64,000 bases of DNA, from NCBI RefSeq assembly GCF_921293095.1, contig NC_060254.1:105114917-105178916 (forward strand), read 5' to 3'. This DNA is from Ischnura elegans. Its lineage: Eukaryota; Arthropoda; Insecta; Odonata; Coenagrionidae. The notes under the pieces were generated by a model. That model saw only the letters and a program-made list of their open reading frames with translations, searched no databases and was not told where the DNA came from. The position numbers were made by a program, and so were the translations under genes. Shown here piece by piece: positions 1 through 64,000 of this stretch (position 1 is the stretch's first letter; every line of letters begins with the position of its first letter).

Positions 1-1821
1 GATTATGAGAATTTTTTTGTTATATTACCACAGGTCAAGCTTGTGGACAACGACAGCGATTGCTTTTGGAGACAACTGTTCAGGTCCATGAAATTGACAC
101 CTGAAGGTTACTGTGCCGAAAACTAGAGAATTGAGGATTTTATCGTGAAGAAATGAAGAATGAAGATAGGAAGAAAGAAGACACCAAGCCTGAAGATAGT
201 TGTATTTTTTGCATTTTTTGTTGCAATTATTGTACAGGGTCTTTGTATATTATTTATTAATGCATGTTTTTTTTCCAGCTATAGTTAGGATTTGCGGCAG
301 GAGAGTAGGGATCTTATATTGCGTCCTACCGTCGAGTAGAAATAACACAGATTAGGCAGGTCTTCATGTATCGTGGCCACGATTCCGTATTTAGGCGTTT
401 AATTAATTCATACGTATAAAGTAGCATTTAGGTAGGCAGGGCTGTATGAATGGATGAATGTGATTTTATGAATGAGTGAATGGAATGTGATTTTATGAGT
501 GAGTGTGTGCTTGTAGTAGTAGTGGTACTAATGGTAGTGTTAGTAGCAATACTGACACTAACTCTCCCTTCCTTTCACTAAAAATCCCTCCCCACCCTCC
601 CTCCCCCTCAAAATCCAAACTGCTCCCTCTACGTGGGGAGGGGGATAAACAGAGGAAAGTCTAATTGTCCAATCAATTGTTGATTTTAATGAATCATTTA
701 TGTCATCTTCTGCTTGAATTACAGCATTGGACTTTCCTCTGGCTAAAGCAGTATGGTATCCTAGTGCAATTTCAAGTTCTGTATTTGTGCTTTGTATTTA
801 GGAGGTTTGAAGTGATAGAATGTTATCTAATTTTTTGCTTGTGCAATTTTGTTCTGTTTATAATGTTTTCATTTTTTTATTCTTTTGGTTGAAATATGCT
901 TCATGGTGACATTACTGATTTATTTTTCATTCACTTTTTTATTATTTTAGCTGATTTTATCCACCAATTTTTGGTACTGTTTTTTTTTAATATTTTCTCA
1001 TTACTATGATATGGTGAATAAGTATTACTGTGTTCTTTTAAGGAATTAAAGTGATATAATAATTATTTTCTGTATTCATTCATTTTCACTGCTCTTGATA
1101 ATGTTGTGTTGTGTAATGGTATATTCTATAAAATTAAATATTAACTTGTATTCCCATTTAAGCATATTTTTTGTAAAATACGTTTTTGTTCCTCCTTTTC
1201 GTTGGTACTGGGGATCTTTTGTTAGATCCATGATTCAACCGTCGCAACATGCTAAAATATGGCAACAATTGTTCTATTACCTTTGTGCATATTATTTTTT
1301 GTAAGTATAAGTAGAATTAGCTTGAATTAATAAAAATTTGAAGTACTGCTCTTTCTGAATCCCTTTTTTGTTAGGCTTTTCTTCGATGCTGTTATTATGT
1401 GCCCAGTCAGAGTTTCTAACCTGCCATCCATGTTGACGGCTTCCGCTGAGAGTATCAATATTGTAAGATGATGTTTGTCTCATTTACTGGTGAAAAATTT
1501 ATAATGGTATTTTTACTCCTGGTTTTCATTTTAGTTACACTAACACCACACAGTAGAAGTTAGAATATTGTTGACCTCACAATGTGGGTCCATATGTAAA
1601 ATTTTGCATGGGTTTTGCATGCTTAAAAATTTCGAGATTGAAAAACTTCTGAATACCTAGGTGAAAATGACACAACCGCGGTTAAAGGTCTTGAGAAAAT
1701 GAATACACTACTTTTTAATCAAAGAGGACTACCATGGCCCTATTGAGGACTCAGGGGTGGTCACCACCCATGTGAAAGGGATGGCATAAGCAGCATGGTT
1801 GCTAAGATGTCCAAGTTTCCA
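1..1821 (+). repeat. Direct repeat, left copy (partner 62181-64000)
   Basis: This block matches 62181-64000 in the same orientation and order from end to end, with scattered substitutions and one-base length differences in T runs; by eye about 2-3% divergence. The copies are 62,180 bases apart. The left copy starts at the window edge and the right copy is cut by the other edge, so the real repeat is longer. It contains a 3' splice site, a purine-rich exon start and an AATAAA signal, so it is the 3' end of a transcribed unit. The simplest reading is a tandem segmental duplication of a whole locus. Confidence 0.95.
34..1350 (+). ncRNA. Terminal exon of the upstream copy of the repeated-exon noncoding gene
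   Basis: A pyrimidine-rich stretch ending in CAG at 31-33 gives a 3' splice site. The exon start is almost identical to the one at 62213. Its first part carries the GAAGAATGAAGAT-type purine motif typical of this gene's exons, and AATAAA at 1329-1334 is the likeliest polyadenylation signal, so the 3' end is approximate. The reading frame that begins at the ATG in the purine block (62339 in the right copy) is not conserved: a T run after it has eight bases here and seven in the right copy. This argues for noncoding RNA. The rest of this gene copy would lie left of the window. Confidence 0.5.
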
Positions 1822-3225
1822 GGTGTGCTCAAGTCAATTTACCGATATTGTAAAAATGTGATCGCCAGGGTTCATGCGTGCGGCAAATGTTTATGATGTT
1901 TAATTTGCTCTACCTGGGCAGCCGAACTGACTTACCATAGCCTTTTTGCTTGGAAAAGTTATTGACGAGGTCTGCAAATCACCCAGTTCACCACCAACGG
2001 CTATATGGAGGTCATTTGTTATTGACGCATGAGGTGGAGTATCTGGACAAGCAAGGTGTCAACCCTAGTCTTGGACTATTGAATGACTATATGCTATGCA
2101 GGTATGGTTTTTTTTGCAGCGGTTTCACCTTTTTTCACATGTCACCTTTCTTACGCGCTGCAGTGCTTTCACTCCTAATTCGGCATTTGGGATTTTTCAT
2201 AAAATGAATTGATGAATGAAGTATGTGATTCTTAAATCAATATTCATATATCTGAAAGTCATAATTTAATGTAAAAAAATCACAAATTTTTGCCTCCAAT
2301 ATTAGAAAGAGGATCTTCTGTTTGTCCTCTGTGTTGCCACCCATCGCGAATTTAAATGGGTTTACTAAAGTCGCCACTCACGTCGCTGACGGACATATAT
2401 ATCCGAGTTTGATGGGGAAATAAAGCGTAATTAGGAGCATCCACTGAAATTTACATTCATGATGATGTGATTTATCAAATAGTGCAACTGCAGATCGATA
2501 AAATCTTTAAAATAAAGACACTTAATTTACATACGTTTTGCTTTGGGGGCTATATATTTTTTTAATTTATCACTATTCCTCTTGTTAATAGTGCTTTATG
2601 TTTTTGCTATATATATGCATACTGGGGGGATATGCATAGTCTTCGTCTATCTATATATGACTCAAGATAAGAAAATAAGCATAGGATTCGATGCGGATAT
2701 TTATTATGTGTCATGTATTCGCATTTTTAATTGAGGTATATTTAACTAAAAACCACCGTTTGACGGACTAAAGATACTTAACTTAAATTCAATCTTCGAA
2801 AGCGCTTACTATTCTATTTAAGAATAAACTAAAAATACAGGCGGAGTAATCTGAAGTAATGTAGGACTGTAAATAAAGCATATGTTTCGATAGAGAGGTT
2901 CTTTAATTTGCCTTTCAATTTCTTTTTATCAGAATGTGCCTGACTTTAACTCTTAATTTGATTGAAGAAAAGACAAGGTAGTATTCTCGCATTATAATTC
3001 AATACATAGTCATTAATTTCATTAAACTTCAGGTTTGAGCTCATACCCTCAATGGCTAACGTTCAACTTGGTAAGCCTGGAGATGAATTTTAAGGAATAT
3101 AAGCGGATGTGAACATTAGGAACAACAGTGTTAAGTGGTTACAAGATAATAAATGAACCAGAATATATACCCACTATATAAAATGTGTAAAATATTTACA
3201 AAGTATACAATACTAGCTGATCCAG
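1822..3225. other. No recognisable gene
   Basis: AT-rich single-copy-looking sequence following the left direct repeat. No splice-bounded exon, transposon end or coding similarity was recognised. The short open frames begin at arbitrary places and show no known motif. Confidence 0.5.
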
Positions 3226-3226
3226 C

Positions 3227-3551
3227 CAGTGGCATAGAGAGGGAGGGGGGTTTGGGGGATAACCCCCCCAGCTCTGGGGGGGATAACCCCCCCAGAGCTC
3301 AGAGAAATCTTTAAGTTTAATTCATTATACTTGATTGGATTGATATTACCAATAAAATAGCGTAGGGATTAATAAGTTACCCCTCACAAAGCTGTAAAAC
3401 TCACCATTTTCAACCATTTATCTTAAAAATCTGCAATTTACTAATCTCGCACCTACCACTTATCCTGGAGGGTATTCAATACCCCCACACACCTCAGTAT
3501 TATTTGCACCTAAACCCTCCCCCTCCTGTCTTAATTCCTGGCTGCTCCCCT
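3227..3551. mobile_element. Diverged hAT-type MITE
   Basis: It begins CAGTGGCATAG followed by G-rich and C-rich blocks and shares its interior (AGCTCAGA, TTAAGTTTAAT, GCTGTAAAACTC, CTGGAGGGTAT) with the elements at 4306-4591 and 29848-30097. The right end, CTGGCTGCTCCCCTG, is a decayed form of the family's inverted terminus. No clear 8-bp target duplication survives. A local inverted repeat around 3245-3300 can fold into a strong GC hairpin. Confidence 0.6.
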
Positions 3552-4305
3552 GCATCTCGCAACAGGGCAAGCAAAGGTGTTAGAAGATTAAAAGCAACCT
3601 GTATGTCTTTTTTGAAGGGTTATTCAAAATGGTTACTTTACGCGGTTTTCAGATGTCAGTGCGGTTTCAAGGAACAAATTCACAAAATAGATAATATAGG
3701 AGCATCATATATTTTTCAATTTTATAAGCAGTGAAATTTTCATCTTCCATATTATTTTTATTATGAAATTACTATTTTTATTAACTTTTATCCAATTTTT
3801 AAGATCCAGAATAGAAACAAAATCCATTTCCCAGCATGCAATTCCTAAATTTTTCCGGGGGAGGATGGGCTCGATTCCACGGGTAAGGGGAGCCCTTGCC
3901 GAGGGCCCCTAACCACCTCTGACAGCCCCTACAAGGAGGGACTAGAAGAGGGCGCCTGAGGGTAACCTCCCAGCAGTAGTGGGGGGTCCGAACAAAATTA
4001 TAATTTATCTATTGTAAAATTGATATACCACATTTGGGGTCTATATCCTTTCTACACCCTGTCCCCTCTCTGGATCTGCCGCTGACTGTGATCCCCTCTC
4101 CCGTTCATCCGCCCTTCCCGGCAAAAACTAATAGCTTCAGGAAGTGAATGTGAAAGTCTTGGAATGGGGTACGATAGAATCATCTATTTCGTGGTGGGGA
4201 GATTGTTTCAAAGGCTCTCCTTGAAAGTTGCAGCGATGAAAGTGGAAACCATTGGTTGTAGCCAGTGCTGAGGAAGGGTAACAAGGTCCAAGCTGCCCCC
4301 TTATG

Positions 4306-4591
4306 CAGTGGCGCAGCGAGGGGGGGTTTTGTGGGATAAAACCCCCCCTAGAGCTCAGACAAATATTTAAGTTAAATCCATTTTACGTAATTAGATTAGG
4401 ATTACTTATAGAATAGTGTTAGGATTAATCAAATATCCCACAGAAAACTGTAAAAGTCGCCATTTTGAACCATTATTCTTAAAATTTTCTGGAGGAGGGC
4501 CCCAGCAAATCCTGCTTACCCTGGAGGGTATGCAATACACCCATAAGTATTATTTGTGCCTAAACCCCCCCAGCCTTAATTCTTAGCTGCG
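4306..4591. mobile_element. hAT-type MITE with 8-bp target duplication
   Basis: It starts CAGTGGCGCAGCGAGGG and ends with the inverted form CTTAGCTGCG. It is flanked by the direct 8-bp duplication CCCTTATG (4298-4305 and 4592-4599), the target-site length of hAT transposons. The 286-bp interior has no coding capacity. The last few bases of the right terminus appear lost. It belongs to the same family as 29848-30097, which lies in the opposite orientation. Confidence 0.8.
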
Positions 4592-5581
4592 CCCTTATGA
4601 ACTTCTGAGATATCAAGTGAATCCTTTCAATAAGAAAAATCCGAATATACCCCATCAAATTAGGATTAAAAAAATTAAAAAATAGTTCTCCTACGGCCTT
4701 AGAGAATGATTTTTTTCTCTTGAAAGTGTGGCAGATTTTTAAATTATTTGATATTTTGGTAAATTCATTATTATGAAGATTGTCTTATTTCAATAGCCGC
4801 TTAAAATTTCTATTACATGCAGCAACTGTGACGTAACATTTGGGTTTCACATACCCTTGGTCATGAGGTAGTAATCCTGATTTTTCTATGATGTGTGAAC
4901 ATAAAAACTGAAATCGCAGGTTGCCCAAGGCCGTAGCCAGGGGGGATCAAAGGGGATATATCCCCCCCGAAATGAAAACAAAAATTAAACAGATATTACC
5001 GACTTTATGCTTGCTTGGTGCTCACACGACAATGTTATTGCGGCGCAGTGGCATGAGGTAGTGAGTAGTGATACTACTTAGTATAACTACTCACTACTAA
5101 ATGTCACTAGATAGCATGCACTATGCCAACTAAGGGAGAAACGAAACTTTGGAGTCGTGTTCGAGCTGTATTCAGGAATATTGGATAGGCTTAGAGATTT
5201 TTCTCGATGTTTCGTGGTGCCGCGTCTACAAAATAAATAAGCACGCCGGCAAGCACGGAGAGGCAGTTCCATATTGGAAAGTGATCCAATGCGACTTAAG
5301 TCAATATGTATCTAAGCGAAGTTGTAGGTGCAGTGCGTGTAGTTGCAGTGCAGTGTGTGAAATAATAGTCCTGTGAATTATAAGAGAGATGAGTGAGTTA
5401 TGATTTTTTAAGAGTCCCTACCAAGTGAACAGGGGCGTCGACTTATAAAAAATATCGTCCCATATCCTCCGATATGGGGGGGCCCATATCGGAGGTCTTG
5501 CTCCGGGAAGAGATTAAATTCAAACAATGTAGTGTTTATGATCTTGGAGTGTAGGTCATGATTTAAATTAAATACACAATT

Positions 5582-5618
5582 GGCCAACGTTTCTGAGATT
5601 TATTCTCCTTCCTCAGGG
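5582..5618 (-). ncRNA. Hammerhead-ribozyme-like core in PLE 3' region (minus copy)
   Basis: On the minus strand the sequence reads CCCTGAGGA, then a short hairpin (GGAGA, AATAA, TCTC region), then AGAAACGTTGGCC. CTGANGA followed by a stem and GAAAC matches the conserved catalytic core reported for hammerhead motifs in endonuclease-bearing PLEs. There is an extra A before the stem, so activity is uncertain. It lies just downstream of the coding region, as in other PLEs. Confidence 0.45.
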
Positions 5619-5850
5619 CTCTTAATTATAATGAATGTTTACAAAGAAAATAAAGAAAATAAATTAATTAAGTGGTTACAAAAATTTTGAATACAATTGT
5701 GCAGTACAAATTCATTGGTAAATTAAAAATTGTGAACAGAATTAAACAACATACCTGTGATAGAAAATTTTCGTTACTAGGCTAATCATGGTTACTAATA
5801 AATATTGATTCATTTGTTAACAAATGGTATCTAAATTATACGAAACAATT

Positions 5851-8286
5851 CTAATTTCGATGAATTAAATAATAATAAATTTTACTTAGGTGTTCGATGT
5901 CCGATCTTTTATTGCAACTGTTATTTGATTTTGATATGTAAAACATTTCTTTAAATAATCTTTTCTTAAAATTGGTTTCTATGTCTAAAATTTTGGTGTT
6001 CTCGAAATCAAAATGATGGCTATAGTCTGGACTGTGATTTGCAAGAGCAGAAAGAGTGATTTTATTTTTTATTGATGATTTGTGCTGGGATATTCGGTTT
6101 TTTAAATATTGAGAAGTTTGACCAATGTAACAACTATTACAATCGAGGCATGGTATGTGGTATATTATGTTACTTTTTAGTTTTTTTGGGGTTTCTGGTT
6201 TTATTTTTGTGTACAGAAGTCTGCTTTGCGTGTTAGAAATTTTGTGTGCAATTTTATAATCTAATTTTTTGAAAACTCTAGTAAGTTGTTCAGATAATTT
6301 ATTTATATAAATGATTCCACGGTATGGGGACGTTATTGTGTTTGTTAAAGCTAATTTATTTGGTGAATTCTGTGTTTGTGGACATAGAGCGTTGTTTTTT
6401 TGTAGTATACATTGAATGAGTCTTTTTGGAAAATTGTTTTTTATTAGAATGTCCTCGATTATTTTTAAGTTTTTTTTTTTGTGAAAAATTTTATCACTCA
6501 GATTTAGCGCTCTAAATTTTAGTGCATTGGCTATATTTATTTTATGTCGTAGAGGATGATGAGACTGAAAATTTAGATATCTGTCTGATTTATGCGGTTT
6601 CTTCCACCAATCCACACTTATGGATCCATCTTGATTTCTTATTGTCAACATATCAAGGAATGGGAGTGTGTTATTATTTTCAAATTCTATTGTGAATTGT
6701 AATTTAGGATGGAAGCAATTGAAATAATTTAAAATTGTGTTCTCGTGTATATCACTGGGTAATGCTAGATATAAATCATCAACAAATTTGTAAATAAAGG
6801 GAATATTAAATGGTAATTTAGCGATAATATTGTCTAGGAGGTGATTCATAGTCAGGTCTGCTAATATGGTCGCCACCGGGGAACCCATAGGTACTCCATC
6901 ATTCATTCGACATTGACGATCCTTATACTGCAAATAGCCTTGATTAACAGCAATATCAAATAATTCAGTAAATTCTTCTTTGTTTAGAAGTGTATGATTG
7001 GATATTACTTCCCAATTATCTATCACCCCAGTGAGAAATGGGTGGTGGAATCCACGTGGAACCCACGTGGAATCCACGTTGAGTGGTGGATATTTGGTGG
7101 TGGTGGATATTGAGTGGTTGGACCCACGTGGAATCCACGTTGATTTCAAGTGGATTTGTGGTGATTATCATAAAATGTTAAACAGAATTTCTAATTTGTG
7201 GAACTTAACTCTCTGGTGACATTTCGTCATTTATCATCCTGAAACCACGCTAGTTATGTGAAAATGTATCGCACATTCTATTTTTATATAATTCGTGGAA
7301 AGGCAGACATGAGAGCACATGAAAAATCGTAGACACATATATAGAAGGTTTAGATATAGAGTGGTTGAGGTTTTAATGGTTTTAGGACAGCACCTACTGC
7401 TGTTTTAATTTTTCCACCAAATTTCCACGTGGGTTCCACGTTGATTCCACGACCAAAAACACGTGGTATCCACGTTAATTCTCCACGTGGGTTCCACGTG
7501 GATTCCACCACCCATTTCTCACTGGGCACAATGTTGTTTAATAAATCTAGTGGTATGTTCGTAAATAATGATTTTACATCAAGTGAGCATATTATATAAT
7601 TTAGGGGAATTCTTTGTTGTTTAATTTTATTGAAAAAATGGAAGAAGTCTTTAATGTTGTATTTGTCTGAGGATAGATGTGTAAGAATTTTTGCAATAAA
7701 TTTGGCGCATTCATACGTAGGACTATTTACAAAACTTACCACTGGTCTTAGAGGTATATTTGGTTTATGATCTTTCACTAAACCATACAGTTTAGGTGGA
7801 GTGCCATTGTTTTTTATTAGTGTGCATTTCGTTTTAAAGTCTATTTTCTTTTCTTTAAAAAGCTTTTTAACAAAAGTATTCACTTTAGCTTGAAGTGAAG
7901 TGGTAAAGTTTTTCTTTTTGGGAATTTCCGTATAGATATCGTTATCATCAAGTAATTCTTTAATTTTTTTATCATATTCATGTTTATAAATTATTACTGT
8001 GTTGTTAGATTTATCAGTTTTAAGAACAATTATATCAGGATTATTTTTTTAAAAAATCTTAGTTTTATGAAACATATTGAGTAAATTTGATGATTTTGAA
8101 TGCTGTATTTGTCTTTGAATATAGTTAGTTATAATGTTAGTGCATTGTGCCCTAGTTTTGTTTTTAATGGATGAATTTTTTAAATCAAATATAATGTTGT
8201 CAATGTCTGCTAATAGTTGTGCCATCGGAAAGTCTTTCATTGTGTAGGGGAGAGGGGATTGAGGAGGGGATTGAGGGGGGATTGTG
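5851..8286 (-). pseudogene. Penelope-like reverse transcriptase with GIY-YIG endonuclease, nearly intact
   Basis: The minus-strand reading starts near 8280 and ends at the stop at 5851. In order it holds an N-terminal region with KTDKSNNTVI (PLE-conserved), GTPPKLYGLVKDHKP, RPVVS, LDVKSLFTNIP (motif A), GVPMGSPVATILADL (motif B), the KFVDDLYL catalytic motif C, then the endonuclease with HIPCLDCNSCYIGQTSQYL. PLEs use these domains for target-primed retrotransposition. Only two lesions are seen: an in-frame TAA at 8049-8051 and the 500-bp MITE at 7027-7526. Removing the MITE and one copy of its 3-bp duplication restores the frame, so this copy is young. The 5' end is truncated at 8286, where the inverted arm begins. 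Confidence 0.85.
7027..7526. mobile_element. 500-bp CACGTG-rich MITE inserted in the PLE reverse transcriptase
   Basis: It starts CCCAGTGAGAAATGGGTGG and ends with the exact inverse. The probable 3-bp duplication CAC lies at 7024-7026 and 7527-7529. Removing the element and one CAC returns the host reading frame across the site, which fixes the boundaries independently. Both subterminal regions carry many TGGAATCCACGTGG-like blocks, giving a cluster of palindromic CACGTG cores. A second copy of the same 500-bp length lies inverted at 24795-25294. No coding capacity. The 3-bp duplication could fit a PIF/Harbinger- or CACTA-type mover, but the superfamily is not settled. Confidence 0.85.
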
Positions 8287-9467
8287 TTACAATTCACAAT
8301 AGAATTTGAAAATAATAACACACTCCCATTCCTTGATATGTTGACAATAAGAAATCAAGATGGATCCATAAGTGTGGATTGGTGGAAGAAACCGCATAAA
8401 TCAGACAGATATCTAAATTTTCAGTCTCATCATCCTCTACGACATAAAATAAATATAGCCAATGCACTAAAATTTAGAGCGCTAAATCTGAGTGATAAAA
8501 TTTTTCACAAAAAAAAAAACTTAAAAATAATCGAGGACATTCTAATAAAAAACAATTTTCCAAAAAGACTCATTCAATGTATACTACAAAAAAACAACGC
8601 TCTATGTCCACAAACACAGAATTCACCAAATAAATTAGCTTTAACAAACACAATAACGTCCCCATACCGTGGAATCATTTATATAAATAAATTATCTGAA
8701 CAACTTACTAGAGTTTTCAAAAAATTAGATTATAAAATTGCACACAAAATTTCTAACACGCAAAGCAGACTTCTGTACACAAAAATAAAATCAGAAACCC
8801 CAAAAAAACTAAAAAGTAACATAATATACCACATACCATGCCTCGATTGTAATAGTTGTTACATTGGTCAAACTTCTCAATATTTAAAAAACCGAATATC
8901 CCAGCACAAATCATCAATAAAAAATAAAATCACTCTTTCTGCTCTTGCAAATCACAGTCCAGACTATAGCCATCATTTTGATTTCGAGAACACCAAAATT
9001 TTAGACATAGAAACCAATTTTAAGAAAAGATTATTTAAAGAAATGTTTTACATATCAAAATCAAATAACAGTTGCAATAAAAGATCGGACATCGAACACC
9101 TAAGTAAAATTTATTATTATTTAATTCATCGAAATTAGAATTGTTTCGTATAATTTAGATACCATTTGTTAACAAATGAATCAATATTTATTAGTAACCA
9201 TGATTAGCCTAGTAACGAAAATTTTCTATCACAGGTATGTTGTTTAATTCTGTTCACAATTTTTAATTTACCAATGAATTTGTACTGCACAATTGTATTC
9301 AAAATTTTTGTAACCACTTAATTAATTTATTTTCTTTATTTTCTTTGTAAACATTCATTATAATTAAGAGCCCTGAGGAAGGAGAATAAATCTCAGAAAC
9401 GTTGGCCAATTGTGTATTTAATTTAAATCATGACCTACACTCCAAGATCATAAACACTACATTGTTG
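8287..9467 (+). pseudogene. Inverted partial PLE copy: finger/thumb end and GIY-YIG endonuclease
   Basis: The frame 8284-9138 encodes about 284 residues almost identical to the C-terminal part of the minus-strand copy; one visible difference is KPETPKK there versus KSETPKK here. It starts within the reverse transcriptase, downstream of motif C (LQFTIEFENNN), and continues through the GIY-YIG region (CYIGQTSQYLKNRISQHK) to the same terminal IHRN. The 3' untranslated region with the CTGAGGA...GAAAC motif follows. It has no catalytic reverse transcriptase and no start of its own. The near-identity of the arms implies simultaneous insertion or recent conversion. Confidence 0.85.
9371..9408 (+). 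ncRNA. Hammerhead-ribozyme-like core in PLE 3' region (plus copy)
   Basis: Same sequence as the minus-strand motif at 5582-5618, here on the plus strand after the inverted partial PLE: CCCTGAGGA, a hairpin, then AGAAACGTTGGCC. Its conservation in both arms follows from the duplication and is not independent evidence of function. Confidence 0.45.
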
Positions 9468-10125
9468 TAATAATAAGGAAGGTCAGGAGAAGAAACTGTA
9501 TTCATTAAATTCAAAGTGTGTCTCAGCACCGAAACACTATCATGATTCATGTCACTTGTTTTCAGTTAACCTGCATACTACCTTATGATTTGTTTTAACT
9601 CATTGTTGAATTTATTTTAAAAGGTAACTATCGTGAAGCATGGGGAATAAAAAATACCAATATATTTTGGTGATTTCACAAAGCATTATATAACTAAATT
9701 ATTTTCTTGAATTATTGAGGGGGCTCCGCCCCCCAAACGAATCTTTAAGGGGGCTCGTGCCCCCTCAGGCCCCATGGAGTCGGCGCCACTGCAAGTGAAA
9801 CTTGCGTAGTGTAATATGCCTATCAATTTATCAATATCAAGCTGTTTAATATACGAATCGGTAGGTATTTCAATTTGGCATTGTATTTTTAGGGCACTGT
9901 ATTAAATAAAACAAGCCGTTTCGGAGATAGAAAAGTTTGGAAAAAGGATTACGACTCTTTAGTGGCAAGTACTTTTGAAGGTATGTAGATATTTGTGTTA
10001 GGATTTGATAACTACCGAGCGGGCGCGCCTGATATTTATACACGACCAGACGCGTGGCGTACTTTGTCCACGATAGATGCATTTATATGATAACTCTCGA
10101 TTATTGTTAGAATTTAGCATATAGG

Positions 10126-10359
10126 TTGAACTACAACACAAAAGAGCCTGAGACTTATTTTAGAATTACTATAATGATTCCACTTTTGGATGATTTCATT
10201 GATGAGCTTACGTCGAGATTACAAAATCACAAAGACACAGTATCATTTCTCAATATTTTAATACCATCTGTGCGTTGCCGCAGAGTGGATATCGACACCG
10301 AGGAGTTAATTAATTTGTTTGCTGCAAAGAAATCTAGAAGGCTAAATTTAATTATTTAA
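10126..10359 (+). pseudogene. hAT transposase fragment (ZMYM/52-kDa-repressor-like family)
   Basis: A 77-residue frame contains EPETYFRITIMIPLLDDFID followed by ELTSRLQNHK and FLNILIP. This resembles the segment before the dimerisation region in hAT-derived proteins often annotated as zinc finger MYM-type 1-like or 52 kDa repressor-like. It sits inside the right part of the outer hAT and is most likely that element's own remnant. The zinc finger, catalytic DDE core and C-terminal dimerisation domain are missing. Confidence 0.55.
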
Positions 10360-10485
10360 TAATATGTTTATATTATCCTTTAAGGGTTTATAATAAATAC
10401 CTATAGTTAACCGTACACGCTATTTTATTTATCCCGAAAATATTTCCTAGCTACGGCCTTGAGGTTGCCTGTAATGATTTGGTGT

Positions 10486-10581
10486 CATAGGCGGATCCAG
10501 ACGGGGGCACGTGCCCCGTTTTGTATTACAAGGTATCCTTGTGCCTTCCCCCCCAAGAAAGAAATCCTGGATCCGCCCCTG
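10486..10581. mobile_element. 96-bp hAT MITE
   Basis: It runs from CATAGGCGGATCCAG to CTGGATCCGCCCCTG, a near-perfect inverted pair. It is flanked by TTTGGTGT and TTTGGAGT, an 8-bp target duplication with one mismatch. It is mostly terminal repeat. A longer relative lies at 23239-23432. Confidence 0.8.
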
Positions 10582-10589
10582 TTTGGAGT

Positions 10590-11185
10590 TAATTAGAACT
10601 GTATCCTGCTCTCTGGCGCTTAGGCGGCTTGGGATTCCTACCTCGAGATAGCCTACGACCGAATTTCAAAAAACATCACGCAAATGTTGGTGCTCTATTT
10701 TGGCACATTGCCTCAACTTTCAATTGGTATAGTATCGAAAGTAATAACGTGACGACCGCTAGCGTGATTAAGAATACCCTTAGATTTATATTTCAATGTG
10801 TTCGAAAAATCGGCGAGGAGAAAAACCTGGTTTATCGTAAACTTAGACCATATAAGCGAGTAGACCCACCGTTCGGGCGGAACGCTGTGGCCAACATTGC
10901 ACAGTGGGAAAGTGAGGGGGATAAGGGAGCATGACGTCACGGCTGGGAATGCAGAAGATATACTGTATATGCGCTTGAGATATTTTAACACTCATCCGCT
11001 GCAAAGTCGCTGAAAAGTGAAGATGCTGGGCGGGCAAAATGATTATAGACTTAAAAAAGAAATTTTTGCGATGAACTAAGGCATCTTATAGCCTTGACTG
11101 TGTGCAAAAAGTTACATAAATCAAGATTAAGCAAGAAGCGATTGTATTAAATACATTGATTAAGACTGTCATATGTAAACATATG
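10590..11185. other. No recognisable gene
   Basis: Open frames exist on both strands (for example 10629-10934 plus) but overlap one another and show no known motif. A TGACGTCA palindrome lies near 10933. Nothing further can be supported. Confidence 0.4.
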
Positions 11186-11300
11186 CATACCCAGTGAGGG
11201 GCAGGGGGGGGGCAACTGCCCCCCCTAGAAGCAAAAATTGCAAAAGTCTTTAAGCATAATCTACTGAATTGAAACTAAAGTATTCAACAAAATAATATTC
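11186..11300. mobile_element. Fragment of the 15277-15582 hAT MITE family
   Basis: The sequence after 11190 (CCCAGTGAGGGGCAGG, GGCAACTGCCCCCCC, TAGAAGCAAAAATTGCAAAAG, CTGAATTGAAAC) parallels the left half of the MITE at 15277. The right end and target duplication are not visible. Confidence 0.5.
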
Positions 11301-11590
11301 AAATTCGATATTGGAGCTCTAGAAATCTGCTATTCGACCCATCTCTAATAGTAACGCAAGAAATATACGACTTTACGTTTCTTGACCAGGGAGACAAATG
11401 ATGGAATTGTCTATCAGAGATTTTTCTATGCCAACAAATGAATGCCATAAATGTATTTCTGGCACCTTGCCCCTTGGGAGCTGGTACATACCTCTGCCCC
11501 TCCTCATACATTACGTCTCTTTGTGGTAATCCAAAGCAAACCAATGCCCCCAGGAGGGTTTTAAACCAGGAAAGCAGGGAGTCCAAATAA
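11300..11590. repeat. Decayed dispersed repeat shared with 16441-16530, 17465-17700 and 55795-55930
   Basis: Shares blocks such as ATGCCATAAAT, TTCTTGACCAGGGAGA and CGTTTCTTGACC with 17465-17700. On the other strand it resembles the right part of the piggyBac-like MITE at 55350-55928. Strongly diverged, no coding content. Confidence 0.4.
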
Positions 11591-13520
11591 CCTCGGAGTC
11601 CTAGATAATGTGGAGTCCCTGCTGAGATGGTCTCTTGGGACTCTGTCCAGCAGTCATGCTAAGGAGAGAACTCAGCCCTCCCGCAAAGGTTAAATTCTTC
11701 CAATAAATCAGTTTTATTTCATCATGAAAGTTCATTTGTAACTATTTTATATTTACTTCATTTGCGGAACCTTACATAGCCAATATTAATGGAAGCTAGA
11801 TTTTATGATTTAAATACTGGTCTCTTTGAATACATATATGGAACGAATTGGAATAGTGATGAAGTAACTGTGAGTTGAATAATTTTAAAAGAAGTAATTT
11901 ATATTATTTCATCTTAATTTGAAGAGATTCCATCGTGCCTAGCTGTCATGTCTTGTAAATTTTGCTCTATTTATGTTAATATGATTTATCATGTTATGTA
12001 TCTTCATTCTTTACCGTTATAATATCGGCACACATTTATGCCTCTTTGGAAAAGTAGGAGAGAATGTGTCCACCTCTCTCCTCCTCCCTAGGTTCCTCAC
12101 TCTCTCCCCCATGGCTCAGCGAAGAGCGAGAAGATGCAGCAGTGAGTTCATTCAGCTGAGGGAGAAGCTTCAGATATGCTCAATGAAAGTTTTTCAAGCT
12201 GTCTCTCTCTCTCTCTCTCTCATGCAATCACTCTCCTTCTACTGAATGTGAAAAGTGAACACATAGTGTAGACACGCAGGCAGAACTTTGCTTGGGATAG
12301 TTGGTGCTTTCTTGGTAAGGGGTTAGCCTATACTGATATTTCTCGATGACAATTATGTACTTTCAAATCAATGAATGAAATGCAAGTTTGATAAAAATTC
12401 ATATGTCATTCCCATCCCCCCTGTCAGCCTGGGATCAATAGATAAAAGGTCTTTGAGCTGTACTTGGGTGTTTTGGGGGCCTTCTTTTGCACAGAAAAGA
12501 AGAATAAAACAATCTCCCTTCAATGCATTGGGGGAGAAAATATTGATATCTTTTTTTTTAGCTATACCATACAACCAATGGAATTGATAAAGAAAATATG
12601 ACTGATATTGATTAGCATGTAAATGCAAGTCCATCAATGCATTCACATCATTGTCTACTCTGGCAAAACAATAGATGACTAATCTGAAAGATTTTCCTAC
12701 TCATAAATAAATGTTGATGTAAGCACAAAATATTTTACTGGTAATCTGTGCTTTAATTAATAATTATCTCCAGGATTAAGAGCAAACACATCAATCCTAG
12801 AGATATTTGTCAATAAATTCAATGCCAAGTTTAGGGTCTATAGGGATTATTTCGTGCAAAATAACTACGCCTTATGTAACAATGAACAACTATCAATTTA
12901 TTGCGTCAGCAATACAATTGACTTGCACTGAGAGAATCGGCGAACCGCGATGGCCGCTGTTTCAGTCCAGTTCCACGCTACAGCAGGCAGGTCTAACTCG
13001 TGTGGGCTCAGGGATGCTACTCCCGGAGAAGGGTGCCAAATCCCTGTCCCGGGGTACCATTACCCTGCTGGCGCCAAAGGTCCTTCACCTGTCTCCCTCC
13101 AGGCGGTGCTGTCTTTCGTGGTAGTGTAAATGATTTGAACGCTACACCTAGCACATACAAACCACAATTAGACATGGGATTATATACGGAGAAATACAGT
13201 ACTAAAATTTTTTAACCTTTTTTCAGACCAAAAAACTAAATACCATTCAATCATGGACACTTTCAAATAATTTCTAGAAATAATACTTCATACCTGCTTC
13301 TCCATCTTTCACATTTCAGACCTATGTATTCAATTTATTCAGACAGGAATGATGTACCACTATAAATTGAATCGTATTCTCAGGAGCCATGTGCCAGTAA
13401 CAGTGTCGTGTAAGCAATACTTAGGTGTAGGTAGTATGTTGCTATAGGTAGTATGTAATGTTTCTTTTTAAAAGAGAAAATAATTTTGAATTCAATTCTT
13501 TCAGCACAGTTAGCAAGAAA
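11591..13520. other. No recognisable gene; short TC microsatellite
   Basis: A (TC)n run lies at about 12201-12222. The remainder has scattered short frames on both strands (for example around 12375-12640, open in both directions) without recognisable motifs, splice structure or transposon ends. Confidence 0.45.
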
Positions 13521-13524
13521 TTAA

Positions 13525-14520
13525 CACTTTATGTGCGGATGACATATATATATGTCATGAGGGCTTTTCCACTCAGGCCGATGACATAAATGTATGTCTT
13601 CAGGAGTTCGTTTTTCCACTGGTCACTAGGGTGCTCCGAGCGTGCCTAGCATTACTTTTTCATCCTCTCATAGACGGAGAAAAATGCAGAAAGCATTTTC
13701 ATCCGAAATCCTTCACCAAGGTCCTTCACTAAGGGCATAATGGATTGGAAGCCATTGGGCAGGGAGAACTGGAAACTTGGCTGGGCCTTCTTCTCCACAG
13801 GGGCGCAATTAGGTATAACACGATTTCTAACGATTGGAGGTCAGAATTAGTGCGAGTACCGATTTTCGGGAGAAAATGTGCCGTGATAGGTTTTTAGGAA
13901 TGATGCAGGCTCTTCATTTCTCCGCTAACCGTGAAGGCATCCGTAGGACAGTGACTACGATTTGCCCAGAATGTGAAGGTCAACCAGGGCTCTGTCTAAG
14001 TTCTTGCTTTTAAATACATCATAAAAATTTGTGAGAATTTTTATTGAAATGTTTCAATGTTGCAATAACTCTGAGGTAACATAGATTTGCTTTGATAAAA
14101 AAAGATGCTTCTTCCATAAATATATATTTTTCTTGCCGTTCATTGTGTGTTCTACTTCTGTGACTCGTAAAAATTAAATCTACGGCCGTCGAAACAAATA
14201 CACGTAAAACCTAATTCCAAGATATTTTCGTCATTAACCTAAGGAATCAACGGTAGAAGAAGTATTATAAACGGAAATATGAAAAGTTCACTACTTCATA
14301 CAAGGAAAATTGCATGTGTGTAATGTGGGTTGCGTGAATTGTCAATTACTGGTGACGGGTGGCATACATGTATGTCATTAACGTTTTTTACAAATTGCGA
14401 GAAATAGAAACAAAAAAAATTGCAAATTCTGTTGTATTACTTCCAAGACCACCGTTATGAAGGAAAATCACCCATCCGTCACTGGAGGTTTCGGCAAAAA
14501 TATCATCCGCATTGAATGTG
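13525..14520. mobile_element. piggyBac-like MITE with TTAA target
   Basis: TTAA at 13521-13524 and 14521-14524 flank inverted termini: the left reads CACTTTATGTGCGGATGA, the right on the other strand CACATTCAATGCGGATGA. A TTAA target with CAC/CCC-type ends is characteristic of piggyBac-like or Kolobok elements. The ~1-kb interior has several ATGTATGTCAT-like palindromes near both ends and no transposase. Confidence 0.75.
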
Positions 14521-14524
14521 TTAA

Positions 14525-15268
14525 ATGTATCATTACAGAAAATATGCACATGTAGTCTAATGTACTACAAGGAAATGAAAAGGCATTAGGTATGAACAGA
14601 AAAAAAAAATGATTATGATAACCAAGTGAAAAAGAAGTAAAAGGCTTGATATATTTTATCTCTGTATACAGTAGAGAATGTATTACTTGGGTCAATGAAT
14701 AAAGATTAGGTATCTGTTTTTGAATAATATTAAGTTCAGAGAATTGACTCTTAATTGACAGTACACATTACTTAATTAATGTTTGGCATGGAAATCATTT
14801 CACATTAAGAGGTGACCATGTTTTGGTTGAATATAGTCAAGTCCACCCCTGAATGATAATAAAAGATGATGTGCTTGAATTTAGGATAAAATCACTACTT
14901 TACAAATAATAACATAGAACAACTTGAACTGGATGAAAATTATAAGTACCACTCATATCCAGGACTGATAAACCACCACAAAAACTCTTTTTCTGTGCCA
15001 GACTGGAACCTGGGTCGAAGACTTCTTGCAACTCATCACCATCTCCTTTATTTTCATTGGGAAAAGGTGACAATACCATTCACAGAAGACATTCTTGCTT
15101 GATGCACTGATGTATGCACTCTGCACAGACAATCATTCATTGATTCAGGCATGAATATGTACTTCCAACTGATTCACAGGCGTAAATGGATCATTCCTCT
15201 GAATTTCTGTCATTCTACGAGAAAATGAAATGGAGAAATAAGATTTTCTCACTTTCTATGACTAATAC
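14525..15268. other. No recognisable gene
   Basis: AT-rich sequence between two MITEs. No transposon terminus, splice-bounded exon or coding similarity seen. Confidence 0.4.
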
Positions 15269-15276
15269 AATTTGAA

Positions 15277-15582
15277 CACGGGCGTACCCAGCTAAGGGCA
15301 GGGTGGGGCAGCTCCCCCCCCCCTTCCACTTAGAAACAAGAGTCGCAGAAGTCTTTGAGCAAAATCAGTACTGAATTGAAACAAAAGCATTCAACAAATT
15401 TTCTTTAAACCCACGAAAAATGATATATATTAGTTTAAGATGTGCTACTAAAATAAAGCTATTTTTTCAAGGAAATAGTCTCATAAATCCCATTGCTGCT
15501 CCCCCCTCAGACCTTGGCTTGCACCCCCTCCCCCTAGAACACGGCTTGTCCCACCCTAGTAATGATTCTGGGTACGCCCTTG
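15277..15582. mobile_element. hAT MITE, 306 bp, perfect 8-bp duplication
   Basis: Ends are CACGGGCGTACCCAG on the left and CTGGGTACGCCCTTG on the right, inverted. AATTTGAA occurs directly on both sides (15269-15276 and 15583-15590), the hAT target length. C-rich blocks inside the termini, no coding capacity. A fragment of the same family is at 11186. Confidence 0.85.
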
Positions 15583-15590
15583 AATTTGAA

Positions 15591-17000
15591 TGTACCTGAA
15601 CAAATGGAAAAAAAATTAAATTGAAGTTTTACAATAGTACTTCTACTAAACAGATTATTTGCAACCAAAAATTGTGTCAAATGGTAATTAACAAAAAAGG
15701 ATTAACATATACATATCAAAAAACAAAAGAGAGTCAAAAAGATCTCGCTATGATCTTAGAGTAAAGAGAAGGGAGAGCCTTGAAAGTGAGCTAAGATTAT
15801 ATCATGCGTATTACTCTATACAAATTATTTTCATTATATATAATAAAGTTTAACCTTGGACTTTTATTTTGAAATTTGTCTGTTTTATTTGATTTTCACA
15901 CTCACCCCTTTGCTTATCCTAATTTCTCAAAAGACTTATTTGCCTCAATATGTTTACATTCCATGGTCCAACATCCTCATCCACCACACTATCCAGGGGT
16001 GGTATGGCCGGGTCGGCTGATCGGTGACAGCCAATGGCCCCTTAGCTTATGGGCCCATCATAATGCTCGATTCTATTGTGAAGCGTACATGAATGGCATT
16101 ATAGAAAACTCAGATTACTTAAACATAAGATTTTTTTGCAATTACTAAATTCTAGGTGTTCATTAGTTGCTTTATTTATAAAATAATGACAAAAATTATA
16201 TAAAAAACAAATTAAGGTGCCAGAAGATAAAAGAGAACGTGACGCTTTTTTGAAAGGGTAATTCAAAAGGTTATTTTAGAGGTTTAGTTTAGATTTGAGT
16301 GCAGTTTAAAGGAAATTATACTCTTAATAGATAATAAAACCATAGTAAGGTTTTAATTTTTATTAGCAGTGGAATTATCACTTTTAGTGCTACTTTCCTT
16401 GTTTCCTTGTTGTGTGCATTTATTATTCCTTTTACCAATTTTCTACTGATGCCATAAATATCCGACAGTACGTTTCTTTACCCAGGAGATGAAAGCAGGA
16501 AATATTCAATGGAGAATTTCCTACACATTTCCTATACCAGATAATGACACAATTTCTCAATAAATTCCTCATTAATCTACCCAAACCTACTCCTGTCTTT
16601 CCTTATCTACCCATCCTTCCTTTGCTCTTAAATATTCTTAATGATTTCTTCAGCAATCCACAGTTTCCTTATCCTATGCCTTTCCATCTTTTTGGAAAAG
16701 GGTATTTGAAGGATTATTATATGTATAGGTTTCTTTTATATTTCAGTGCAGCTTTAAGGAAACAATATTCTTAATAGTAGATGATAGTACCACAATAAAG
16801 TTTTAATTTTTACAAGCAGTGGAATTCTCACTTTGCTAGAGCTACTTTCCTTATGAAATTGCTATTTTTCATTAATGTTCATCTTATTTTTAAGAGCCAG
16901 AATAGCATGGACATACAATTTCCTAAAATTTTCTGGAGTGGGACCCCTGAATCCTCCAGGAGGAGGGCCCCATAGTGGACCCTAGCCGAGGGCCCCCAGT
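15591..17000. other. No gene; repeat fragments
   Basis: The stretch 16441-16540 belongs to the dispersed family described at 11300 and 17465. The stretch around 16544-16690 (ATTAATCTAC, TTTGCTCTTAAAT, ATGATTTCTTCAGCAATCC) is repeated at about 17285-17415. Sequence near 16860-17000 resembles the right part of the CAGTGGCGCAGC hAT MITE family. No gene recognised. Confidence 0.45.
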
Positions 17001-17009
17001 CACACTAAA

Positions 17010-17190
17010 CTGCCCCTGGCACTTTCTCCCTTTAGGATCAACCTTGCTGGTCTATTCCATGTGTCATACAGTTCATCAATGTATTCTTTCCACTTATTCT
17101 GCATCATTCTATTATTTGGACAAATTGCTTCATTCTTAAACCTAATTTGCAGCATAGCCAGTCCTCCTTTAATACCAGATAGTGACACAG
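17010..17190 (-). pseudogene. LINE fragment (endonuclease to reverse-transcriptase linker)
   Basis: The minus strand encodes GIKGGLAMLQIRFKNEAICP, then MQNKWKEYIDELYDTWNRP. The pattern (R/K)WxEYxxELYxxxNRP is the linker before the reverse transcriptase in RTE-like and related non-LTR retrotransposons. The flanking region to 17460 may be more of the same element but is too decayed to assign. It has no catalytic motif. Confidence 0.6.
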
Positions 17191-17884
17191 ACTGGCTTAT
17201 GATTCCCCTACCTCTTCTTCCCTCTCCAAGCTTCCCCTTTCACCAAATTGCCTCTTCCCCTAAATATACTTCAGCCTCCTTTTTTTCTGTGCCATGTATC
17301 ATTAATCTACTCAAACCTTCTGCTGTCTTTTCTCATCCACCCATCCATCTTTTGCTCTTAAATTATCTTAATGATTTCTTCAGCAATCCGCAGTTTCCCT
17401 ATCGTATGCCTTTCCATGTACTCCATAAATTTCTCAGTTGCATTTATTATGTATTCCTTTTACCATTTTGCTACTGATGCCATAAATATCCGACAGTACG
17501 TTACTTGACCCAGGAGATGAAAGCCAGAAATATTCAATGGAGAATTTCCAACACAGGCGAATGAATGCCGTAAGTATCCAGCCCCTTGATCTCTCCCTTT
17601 TGTTAAAGAAAGCACCAAGTCCACCCACGGTTTCAAACCCCAAATCAGGAAACTTTGGTAAGCCAACGTGAATAATAGAGACTTTGAAATGGATAGCTTG
17701 AGGCATCACTTGGTGAAATAGCTTCAAGTAGAATCAAAAAACTCTTTATTTCAGTTTATAACACAAAAAAAATATTCCTCTTATGTGAGCTTCCATAACT
17801 TCGTTTGAAAAAATGGCATAAGAAAAATGTTTTTTTTCACGAACAAAATTCACTAACTCTTGGTTAACTATGTGGTATTCCATT

Positions 17885-17954
17885 ATTTCCTGGATATAGA
17901 CAGTTACTTATACCACTTATAAGTGGTATAAGTAACTGTCTATATCCAGGAAAT
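17885..17954. repeat. Perfect 70-bp palindrome without spacer
   Basis: The two 35-bp arms, meeting at CACTTA/TAAGTG between 17919 and 17920, are exact reverse complements with no unpaired centre. The symmetry ends sharply on both sides (T at 17884, G at 17955). It is not the end of any recognised transposon. See the findings for possible origins. Confidence 0.9.
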
Positions 17955-18416
17955 GTTTTTTTTTGATATAGGTATTGCTTCCTTGTTTATGGTAAATTTA
18001 AACTCTTCCTAGTGTAACCAGGTGAGCTTGGTCCATTGGACACTTAACTACGTGATTAGTTACACATCATTGGAAGGTTAATATAAATTCTAAAACATTG
18101 CCTTCTAACAAGCATATTTTGGAAAATTTAAATATACATCTACATAATCCCTTGTGAGTTAACGCAATTGCGTGCAGCAAGGGATGAGTATTCAACAGTC
18201 ATGCAACAGCAGGTTGCACTTGTATGCTTTCATGCACATTAGGGTGGTCCTTATTTTAAAAGTTTTCGAATTTATTTTGGGATGCCCCCCCAGTTTCATC
18301 CCATTTGGTGAGAAAACAAATCATGAAAATTATATTTTCAATTGGATACCAGGAAAACATGCCGCATCGCACTCAAAGTTTTGAAATTTAGGTATTTTTC
18401 AGCTTAGTAAAACCAC

Positions 18417-19040
18417 TTGTCTGTTTCCACACACTTTTATTTAAACCCACCATGGTTTCGACAACTCGTGCCATTATCAAGGTACATAGCCTTGGATGAC
18501 AGCCTTTTTATGGTGGTAGAGTTTTTCAGGAGGGGGGAGGGTTATTGGGATGTGTTCATTCCAAGGTTAATGATGATGTCAATGGGTGATTGGTGGGAGG
18601 TAGGGGTGAGTGGAATGGGAACATATGGTCGTTACATAATTTAAAATTAGCAGGGCAATTAACAATTTCAAACTGTTCTAAGAAATACAGTTTCCACCCC
18701 TTGTCATGTACATGTAAAATTTTTGCAACAAAATTGCACCACTGGTGTTGGTCATTCAAATGTCTTGCAATTCCTGATGAGTCGTCGTTATTTAAGAAAC
18801 ATCGTCTATGTTCTCTCATTCTCGTTTTAAAACTCCTCCCAGTCTGGCGAATATATTTGGTTTCACAATCGTCACAAATCATTTCATACACTCCACCTTT
18901 ATCATCATTACAATATTCACCAATAGAGTTAAACAATAATTTACCTAGTGTCAAAGTAGTGTACCTAGTTGGTATTTTTGGGTGTTTTTCGCACATAACT
19001 GAAGATGATGTCACTCTCGGATTGTTCTATCACTTTTTTG
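18417..19040 (-). pseudogene. PLE 3' fragment: GIY-YIG endonuclease
   Basis: The frame 18556-19014 on the minus strand contains CEKHPKIPTRYTTL, then GGVYEMICDDCETKYIRQTG and RSFKTRMREHRRCF, a PLE-type GIY-YIG module with CxxC upstream of the YIG motif. The conserved Gly of YIG is Arg here, so the nuclease is probably dead. The reverse transcriptase is absent (5' truncated). The 3' region follows with a hammerhead-like motif at 18454-18481. It belongs to a different PLE lineage from the copy at 5.5-9.5 kb. Confidence 0.8.
18454..18481 (-). ncRNA. Degenerate hammerhead-like motif in PLE 3' region
   Basis: The minus strand reads CTTGATAATGGCACGAGTTG then TCGAAACC. A short stem (GGCA with TGTC) is followed by GAAAC, but the first core element is TTGATAA instead of CTGANGA, so it is likely inactive. 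Confidence 0.35.
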
Positions 19041-19915
19041 TCTTCTACAACGACTCATTAGACACTCGCAGAGTATCACCTCAAATTTCTTTCATTTCTG
19101 CCCTTAGGATTCCGAGATATCGCACTGAGAGTGAGCGCCAGGCACCCCAGCCAGACAATTTGGGTGGCACGCGGGTTGCATACTCTCTACATTTGTTGTT
19201 CATTCCCACTCATCATGAAATCATAAAATTCTTTAGATAAACTTTAGACTTGGTCAATATAACCTTGAATGCTCTATTTATCTGTATTAATTGACAAAAC
19301 AGGCTTAGTAGCAGTGGTTTCTTCTCTATATCTAGAATTTTATGTACATACGTATATGTAGAAATATGATAGCAAAAACGGATCTCATACCATTTTGATG
19401 ATCTGCTAGAGGCCTGGGGCAGGTGTCATTCCCCAAATGTTGCGGTGGGACACGTTGTCAGCTGTTATGGGTGAAAAACAATTTAAATGCTATTCATTAG
19501 AAACCACCTTGAAATATATTTTGGATGTTGTATCCTTTTCAATATGTATGTTATTGTCTTTATATTATTTATTATTAGTGCGATAAATTTCATGCACAAT
19601 TGACCTTAACTGAAATTAATACGTACTCTTGGCAATTAACGCATGCCTTGAGGGAATCCTTTGTGCATGAAATCATGTCAGTAGTTGTTTTCAACTCATC
19701 GTTTTTTATTTCAACTTTGCGCAAAAATGAAAATAACGTAAATATAATCATGAAATTCCCAGCCAAAACTATCAGTATGATAATAAGGTAAGCCAAAAAA
19801 CCTATACTTTGTTATCAACTAATTTTGTTTTTTTTTACTGTGTTCAATTTAGATGTTACTCCAAACAAAACAGCATGTATTTCCCTGTTAGTATTTCTCA
19901 ATTTAGTATTTACAC

Positions 19916-20480
19916 CAGTGGTGCAACTATGAGGGAATAGATACCCTAATAAGACTCAGAAGTGGAATAACTAGGAATATGCTTTTAGGGGAATTGGGGG
20001 GCTTTGAGAGGGGGGATGAGGTTGGGTAGTGGGGGCTACCCCCCAGAAAATGGGAAGTTAAGGAAAATTAAAAAATAAAATAAAATGCCTGAAAATGCAT
20101 TTTACGTCATTTTGGCAATTTAAATTTAACTTTGTGCGGATGCATTTGTTATGTGTCCAAACAAGACAATGGTTTTAAATAATACTTTTATTTCTCTGGT
20201 GCTTTGGGACGAATACATCCCCTCATCCCCCTCCCCATACTCAAACCACTAAGACTCAGAGCAATTAAAAAGAAAATATTTAAAACTATTACCCAGCATT
20301 GACATGGAATAACTGCAACTACTTAAAGTTAAATCTTTAGTGCCTAAATGATGTTAAATGTATTCCTAGGCATGTACGATTTTTTAAATTTGCCCAGTTG
20401 CCAGGGAGGGGGGTTGCCACCCCACGCCATCTCACCCATTCCCCCCGCATCCCCAAAGCATATTCTTAGTAACGTCACTG
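19916..20480. mobile_element. hAT MITE, dated by an empty paralogous site
   Basis: Left end CAGTGGTGCAACTA, right end (other strand) CAGTGACGTTACTA. The flanks ATTTACAC (19908-19915) and ATTAATAC (20481-20488) are a decayed 8-bp duplication. The array copy at about 23450 reads ATTTACACTATTATCC without the element, which is the empty site and confirms the insertion. GC-rich stem blocks lie near each end; no coding capacity. Confidence 0.7.
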
Positions 20481-21479
20481 ATTAATACTATTATCCAGCT
20501 ATACCATGCACAATAATTATTGGTATGCATTCAAAGTATGTAGAAATTTTTATTACAAGTATCATTTTTTTGTTCAGATTTCAAAGTTAATTTTCATCTC
20601 AAAATTGAAAATCATTCATTCCTTGTCCCAAAAGTTCCCCAAATTTCACACATAGTCAGGTGTTATGGCTGTGAAATCAATTTAAATGATATTATTTAGA
20701 ATCCATCTTGAATTGCACTTTGGATTTTCTACCTTATTATTACGTATATTACCTATTGCTCAATTATTACGCATTCTATTATTTGAGCCATCATAGCACA
20801 AATCAGTTTCTGGAGGAATATTTGTCTACCACAGAAGTGTATGATTTTGAATGTGTACGTGTTTGTTGATGGTTGGTAGTGAGGCTAATATATAAAAAAT
20901 GTATATCTAGAAAAAATAATTATAAAAACAGATCCCATACCATTTTGATGATCTGTTGAAGGCCAGGGGCAGGTGTCATTCCCCGAATGTCGCGTTTAGA
21001 CGCATAGTCAGCAGTTATGGCTGAAAAACAATTTAAATGATATTCATTAGGAGCCAGCTTACATTGAACTATGGATGATCTACCCTTATTATTAAGTATG
21101 TTAATGCTTCTTGCATGTATAATATTAGGATAAATTGTATATGCCATTGGCCCTTAACCTGGCCTGTGTTGGGCCGCCAAGACACCCTCCTATACCGAAA
21201 TTGACGAATTCTACTGTCAGAATACCAATATTACCCAGTTCCTTGATGTGAATCATGTCCCATTCAACAGCATAATTAACATCGTCTTGGGTAAAAAAAA
21301 TAATAATTTAATTTAATATGATTCAATCTCGTAAGATTCAATTTAATCTCAAGAGGGTGAGGATATAAATTTCAAAATTAATTATTGTATTCCACACCCC
21401 AAGACTCCCCTGCAGTCCTCCCCCTGAATACTCCTGGCACCCTCTGGCCATGGCCATCCACTGTCGTAAGATGGCGCCC

Positions 21480-21740
21480 AGCACAGGCCTGCCTTTAACC
21501 CTTTCACACCAGACATCATGTGTGGCTGACGGGCATTTTCATATACAGAAGAACTGACGTCAGGTATAGCTATCACAGATTTTTCAATGCAGACGACCGT
21601 ATATATTGGCTCTGGCCGATGCGAGGGAAGGGAAGTGACCACTGAGGTAGCCATTGTTGGATGCATTCAGGCCCGGCCTGAGACCCAGCTTAGCGAGTCC
21701 TTAGGGCCACTCCTTAGCAATTATAAGCCGGACCCTTCAA
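21480..21740. repeat. Dispersed repeat shared with 29190-29370
   Basis: Both places contain GCATTTTCATA, then GGTATAGCTA/GGCTATAGCTGA, then GAGACCCAGCTTAG (GAGACCCAACTTAG at the second) and CCTTAGGGCCACT. Order and spacing agree, so they are copies of one family. The CCCTTTCACACC start suggests a piggyBac-like MITE, but the second terminus was not found. Confidence 0.5.
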
Positions 21741-23238
21741 CTCATTTATGATCATCCTCTCTGTAGGAATCCGTTGCGAGGTGATTATGTTGTCAATAGT
21801 TTTTCCAATGACATATTTTGTGCATACTACAATTTTTTTATTACTTTGAAATGAATCCTTTGTTTTGATCCGAGGTTAAGTAATTTGTAAAGGAAATTTT
21901 AGCGTTAAAAAATAACAGACTTAAGGACTTATAGCCTTATTACCTTATGCCGAGCTTATACATATTTACAAACACTGTTGTTATTAGCACAAGAAACCCG
22001 TTTAAAATTCCACAATGCTTAAAAAATACTAGTTATTCTTTTATAAGAGTAAATTATTGAAAATCAAATATGTACAGTGTTTGGTTGAAAAAACACTGGT
22101 AACGCAGTAAGTTGACCATGGATTCGTGCTATGATAGGGATAGAGGGTGTCGTCCAGTGGGTGGGGTAAGGGACGGACGCTAATCGCTGGGTGTTGAGCT
22201 GGGTGCCAAAACAGAGGGAGAAAAATACCCAGGCAACTCACCCCCAAAACAGAGCTCAATACAGAGAGGTTTGAAATATTCTAATGCTACTTGTAGCACG
22301 AAAACGTTTTCCTATTCTAGCCGCCAGTGCGAAAGGGTTAAATGAAGATGATAGGTATTCTTGGAAATTAACATGTGCATTGAGGAAATCTTTTTTGAAT
22401 GAAATGACACTAATACATAAAAAATTTATATTCAGAAAAATCAAAACAAAAATAGATCTCATACCATTTTGATGATCATCTGGAGGCTGGGGGCAGCTGT
22501 CGTTGCCCAAAATTCACACATAGTCAGGTGTTATGGCTGAAAATCAATTTACATGATATTCATTAGGAACCATCTTAAAATGTTATTTGAATGATCCACC
22601 CGTATCATTATGTATGTTGTTGCTCCTGGAATTTGTTATAATAAGCATGATAAATTGCAAGTGCCAATTGTAGCAGAAAGTACCTAACCTTGGGTTGGTA
22701 TCTAAGGACTTTCCGTCGATGGGAAATGTTGAAAGACCCAAGGTTGGTACTGGTGGTTACTTCCGGTATTCCCCATTACGGGAAAGTGATATGTAATGTC
22801 AAATTAATGCCTCGTATGGTAGGAACTATCAAATAAATACATAGCCATCCAGTGCCAGCTTGCTCATTTAATCTCTATCACCCTCCTGGGCTAAAAATAC
22901 AACACCAATGACCCTTAAATAAAGACAATAGGTACCTACTCTTGGAAATTTATTAGTACCTTGAGGAAACATTTTTTCATGAAAGCATTTGTGTCTTTGT
23001 TTTTCGATTCAATTCCATTAATTGCATCATTTTTTATTTCAAATTTATATAAATTAAAATCAACAGTGATGCAATCAAGAATTTCCTTGCAGATATTGTC
23101 AGTATTATTTTAAAGCACATAAAAAATATATGTACTTTATAAAAAACAATATCTGGGTTTTTTTACTGCATTGAAATAAAATGTTACTCCAAGCAAAACA
23201 TCATGTATGTATTTCCCTGTTAGTGTTTCTCATATTAG

Positions 23239-23432
23239 CATTGGCGGATTTAGGAGGGGGGGGGGGGAGCACAGGGGCATGTGCACCCTTAGACCCTTAA
23301 AAAATATACAAGATTTTTAATAATGTCCCATTATCATTGCATTCATTTTGTATTACGATGTAGCCTAATGCCCCACCCAGATCAAAATCCTTTTCTCGTG
23401 CCCCCCAGAGAGAAATCCTGGATCTGCCCCTG
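23239..23432. mobile_element. hAT MITE related to the 96-bp element at 10486
   Basis: Starts CATTGGCGGATTTAGG and ends CTGGATCTGCCCCTG; flanked by CATATTAG and CATATTTA, an imperfect 8-bp duplication. It is inserted between two array blocks that are contiguous in the other array copies. No coding capacity. Confidence 0.65.
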
Positions 23433-24794
23433 CATATTTAGTACATATTTACACTATTATCCAACTAGACCATGTACAATTACTTTTGATAGGTTCTCAA
23501 CGTATGCAGAAATATTTTTATACGAGTATCTTTTTTTTTGTTCAGATTTCAAAATTCATTATCATCTCGAAATTCAAAATCATTCATTACTTGTCCCAAA
23601 AGTTTCTTAGTACATACCTTGGCTGAAATGTCTTTTTAATGTTAAATCACAGGTTTGACAAACATACATATATTTAAAGATGAAACATTGAAATGTCTTG
23701 GCTGTTGTTTAAATTATGTTCTCATTAAAAATTTGAGTGCACTAATACATATATTTTCTAATGCTCACAGGGCATGGTTGCAAGTAATTTGTTGCAGTAA
23801 ATAAAAAAAAATCATTAACAATCTGCCCTGCAATCTATGGCATTGTTGTGATACGACATCTGCTATCATCTCAAAAAAGGTAAAAATGGGTGATTGGTGA
23901 AATCCACAATTTTAAGAAATTCAAATACAAAAAGAATCTTTCACCAATTTGAATAAAAATCTTGGATCCATATTCACAAAATCTATATTTAAAAATATTT
24001 AAAATGCAAAAGTTATTAATAAAGGATACAGGAAGAGCATGGCCTTATATATACAATGAGTTAATAGAGGAAGAAAGCTGGCCACGGCGGGTAAGCTAAG
24101 AAGGGGGGCATGGTGGTCATTAAGTTATTCAGAGTTACAAAACCTCTAACTAGAAACTCTTTCTCGTAAACAAAAGCTATCATAGCATAAATAAGTTTCT
24201 GGAGGAATTTGTCTGCCACAGAAGTGTATGATTTTGAGTTTTTATATAGTATTTGTGTATGGTTGTTAGTGAGGCTAATATATAAAAAATATATATCTAG
24301 AAAAATGATAACAAAAAGAGATCCCATACCATTTTGATGATCTGCTGGAGGCCAAGGGCCGGTGTTTTTCCCCAAATTTTGCGGTTACACGCATAGTCAG
24401 CTGTTATGGCTGAAAAACAATTTAAATGATATTAATGATGATGATAGGAAGTTACAAAAACCTCTTTCGAGAAACTCTTTCTAGTAAAATAAAAGCTATC
24501 ATAGCATATAAATCAGTTTCTGGAGGAATTTGTGTACCATAAAGGTGTATGATTTTGAAAGTGTATGTATTTGTTTTTTTCATGAAATGAGACCGATTTA
24601 CAAAAAATGTGTACCTAGAAAAATGATAACAAAAACAGTACTCATACCATTTTGACGATCTGCCAGAGGCTGGGGGCAGGGGTCATTCCCCAAATTATGC
24701 AGTGGACTCGTTCCAGTCACGTGTTATGGCTGGAAAATCAATTTACATGATATTATTTAGAATTCAGCTTAAATTGAACTATGGATGATCTACC

Positions 24795-25294
24795 CCCAGT
24801 GAGAAATGGGTGGTGGAATCCACGTGGAACCCACGTGGAGATGTAATGTGGATACCACGTGTTTTTGGTCGTGGAATCAACGTGGAACCCAATTGGAAAT
24901 TTGGTGGAAAAATTAAAACAGCAGTAGGTGCTGTCCTAAAACCATTAAAACCTCAACCACTCTATATCTAAACCTTCTATATATGTGTCTATGGTTTTTC
25001 ATGTGCTCTCATGGTTGCCTTTCCACGAATTATATAAAAATAGAATGTGCGATACATTTTCACATAACTAGCGTGGTTTCAGGATGATAAATGACGCAAT
25101 GTCACCAGAGAGTTAAGTTCCACAAATTAGAAATTCTGTTTAACATTTTATGCTAATCACCACAAATCCACTTGAAATCAACGTGGATTCCACGTGGGTC
25201 CAACCACTCAATATCCACCACCACCATATATCCACGAGTCAACGTGGATTCCACGTGGGTTCCACGTGGATTCCACCACCCATTTCTCACTGGG
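24795..25294. mobile_element. Second copy of the 500-bp CACGTG-rich MITE
   Basis: Exactly 500 bp with the same CCCAGTGAGAAATGGG termini as 7027-7526, in the opposite orientation. The paralogous array unit near 21068-21100 reads GATCTACCCTTATTAT across the point of insertion, giving an empty site. Subterminal TGGATTCCACGTGG blocks are retained at both ends. The interior is nearly the same as in the first copy, so both moved recently. Confidence 0.85.
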
Positions 25295-25299
25295 CCCTC

Positions 25300-26670
25300 A
25301 TTATAACTTATATTATTGCTCCTGGAATTTTTTATAAATAGTATGAAAAATTGCCTATGCCAAGTGGCCTATAAATAAAGGTCCATGGAAGACATTTTAT
25401 TTTTTGCTAAAATTCATTTTTAAACCATGTGATTTTTGTGTTATAGAAAATCTTGGCAGTGTTTTATAATGCTACAATTTTTCCACATTTATAGCCATTT
25501 ATTTTATGGAACACGTTTCATGAATACTAATACTTTTATTAAGCATTTTACATAACATTTAACACAATTTCGATTGTACAAAATTTCTGATAAAACTAAA
25601 TGAAGGAAATGGTCAAGTATGTAGTATTGGCATATACGATCAGCTAATGGCAAATCCCCACTCCCTAATATATGTCAATACTTGGAGAGCCATTCCAGAA
25701 TGTTTGGATTGTCAAGTTTCTCTACACTAAATAAAGCCTTTAAAAATGCTTCAGCAGTAGCGACAACAAGTTCCTCCTTCGCTTTCTTTGACTGAGTGAC
25801 TGTGTGTTCAAATTCTTTAATTGCAAACTCAGCACAGTAAAATGTGCTCTGTCTTTCACAAAAAATCCTTCTGAGTTGAATTCACTTACCCTGGTATGAG
25901 CAGTAGCACTAGCTTTTGGAATTTTAAAATTCGTTTCCATCGTTCGATATTTAAAGCTGGAACCACGATAAATAACAGTCCAACTGCAAAACACAACCTC
26001 TCATAATGGTGTTTTCAAACTGAGTGCTGGGTAATTACGGTATTACCGTAGTACTGTATAACTTACAAATTGGCCAAAATATTTCATGTCGTGGGTTCCC
26101 TTTCGATACCCCTCACCCAGGTGTTGAGGGAAGGTAGGACATGCAGCTAGATACAAAAAAATTGCTTAGTTTTGATTACAGCTGTTGCCAGTCGGCCAGG
26201 AAAGGCAGTGAAATAAGTACATGTAACTCAAAATAATTGGATTCATAGAAACGGGAAAAATTATTTCCCATTTATCAATCCTAAAACATGTAGAATGAGG
26301 CTTTCTCACCCGAAGAAATAGATGTTAGATTTGGCCAATGTCAAAATGCTTTCTTTTTGCATTGAAGCTCAGTGGAGATCCGAATATCCGACCGCTTATA
26401 AGGAGAACCCCTCTCCTCCTGTCCTTTCTGTTCCTACCTTCCCTTCCCCAAATGCTAGCACTTTGTGCCTTCAAATAACTATCCGTGTGTATGGATGTCT
26501 TTTAATGAATCGAATCGCTCAGTTGACGGGATGGCACCGTTAACGGTCGCCGTGGTCACCACGACACCCATTTCAATGTGGCCCAGCAGTGCGCCGTTCA
26601 CGGCGTGAAATACAGGCAGTGCTACAGAGAGGCCGCTTTCTGAAGAAATGACTCTTTGCAATCAATAATT
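25300..26670. other. No recognisable gene
   Basis: Sequence between array units. The frames 25740-25994 (minus) and 26322-26543 (plus) have no known motif. A short inverted repeat occurs near 26548-26568 (GTCGCCGTGGTCACCACGAC). Nothing else seen. Confidence 0.4.
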
Positions 26671-27051
26671 TCCCTGCAGATATTATCAGTGTTATTTTAA
26701 AGCACATAAAAACTATACTATGTTAATACCAATATTTGGAGTTATTGTTTCTGCATTCAAATCAAGTTAAACAAAACAGCATGGATTTCCCTGTTAGTGT
26801 TTCTCATATTAGTACATGTTTACATTACGAGAGGGGACCTAACGGTTGAGAGAGGGATCTGCTTTTCCCGTAAAGGGTTCCAAGCAGTGATATTTTCTGA
26901 GTCAGTGTGAGAATCCTGGTCGCCTCTGAGTGCATCTGTTGGTCTTTGGGATTTTTTTGGTTAATCAACTTTTTCCGATAGAGCGAAAAGGTGTGATGGC
27001 TGACTGGCGGGGCGGACATGCGGCAGTGAAGTTTATTTTATTTATTTTTTT

Positions 27052-27690
27052 TGTAGGGGAAAACTCCCGCAGAAACTCTAGTGATGCTTAAAACTGCTTT
27101 TGGGAATAGTAATCTAAGTAAAGCACGTGTCTACGACTGGTTTTCGCATCTCAACAATGGACAGATGTCGATTGATGACCATCCTCATTAAGGGCACCCG
27201 TCAACATCAAGAACGGACGGCAATGTTGCAAAAATCCACTCCCTCATTCAAGAAGATCGTTGCCGAACCATACAAGAACTTTATAGGTATTTTGCAGAGG
27301 TTAAGGGAAACTATCCGGAAAAAAAGGGCTGATCTTTGGCACACAGGTGATTGGTTCTTCCACCATGACAATGTACCCGCCCACACCGCAATGTCCATGA
27401 AGTGGTTTTTGACAAAAAAAGGCATCACGCCAATCGTTCACCCCCACTTTTCACCAGATATTGCCACCTGTTACTCTCTCTACTTCCTAGACTGAAAAGG
27501 GATATTAACGGAAAAGGTTTTGGGACGGTAGGTGAAGTAAAACAAAAATCGGTGTAAGGCCGAAAGAACATTGATTTTAGTGAATTAAAAAATTGTTTTG
27601 AAGTGTCAAAGTAACGATTAGATGAATGAATGTGTTGCAGTCAATGAGGATTACTTGGAAGGTGATAACAATTTATAGAGAAAATATTGA
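27052..27690 (+). pseudogene. mariner-family transposase pseudogene
   Basis: Plus-strand frames encode GKTPAETLVMLKTAFGNSNL, KARVYDWFSHLNNGQMSIDD, GHPSTSRTDGNVAKIHSLIQ (N-terminal DNA-binding helices), then LWHTGDWFFHHDNVPAHTA, HPHFSPDIATCY and further on FGTVGEVKQKSV, RLDECVAVNEDYLEGDN. These are mariner signatures. An in-frame TAA lies near 27188, several frame changes occur, and the central region with the first catalytic Asp is deleted. The third Asp position (SPDLAPxD in the family) is Tyr here. It sits between two blocks of the old tandem array, so it inserted after the array formed. Terminal repeats were not identified. Confidence 0.85.
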
Positions 27691-28496
27691 TTAATGAAAA
27701 AGTTACTGCGCAATTCCCGTTATTTTTGGCTCCCCTCATGTATTATCCAACTAGACCATTCACAATTACTCTTGATGGGAACTCTATGCAGATATTTTTT
27801 ATTATGAGCACCTTATTTGGGTCAGATTTCAGAATTCACAATCATCTTGAACTTCAAACTATTCATTTCTTATCCCTAAACTATGTCTTAGTATGAGGGC
27901 TGGAATGTCTTTTTGAATGTCACATTACGGGTTTTACAAATATATGTATCTAAAGATGAGGTATTAAAATCTCAGGGAAATATTTAAATAAAGTTCACTT
28001 CAAAATCTTCAATGCACTAATATGCTAATATACTAGTATGTTTTATAACGCTCACAGGGAATGGTTGCATGTAACTTGCTCTCCTAGATTTTAGTGACAA
28101 GATTAAACAGTGGCATTTACCAGGACCTACGTCACCCTGGGCTTCCCAGGCAACTACACAGGGTGGCGTAGCTAGGGGGCAACCAAACGCCCAAACAGCA
28201 AAATTAAATTGTTTTCCAATTTTAAAATTTTTTATTTTCTATTCTATCTCATGGTGTAAATTTATTTTTATTTTTGCGGAAGAAAAGGTAGACTTTGTGA
28301 AAAAAAACTCATAAAGTTTCATGGCTATTATCCATGTATATAATAAAAATATATCACTGCCACTCATATTATGTTGGTTCTTGAAAAATATAAGTCTATT
28401 AAACTATTTGGATTAAAATGTTCTTATTACCTCCGAAAATGCTCTCTGGTATTTCTTTTTAACAAAAAATGTACACTGCATTATACACAAAAGAGG

Positions 28497-28822
28497 TGAT
28501 GCTACACAATGGCTCAGGGAGGGGTCAGGCTTTGGAGGATAGACCCCTTCCGCCCCGAATTCAGAGAAAATTTTTAATTAATTTCATTTTACTTACTTAA
28601 TTGCATTGATATTAAGTATGGAAAAGTGTAAGGATCGATAGAATATCCCTGAGAAAGCTGTAAACCTCACCATTTTGAACCATTTACATATCTTAAAATT
28701 TTCTGGGGGAGGTCCCGGCACCACCGGCTTACAATGGAAGGCATTCCATACCATCCAGATCCCACAGCATTGATTGTCCCCTCTAAAATTCCCCTGTCCT
28801 TAATTCCTAGCTGTACCCCTTT
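28497..28822. mobile_element. Diverged member of the CAGTGGCGCAGC hAT MITE family
   Basis: Shares TTAATTTCATTTTACT, GCTGTAAACCTCACCATTTT, GAACCATTTACAT and the right end TTAATTCCTAGCTG with 3227-3551 and 4306-4591. The termini are eroded and no target duplication is visible. Confidence 0.55.
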
Positions 28823-28948
28823 CCCCGGACCACTTAATTGGTATATGTAATTGAGGGGTATTCCATACCAAACCCCCCTTAGTAGGGCAACACAACATCA
28901 GTTTGCTCTGCGTTTTCCCTTGTGCAGGCCCTGGTATTGATGTACAAG

Positions 28949-29839
28949 TCATTTATATTTTGACCGTAACAAAGATAAGAGTGCTATCCACAAGCATTCT
29001 TGTTCTTTTCCGAATCCAATCAATTCCGCATTACAATATTTGAGTGCTCCAATTTTGGGGATTTGATGGATTTTAGGGTGTTTGCAGATTATAAAGCATA
29101 CAAGCCTCAAAGTCTCAAAGTCTGGATCTACAGGCTTTATAGTTGTGTTCGCTAGTTTCCTTGTGTTCACCCATCCCTATTTCCTTTGATGCCAAACGTC
29201 GGGTTGAATCGACGAGCATTTTCATACGCAAACGACCTGATGCCGGCTATAGCTGACATGGGGGAAGGAAGGTGACTGGTGAGATAGCTGTGGTCGTATG
29301 CATTCTGGCCCTGCCAGAGACCCAACTTAGGGAGACCTTAGGGCCACTGCACCGTAATTAAGCCCGACCCTCCCCTTATGGGATCTGCTTTTATCCCACT
29401 CCACAATGTTGATTGTAATGCATTTACGTACATGAGTAGGCAAAAAATGTCTTGTGAACGCATAAATCAGCTAAAGGTTTGCGCCGAGTGCATTTAAATG
29501 GGTTTATTATAGTATCCTTTGTGTTATGTTTTCACTTAGGGCGTGTCAAGAGGTGTGCCTACGCGGCAGGATGACCAGCAACAGAAATTGCATGATGTCG
29601 TACATGTGACATAAAACAAGCTAATGCAAAAACAACAAGAAAAAGGACAGGTGGGATACAACAAGAAGAGGAACTAAGGCGTTTTGGTAGGATGAGAAGT
29701 ACTTGTGTACTAACTTGGGTAGCAATCTGTGCAGCCATGGTAATGCGCATAGCAGACAGACAAATAGACATCCACTTCTAAATATATGTAGAAGATGGTT
29801 AGCTAGATTTATAAAATCCCTTCTTACCTTTTATAGGAG
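28949..29839. other. No recognisable gene; dispersed-repeat copy at 29190-29370
   Basis: Contains the second copy of the 21480-21740 repeat. Short frames on either side have no known motif. Confidence 0.4.
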
Positions 29840-29847
29840 GAATAGGG

Positions 29848-30097
29848 CAGGGGCGCAGCTAAGGACAAAGGCTGGGGGGTGGGTTTAGGCGCAGCTATAA
29901 TACTTTGGGGTGTGGGGGTATTGCATAACCGCCTTAAGATTAATGGTGTAAAATGGCGACCATTACGGTTTTCTGAGGGATATGTGATTAATCCTAATAC
30001 TATCCTATAAGTAATACAAATCCATTAAGTAAAATGGATTAAACTTAAAAATTTCTCTGAGCTCTGGAGGGGTTTTATCCCCCACGCTGCGCCACTG
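29848..30097. mobile_element. hAT MITE, perfect 8-bp duplication
   Basis: Starts CAGGGGCGCAGCTAAG and ends CGCTGCGCCACTG, inverted relative to each other. GAATAGGG is duplicated exactly at 29840-29847 and 30098-30105. The interior is the reverse complement of 4306-4591. A 250-bp non-autonomous hAT. Confidence 0.85.
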
Positions 30098-30105
30098 GAA
30101 TAGGG

Positions 30106-31400
30106 GATGCTCAATTGAGTATTGAGTTTAATTCTCAATTGAATTGCGGTGGAATGATTAGAATGGTGGAAAGTATTTCAATCTTGTTAGAATCTAAGAG
30201 TGAGGGATCCATACTTATTCTAGGAATTAAGGTACAGCAATTCCAATGGAAAACCTTGAAAATGTCATATACCTCTGGGTGGTTGGCCGCCGACATGCCA
30301 GGGAGTTGTCCTTGATGTTATGGCCCTGAAATAGTGAAGGCATATAATTGTAGATAAACCTCATTTATTGATGAAAATTAGAACTGTGTGACATCTTAAG
30401 ATAACAGAAAAAATGTTATTCTAGACCTAACGTTGTGTGTTTTTAATGTAATAACCACTATTATCCAAGATTATTACAAGTTTTTCCAAGAGAACTTTAC
30501 ATTTTTTAGAATAAGGGTGTTCATAGGGGAGAATTCTTGTATTCAGAAATGTACTATGGGAGACATAAGTGATAATTACATAGGGGTCAGTGTTTGCCAA
30601 TATCAATACCACCATGGGAATAGATTATCCCACAGCAAGGTACTATTGTTTTCAATAATTTGTTGAAAACCACACATCCAATTTTCCTATCAGGGCCAGA
30701 CCAGTAAAACTTGGATAGCTGGCATACAAGGCTAATTGCACCCAAGGTCAAGGATGTGACGGAACTAGCAAAATTGGAGTCAAAGTATATGCGATGTGAG
30801 CAAAGTCTGGAAACGAGCACGTAGTCTCGTAGCTGATACTATTGCTATCATCATTGATTCATAACTAATTATATTCAAATGTGAGTTTGCACAGACTACT
30901 CTGAGTGCTTGAAGGAGCTTTGCAGCAGCCTGAAACTATGTACAGTGTCGTTAACCTCAGCTTCAATATCAGTGTGGCAATAGAAATGTAATTTAATTAA
31001 TTATGAATTAATTTGATTAAAATCCTGTTACTTCTCCTTGTTTAAAAGTGATAAGTGCCATGGAAATTGAATTTTCAATGGAAATAAAGTACATCCAAAT
31101 GAATGTTACTTCCAGAATCAGTTAATGAGCAATCTTCCCAGCTATAGAAAAAGGAAAGCAGTCCAATGATCCGTGATTCTCCTATCCTAATAGGCAAGTT
31201 AAGAGGCAGAATATCACTCATGTTTGAATGGTGGCAGGAATGGATCCAGATTGCAGGGGGAGGCACTCCTTTACATTGAGAGGAATCAAAACATCTGGGA
31301 GTCTACCATTTCAATCCTGTTGGCATTTGCATGAGGTGGAAATCTCTCTAGCTTACGTCCACACCAATACTTCTAGGCACACAAACATACGATACATTCA
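30106..31400. other. No recognisable gene
   Basis: AT-rich; several overlapping short frames on both strands (for example 30427-30820) that shadow each other and carry no motif. Confidence 0.4.
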
Positions 31401-31405
31401 CTTAC

Positions 31406-31932
31406 CTCTTGAGGTGGGACTTTGGGCCTCGCCGCGGGTCACAGGTGGTCTTGATGGCGGTAAAACCTCCCGTCCCCATCGGGATGGTTCCGCGACGCTC
31501 TCTGTCCCAGGGCCTGGCGGACAAGATCTTCAATCCGTCTCTCTATAACCCCCACCATCCAGTCAATTTCAATTGTAATAGACGCTATATCCAGAATTAT
31601 GTTGTTATACTGTTGCATGAATTCTTCAACTGAGGGACGGTGGAGGTGGGGCCCTGGAAAGTCTTCCACCCCCCTGGCAGGGCCCTGTTGTTCAACATTG
31701 AGGTCTTCCCATGGGTCTTCTACTAGGCCTTCTTCTCCCGGAGGAGGAGAGGCGGTTGGTGAAGGGCGGCCCTCCTCCGGGGGCAATGGGGACGTGGCTA
31801 TCGGCATCTCTGCAGTTTCATCTGACGTCGCTGTTTGCGGCAATGCCACGTCAGCCCCTGAAGTCTCCAACTCCTCCGGGATAGGGCCCTCGGCGGCCAA
31901 TTCCTCCACCTCTTTGCGTCCTAGGCATCTGC
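31406..31932 (-). CDS. Candidate spliced exon encoding a Pro/Glu-rich segment
   Basis: On the minus strand a TTCCTCTCTATAATAG acceptor ends at 31933 and an AAGAG/GTAAGTG donor begins at 31405. Between them a frame ends at a TGA at 31439-31441. It encodes an acidic, proline-rich stretch (for example EEGRPSPTASPPPGEEG, LVEDPWEDLNVEQQGP) and then an amphipathic segment (EEFMQQYNNIILDIASITIE, IEDLVRQALGQRAS). The GC content is clearly above its surroundings. No known family was recognised. The frame also continues through the proposed acceptor to about 31985, so the exon start is uncertain. It could be the last coding exon of a minus-strand gene, or TE-derived. Confidence 0.35.
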
Positions 31933-32339
31933 CTATTATAGAGAGGAATCCTTCTTGATCACAAATAAATTTGGGCCCATTTCATTCCCACCCCATAGAT
32001 TTTGCTATCAAAATGGATTAGTTAATGACACTTGTAGACTATGCAGGATAGAGAAAGATCGTTTAATTTGATTGTATAATTAGAAGAATTGGAGAAGAAG
32101 CATTCACCTGGGTTCCTCATGGGGAATCTAAGTGAACAGTTGGGCATTAGGGACCCTAAGTGTCTTATATGTGTAACACTTAGTGAGGTTATCAAGGCTC
32201 TATTGCACCCTTGCAATGCCAAGGACCCATCTACTTCACTTGGGAATCAATCCAGTTACCACTCCGTACTAACTTACAAAAATTCCATAGCTCTAAAATA
32301 CTACTACTAGAGTACTACACACATCTCATAGTTTTTTAT

Positions 32340-32600
32340 TTCTTAGCTTAATGTTTGTCCTAGCCTCCTCTCTTTTTCTGCATACTAATATTCTTCTCTG
32401 TCTCGGCTATGACTGCTATGCCGTCAGCGAATCATAGCATAGTTTTTTTCTCCGTTAATATTGACACTCAAAGCCTTCTCCTTCTAATCATCTAAAATTA
32501 TAAGGTTTTCTTCATCCCTTACCTGTTTGATTACTGCTATCTTCATAGACGCCTTAAACTTCTTCATCCTATAGTAGTCCGTCGTAGGTATGCGTTAACG
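32340..32600 (-). pseudogene. LINE reverse-transcriptase fragment (motif C region)
   Basis: The minus strand encodes NINGEKNYAMI and, after a frame change, FADGIAVIAETEKNISMQ, centred on 32420-32431. This is the FADD catalytic motif of non-LTR reverse transcriptases with the second Asp changed to Gly. The rest is too decayed to assign. It is on the same strand as the LINE pieces at 17.0 and 51-52.5 kb. Confidence 0.65.
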
Positions 32601-33300
32601 TGTACCACTACGGAATCTACCGGCTTAGTCTCTAGCTTTACCATAATTTTCCTTTTATTTAGGACGGGACCTTTTTCCCTAAATTTCGATCGTATGCCCC
32701 TTATCTCTTACATAATTAATGGAAGGAGGAATATTTCTCGTAGTTTTTCAAAGAAATTAGTAAAGGCATTAGAAATAAATTATCCCCTACGAAATTAAAG
32801 CGGGCCAAATGTTGGCAAAGTCGAATTCATTAGTTCGTAATCCAACATAGCTTAGTCCCTAGAAGATACATTGAATGAATCACACACCAATTGTACTTTG
32901 AAGATGTTGTTATAACATTGAAATCTAGGTCACAATAACTTTTCTTATAATCGTATTGCAAGTGTTTCATTCAATATGGAAAAATTCCGCTCAATCGCGT
33001 TTGAATCTTCGGATTTTATTTGTAAGTTGAATTAAGTATATGCTTTTATGCACAGCGTTTGAAAATCATTAATCATTCTACCAAATTAAGTTGTTAAGCA
33101 TGGAACGGAAACTAAATATTATCATCTACCGTACAGTGGTTAGAGTAATTTGTGAAAGAGTATATTCCAGCGTCACATTCAAAAGGTTTTGTGCTCTTAC
33201 TCATACAAAGTACTGCATCAAACAAGTAACTTTGTATGCAGTCACGCGCGCGAGTGCATAGTTAAATACACCAAGTATGATATTCGGCATGAAAAAATCA
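32601..33300. other. No recognisable gene
   Basis: AT-rich sequence between the LINE fragment and the tRNA-like cluster; no motif recognised. Confidence 0.4.
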
Positions 33301-33303
33301 TTT

Positions 33304-33378
33304 GGCTAACCTGGGAATCGAACCCGGATATCCCCGATGATCGGTAAAATATGCTACTAATTATACCACAAAGCCACC
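33304..33378 (-). repeat. tRNA-like sequence (SINE head or tRNA pseudogene)
   Basis: On the minus strand it starts GGTGGCTTTGTGGTATAATT and contains GGGTTCGATTCCC, a good internal promoter B box, at about tRNA spacing (75 nt). The acceptor stem pairs poorly, so it is not a functional tRNA. Likely a SINE head. Confidence 0.5.
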
Positions 33379-33439
33379 TTTTTACTTGAATATGAGAATC
33401 TCTTTTTCCTTGTGACTAAGATTCGCCTAGAAAAAAAAT

Positions 33440-33514
33440 TACTTGGTAATGTAACTTGTGTAACATAACTGACCGGCAAACGGGAGGATCTGGGTTCGAA
33501 TCCCGGTTAAGCGA
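33440..33514 (+). repeat. tRNA-like sequence with B box
   Basis: TCTGGGTTCGAATCCCGG forms a perfect T arm and matches the B-box consensus. The upstream half does not fold as a tRNA. A second A-box-like piece, GGTGGCCTGAGTGGTAGAG, occurs at about 33685-33703. Likely tRNA-derived SINE debris. Confidence 0.45.
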
Positions 33515-33948
33515 AATGTTTTTTTCGTGGCAATTAACAGTCTTGGTATATATGTGTCCTCATTCATGTTAAATAATAGTGGTGTATAAGAACTAAAATT
33601 CCCTTCGAAATTAAAAAGAAATGGGTAACATGTCAAGTACGAGACCTGACTTCAGTGCAGTTTACATCCCCGGAAGGGTCATACGGTGGCCTGAGTGGTA
33701 GAGAAAAATTGATCTTGTAATGCTCCTCAGAAATTTTAACTTCTTCCCAAGGCGGAGATGTTAGTATTGAAGAATTTTTAATGAAATTACATTTTGTTGT
33801 CATAAACTTCTAGAAGCATCATTATGCAGAAAACTTTCTACAGTTACACTTAATGAGTCTACCTGATGTTTTCAAGTAGGCTTCTTTGGAGATTGTGATG
33901 ATATTTAGTGATTTTTTCGGGTATTCTTCCGCATTTATCCATTTTGTA

Positions 33949-33990
33949 GGACAATATTTCGCCAACGTTCCAGTTGGCTTCCTCAGGTCC
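33949..33990 (-). ncRNA. Hammerhead-like motif in PLE 3' region, strong stem
   Basis: On the minus strand CCTGAGGAA is followed by GCCAAC, a six-base loop and GTTGGC (six perfect pairs), then GAAATATT. The order CTGANGA, stem, GAAA is the hammerhead core, with one extra A before the stem, as in the other PLE in this window. Confidence 0.45.
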
Positions 33991-34320
33991 ACTGAACTGA
34001 CGATGCAGAAAGTTGTTCATCTTATAAACACCCCGTTTGCTGCCTTTTTTGTGGAGGTGTGCCCTGATTGGTCAGGATCTTTGAAGACCCTTTTCCACGC
34101 GCTGGCGAGATTGTAGCCGTCTTCACGGTTGAAGTTCTTCGTTGTTTTGGCGATCTCAATTGCCTCCCTGGTTATTCTCGGGAAGTAGCGGCCTTCTTTG
34201 TACAAAAGAGAGGCGTCGTCAAAGCCAATATTGTGCGTCGGTCCACTCCATTGGTGTTCCGCCGCCGCTGACTGGGTGAAATGTCTATTTTTTACGTGCC
34301 TTCTGTGCTCTTCCCTGATA

Positions 34321-35464
34321 AAAATAAACTCCACCATGGTGGGTTAAGGAAGGGTAAAGGAAGGGTAGTAGCCTTCATGGTGGGTAATTACCCTTGCACA
34401 ACCCACGCCCTACCCACTATTAAGGGGAAGGGAAGGATAGAAAAATCCTTCGTCTACCCTTCCTTGGGACTTTGCATTTATAACTGAGGAAAACATATCG
34501 ACATTGCCTCCTCAGCTACTTTCACCTGCTAAAGAGCATTGAGTTCTGTACAAGAACGTAAGCAGTCTTTGAATCGTACCCTCCGCCCCCCGAAATATAA
34601 AAACACAATCATTTTCCTTCATAAAAGAAAACAAAATATTGACAAATAATGAATTTAAAAATATTTCTTTAACTATTGAAGTTTTTTCGATCATGAAAAG
34701 TGTTGGAATTATTTGAAAACCCAATACTTAGTATCCTGTTTTTCAAAAATTTCCCCACCCGGTTTTGGTCAACCCCCCCGAACGAAATTCCTGGTAACGC
34801 CACTGTACACAATAGATTATATAATTGTGTGAAAAAAGCTCAGTTAGAAGTTCTTTCATTCACATTTTTAGGATGTAACCTATTTGTGTGGCTGACAATG
34901 GGACATGGGGGGAGTGATGTTCGGTATTTGTATGCCGATCTTATTCTCTGAAACGAAATGAGTGTGGTTGATAAATGTCACAGCTTTCTTCCACATAGAC
35001 TCAGGTGCGAATCTCATCTTAAATTTTGTAGTATATGATCCGTTGAGAAGCCTTTCCTAAGTACTACTTCGATAGCCAAGGTTGTTAAGGTACTAGTTTT
35101 TCATCCTCATATATGTAGGTTCTGGGTTCAAGACCATGTTCGGTCAATTTTTTTCTGTCTTATAATTTTAGAAATCACTGTTATAATTCATCCCCATTAG
35201 TTTAATTTAGTTGCTTAGCGATTTTTTTTAAATTTTCATGTTAATTTATGGATTTTTAGTTTTTATATTAGTCCTACCCTTCCTGTACCCTTCGTTGAGG
35301 CTGGCAGAACCCTTCCCTTACACTCCAGGAAGGAGAGGGCCTACCCACCAATGTTCTAAAATACCCTTCGTGTACCGTTGCTGAAAGTTATAGGAAGGGT
35401 ACACCTATCCTTCCCTTACCCTCATTGGAGGGTAGACCTCCCCACAATGGAGGAGTTTATTTTA
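34321..35464. mobile_element. TA-target MITE inserted in the PLE endonuclease
   Basis: TA dinucleotides at 34319-34320 and 35465-35466 flank inverted ends: the left reads AAAATAAACTCCACCATGGT, the right on the other strand AAAATAAACTCCTCCATTGT. Host coding sequence continues in frame across the empty site, which supports the boundaries (within about 2 bp). The TA target fits the Tc1/mariner superfamily. Subterminal regions are rich in GGAAGGGTA-type blocks. The interior contains a tRNA-like sequence at about 35066-35142. Confidence 0.7.
35066..35142 (+). repeat. tRNA-like sequence inside the TA-target MITE
   Basis: TAGCCAAGGTTGTTAAGGTA resembles an A box and its surroundings, and CTGGGTTCAAGACC resembles a B box about 45 nt downstream. 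Together they look like a tRNA-Ser/Leu-type relic or SINE head carried in the MITE. Confidence 0.45.
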
Positions 35465-35589
35465 TACATGGTTGGACTCGGCATTTCAGTGCTCGTGATG
35501 TTTGGTCGATGTAGGAATCACCGCCGCTGCATTGTGGAGGAGTGGCAGGCCTCCAAAAACATAGCATCATGACCAGATTCGAATATCCT

Positions 35590-38500
35590 CGTCAAAATGA
35601 AAGAACACACCCTAAAGACATCTGTGGAGGAGTATACCAGATTAAATGTAAATGAAATTGTCTATACTTCTTAAAGTCTTCTTGTCTTATACTTGTAAAA
35701 ATGATTCGCAGGTTTAATGTATTTCATGTATAAATTTTTTGCACACAACAAGCATATTTACGCAAATAGGAGATATGTAACGATTAAATTTGGTAATCTA
35801 GACGTCATCGCTGTATTACAGCGACCAAAAATCAACCCCTGCTTAGTGATATTGTTTCAAGTTCAAATTCTTTATTTTGGGTGACTCACGCAATAATTAA
35901 TAATAGTAATTTCAATAACTAGAATATCTTTTATAAGAAAATTACTTCCCGTAGTTTTTTCCCTCGGTTGTAATTTATCGAGAAACACATTTTCCGGAAA
36001 TGCGAGAAAAATTAACCAACGTGATACTTTTCGTATCGTGTTTTGATGACACAGCGGTTACTTTTGAAAATATTTAGACACGAAATGAAGATATGCACGT
36101 TATATTACCTACTCGGTGAAATATTTATTCTTGGCTAGCGTCAGCAAGAATTTAAAAGGAAATGGTGTAACCTAGAACCCAACTGATAATGTGCAGTATA
36201 TTCTCTATATTCATCTTATTTTCAATGCTTGGTTCCAAAAAGTTAATATATTATAGTCATAGCCGATACATTATCGAGAGGTACTTACTTTAAAGCAGTT
36301 TCTCCTTCTACCGTGTAAATTACATCTTTTGTAGCAGGTTTGGAATGATCAAAATGGTTAAAATAATTTGATAGTCTATTCATTAGCTTCATAACATTTT
36401 TAAAGATTTTACATGGATGAAAATATGTGTCGAAAGATATTTAAACTGTTAATAATGTAGCACATTTAAAACGGATTTATATACTCACCATTATTCCTAG
36501 TACTTCATTTCCACCATCCCTCAAAAGATATGCTTCCTCTTTTCTCATAAATTGGTCTTCATACTCTTTTTCCTCTTTGATTTCCTTTCACTTTCCATGC
36601 AGAAGAACAGAAAACTTGAAAACTCGCGCTCGCCCCGTTCCTAGCACACCCTCGCAACTCAACACTGGGCTTCGGATGATACAAAAAAACTGCTGGGGGT
36701 GTTTCAGAGTCTCCCCTTCCGAGCGAATCGGGAGACTTGACGCGGATTCTACGTCACTTGCTAGCGGCCAGGCAATCCGTGCGTTTCAGACTGGCTTCCT
36801 ATCGACTAAAGGACGGCTTTCCGGTAGGATAGAAGTCGAGTGGGCTATAGATGAAGGAAGCTCATTCCGGTTGGGAATGGTGATATGTTATACTGTTGGT
36901 TTTTATTAAGTATTTGGTTCTAATAAAATAATACCACTTTATTTCATGAGTGCTGATGCATGTGGATATTCTGATAGAGTAATATTGGTGTAAGTGACTT
37001 TAATTCTCGTGTAAAGTAGACAATAAATGCGCAGACTGTATCACTGTCGGTGCAAGTTCATTTGCGTTGTTATTTGGACGAGTAATTTGACAAAAAGAAC
37101 GTTAAACAAGTTGGAATGCATGGCGTAATGACTTACAAATATGTAGGTAGCATTATGCATTGGAAATGTGTCCGTGGGTTTGAAAGTATAACAATTTGTC
37201 TAGTTTGATATGATTGTGTGCATGACCATTGGCGTCGCAGTTACATCGGAATTAGGCGTGGTAACGTGCGTAATACAGTTGATTCTATAGAGCACATCCT
37301 AAATATTCGTATTAATATGAGATGTTAGTTCAAGCATAACGGGAACAGCCACGGTAACAACTATACGGAAGCACCCTCACACAATCTTGTCATATATACT
37401 CCACAAATTTCGACGTCCTTCCCATGAGAAATAGGGTGGTTTGCTTTTGTTTTTTTATTCAGATTATTACTCCTGGAGTACGTATTTCACGCTTTTAGAT
37501 TTTTAAATTACGATACCTATTTTTCGCGATTAATTGCAAATTGAAAAATTTCAAGCGCGCGAAAACGCGACGGGTAAGCATGAATGCCGGGAAAACTCCC
37601 GTGTGACGTCGTTCTGGTTCCCGCTGCCGCAAGTGAGGTGACCTTGGGGCGAGGCTCTGAGCGCTGATACGACGCAGGATGCTAGCATGTAGCAGAGTAC
37701 CATGCTAGCTGATGGCGCTTGGCTTAAATAAGGATTATTAATACTTAATCAAACGGGGAAAACTGTCCTACCTTAGCCTGTTTTAAAAGGTGATTATTAA
37801 GACATGTTTCCCTGATCTCTGTTCCTCATGCATGCATTTGTAACCTCAGACGCTGTAAAACTCCTATCTACTCGTATAGAAACTGTGACGTTACGTGGAG
37901 TGGCATCGTATGGGCGCCAATCTGGCCTCTTTCAAATGAGGATAAAATTGACCCTTGCCATTCGTCTAAACCGGTATTTCTAAAACCAAATAATTTGTAT
38001 ATTATGAATACAGTAATGGTGGGTAAGGCATCGCAATCGACGCCTTTCGTTTTCTTTGATGAAGGAAACTACCCTATTATACAAAATGATCATCGACTTA
38101 CCCCGAAATATTTACCCTGACAAGTATGGAATTCTGTCGGGCGTGATGCTTAGAGATAAATAGCGACCGCCTATGATAAAATAAAAAAGGGAGATAAAAT
38201 TGCATCCGCCAGTCCAGCAGTCCGGAGACGGCTGCTGGCTGCGGGGATCACCGTACTCAACGGATGTTGGAAAGTGAATCTTTTAAACTAGGCGATTGAT
38301 ATAAAATCTATAATTAGACACGAACCCTTCTTTTCGTGAGCTACGTGTTTAAACAAATTTCACAATTAGAAACCTGCACTAACGGCGAATTTCTTTAAGA
38401 GCTATTTGACATGCATTCATTTAATGAATTTTAAAATAAGAAAAAGAGAATGTATGTAATTGTTTCTTGAGGTAACACTCTGGGGTCTAGTTGCTGTGAT

Positions 38501-41283
38501 AACTAGAGTTATATATTTATATCAGTCATAACTAATTGCTCCCTGTGTAACCGGGTACAAATGCTAGTGGAGGCGGAGATTTTTCAAATATTGCACCTTG
38601 CTTGCCGTAGCACTTTGAGGACGGCGTTTGGAACACATCCCTCTGTTCTTCGGAGGGTATGACAAGCCGCCATAACAATGAATACTTACCACAAATACTG
38701 ACTTGATAGAACTACCATGGAACTGCTTTTTCTTTACCTCTTCACTCTTTCTGCTGCTCCTCCATAGTGGCTGATGTTTTCACTTTATTTATTATTAAAA
38801 TATTGTTATACATTTAATTTTCTAAAATCAAGTAAATGATTCTGATGGGTTGTTACAAAATTCTAATGGCTCAAATTATGGAATCAACAAAAATTATCGT
38901 TAGAATCTTTTACAGCAAACTTGGGCATTGCCAAAAAATTGATCCATGAACCTCATTAATTAAGCTACAATAGATAAATACATAAATATCTCGCTACAGT
39001 ATCTATTCGTCGTCAAGCCTAGTCAATAAGTTATTATTATTTAATACATTTATTAGTGACAATGTGTCAAACATGGTTAAGTCAAAATCATCTGGAACTC
39101 TCTTCTTCCGTGATGCCTTGTGATATGGTATTCGTCCGAAACTTAAGGGAAGCCGATAAAACCCCCAAATAGACCACCGTGTCCTCATCAGGGCTGGTGA
39201 ATAGATGGCGTAGAGTGTCCGCTGTGTTCTCTTGCGTCGCGCTCTCGTTGTCCTTTGCATTATTCGTACAGCGGATTTCATGGTGATGCTATTTGTGAGG
39301 TGCTGTGTTTTAAATAAATCGGAATTAGTCCACTACATTATAACAATCTTTTATGATTGAAAAAACTCGTCCTTTTTGTTATAGCCTAGACAATAAGGCT
39401 CAGGTCATTGAGATAATTTACAATATATGTTTAAATTCAATCGTGGAGAACAGTTCCCATAAGTTCCCATTGCCACACCAATTGTTTTATGGCCACATGC
39501 GCATTTTTCAGGAAGTAATTGAACATTTATTATTTATATTATTGATTGAATCATTTATGTTCTCAACTAATAGACTTAGTAATTAGAGAATAAAAGAGAG
39601 ACAAGATGCCGCTGAAGGAAGGTAGATAGGAGAGAAATACATGGTACTTAATGGGCGTAAGATGAAATTTAGAATGATTTAATAAAGTAGGTTTTATGCT
39701 ATATCAAATTGGAATTTTAAGTATTTCATGTTATCTTATATTGGCTTGGTCGCGTAGAAATTTTCTTTCAGAAACATGTGGCAGATATTAACTTCGACGA
39801 TGTTGTGAATTTTGGATTAATTTTGTCTCGAGCACCTACCTCACATGTGACTCTAAAAAAACTTTATAAAGAAGAAGACCAATGGACATCAAGTCATATT
39901 AGAATCACATGATGACCAATGAAAAATATATTCAATCGTGTGAAAAGAAGTTACTCTAAATTTTAAGATTAAGTAGCGCTCAGATAGTATGAGTTTCATG
40001 GAAGACTACCTGAGATTAGAATTTGATGAAAGGAACGATTTTCCCCTCCACACCCTCCTTACCACAAGCTCAGTCATCTGAGAACATAAGTTGTCCGTTT
40101 AAGGCTCGTAGCAAGCCTCATTAACAATATCACAGCCATTGATTCTCTCGCGTTGTGAGAACCATGGAGCAAAAAGAACGAAATTTGATGAATGGGAATT
40201 GAAATTTCTTGTCCTTCATGCTTTTAAAAGAGATATATAAAAAAATCAACTGTGGCCAAGGTTGAGACGTATAACATACTTATGACATATGACATGACAC
40301 CTGAAAGAAAGATACATCATAAGCAATGGAGGCATTAAAAATCACCAAGCAAACAAATGAAATTCAGTCGAATTATTATGCTTCTTTGTTTTGGGACAAA
40401 TGAGGCGTGTTACTTTTTGATTTCATTCTGCCGGGTTTCACGATAAATGCAAATGCTTGGTCGATTGCGCGGAGCCATTCAAAATAAAATAAGAGGCGTG
40501 CTGAATTCTGTAAGTGTTCTGATGCATGACACCGCCCGTCTCCTAAGCGCTTGTGCTACCCAACTGTTCTTTGAGCAATTTCAATGGGGCGTTTACGATA
40601 ACCCTCCTTTCCAATAATGAACTTGCGATTTTTGACTTGCATATTTCGCGGAGTGACAATTTGGCTAGGACAAAGCGTTTAAAAGCGGACAATTAGATTC
40701 AGGAAAGCGGTGAAATCATTGAAAGGCATTCGCAGCAACGTCCTATGGAGAACAACCTTCGCCGAGGCCATTGCATCGAAAATGAAGCAAATGTGTACTT
40801 ATTGTTTAGCAATGAAATGATTTATGTTCGATCACTTATTCTTTTAGTCATGACCCATTGGAGATAGAAAAAAACAGCCCTCGGTAATGAGAAAGAACAT
40901 ACAAAGAATAATTAAAAAATAAGCAATACTCAGGTACAGGATATTAAATCAGGAAGATCAAAGAGATGACAGAAAATACTGAACACGAATGAAAATAATC
41001 AGGTATATAACATTAGCCATTACATCTTAACTATCTATACTTGAGGTGGTTGGTTGGTCGGGGGATCAGAAAACTAAAATCCTCGTCACCTACCGCCATC
41101 GCACCAACCTCCACCTACGCATAAAATTATGCAATAAATAAAAGCGGTGATGGCATAAGATAAGTAATGTATTCCAGTTCTGGATAGCACAGTTCATCCT
41201 ATAAAAAGGAAGTCACATTCGGATGGAAGTTAATCCCGTGATACTTTATAGTTGAGTTGAAACTTTAAAGCTCACTATAATAA
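35590..41283. other. Gene-poor stretch
   Basis: Mostly AT-rich sequence without identifiable transposon ends. One GC- and CpG-richer patch around 36590-36870 is open in one frame for about 110 codons (36577-36909) and follows a plausible acceptor (TTTCACTTTCCATGCAG near 36600), but no family was recognised. A second CpG-richer patch lies near 37560-37700. Minus-strand sequence near 39180-39230 contains CCTGATGAGGACACGG, faintly like a PLE 3' end. Nothing else seen. Confidence 0.4.
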
Positions 41284-41779
41284 CCCACACAGCACAAGAA
41301 CTCGCGTACATAATGTATTTACCAAGGAAATTGATGTATACTATACATAATGTATTTTGTAACGTATTATTGCTGTATTACAGCGTTATTATATGTAGGG
41401 ATTTACATTATGTATATTGGTGTATCCATACCGGTATAATGCATAAACCTGTGAGTTTATATTAGCGACCAAAAATATAAATGTAACATATAGGAGAGTA
41501 CACTGCCGAGGAAAATTATATTTGTGGATTAATATTCACTCTGAAAACTAATAATTGCCTAGCACATTATCGGTTTTAATGAGTCCACTCATAAGATCAT
41601 CTTTGAGCGAAGTAGTGATATCCTTGAAACCCCTACGTTGTTTACGAGTGAATTTACGTTACGTTTCACCACTTTTTAGGGATTTTTGTGGTGTAAGTTA
41701 TTGAAAATTGAAGTTTCTGATGATAGTGAATTTTCCTTTATTCTTGAATTTCATTCGCTGGGCTTAAGAAACGTGTGTT

Positions 41780-42950
41780 TGTGAGACATTTTTGTTAAAA
41801 ACGCCTTTCACGTGTTCAGTGCCGGAGTGCGAAGAAAACTCCAGGAGTGGACCCAAAGTTAAGTTTTTAGCTTTCCAAGATACCATGAGCTGGAGATCAA
41901 GTGGATTCGGGCGATCAGAAGAGACAATTTCATCTCCACGAAAAACAGTAAGGTATGTACCCTTTCACGCTGTAATTATTTGGATGTAATTTCTAGCTAG
42001 ATGTGGCTTGGAGATGTTGATGAATGTCTCCAATTCTAAAAGTGGTGATTTAAAATATTGTAGCGGCAATTCGACTGAAAATTCTTTTATTTTAGTTGTT
42101 TTTTGTATTATTTCGTTCAGTAAACGTGTGGTTGAAGGAGTTACTGGGAATTATAATTTAGCAGCCAAGTTTATGGTATCGAATATTATTTCTTAGCTTG
42201 CCCTTTGGTGTGTTATGCGTCTGAAACTCTGTACTCAGTTAAAAATACTTATTTAACTTAGAATTGAAAAGCTGTTTGAATTATTTACGCCCTAAGTTAT
42301 ATACTAGGGTATTTTCGATGAAGCTTCCTGAGTCATTGTATTTTTGGCGTAGTACCGTATATTACGGGGGAAAACACATACCTTTTAAGGTATTCATGCT
42401 TTCGAATTAATTTGAGCTTATGTATCATTTCGCAAGACCAGCGATACTCACTTAATAAGTTTCATGGAAAGCAATGCTGAGAAATTCATTGAGTCTCGTC
42501 AGTAACTTATATGCTATTAGTGTGTATGAACCGCCGTGAATGGAGATCGTGGGTGATGCAATGAACCGGAATTTAGCTGTGTCCGGCTTTTATCATCTCA
42601 AATTATCTTATGCTTATATCTAGTTTTTTATAAAAAAAATCATTGAGGTATGTAGTTATCTCCTGTATTTACCAGCCAAGTCATTAGATATATTTCTCAT
42701 TCAGAAATGCCTTAAATTGAAAAGACTAAGTAATTTACTTGGTATTTTCTTATTTATTAATTTTAGGTGTGTGAGCTGCACTTCACATCGAGTGACATCA
42801 GAAAAGAATCTGTGGCCTTGCACGAGAAGATGGGGAGATAATTCGTGTTGAATTAAGGTGCCGAGACTGGAGGAAGGTGCCATTTCTTCAGTTACCAAAC
42901 TATCATTCAGAAGACAGAAAGACAGTGGTATAAGTGACGTATAGAACTAT
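41780..42950 (+). pseudogene. THAP zinc-finger domain, two exons, frameshifted
   Basis: Exon 1 encodes LKTPFTCSVPECEENS (first two zinc Cys, CxxxxC) and KVKFLAF. After a one-base frame change it encodes ELEIKWIRAIRRDNFISTKN. A phase-0 GT-AG intron (41953-42766) separates it from exon 2, which begins VCELHFTSSDIRKESVALHE (third Cys and His). After a further frame change, PRLEEGAISSV matches the C-terminal PxxxxGAxP-type motif. All four zinc ligands and the Trp are present, but at least two frame changes and the lack of an upstream ATG make it a pseudogene. THAP domains bind the transposon ends in such elements. Confidence 0.75.
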
Positions 42951-43639
42951 GGTGGATGTGGATTTTTTAAGTGGATGATTGACAATAGACATTCGTTGGA
43001 GAAACTATTGAAGATAGTTATTATGGCTTCTGTCAATGTACTTAAAAATAATTTTTGTTCAAAAGAGAATGACAATATTTGTTTCAGCAAAGTATTTCAT
43101 GGTAACAAGAGAGGATTGCAGCTATTATTGTGATTGAATAATGAAAATATAAAATATCTGTATTTTAATTGTTTTTTTCTTTCCTGCCACTATAATTCAT
43201 TGTGGTGATTTCCTCATGCATGGTAAGAGCTGAGATGTGATTTAAGAGATATCATATTCTTTATACATATTTTTATGCTGGTGGTTTGGCAGGACTTTCA
43301 AATTTTTATTAGATTGATACATCTACTGCAAAGTGACATTGAAACTTTTGCTCATCCCAAACAATATTTCAAATGCATAAGCGCCTGGGACTGGTACGTT
43401 TTAGTAGCTGAGGTTGGACTATATGTAAATTTTGGCTTTCATTTTGATGAATACGAGCGGAATAATAGCAGATGTGTCAATGATGTTATGATTCACTGCC
43501 AATTGTCATTGAACAATCTTATTTACTCAGGCTCTAGGGTAAGATTTTCATAGCCCATCTGTCATGCAATGTCTAATTCAGTGAAAAATTGAAGAAGAAT
43601 TTACTCTTTAATTAATAGAACCATTTGGGACCTTGTGTG

Positions 43640-44000
43640 AACACCTTTTACCCTGCTAGAAAGAAATTATCTATCCAAGGAAAGTGCATGGAATGCAACC
43701 AGGTTTAATCAAATGCTTGGCCTCGCCACACACGCTTGGGAACAAGCCTTATCTCTAGGTGGCTGTGTTACAACCCGTTACTAGCAATCCCTGGCATTAG
43801 GATGGTTATGGATTTTCCTCTTGACTGCATGCATTTGCTTTGTTTAGGGGTCATGAGGAAGATATTATTAGCTTTTATGAGAGGCAACAAAAATGTTAAG
43901 CTTCCAAGCTATGCTTTAATTATTTGTATTGATCGGTTAGTAAGTATTGCACCTCATATCCCCTGTGAATTTGTTAGGAAAAGACGTTCACTTACATGAA
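43640..44000 (+). pseudogene. Transposase-like segment with DxxH motif (possible CACTA/DUF4218 type)
   Basis: The plus strand encodes MVMDFPLDCMHLLCLGVMRK, ILLAFMRGNKNVKLP and PCEFVRKRRSL. PLDxMHxxCLGVxRKLL followed by a later (E)FxRKxRSL is a hallmark I associate with invertebrate transposase-domain proteins of the Tnp2/DUF4218 (CACTA-like) kind. The frame is lost at about 43995, just before the satellite. The upstream frame at 43275-43553 may be another piece but is not recognisable. The family assignment is from memory and needs a profile search. Confidence 0.5.
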
Positions 44001-44069
44001 CTACTGAGGTTGAAGGTAGCTTGTATATGTAATTGTTACAATATAACTGTCATGGAAATATACATTTTG

Positions 44070-44230
44070 GTACACCATGTAATTTACGTGGAAAAATACA
44101 CCACTGTACATCATGTAATTTACGTGGAAAAATACACCACTGTACATCATGTAATTTACGTGGAAAAATACACTACTGTACATCATGTAATTTTCATGGA
44201 AAAATACACTAGTGTACATCATGTATTACA
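44070..44230 (+). repeat. 36-bp tandem repeat, four units plus a partial
   Basis: Units begin GTACACC/GTACATC at 44070, 44106, 44142, 44178 and 44214, each continuing ATGTAATTTACGTGG and AAAAATACAC. The period of 36 is a multiple of three, so frames stay open on both strands across the array, giving misleading open frames. Each unit contains a near palindrome around TACGTG. It lies near the right end of the THAP element and may be an amplified subterminal motif. Confidence 0.9.
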
Positions 44231-44390
44231 CTGTATTATACGTGTACTAGAGGACATTTGAAGCATATTTACAGTGAAAATACACAGAAATTACTGCTGT
44301 ATTACAATTGAATACAGCATCCGGTCTTCGTGTATTTTGACTGTATTACAGATGCAATACATGTGTATTCCACCTTGTGTGCTGTATGGG

Positions 44391-45225
44391 AATCGAATTA
44401 GAACTTATCATGAGAAACATTTATCACATGTTTCTTGCGTGTATAATGATTAAGAAGTTCTCCTTGGTGTTTATGTTTGGTAATAGGATACATAAAACGT
44501 GAAAGGAAATGTGTAAACTTAAATATATAAACTTAAGAATTCACCGTGTAACCAATCCAATTAAGCAGGCGATTGAACAGAAATTACAGCATGTTCTAAA
44601 TCTTCTAATTCAACATAATTCTCTGCGTGCCACTTTTCGGATGTTTGGCAGGGGATGATTAATCACCATCTTGCAGCATGCAAGAGGACCACCGCTCCCG
44701 AACCGCACGGTCATTGTAATATTACGCATAATGGCATAATATACGTCCATATCAGGGGCTTTGGGTCATCGATTCACGTGTTCACTCTTACTTGTAATTT
44801 CATTTGCTTTAACACAGTTAAGTTAACATAAGATCTCACTCTGCGACTATTCGCAGGAAAACGAACCTTGTGAACAATGCATGTGACGTAACGAGAGGGA
44901 TGTATAGGGTCTCATTTGTTGTGCCCTGACTCCCTTTCCCCCATCCCCTCTACTTCTCCTTCAATACCTCCCCTTAACAACCAGCTCTCCACCCAACGAC
45001 GCGCAAACCGAGCCTCTCACGAACGCATTCGCGATGCGCTTGGACTCGAAATCAGTCCAACAATTTTGACTCTGACTTGAGCTATTTGTTCACGGCAACC
45101 TCCCCTGATATCCTAAGTGATTCCCCGCCCTCTTTACCTCTCAGGACTGTATGTTAGAAGCAGTGCGTCACTTTGAGTTTTCCCCTAATTCCTCATTCCA
45201 TCATACCTAGTTAAGTTTGAGCCTC
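44391..45225. other. No recognisable gene
   Basis: Includes a CpG-richer patch (44940-45065) that could be promoter sequence for the small spliced unit downstream. No coding similarity. Confidence 0.35.
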
Positions 45226-45665
45226 ACAGCAGTTCGGATAGGGTAAGGAGGTGTGTCCTCCCTCGCAGAAGGGTACGGGTAAGTCCTATTCTCGTAAATA
45301 ACCTATTAATCCATGATAACCTACAAATTTAATCATAATTGTTCATTATTTTTGATCAAGAAGGAAACATTCTTTGGAAAATTATTTGGACACAATTATT
45401 GGAGTTTTTGTACCCACATCCTTGGTTTCGACTTCATGTTACTTCCGAGTATAATGATTAAGAACCTTTCCTTTCATCAGTACCAAATTTTTAGTGCTAT
45501 AGCTTAAAGCTACTTCTTGTTCTTTTTACAGTTTACAAAAGGTGGAGTGAACAATTCAATTAATTCAGTGATTGACAGTGCAATCCTAAAATCAAGTTGC
45601 CAACGATCTCTTCAAGCCTTTTCCTCAACGTTTGGATAATAATAAATCGTTCTTCATCACGATGA
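45226..45665 (+). ncRNA. Candidate small two-exon noncoding transcript
   Basis: An exon ending ACGG at 45278 is followed by GTAAGT (45279). A TTCTTGTTCTTTTTACAG acceptor ends at 45531, and AATAAA follows at 45641-45646. Upstream sequence is CpG-rich with CAGTTCGG near the proposed start, similar to the CAGTTCGCGG at the larger gene's proposed start (49232). No long frame crosses the junction. This is a pattern-only call. Confidence 0.25.
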
Positions 45666-48600
45666 AAGCAGTGTGCATGTCTCTTGGAATAATGTGAAGC
45701 TACCAGAATGTGTTACTTAGCGGCTAAAGAGTGAAGTGAAAGTGTCAAGGTTCCATCAAATAATTCATTGTCAGTGTTGTGTTCAATGTGAAGTGCTTGT
45801 GAATACAAGTACTTTGGGGTGTCGCTGTTTTAAAGCTGAGCTCTGTCGTCGATGGACCTGGAAGCAAGTAGAAGTTAGGGAGTCTTCTCCTCTTGCAGTT
45901 TTATTCAACATGGAGGTTAAACAATTTTTGCAGAAAATAATTTAAAACAGAAGTGATATAGCTCCATTTTTTTCCGAGGAGAAGGAAAATTCTTTGACCC
46001 AATTCGCGGAGTCTCCTGAAAATGAAAAATATTTCAGGAGTTTATTCGTAGAGTGTCTTTGAATGTTGGAGCTATCGGTTTTTGTAGTATGGCGGGGTGA
46101 ATAAAAAAGGATTTTCAGATTAGTTCAATAGGTATAAATTTCCTAGTACTGCTCTTTCGCTATCGCGTGATCTGGCCACCAATTTCTACAGGTTCGACTA
46201 TGTTGATTTAAGATGCCTTGGGATGAATATTCCTAATGCTCGTATAGAGATTCGTAATGATCCAATGCTTTGATTTTACACCCCATACTGATCAGCTATT
46301 TATAACAGTTTTTAATTAGTAAAGTGTCTGAAAATGCAATCAGTGTCGTGTACACTAAGTTCTCAAAAAGGTTTTTTTTCAGTGAAAAAAGGGTCGGATA
46401 GAAAAGAACAACTGAATCACCTCTTTGGTAAAGAGAGTTGAAGTGAGAAAGGTGTTTGGTTGGTAAAAGTAGATAAGCTTCTTCTCCACTTCTCACTGCG
46501 CTTTTAACACATGAATGTGCAAATCTACGTGAGGCAGTATATAACCGTATGACTCGCTATAATCTAAACCTTTTCTTTTGCGTGTTTCATGGTATATACC
46601 TTGATTTGATCCCTTGCGTGCCGACCGTGTAAATCTCAGACAAAACGCACGCCATAATAGTGCTAATTAAATATTTCTGCCACATTTGCTTCGTTCACTT
46701 TTTTATCCAAAATAAACCCTTCTCCATATTTTTCCTTCGTCGTTTACTTCACAGAAAAATCGAAAAAGTTTGAAAGCTGAAGTAAACCACGATGCATTTC
46801 CCCTTGTACTGACATAACTCGTGAGTTGCGAAAGAATATTATTATATATTGACAGAATACTTAGTCGGATTATCTCATGTTTAAAAGTTACGAGGCGGAC
46901 GAATTGTATCTCTTCAGCTTTTGTTGACTACGACCATTGTCATTAAATAACACAATACTGATAAGCAAACCACGCTGGCAAAGTCTGAATTACACATTCA
47001 GAAATATTCCCATGCAGAAACGCGTTGATTAGGTGACCAAGCTAATACCAATGAACTTGGCTTGTGCTGAAGTTGAAATTCATTGATTATTTCCGTACAG
47101 ATTTTTCTTGAAATTTGCAATAATGTTAGTGTCGCATCATTGTGGCTTCGATGAACTGTTGCGAAATCTCCTTCACTTTAACCTCTCCAAACACAGAACT
47201 TAGAATAGGCATGCCTGCTGGCGCCAAGAATTGGGGCCTAAAATCCGTAATAATTCTAGTCGACAATGGTTTTATTTCGGGGAAAATAAAACAAAAATTT
47301 GCATTAATTTAAAACATGTTTAAACCTACTCAAGATGCCAGTTTTTATGCCTTTCCTGAAGAACAAAATTTGCTATATCAAAGATAATTAATTTGAGTCG
47401 TTACAAAATGATTAAATCTAATGATGAAATCATAACGACATGACTTACCTTGAGTAAAATTCGAAGATGAAGACCAAGATCCTTCACGGAAGAAATCAAT
47501 TTCATCTGTCCTTCATTACGCTATCCTTGAAGTGGTAACTTTTGCTGGTGACTTATATCTTAAGTTGGTTCGTAATGAACCATTTAGCAATCTCTGTGTA
47601 TAAAGAAGACGGCATCAGGTTACTCCATCCGTTGGCCCAAGTTGAACTTGGCTATCAGGGAAACGAATCTGCGAATGACCAGAAAAATAAATACTACTAT
47701 GTTATTTTTATAATTCAATCAAGAGCTACTAATTTCATCGGCGTGTACATTAAAGTATAATGCCATAATTATTCAGGCTTAGTTAGCGACACTACTTTGA
47801 GGCCAAGAAAGGTTTGATAGCTACTAACTAACGCCATTATAAATGAACAAATGTAAAAGCGAGCATGCAAGTCTTCGATATTTTATCGATATCCGTGGCA
47901 TAGTGGAAGAAGATGATCACATTGCGGACTTAATTGAAAAGCATAGATCATATAGAAGACTGAAGATCTTCGAAGCAATTGAAAGCTCTGTTTTGAACTG
48001 TCCAGATTTAATTGTTTACGCTCGGCTAATTACCAAAATGGAAAATATTTTTGGGTGTTATTTGAATGCTTTTTTGCGATTAAACTTAAGGCAGCAATTA
48101 TGAGATTATCGACCCATTCGCAGCTGGCTTACAACGGACAAATGGATAGAACATTTCCGTTTCATGGAATCTTTACCACCGAAATAATGCGTAGAGAAGG
48201 AGTATTAATCTAAGCAATGCATTGAACCATGATTGAATTGAAACTACTAATGCTCAGTGTGGTTTTCATACCTAAATATTCGATAAATTTGAAACATCTG
48301 TGACAAATAATGGATCGTAAAGGTGAGATTTTTATGCGCTATTGAGAACACATAAATACTTATCCCATATGTACAAATCCCATAGCGTGATTAGCTCTTA
48401 TCGCTCGCGAACTCACTAAATATCTCCGCTAATCACTGTCGTATGGAGTAAGTTTACATGGTGAGCTACATTAGTAACATGTTAATGCTTGAGGACAATC
48501 ATGATTAGAATTACTTTCTCTGTTCACCATCTCATAAAAATTACTTGTGCTCACTTACCTCAGTCAAAACCGCTGCATTTCTTCCAAGTATTTCTGTTGA

Positions 48601-48880
48601 TATGTACGTCGTATAATCGCTCTCCATCCTCGTTTAGGCATAATGAGACGGTGACTTCAACGAACGAAGGAACGTTTAAAACAGTCCAGGAAATGAATTC
48701 AACAAATTGAAAACATTCAGAAGTGTGACTCTGCCGAAAGGACGGTTGGTGCTTTCTTCGTAAATAAGAGGAAGGGGAGGTACTGCTTTGCGGACGACAG
48801 TTGAATGCGGACCGTTGATGTACTGTTATTCGTAATGCGGTGACGTGTTTTGCAAACGTACCTAATGACCTTCACACATG
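45666..48880. other. No recognisable gene
   Basis: AT-rich sequence. The longest frame (47843-48103) encodes about 80 residues with no known motif. No transposon ends seen. Confidence 0.4.
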
Positions 48881-48884
48881 ACTA

Positions 48885-49235
48885 GAAAATTCTGGAACAT
48901 TGATCACGTGTGTTTCGACCGTTGGCCGCTCGAGAATTTCCGCGCTATTTTTGTATAATAGCTGAATCATTCGAACGAATCTTATTGGCCGAACGTTTTA
49001 TTGATTTTCCGCGCGATACATTTTTTAATTATAATAAAAAATATTACCGTATTTATTGATGTACTTCATTGGATAAAATTTCAAAGGACCCACATCTTAG
49101 ATATTCAGCGCTTTTTTTCGGTTTTTTGTTGATTAAATAAATAAATCGGTTCGAAATCATCGTGACGTCACAGGCACACGTCACGTGGCTGACGTAGTGT
49201 CGGAACGTCCCCTCCCTCCTATTCTGGACTTCAGT
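48885..49235 (+). promoter_or_regulatory. Putative promoter of the repeated-exon noncoding gene
   Basis: A three-module heat-shock-element match, GAAAATTCTGGAA, lies at 48885-48897 (GAA, two bases, TTC, two bases, GAA). Nearer the start are a perfect CRE palindrome TGACGTCA at 49163-49170, CACGTG at 49182-49187 and a TGACGTAG half site at about 49190. TTCAGTT at 49230-49236 fits the arthropod initiator TCAGTY, with +1 near 49233. No TATA box at the usual distance. A strong donor follows at 49264. The spacing is promoter-like, but activity is inferred. Confidence 0.45.
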
Positions 49236-49263
49236 TCGCGGCAAGCTCTCTTGGGATTAAGAG
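49233..49263 (+). ncRNA. Exon 1 (proposed)
   Basis: From the initiator-like TCAGTT to the donor AAGAG/GTGAGT at 49263/49264. Very short (about 31 nt) if the initiator is used; transcription could start further upstream. Confidence 0.4.
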
Positions 49264-50487
49264 GTGAGTACCTTAATTACTTGTTTGGTGATTCATTTTC
49301 ATATTATTTTCAATGCACTTTCATTGTACTCTTTAAAGTGTAGGATCCTTCGCAAATGCAATTTGTTCAATTCCATTCAGTTATCGAGATTAGAGTGGCA
49401 TATATTTTGAGTCACAATATTTATAACGCCAACTACCTCCATATTCCAACTTTATTACCATGTGCCCGAAGTTAATATTAGTGTCGGAGTAGTTTTTTTA
49501 AAGAACGCTAGTGATAGGGAAATCTCCTCTCGGATTAAAGCCATCCTGTTTTCATTCTTAATCCTGTGACTTTTGAATTGAAATAATTTTTTTTGTGAAA
49601 ATTGGATGTTGGACGTCATTGGACGAAATTCCATAATACTAGATTTATTGCCATTACGAATATTCGATCATTCGATTCGTTTGACCTTTGACAAAGCATC
49701 TACATTCGTTAGGAATATGTGTAAATTATAACAGTTACATTCTGATATGATGTGTCGTCATTTGAAATGAGTAAGTAGTTTTATCTTTACATTTATCGAG
49801 GCTTTTAGAACATCAAATATTTCGATTTGATTGCAGGAATTATGATCCGTAAGGCACTCTGATAGCTTACTTCTAGTACTTCAGCAGGTTAGTTACTATT
49901 TTGACGAATGTCATAATGATGAATTTTATCGCGTTGACTGTAGGTATAAGATATTAACATTAGATTGGAGCAGTGTATTTCATGCCAGCCACGCTGCTTC
50001 GTTGTTGATTGTGAGAGACCATTACATTTCAAAATGAAGCTTCTATCCGCGATTTCTTTAGTTGTTAGCCATTAGGATCCCTTATTCATGCTTTTACTAT
50101 AATTGGTACCTGAATGGCGAGTTATTCCACGTAAGTAATTAATGTTTCAACGAGGTATTTTAAAAAGTCCTTGTTATTTGAACCTAGGAAATTGCAGTTA
50201 ACTTATTTCGTTAATACAAGCACCAGCCTCTCCGGAACCACTCCGCAATAATTTATCACATAATTTTGATGATGAGGAAAAGTAATAGAATATTAGAGGT
50301 CTTAATTGGATTTACAGCACTTCACTTGGCAATATATTTTTTCCACTTACTTCACCTTTGGAGTCGTTAGTACGATAATTTGTTGTAGCCTTTAATATCA
50401 ACATAATCTTTAAGTTATGCTCCATGTAAAGTGTATATTTTTGTCGCGTGAATATTGTCAGCCTTTAACGCGAACTTTTCTTTTCAG

Positions 50488-50591
50488 GTCCTCCATTGAA
50501 TAGGGGTGGCGGATCAGTTCCGTGAAACGGTTGGGGTTGAATGGGGCATTTGCGAAGTGGTTTCAAGGAAGAGGAAGACTGAAGAAATATG
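50488..50591 (+). ncRNA. Exon 2
   Basis: Acceptor CTTTTCTTTTCAG ends at 50487; donor ATATG/GTGAGT at 50591/50592. The 104-nt exon ends in GGAAGAGGAAGACTGAAGAA, the purine-rich signature of this gene. Confidence 0.55.
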
Positions 50592-51094
50592 GTGAGTCAA
50601 TATCATTCACTTCATATGATAGGCCTTTGAATATTCCAATGCATAAATATTTGACTTCTCTATATCTCTGTTAGTAACTAATTAAGAACTAAATCCTGTG
50701 CGGTGCGCAAAAATTAACTTCTTCTGTGATAATTTTTATGATGATATTTCATCATTTCCTATTTTATAATAGTGTTTTGCGCTACGAATTCTCAGCTGTT
50801 TACTGGTATAAATATCCGGGACTATGAAGGCGAAGAGGAATTAAATCTGTTTTAATTTTACGTAGTTCAGGTGAATTTTGCGAGGTTCATTTTAGCATTT
50901 AAACATGCCACGGTCTCCCAAATGCTCTTTCATATCCTTCATTTTTGGTTTCTTAAATACGAAATCAGACGTCTTACTTTTCCGCTCTTACCAACCACTT
51001 GTCATTCGAGGATTGACTTCCTTAGAGCATCAAGTTTTTCAAGATAAGTTCGATTACAATGGTGTGTATTCTACTTTAAGTATTGACTAGGCTT

Positions 51095-52450
51095 CTATTC
51101 TCTCCCACTCTTCTGAGGAATCCCGCAGTCCTCACTAGAACGATGCATTTCATTTTCATACAGCCGAATAATACCCATCAGTTTCTTCACTGCTGTCATT
51201 GCCCATGATTCATTGCCATAGAGAAGCATACTCGAATTGTATGTTCTGATAAAATATTTCCAAACTTAATTTTCATCATAAAATTTCCTGCTTTTCTAAG
51301 CAAATTGATGGTTTATTTTTTCTGGAAAGTATTTTTGCCCTGGGCTGTCCTACTGATTATTTCTCTTTTGTTTTTACAATTGATTATTCTGCCTCCGAAA
51401 TATTTAAACTGGTGACCTCTTCCAATCTTTCTTTCACTAGTTTTATTCTATTCTTAACTTCCTGCCGTTTGCTACACTCTAGTATTTGATGGTGATTTTC
51501 AGATGGCATTGGTCGTTGTTCTGCCCACCTTTACTAGAATGTTTTTCTATTTTACAAATATTATAAGCGTGTCTCCTCGTGCATATTCATCCATGTAAAC
51601 TCCCAATTTTTTCTTGGATGTAATCGGTGCCTTTTTAGTTGTAAACTATGAAAATTACGGGAGAAATAACACCGCCTCAGATCACTTGACTTTTCTCCCA
51701 ATACTTGATTCTTCATAGCTGGGCCCTATAATGTTGGCCCTACCCCTACTTGGTGTTTTTAAACGAATTGTGGATCATTTATATGCCATTGTTAATTAAC
51801 TTCATTCAAAATTATAAGTATGGAATTCCAATCCACACTACTGCTGCGTCAAATTATTCAAGGAAGAAAAAGACTAAAGGAATTTGGCGAGAAACTGGTC
51901 GACCTCTTCCAATGTTTTTTTCCCTAGTTTAATGCTATTCTTATGCTACACTCTAATGTATAATATTCGATATCCATTTAAATTGATTTCGTACTTAGTC
52001 GCCCTCCTATACACGTCTCATTCAGATATTCAATCCATCTCTTCATTTTTATTAGTCATCAGTCAAAAGTTCTCCGTTTTTGTCACTTGCGGTATTCATC
52101 ATACGCTCATTAATTTGAAGAGATTCCCATAGCGAGCTTCTAGTTTTCCTTGCGCACGATGTTTTCATATTCCTCGACCGCTTTTCTCTGGCCTCCTTGA
52201 CTTCATGTCAAATATCGTTCTTTATTCTCCTTTGAAATTCCACGGCTTAAGTATTCTTGTACTTCAGTGGTGCCTCAGTTAGATTCGAGACTTTTTGCGT
52301 GATCCATTCAGATTATTATCCTTCTCCCAAGAACTTCTTCAGCTGCTTCCAATAACCCACTGCTCAAGCGTTTCTGACTCTCTTCTTCTGATTTCTCGGT
52401 CACATCCGATGCTACTTTGGTCTACTCTGCGTCCTCAAATTACACTTGAT
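51095..52450 (-). pseudogene. LINE remnant in the gene's first large intron region
   Basis: The minus strand near 51140-51265 encodes YFIRTYNSSMLLYGNESWAM then TAVKKLMGIIRLYENEM, the LLYGSETW thumb region of non-LTR reverse transcriptases. Near 52180-52390 it encodes pieces like EAAEEVLGRRIIIWMD and EYLSRGISKENKERYL, resembling the linker after the endonuclease. The order is right for a minus-strand LINE with its middle decayed. A segment of about 150 bp near 52380 recurs near 52795, and one near 51340 recurs near 52655, showing local duplication. Antisense to the host transcript. Confidence 0.6.
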
Positions 52451-52899
52451 ACCGAGTTTTCGTAAATTTTTACTTGCCAAATGTTTTTCACCGCTTTCTT
52501 CAGTTTTTAATTTTTTTATTATTAAAGATGAGATAGCATTGTCGCTGATGAGAGCCTTAGGGTAACTTTTACCGTCATTTTTCAAGTTCTTTAATTGTTT
52601 TATTTTCGCTATCGTATCCTCCGTTAGTCGTTTTTTTTCCCTATAATCGCTTCACCTGGGCTGTTCTACTGGTTATTTCTCTTTTGTTTCTACACCTGGT
52701 TATTCTGCTACCAGTGTTTGTTTCCCTGGTTTTATGCCATTCTTGACTCCTTGTGTTTTATTACACTGTAATATTTTATGGTGATAATGTTTCCGACTCT
52801 CTTCCTCTGACTTCTCGGTCATATCCGATGCTATTTTGTTCCCCTCTACCTCCTGAAATTACACTTGATATTCTTAATTTTCTGCCTACCAAATACTTT

Positions 52900-53880
52900 T
52901 CTCGGCTTTCTTAAGTTTTTATTTTATTATTTTTGGTAACATAACATCTCTATGGAGGCATAGTCTCGGTCGTTTTAAGCCTAAGGGTCACTTTTGCCGT
53001 CCATTTTATTGTCGATGAATCGTTTCATCTTCGTAGAATTTAATCAACTTAGAATATATCAAGTCCACTATCACTTTCCTCTTTTTCTTCGACTGTGATC
53101 ATTTTTTATTTTGTATTCGAAACCACTAGCTTGTGTTCTTTGTCAGTCTTTCATTTTGGATTTACATCATCCCTGTTTCTCGGCTTTCCTCGCATCTTAA
53201 AATTCGTCAGTGACGGCATAAAATTCACCGAGAATAATTGCATTTTCTTCACCTCTAATCTGCATGATTATTCCCGCTGATCTTGATTCACTTACTCCAC
53301 TTCTGCATTTCTTAGCAATTTTTTAGGTTTACAAACATTCGGAGATGCAGTAGTTATGGGTTTTGCTTTATATCTTAACCATTACCTACCTTTCATCATA
53401 CATTTGGTGGCTTTTTAATTGTCGCTTTTGATAAGCATTATACTTATTACAGCATTAATATTTAGCGATCCTTCGTGTATTAATCTGGAGCTTGCACTCC
53501 ACAAGTCTCCCACTCCGGGCAACTGTATTTCGCCGATTCGTAGCTATGACATAAAGGGATAGTTGTGGTGGTCGACCTTAGCCTTCTACGTCGCAGTATT
53601 TTAGGCATTTAATTGACATTACGGCGCCTGTAGTGAGTAAAGTATCGATTTTTTAAATAATACTCTCGGATGTTTCGTTAAAATCCTTTCCATCATTTCT
53701 TCCGTTAGGGTGTAGCAAAGTTCAACCTATTAATACTTTACAGCCCCACCAACAAATTGATAGCGATAATCGCTATGCCAACGAAAAAACTTTTAAGTCT
53801 ATGTCGCTGCGTCAATTTTCGGGTGGCGCTAACATTTCCCGAAGAATGATGGTCGCATTCTGAAGTGAATCAGATGAAGT
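52900..53880. other. No recognisable gene
   Basis: Intronic, T-rich on this strand. May include more decayed LINE sequence, but no motif was recognised. Confidence 0.35.
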
Positions 53881-53984
53881 AGGAACTGTTATTCATACAT
53901 ATTTATTGGTAGTGAACCCAGATAGAAAGCCAGGCAATGGTGAAAAAAAAGAAATTCGGCTATTTAAGAATCAGTTAAAAACTT

Positions 53985-54740
53985 TTATTCATATATATTT
54001 ATTGGTATTCGTTTCAGGGGGGAATGGGAGTTGGAGGAGTAGGTTGTTGAGTGCCTTTTCCGAATTACGGTTTGACAAGTACGAATTATTTTAAGGCCGG
54101 TGTCTCTGTTGAGATTGTTCTTCTCCACTTTTTTTATTTCGATGGCTTCTCTGACGAGTCTTTTTTGAAAGCCTTTCACGTAGGCGACAATTTCTGTTCC
54201 TTTAAGGTCGATTGCGTGGCCCAGCGCTGCGTGTTCGGCTGCCGTGGACTTAATTGACTACCCCAGTTGAATTGCTCTCTCGTGTTCCTCCTGGCGTGTT
54301 CTAACTGATCTGCCAATGTAGTTCTTCCCACAGGTTTGACAAGGGATCCGGTAGACTCCTTCGACTTGTAGTGGAGCTCTGTCCTTGACGGGTTTTAAGA
54401 GATTTTTTATCTGCACGTGAGGAGAGAAGATTGTCCTTATCTGATATGTTCATAGGATATTTCCAAATCTGTCCGTTGTCCTATTTATGTGCAGTAGACT
54501 TTCTTTTGGTCGCTGATGTTATTTGTTGAGGAGTTCGCTGTTTCTGCGGTGTCTGCTTTGTCCTCAACATTCTTTTTCATGACCTTAATCAGTGCTCGTT
54601 AGATAATTCTTTCGTCGAATTCATTTCCCCGCAGAAAGGCCTCTAGTTTCCGCCTTTCTTCGGCAAAGTTGTTTTGGTCGATTATTGTGTTGGAGCGGTG
54701 ACTCAGGGCGCTTACCACTCCATTTATTTGTGCTAAGTGA
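53985..54740 (-). pseudogene. Fourth PLE fragment: end of reverse transcriptase plus GIY-YIG endonuclease
   Basis: The minus strand encodes INGVVSALSHRSNTIIDQNN, AEERRKLEAFLRGNEFDERI (the segment after the reverse transcriptase), then PLQVEGVYRIPCQTCGKNYI, GRSVRTRQEEHERAIQ (GIY-YIG with CxxC and YIG intact), STAAEHAALGHAIDL and FQKRLVREAIEIKKVEKNNL, NRDTG. In-frame stops lie at about 54599-54601 and 54258-54260, and a few residues after YIG are missing. This lineage differs from the copy at 5.5-9.5 kb. It lies antisense within the proposed intron. Confidence 0.85.
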
Positions 54741-54899
54741 TGAGTATATGCCCATGTTCAACTCTCCTCTTTGTACATTTGAGTTTTCAATTGCATGTAG
54801 CCACCCACGAGCCCCACTTAACTGATGGAGCCGGGTCTGTGAAAAATCGGAATTAATGTCAGCAAATGGAAAGCACTGAGGAAGAGCTTGGAAGTGTTT

Positions 54900-55345
54900 T
54901 CTTTCGGGCTCCGTGGCGAATAATTTCCTCTCTTTAGATTTTCCTGTCTTTAGAAAGTATTTGTACCTACCGTCTATGTATAACTACTACATTATATATT
55001 TGCGTTGTTGTTATAGATATATACTATATCTCCTCCTCTAGGATCATCAAAACTATTTCAACTAAGAATACATCGTACGTAAGAACGCATAGTAAGAATA
55101 GAATATTTAATGCGTGTTGTCGATACTAAGCGTAAGAATTTAACTCAATCGAGGATTGACAGATATTGGTCGCATGCACACGATGATATAACTATGGCCA
55201 CTTTCCTTGCTGATTTCCAAAGGTATTTATTTCCACATTTTTTTCAGCATTCAAGCAAAAAATACCACTTTCGTCTGTCAACTATATATTTACTCTGTAT
55301 CGAACAAGCCAATTCCTACGAATATTACATCTTTGGGGGTATCCA
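54900..55345. other. No recognisable gene
   Basis: AT-rich intronic sequence between the PLE fragment and the piggyBac-like MITE. Confidence 0.4.
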
Positions 55346-55349
55346 TTAA

Positions 55350-55928
55350 CCCTTTCGACACAGTGGTGTTGTTGCCTTAGCATGACTGTTGGACTGAGCC
55401 CCAAGGGTCCCTTCCGTCCCCTCTGTACGGACCATTTTGCAGGACATTGGTTAAGAAGGGTCTCACGGATAATCACACTCCCTCAGCGCCAATCTTTTTC
55501 GACTTTTCCGCATTATCTCGGGATCAAAGTATAGTTGGTCTTCCTCCTTTCCGGGTTGATAGCCCTAGTAGCAGAATTGGTTCCGGGTCAACTCATGATT
55601 AGTTTATGTGAATTTTCTACATGGATAATTGTTGTTTGTCCGTATGTTGCAGTCTTCGAATTCAATTCCTCGGTTTCTTTTCTGTGCAATGTCAACTTTT
55701 GAACGGAGCTCTGCCGTCCTAACCAACGGATTTAATGCATTAACAATTTATATGTTGATGGTCCAGATAAGGTTTCGCGTATCCTCGACCGGCATAAAAG
55801 GGCAACGATACGGATATTTACGGCATTCCTTGGCCTGCGTCGGAAAATATATGACGAATATTTGCGGCTTTCGTCCTCCGTGTCAAAAACCGTCCGGGCG
55901 AATATTTACTTTTTTAGTAGCGAAAGGG
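55350..55928. mobile_element. piggyBac-like MITE with TTAA target
   Basis: TTAA at 55346-55349 and 55929-55932 flank inverted ends CCCTTTCG and CGAAAGGG. About 580 bp, with an open frame at 55629-55949 that runs out of the element and has no transposase motif. The right ~130 bp (GGATATTTACGGCATTCCTT, GAATATTTGCGGCTTTCGTC) is shared with decayed repeats near 17465-17700, 16441 and 11300. Confidence 0.75.
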
Positions 55929-55932
55929 TTAA

Positions 55933-57619
55933 TTAGATGTGGCGTTTAGGAGGGGCGAGAGGATCGAGTCGATTCTCACCCAATCTCACGTGGGGGTCCT
56001 TGCAAGTATCACGTAATTTTTTTCTAAAAAAATGATAAAACATTGCTTTTTAATAAATCTAACGAATGAAGGTTAGATTATGGTATTTACACTAAACATA
56101 CGTTTTCAATTCTGTCGCGATAATAACGCATGGATATGGGTCATCGTTTTAAGTTATTGATTTTTTATTTTACCACTAAGATAACCCGTGAAATATAGAA
56201 ATAAGGTTCGCTTGACTGCCTCCTTTGTTTCCAGTATCAAGTTCAACGATTTATGTGAAGAGAGAAGGAAATTTTTATGCAAATATTGACTGATCATTGA
56301 TTAAAAATTATCTTCCGTATTAATTTATCCAAAATAAACTAGATAAAGTTAAATCGTGATCTCGGTGGAACAAAGCAACTTTGGATTTGTACAAATTGGA
56401 ATTCAAAGAATCATGTTCAACTTGTAATTTTATACTATATCGTGTGGTCAATAAAATAATTTTTTTAGTTATATATTTAAATTTTGCTGCCTGCCTATTT
56501 TTTAAAACAAAAAAATTGATACGGTGTAATATTTCCCAAAATGTTTGTATGCTATGTATTTCTTTGGTACTGCTTATTCTACGAATTCTCTAGTGTTGCT
56601 ATTATAATACTTAAAGTTATATATTTCTAAGTCATTTTACATATTTATACAAATCTTTCACTGCTAAAATAAAGTGGATATAGAGAATTCCACATTAAAG
56701 TACAATGATTTCATCTGTTACGTGAGATTTTAATATACCTACCCTATTCAATATCACTTTAGAAAGCTCCCAAAGAAATAGACTGTTGTTTAAAAGTCAC
56801 TGAACAAATATGTGAATTTCTATAGAATTTTTTGGGTGTCCTTCTTTTTAAATAAACAGCCTTTGTTTTAGCATCCATTTCCACGATTTATAAAGACAGG
56901 CGGGTATAATATTTTGAGTCATTCCACCTCAATTTCAAAAAAGCTTGTCCCGTAGGGTGTCAGATTTTGATGAATTCATGGTTGATAGTTTATAGTTGAA
57001 GCTGTAGGTCATACTACTATGATATAGACTACCAGTCTATGAGTAGGTACACGTCCATATACTAGTATTAAAAATAATCGGAAAGCCGCACGGGAGAAAA
57101 AGTAAACGTTCAAATATTTCCAAAAAATATCATTCAGGAGTTGATTTAAATTTAATTTTTGTTATTCTAAGGCAATGATTGAGCCTGCATTCTAAAGATT
57201 AAATGCTTGGGCCACTTCCGAGATGTGTTATTTGAAAAAAGTTGATTTGTTGAACAATATTTTAAATATTTAGATATAACAATAATAGATAGGTGCACTT
57301 TAGCAATATTTTACTCAAAGTGACTACCGAAAGGACTTATCAGTAAAATAAGCAATAAATAATGTCTCTACGACAATTTGATAGTTAAATTGTTGGATTT
57401 ATATGATTTAGCGCAATTTTTTTAGGAAAATAATCGATAACGTATTAAAACCATATATGAAAAAAAGATCTCACGGTATTTAGTGTGTGGTTGATGAAGA
57501 CCCATACAGGTATCAAAATCTGAGTCTCTTAGGGACAATCGCTTGTTGAATTAAGGTGGATTGACCCATGTTTAATAATCTAACCCCCGAATTTAACTTA
57601 ATTTTTTGCTCTCTTCTAG
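55933..57619. other. Intronic sequence, nothing recognised
   Basis: Very AT-rich; no transposon end or coding similarity seen. Confidence 0.4.
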
Positions 57620-57837
57620 GTGCAACCAATCCCCGGACATGAGGGGAAGAATGAAAGGTGGAGCAGGAAGAATAAAGAAGAGAAGAAGACGATGGCCTCG
57701 CGGGACACCCAATGCTAATTCCTTTTATGTTATTCGGAGAGATTTGACTCGAATTTTAATCCTCTTTTTTGCTCTTTCAATTTCAGAATGAATATTGAAG
57801 AGTATGAACACCATTCATCGACTTGAGTTGAAGGCTG
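57620..57837 (+). ncRNA. Exon block 3-4
   Basis: The acceptor TTTTTTGCTCTCTTCTAG ends at 57619. The following ~95 nt (AGGGGAAGAATGAAAGG, GGAAGAATAAAGAAG, CGATGGCCTCGCGGGAC) aligns to the repeated exon at 59048, so it is an older copy. A second acceptor at 57786 and donor GGCTG/GTAAGAG at 57837/57838 bound a 51-nt exon. No good donor is seen for the first part, so it may be one exon (57620-57837) with an internal alternative acceptor. Confidence 0.45.
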
Positions 57838-58247
57838 GTAAGAGTGCAGTTTTCCTCGGGCGCTGTTCATTGCCGTATATTTTCATCAGGTTTACATCAG
57901 GTAATCTAGAACGTGAAATGGTAAAATAGGGCCGACCTAAACCACACAACAGGAGTTTTGAGAGACTCCTGGTGGAAAGTGAATTCACCCTCGATTATCA
58001 AAGCACGAGCTCTAGGTAAAAACAGTACACGAAAGGTAACGGCTCGAAGGAGCAAGTTTGAAAAGGTTTCGAAACAGCGCTGAAACAAAGGTACCACAAA
58101 GTGCACTTAAACGTTATTTACTACGAATGAGACCGGTCCCAGGAGACAAAGAATGCATTCTTAGGCAGGAAATCTACGTGGTTATTTTTGTGTGTGTAGT
58201 TTTTTTTAGGTATTTGGGTGGGTTTGTACTAACACCATTTATTGCAG

Positions 58248-58330
58248 GAGTGAAGAATGAAGACGTAGCTGAGGCCCCGAAGATTGAAGACATCGAAGGG
58301 GGCCTCGAAGAATGAAGAGGGAAGATAATG
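58248..58330 (+). ncRNA. Purine-rich exon with TACTAAC branch point
   Basis: A perfect TACTAAC lies about 17 nt before the acceptor ATTTATTGCAG (ends 58247). The exon contains GAAGAATGAAGAC, GAAGATTGAAGACATCGAAG and GAAGAATGAAGAGGG. The donor is weak (AAT/GTGTGT near 58328). Confidence 0.4.
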
Positions 58331-58434
58331 TGTGTGCATATCGGGAATGAGTGGACATTGATAATCCCTCGCCTGAACTGGGTTTACTTTGTTTGTACTT
58401 AATTGTAACATGTCTGTAACTCCTTCCCTTCCAG

Positions 58435-58490
58435 CCATGAAGATTGAAGACATCAAATTGAGCTCGAAGAACGGCAAGAATACGAGAACG
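58435..58490 (+). ncRNA. Purine-rich exon repeating the previous exon's motif
   Basis: The acceptor CTCCTTCCCTTCCAG ends at 58434. The exon starts CCATGAAGATTGAAGACATC, nearly the same as CGAAGATTGAAGACATC in the exon at 58248, so the two are duplicates. The donor is uncertain. Confidence 0.35.
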
Positions 58491-58654
58491 TGTGTTTTTT
58501 CATCTATCGTGTGATTTCGTGTGATATTTTTCTGCGTGTGATTATTTATATTTGCGTGTGCTGCGAGTATTTTTCCGTTGCGTCGCGTTAGGGTTTGTGT
58601 GTTAGTGTTATTTATTTATTTGTTTGTGCATGCACTAATCTTACCTCTTCACAG

Positions 58655-58755
58655 AATCAAGCCATCGCTGGACTTCAAGGAAGGAAGAGTGAGGACTGCA
58701 CGAAGAAGAGGAGATTGAAGACGCAAGTATTCACGGAAGAAAGAAGAGAAGCATC
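58655..58755 (+). ncRNA. Exon, oldest member of the tandem exon series
   Basis: The acceptor CTTACCTCTTCACAG ends at 58654; donor GCATC/GTAAGA at 58755/58756. The exon starts AATCAAGCCATCGCTGGAC, homologous to GTCCGCAAGCCATCGCTGGA in the next three. Its downstream intron (TTGGGCCCTTATGGCCAATG) is also shared. Confidence 0.5.
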
Positions 58756-59047
58756 GTAAGAAGACGTGTGCGATATTTGCGGCTTAGTTTTGGGCCCTTA
58801 TGGCCAATGAAAAAAAAATATTTGCGTAAGGCTAGGCGTTTATTCCGTGCGTTAGTTTTAGTTATTTTTTGCCGCGGTTTTGCATTACGGATTCCATTGC
58901 GTCATGCAGGAATGTGGCTGTGGCTAGGTAGGAAATTTATGATTTCCTATCGATGCCATTGTCTCGTTCTTGTGTGATGCTTTGGAGTGGTGCAAATCCT
59001 CGGAAGGGTTTTTTATTTGTGTATGCACTAACCCGCTCTCTCCCTAG

Positions 59048-59187
59048 GTCCGCAAGCCATCGCTGGATGTGAAGAGAAGAATGAAGATTCATCGGAAGAA
59101 TAGAAGACAGACGATGATGGCATCGCGGGACCAGAAGATGGCGACATCTTAGCTTTGGGCCCTTTAGGCCAATGAACATAAATTTGC
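59048..59187 (+). ncRNA. Repeated exon, copy 1
   Basis: Acceptor CCCGCTCTCTCCCTAG ends at 59047; possible donor TTTGC/GTAAGG at 59187/59188. Contains GAGAAGAATGAAGATTCATC, GGAAGAATAGAAGACAGACG. A frame from the exon start runs about 34 codons to a TAG, so it is not a through-running coding exon. Confidence 0.5.
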
Positions 59188-59408
59188 GTAAGGCTAGGCG
59201 TTTTTTCCGTGCGTTAGCTTTAGTTTTTTGTGCCGTGGTTTTGCATTACAAATTCCATTGCGTCATGCAGGAATGTGGCTGTGACTAGGTAGGAAATTCA
59301 TGATTTCCTATCGATGCCATTGTCTCGTTCTTGTGTGATGCTTTGGAGTGGTGCAAATCCTCGGAAGGGTTTTTTATTTGTGTATGCACTAACCCGCTCT
59401 CTCCCTAG

Positions 59409-59548
59409 GTCCGCAAGCCATCGCTGGATGTGAAGAGAAGAATGAAGATTCATCGGAAGAATAGAAGACAGACGATGATGGCATCGCGGGACCAGAAGAT
59501 GGCGACATCTTAGCTTTGGGCCCTTTAGGCCAATGAACATAAATTTGC
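59409..59548 (+). ncRNA. Repeated exon, copy 2
   Basis: Same sequence and splice sites as copy 1, 361 bp downstream. Confidence 0.5.
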
Positions 59549-59769
59549 GTAAGGCTAGGCGTTTTTTCCGTGCGTTAGCTTTAGTTTTTTGTGCCGTGGT
59601 TTTGCATTACAAATTCCATTGCGTCATGCAGGAATGTGGCTGTGACTAGGTAGGAAATTCATGATTTCCTATCGATGCCATTGTCTCGTTCTTGTGTGAT
59701 GCTTTGGAGTGGTGCAAATCCTCGGAAGGGTTATTTATTTGTGTATGCACTAACCCGCTCTCTCCTTAG

Positions 59770-59894
59770 GTCCGCAAGCCATCGCTTGACATGCTGAGAA
59801 AAGTGGAAAGAAGACACTTGGAAGAAGATGGGATGGTGCACCTCACCGAGCCGGCTTCTTGCGGCTCTACATGAGTTGCAGCAGATAAGGAGCG
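59770..59894 (+). ncRNA. Repeated exon, copy 3, hybrid 3' half
   Basis: It begins like the other copies (GTCCGCAAGCCATCGCTTGA) and then diverges to new sequence (GGAAAGAAGACACTTGGAAG). The donor GGAGCG/GTATGA is at 59894/59895. This copy marks the right end of the tandem series. Confidence 0.5.
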
Positions 59895-59999
59895 GTATGA
59901 TCTCATAATATTGATTCAAATTTGGTTCATTTTTCACATATAATTTTTTTAATTAACGAGTTGATTGAGAATTTTCAATGTTACATTCATTAACGGAAC

Positions 60000-60740
60000 T
60001 CAATTGTGCTTATAGTGAACTTCTAATTTGCCCATAATGCCATTAAAATTAACAAATGAACTTAATATCCTCCTCAATTTAGTCATTGACTAATCAGTTT
60101 GAAGATTGTACTTGGTACTTATTAACTGGAAGTGATATAATTTCATGGATCTATACTAACTTTGAATTGAATTGAAAAGTTATGAAAAAATATTTCCAAT
60201 GGGCAAAATATTTTTTGTGCCAACTTTTTTCTCGATGACTTATAATAACACATCAACGTATTTTCTTCACAAATGTTTTCGAGTCAAAATATCACCTCCC
60301 TTACCTGTCTCGGCAAAATATTTTCAAATTATAAAGCAGTCCGAATAACTTTTATTTGTAATTAGTATCTAATTATCTGTTTATTCATTACAAATGTTAT
60401 TTTCCATCATGATTTTTCATTCTGAATCAGAGTTATTTAACTATTTTTTGTCCTGTGAAAGGTTACCCATTTCAAAATCAGTCCTTCATTTTTCCTATTC
60501 AAGGGAGATATAGTTCCATTTAATTGGAATCATTTTATTATAATAAGTATTATTAATTAATAGAATATTATTTTAATTTCCTCTGCAATACGGGAAATGA
60601 TATTTTTCACTCCAAGTTTTTTAAATCTAATTCAAAGGTGAGCCTATTCACACTGTGACGCCCATGCGCCATAAGAAAATATATCGATTGAATCGGCCAT
60701 GAGGCCGATTTTCAAGCGTATTGGTTTGTCTCTTTATGAG
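60000..60740. other. Intronic AT-rich sequence
   Basis: No coding similarity. A small perfect hairpin (AATCGGCC, ATGA, GGCCGATT) lies at about 60692-60711, shortly before the next acceptor. Confidence 0.4.
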
Positions 60741-60762
60741 TGTTCGTTTTTTTCAATTACAG

Positions 60763-60861
60763 AGTTCGAAGGATCGTATTGTGTGAGTTGACTACTCGAG
60801 GCCTCGATGAAAGCACGTGCAAAGAGATCGAAAGAATACAGCTCGTTGCCGCAAGCAGACG
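60763..60861 (+). ncRNA. Exon
   Basis: The acceptor TTTTTTTCAATTACAG ends at 60762; donor CAGACG/GTAAGA at 60861/60862. The 99-nt exon includes GAAAGCACGTGCAAAGAG. It is not a copy of the repeated exons. Confidence 0.5.
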
Positions 60862-60869
60862 GTAAGATT

Positions 60870-62180
60870 TCATTCATTCCTCTTCCAAGTTTTGTGTTCA
60901 GCTCAGAACCAATATTTAGTGATCACATAGGTACACTATGATTTTTACATTCAGGAACCTCGATGATAAAAGTAATGATTGTGTGAGAAAATAAATAAAT
61001 ATTTTCACATTTCCTACGCGAAAATATTTAATTCAACCGCACCCAAAATTAAGATTTGGCGCTTTTTTTGTAACACTCACAAAACTAAAATCCTGCGCTG
61101 AATCTCAAGGCATTGATTGGTTGGCGACGACGATAGCGTTTGCTTTCATATATTTCGATTTGAAACTTCATTCCTGAGAAACTATATAATTCGAATGAAG
61201 GACAGTTATGGGAATTGTCGTCAATCTATCATAAGTATATACTTTGCTGTTTAATTTTTTCATTGTAATACGGAGGTCGAGGTTTCCATATTGGCCTTGC
61301 TTTTAGTAACTCAGCATCCGTCATGCGCGCTCAAGTAATAACTTCCTCGGAGACCCTATCTGAGTGAAACATGAGATTCCGGTCATATTTTCTACCTATC
61401 TGAATTTTCCGTGAAATGTATATTCCGAGTATAAGTGACATATTTTTAAAAAAGTCGCAAAAATAATGTAATGATACTCATTTTTGTTTAATTTTGGGTA
61501 CTTATTTTCCGTTGACGCTTTTTTCCTTGCTGTTAAATATTTATTAAGCCAATGGTGTCAGGAAATTCAGTATATATTTTTCATTTTTTTCGGCTGTTTT
61601 GTTTCTGATGTGATTACTTAGACATCTGGTTCTTTGCATGATCTTGAGAAATAATTTATATTATTTCTTTCGTATCATTAGACTTATATATTACATCCCA
61701 CAAGAAATTATTATAATACATTCTCCTGGATAGCTGTTTTATCCTTAATAAGGATGCCATATTTGTAACTTCTGTTTTCGTCTTTTTAAATAATTTCATC
61801 GTGTTGATTTTTATAATTTCATTATTGTTTTCCATTTCATAAAATAGTACATAAATTTTTGCTATCAATTTTTAGTAATACCCATGAAGTACAAGTAAGT
61901 CGTAAAAAAAGTTATATTAATAACACACTCAGCTCACTGTAATGATTTCTGGGAAAATTTTTAATGTTGCCCAATCATATCTTTAAAATTTTTAATGAAT
62001 AAAGAAAATACATTTAAATATCGACGATTTGATAAGCGTCAAAGAATTAGGAATTACACACTCTTGCATTTTTTTAATTTTAAAAATTTCTACACGCTTA
62101 AAAATTAATATTTTCGAAACGGCTTTCTCGAAATGATATTTCTGAGCTGAGAGTCAACTTTTTATGTCTCTCCTTTGTTG
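60870..62180. other. Last intron, AT-rich
   Basis: No transposon or coding feature recognised. It is absent from the left part of the window because the left repeat copy starts at the window edge. Confidence 0.4.
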
Positions 62181-64000
62181 GATTATGAGAATTTTTTGTT
62201 ATATTACCACAGGTCAAGCTTGTGGACAACGACAGCGATTGCTTTTGGAGACAACTGTTCAGGTCCATGAAATTGACACCTGAAGGTTACTGTGCCTACA
62301 ACTAGAGAATTGAGGATTTTATCGTGAAGAAATGAAGAATGAAGATAGGAAGAAAGAAGACACCAAGCCTGAAGATAGTTGTTTTTTTTGCATTTTTTGT
62401 TGCAATTATTGTACAGGGTCTTTGTATATTATTTATTAATGCATGTTTTTTTCCAGCTATAGTTAGGATTTGCGGCAGGAGAGTAGGGATTTTATATTGC
62501 GTCCTACCGTCGAGTAGAAATAACACAGATTAGGCAGGTCTTCGTGTATCGTGGCCACGATTCCGTATTTAGGCGTTTAATTAATTCATACGTATAAAGT
62601 AGCATTTAGGTAGGCAGGGCTGTATGAATGGATGAATGTGATTTTATGAATGAGTGAATGGAATGTGATTTTATGAGTGAGTGTGTGCTTGTAGTAGTAG
62701 TGGTACTAATGGTAGTGTTAGTAGCAATACTGACACTAACTCTCCCTTCCTTTCACTAAAAATCCCTCCCCACCCTCCCTCCCCCTCAAAATCCTAACTG
62801 CTCCCTCTACGTGGGGAGGGGGATATACAGAGGAAAGTCTAATTGTCCAATCAATTGTTGATTTTAATGAATCATTTATGTCATCTCCTGCTTGAATTAC
62901 AGCATTGGACTTTCCTCTGGCTAAAGCAGTATGGTATCCTAGTGCAATTTCAAATTCTGTATTTGTGCTTTGTATTTAGGAGGTTTGAAGTGATAGAATG
63001 TGATCAAATTTTTGGCTCGTGTAACTTTGTTCTGTTTATAATGTTTTCATTTTTTTATTCTTTTGTTTGAAATATGCTTCATGGTGACATTACTGATTTA
63101 TTTTTTTATTCACTTTTTTATTATTTTAGCTGATTTTATCCACCAATTTTTGGTACTGTTTTTTTATATTTTCTCATTACTTACTATGATATGGTGAATA
63201 AGTATTACTGTGTTCTTTTAAGGAATTAAAGTATTATAAAAATTATTTTCTGTATTCATTCATTTTCACTGCTCTTGATAATGTTGTGTTGTGTAATGGT
63301 ATATTCTATAAAATCTAATATTAACTTATATTCCCATTTAAGCATATTCTTTGTAAAATACGTTTTTGTTCCTCCTTTTCGTTGGTACTGGGGATCTTTT
63401 TTAAATGCATGATTCAACTGTCTCTACATGCTAAAATATGGCAATAATTTTTCTATTACCTTTGTGCATATTATTTTTTGTAAGTATAAGTAGAATTAGC
63501 TTGAATTAATAAAAATTTGAAGTACTGCTCTTTTTGAATCCCTTTTTTGTTAGGCTTTTCTTCGATGCTGTTATTATGTGCCCAGTCAGAGTTTCTGACC
63601 TGCCATACATGTTGATGGCTTCCGCTGAGAGTATCAATTTTGTAAGATTATGTTTGTCTCATTTACTGGTGAAAAATTTATAATGGTATTTTTACTCCTG
63701 GTTTTCATTTTAGTTACACTAACACCACACAGTAGAAGTTAGAATATTGTTGACCTCACAATGTGGGTCCATATGTAAAATTTTGCATGGGTTTTGCATG
63801 CTAAAAAATTTCGAGATTGAAAAACTTCTGAATATCTAGGTAAAAATGACACAACCACGGTTAAAGGTCTTGAGAAAATGAATACACTACTTTTTAATCA
63901 AAGAGGACTACCGTGGCCCTAATGAGGACTCAGGGGTGGTCACCACCCATGTGAAAGGGATGGCATAAGCAGTATGGTTGCTAAGATGTCCAAGTTTCCA
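62181..64000 (+). repeat. Direct repeat, right copy (partner 1-1821)
   Basis: Same order and orientation as 1-1821 over its whole visible length, truncated by the window end. It contains the last exon of the noncoding gene. See the left copy. Confidence 0.95.
62213..63530 (+). ncRNA. Terminal exon of the noncoding gene
   Basis: The acceptor TTTTTTGTTATATTACCACAG ends at 62212. The exon starts GTCAAGCTTGTGGACAACG, then has GAAGAAATGAAGAATGAAG and GATAGGAAGAAAGAAGACAC. AATAAA at 63508-63513 is the best polyadenylation signal; the exact end is unknown. The frame from the ATG at 62339 gives a short hydrophobic peptide that the left copy breaks by a 1-base T-run difference. Confidence 0.5.

Follow-up and report, generated by a model that had tools for sequence, protein, structure and literature searches.

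Structure of the predicted gene

The locus examined here raises the question of what a spliced gene assembled from repeated purine-rich exons might produce, and whether its payload would lie in those exons or in the introns between them. Within the window, the full stretch of 64,000 nucleotides of Ischnura elegans DNA that was analysed, splice signals on the plus strand were mutually consistent from 49233 to about 63525-63530. The sequence analysis confirmed the observation of spliced, duplicated purine-rich exons on this strand made in the initial annotation, and all five of the junctions proposed there involved plausible splice sites under matrix scoring. Ranked among GT or AG sites on both strands, with matrices drawn from general knowledge, the acceptors at 50488, 57620, 59409, 60763 and 62213 fell in the top 0.1-2%, and the donors after 49263, 50591 and 60861 in the top 0.06%, 0.4% and 1%, respectively. 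The donors after 59187 and 59894 were weak (top 13% and 5%).

The predicted exon 1 (49233-49263) ends at a GAG/GTGAGT donor within the top 0.06% of GT sites and overlaps an initiator-like TCAGTT (49231-49236, plus strand), a word present 21 times in the window. Exon 2 (50488-50591; acceptor 9.0, donor 10.3) contains three GAAGA words, and exon 10 (60763-60861; acceptor 8.3, donor 8.8) contains none; neither resembles any other exon. Predicted exon 3, with an acceptor in the top 0.13% and a donor score of 9.3, was drawn as 57620-57837 with an uncertain 3' end, no clear donor following soon after 57620, and encloses an alternative acceptor at 57787. Exon 4 (58248-58329) packs seven GAAGA words into 82 nt and resembles exon 5 (58435-58489; acceptor 10.7) with a z of 6.5; both have weak donors (5.3 and 4.7) and share an identical 16-mer, GAAGATTGAAGACATC. 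Exact matches to this word, one per stretch, occurred in 54 viral-contig stretches and were taken for chance. The predicted exons 6 (58655-58825), 7 (59048-59187; acceptor 9.5, weak donor 3.7), 8 (59409-59548) and 9 (59770-59894; donor 5.9) follow, and the last exon (62213-63530) carries a purine block at 62320-62375 and an AATAAA at 63508.

The scans used generally known words for heat-shock, CRE, initiator, C/D-box and branch-point elements. Among the 12 acceptors scanned for branch points, CTAAC or CTAAT was located 19-20 nt from five (58248, with CTAAC at -19; 58655; 59048, with CTAAC at -20; 59409; 59770) and CTAAC 40 nt from 57620; four (50488, 57787, 58435 and 62457) presented only TTAAC- or TTAAT-type words, and no such word was found at 60763 or 62213. 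An inverted repeat in the last exon (62828-62920, plus strand; stem 15-16 bp, loop about 60 nt) folded with a z of -3.4, and in separate runs with -4.0 on the plus and -3.5 on the minus strand; it was dropped as a miRNA precursor, its fold not being strand specific.

The long reading frame looked for in the joined exons was not found, in agreement with the noncoding status initially proposed: no ATG-started frame exceeds 67 aa. That 67-aa frame, in the last exon, is open in both copies of the 3' end described below, with six residues differing by a by-eye count, and a 64-aa frame is shifted between the two copies. A protein-coding gene was rejected on the basis of the short longest frame and this shift. 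The locus is also disfavoured as the 5' untranslated exons of a downstream coding gene, because the AATAAA at 63508 ends the last exon and is retained in the second copy, an argument limited by the window ending 0.5 kb beyond that signal. No known RNA family reached its Rfam gathering score in the window, and a tRNA search found none. Taken together, the sequence supports a predicted model in which the plus strand carries a spliced noncoding gene whose GAAGA-rich exons have been duplicated.

The last exon and its downstream region recur at 1-1821 of the window, on the plus strand, in a copy 97% identical to 62181-64000. The copied last exon starts at about 34, with acceptor and purine block unchanged. 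Substitutions between the two copies numbered nine in the first 780 bp of the alignment versus 35 in the next 1040 (p 0.002, with the 780-bp cut picked after seeing the data). The window also contains other inverted repeats and transposon remnants.

Purine-rich words and exon modules

GAAGA words occur 47 times in 1333 nt of exon; in 500 dinucleotide shuffles of these exons, the count averaged 9.0 and never exceeded 17. The remaining 11.8 kb of 49233-62212 contains nine. This enrichment is not fully independent of the exon boundaries, since these were partly drawn from purine blocks; the acceptors are independent of such blocks. The longer word GAAGA(A/T)TGAAGA is found seven times, versus a shuffle mean of 0.02. 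The enrichment of the motif reported in the initial annotation thus held, but not its presence in almost all exons: the exact word occurs in five of the 11 exons, or six with any middle base, and the exons at 49233 and 60763 lack GAAGA altogether.

Pairwise comparisons upheld the exons at 57620, 58655, 59048, 59409 and 59770 as copies of one module, although the degree of resemblance varies. Exon 8 repeats exon 7 without a single difference across 140 nt, and exon 7 is also matched by exons 6 (z 13.9), 3 (z 11.5) and 9 (z 6.7); likeness was weaker between 57620 and 58655 (z 3.5), 57620 and 59770 (z 4.2), and 58655 and 59770 (z 3.2). Exons with weaker donors tend to carry more GAAGA words (Spearman -0.67, n=10 exons, p 0.035; p 0.047 with n=9 when the identical exon is removed), p values that are optimistic for related exons. 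GAAGA words are tied to SR and Tra2 proteins, and the correlation fits the earlier proposal that the gene may have grown through self-enhancing exons. The companion proposal, of an RNA displaying many copies of a protein-binding motif, was not specifically supported: the duplicated unit comprises an exon together with a hairpin intron.

Hairpins in the duplicated introns

The tandem unit spans 361 bp, one exon plus one intron, and is present in 2.8 copies. The recently duplicated stretch begins at 58783, leaving the body of exon 6 outside and including exons 7 and 8. Three predicted introns, 6 (58826-59047), 7 (59188-59408) and 8 (59549-59769), each contain a 132-nt hairpin of 53-54 base pairs, and would thus place three long double-stranded stems, as in hpRNAs, in the sense transcript. 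These hairpins, the most unusual feature of the locus, escaped the initial annotation. On the plus strand they reach a folding z of about -10.8, whereas the minus-strand values range from -2.9 to -4.5. The hairpin of intron 6 (58872-59003, 54 pairs) folds at -73.8 kcal/mol (z -10.84 plus, -4.5 minus) and that of intron 7 (59233-59364, 53 pairs) at -66.7 kcal/mol (z -10.85 plus, -2.87 minus); the hairpin of intron 8 (59594-59725) is identical to the latter. Intron 7 in full folds with a z of -7.4, and the fold of the hairpin introns is dominated by one long hairpin.

Between two copies of the unit, one of 108 paired positions had changed versus 12 of 153 other positions (p 0.017), a count based on the fold of one hairpin and on two distinct hairpin sequences. 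Simulation of a neutrally evolving palindrome under GT-rich mutation, with parameters of our choosing, yielded at least nine G.U pairs without any A.C in 25 of 4000 runs; with at most one A.C allowed, the number was 96 of 4000. A covariance model of the hairpin matched only the same three places in the window on both strands, with 52-55 bits on the minus strand against 150, and strand preference is therefore a matter of degree. Alignment of the bodies of exons 6 and 7 gave 24 changes across 96 aligned bases, along with 36 gap positions; because the body of exon 6 lies outside the recent duplication, this divergence lends no support to an intronic payload, and can reflect age rather than an absence of selection. 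The sparing of paired positions and the inclusion of the hairpin intron in the duplicated unit make the introns at least as good a payload candidate as the exons.

Apart from the three copies themselves, the window held no match to the hairpin at 59233-59364 with E below 1.5, and a 20-base exact word from the hairpin had none in the viral contigs. Up to E 2, the only Rfam match in 48600-64000 was a bacterial ribozyme model, at E 2, and no miRNA family was matched there up to that value or in the window at gathering score. The hairpins may be a lineage-specific miRNA. Animal miRNA precursors usually have loops longer than the roughly 3 nt seen here, and a classic hpRNA has a stem of more than 53 bp. 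Typical hpRNAs have near-perfect long arms, and the candidate stem seen here, of 53-54 bp with U.U and G.U pairs, is shorter and more mismatched.

Putative promoter region and the stress-gene reading

CpG observed/expected reaches 1.4-2.3 over 48601-49200, compared with 0.74 for the window, and 1.79 at 49601-49800 within intron 1. A word scan identified TGACGTCA, CACGTG and TGACGTA in the proximal promoter (49163-49196, plus strand); these words occur 3, 23 and 4 times in the window and hence constitute weak evidence. A heat-shock-element-like GAAnnTTCnnGAA with a fourth near-unit lies at 48885-48902 on the plus strand, some 350 bp upstream of where the gene is predicted to start. It is the sole perfect triple unit in the window, which holds 20 further triple matches with one mismatch, and it is weak evidence because shuffled windows average 0.86 such elements.

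This element nonetheless enters the case for a stress gene akin to Drosophila hsr-omega or human satellite III RNA, a tandem-repeat nuclear RNA that would gather RNA-binding proteins while retaining its hairpin introns. Such introns may indeed be retained here, given their weak donors, and all five occurrences of TAGGTAGG in the window fall in the locus or its copy. These five nevertheless trace back to two independent sites, the duplicated unit accounting for three copies and the last exon for the other two, and the nonamer ATAGGTAGG, a feature of hsr-omega repeats, is absent from the window, with CTAGGTAGG in its place. In Drosophila, hsr-omega carries tandem repeats of about 280 bp across 5-15 kb, 3' of two exons (PMC9865238); the array here comprises 2.8 copies of a 361-bp unit enclosing an exon and an intron. 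The two genes would be alike in being noncoding and spliced, with tandem repeats and a possible heat-shock element (PMC9865238), and unlike in exon plan, array length, nonamer, and the splice sites and hairpins held by the repeats. We regard the stress-gene reading as improbable.

Competing explanations for the locus

The explanation we tentatively prefer, at close to an even chance, is that of a multi-exon noncoding plus-strand RNA gene hosting intronic hairpins, the most likely payload being these putative precursors of endogenous siRNAs (hpRNA-like) or of miRNA-like RNAs. A serious rival, and one we judge rather unlikely, is that the function of a spliced lncRNA lies in its mature exons, which would gather GAAGA-binding proteins such as SR and Tra2 as a multivalent platform or sponge, with the hairpins as passengers. 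The excess of GAAGA over shuffled exons, the identity of exons 7 and 8, the unchanged purine block in the second copy of the last exon and the lower substitution count at the start of that copy all speak for it. However, purine words next to weak donors are accounted for by the need for splicing alone, and they are fewer in exons whose donors are good; nor does a protein-binding platform predict such selection as can be seen on the hairpin. A somewhat less probable reading takes the hairpin as a decayed palindromic transposable element, intronic before the recent tandem duplication, within an ordinary lncRNA gene. Its short loop and nearly palindromic centre, the transposon remnants and inverted repeats of the window and the residual fit of the minus strand to the hairpin model are consistent with this origin, and GT-rich mutation could partly mimic the strand bias; yet no further copy of the hairpin is present in the window, the plus strand folds much better and changes avoid paired sites.

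A snoRNA host gene would share the arrangement, in which noncoding exons alternate with introns that each carry a structured RNA. The C box (RTGATGA) was absent from eight of the ten introns, including all three with hairpins; introns 1 and 2 account for the four occurrences, one of which is accompanied by a CTGA at 45-140 nt. With no Rfam snoRNA and a fold that is mainly one long hairpin, this reading is very improbable.

Under the preferred host-gene reading, SR/Tra2-type splicing activators would be recruited by GAAGA words, allowing short exons with weak donors to be recognised. The hairpins, whether still within the introns or already freed from them, would be cut by an RNase III enzyme, which would be Dicer-2-like if they yield siRNAs and Drosha/Dicer-1 if they yield miRNA-like RNAs, and the resulting small RNAs would silence putative targets. 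Each duplication would add one more hairpin and leave splicing intact, since an exon and a hairpin intron are copied together as a single cartridge.

Relation to known gene classes and implications

The initial annotation recognised no described lncRNA with this layout, overlooking intronic small-RNA host genes and tandem hairpin-RNA genes, which share the same overall plan. Among the literature matches listed, seen as titles and abstract openings, none concerned tandem noncoding genes of exons and hairpin introns, a weak negative. The best-described tandem hairpin-RNA genes are those of Drosophila, which evolve rapidly and in some cases silence selfish genes; hp-CG4068 produces tandem hairpins from a common transcript, with copy number varying between species, and hp-tHMG-solo has a spliced transcript (PMC10317233). 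The predicted locus resembles the former in its tandem hairpins and the latter in its splicing, and is unlike both in giving every hairpin a predicted intron to itself, flanked by GAAGA-rich exons. It likewise resembles the spliced MIRHG and SNHG hosts (PMC7719101) in being a noncoding multi-exon host with a structured payload, and departs from them in that the payload has no Rfam match, exon and hairpin intron are duplicated as one cartridge and several exons are copies of one module.

It is conceivable, if doubtful, that the locus is an expandable gene that duplicates a unit of one self-enhancing GAAGA exon and one intron carrying a small-RNA hairpin. With comparable reservation, it may represent a spliced, intron-borne form of a tandem hpRNA locus, perhaps present twice in the genome at a distance of about 62 kb. 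If true, hairpins would arrive with their own splicing signals, offering a simple route for a noncoding gene to gain dose and new hairpins while splicing is kept, and a reason for such a gene to keep its purine-rich exons.

Structure of the predicted gene and its exon modules

Scoring with approximate splice-site matrices outlined splice signals in consistent order along the plus strand (49233-63525), defining a predicted gene with exons at 49233-49263, 50488-50591, 57620-57837, 58248-58329, 58435-58489, 58655-58825, 59048-59187, 59409-59548, 59770-59894 and 60763-60861, and an eleventh, last exon from 62213 to about 63530 with an AATAAA signal at 63508. All five junctions proposed in the initial annotation (49263/50488, 50591/57620, 59187/59409, 59894/60763 and 60861/62213) are plausible by these signals. 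Branch-point words CTAAC or CTAAT lie 19-20 nt upstream in five of the 12 acceptors examined and at 40 nt in one (57620); four presented only TTAAC/TTAAT-type words, and no branch-point word was found at two. The joined predicted exons (2478 nt) contain no ATG-started frame above 67 aa.

Pairwise comparison of nine exons (36 pairs; exon 1 was omitted as too short and exon 8 as identical to exon 7) revealed clear similarity for exons 6-7 (z 13.9), 3-7 (z 11.5), 7-9 (z 6.7) and 4-5 (z 6.5). Weaker similarity (z 3.2 to 4.5), for which repeated GAAGA words could be the source, was detected for pairs 7-11, 3-9, 4-11, 3-6, 4-6, 4-7 and 6-9, with z below 3 in the remaining 25. Given these values, the earlier proposal that the exons starting at 57620, 58655, 59048, 59409 and 59770 are copies of one module is right, though its strength is unequal between pairs.

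The exons, with the last trimmed at 62380, contain 47 GAAGA words in 1333 nt, whereas 500 dinucleotide shuffles within exons average 9.0 and never exceed 17; without exon 8, the count is 41 in 1193 nt (shuffle mean 8.1, maximum 17). Introns up to 62212 present nine in 11.8 kb. The long word GAAGA(A/T)TGAAGA is present in five of the 11 exons, and GAAGA is absent from exons 1 and 10. GAAGA density is inversely related to donor strength (rho -0.67, n = 10, p 0.035, related exons counted separately). GAAGA words are binding sites of SR/Tra2-type proteins, which aid exon recognition, and both their enrichment and this inverse relation are compatible with exonic splicing enhancers.

A second copy of the 3' end of the gene, encompassing the last acceptor, the purine block and the polyadenylation signal, lies about 62 kb away (1-1821 versus 62181-64000; 97% identity, 1771 of 1826 columns). 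Substitutions number nine in its first 780 bp versus 35 in the next 1040 (p 0.002, with the cut picked post hoc). Such an arrangement would result from a tandem duplication whose period is about 62 kb or from an assembly in which two haplotypes were placed next to each other.

The window also contains Penelope-like element remnants (5523-9466), where two frames match GIY-YIG and a match to reverse transcriptase falls under the curated cut-off; here 5523-6702 and 8287-9466 form a 1180-bp inverted duplication (99.9% identity). Inverted 500-bp copies with short terminal inverted repeats (7027-7526 and 24795-25294; 97%) are probably a mobile element. A mariner-like transposase remnant (27118-27492; weak DDE_3 match under the curated cut-off) and a tandem repeat (44070-44225; 36-bp unit, 4.3 copies) were also identified. 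The Penelope-like and mariner-like remnants, together with the style of the promoter, point to an animal and probably an arthropod origin of the sequence.

Tandem units and intron hairpins

One exon and one intron make up a 361-bp tandem unit present in 2.8 copies. The recent duplication spans 58783-59800 and comprises the tail of exon 6, exons 7 and 8, which are identical in sequence, the start of exon 9 and the three intervening introns. Exons 6 and 9 have bodies that fall outside this stretch or soon depart from it, and these are more divergent: across 96 aligned bases, the bodies of exons 6 and 7 differ by 24 changes, with 36 gap positions, and across 99, exon 8, whose body equals that of exon 7, differs from exon 9 by 30 changes, with 27 gap positions. 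This is older divergence, and no gauge of exon versus intron selection.

Each of the three tandem-unit introns (58826-59047, 59188-59408 and 59549-59769) contains a 132-nt hairpin with 53-54 pairs (58872-59003, 59233-59364 and 59594-59725). Folding of the whole intron 59188-59408 gives -83.9 kcal/mol (z -7.4), and the hairpin reaches z -10.8 on the plus strand versus -2.9 to -4.5 on the minus strand. A scan of 3192 windows on both strands, with z computed for the 516 at or below -38 kcal/mol, returned z below -4 in 45 of these; outside the hairpins, z of -8 or lower occurred solely at a palindrome (17801-18040), on both strands. Within this palindrome, 17884-17955 is a perfect inverted repeat of 34 bp around a 4-nt loop; it folds about equally well on either strand, as recent palindromic mobile elements typically do. 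A hairpin model searched against the window matched the three hairpin places, with 150 bits on the plus strand and 52-55 on the minus strand. The 5' arm of each hairpin also holds an 18-nt stretch (58910-58927, 59271-59288 and 59632-59649) with a good acceptor on one side and a fair donor on the other, as if it were a hidden micro-exon.

The hairpin stem presents 11 G.U pairs and zero or one A.C mismatch. Copies 2 and 3 are identical, and copy 1 differs from copy 2 at five of 132 positions, four of them unpaired. Including flanks and exon tail, one of 108 paired positions changed versus 12 of 153 other aligned positions (p 0.017; fold of the first copy applied, four gap positions excluded). 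Of 4000 simulated neutral palindromes under GT-rich mutation, 25 reached at least nine G.U pairs with no A.C, and 96 did so with at most one A.C. These change counts and simulations provide fair but not conclusive support for selection on the RNA fold; covariation is beyond the reach of just two distinct hairpin sequences.

Candidate functions of the locus

RNase III enzymes act on long hairpins. We infer that the payload of the gene would lie in its introns, since the window scan found no stronger strand-preferring fold than the hairpin and since paired sites were spared between copies. The reading we tentatively favor, at somewhat under even chances, is a host gene for small RNAs. The GAAGA-rich modules could instead place the function in the exons, as a platform, which we consider possible and less probable. 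That the hairpin is a decayed palindrome inside an ordinary lncRNA is only slightly less probable than the exon platform. These assessments overlap, the exon-platform and stress readings being compatible with the others. A stress RNA is unlikely; in hsr-omega (PMC9865238), tandem repeats are shared with the predicted gene but the exon plan differs. The overall plan is common to spliced miRNA and snoRNA host genes as outlined in PMC7719101, and a snoRNA host is very improbable.

The closest known kind to this locus, for which no class membership is claimed, is the Drosophila tandem hairpin-RNA gene. PMC10317233 describes hp-CG4068, whose tandem copies (20 in D. melanogaster and nine in D. simulans) come from one common transcript, as well as an hpRNA that is spliced. 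As a small-RNA host, the predicted Ischnura elegans gene would have its exon recognition promoted by SR/Tra2-type proteins at the GAAGA words, and its intron hairpins would be cut by RNase III enzymes.
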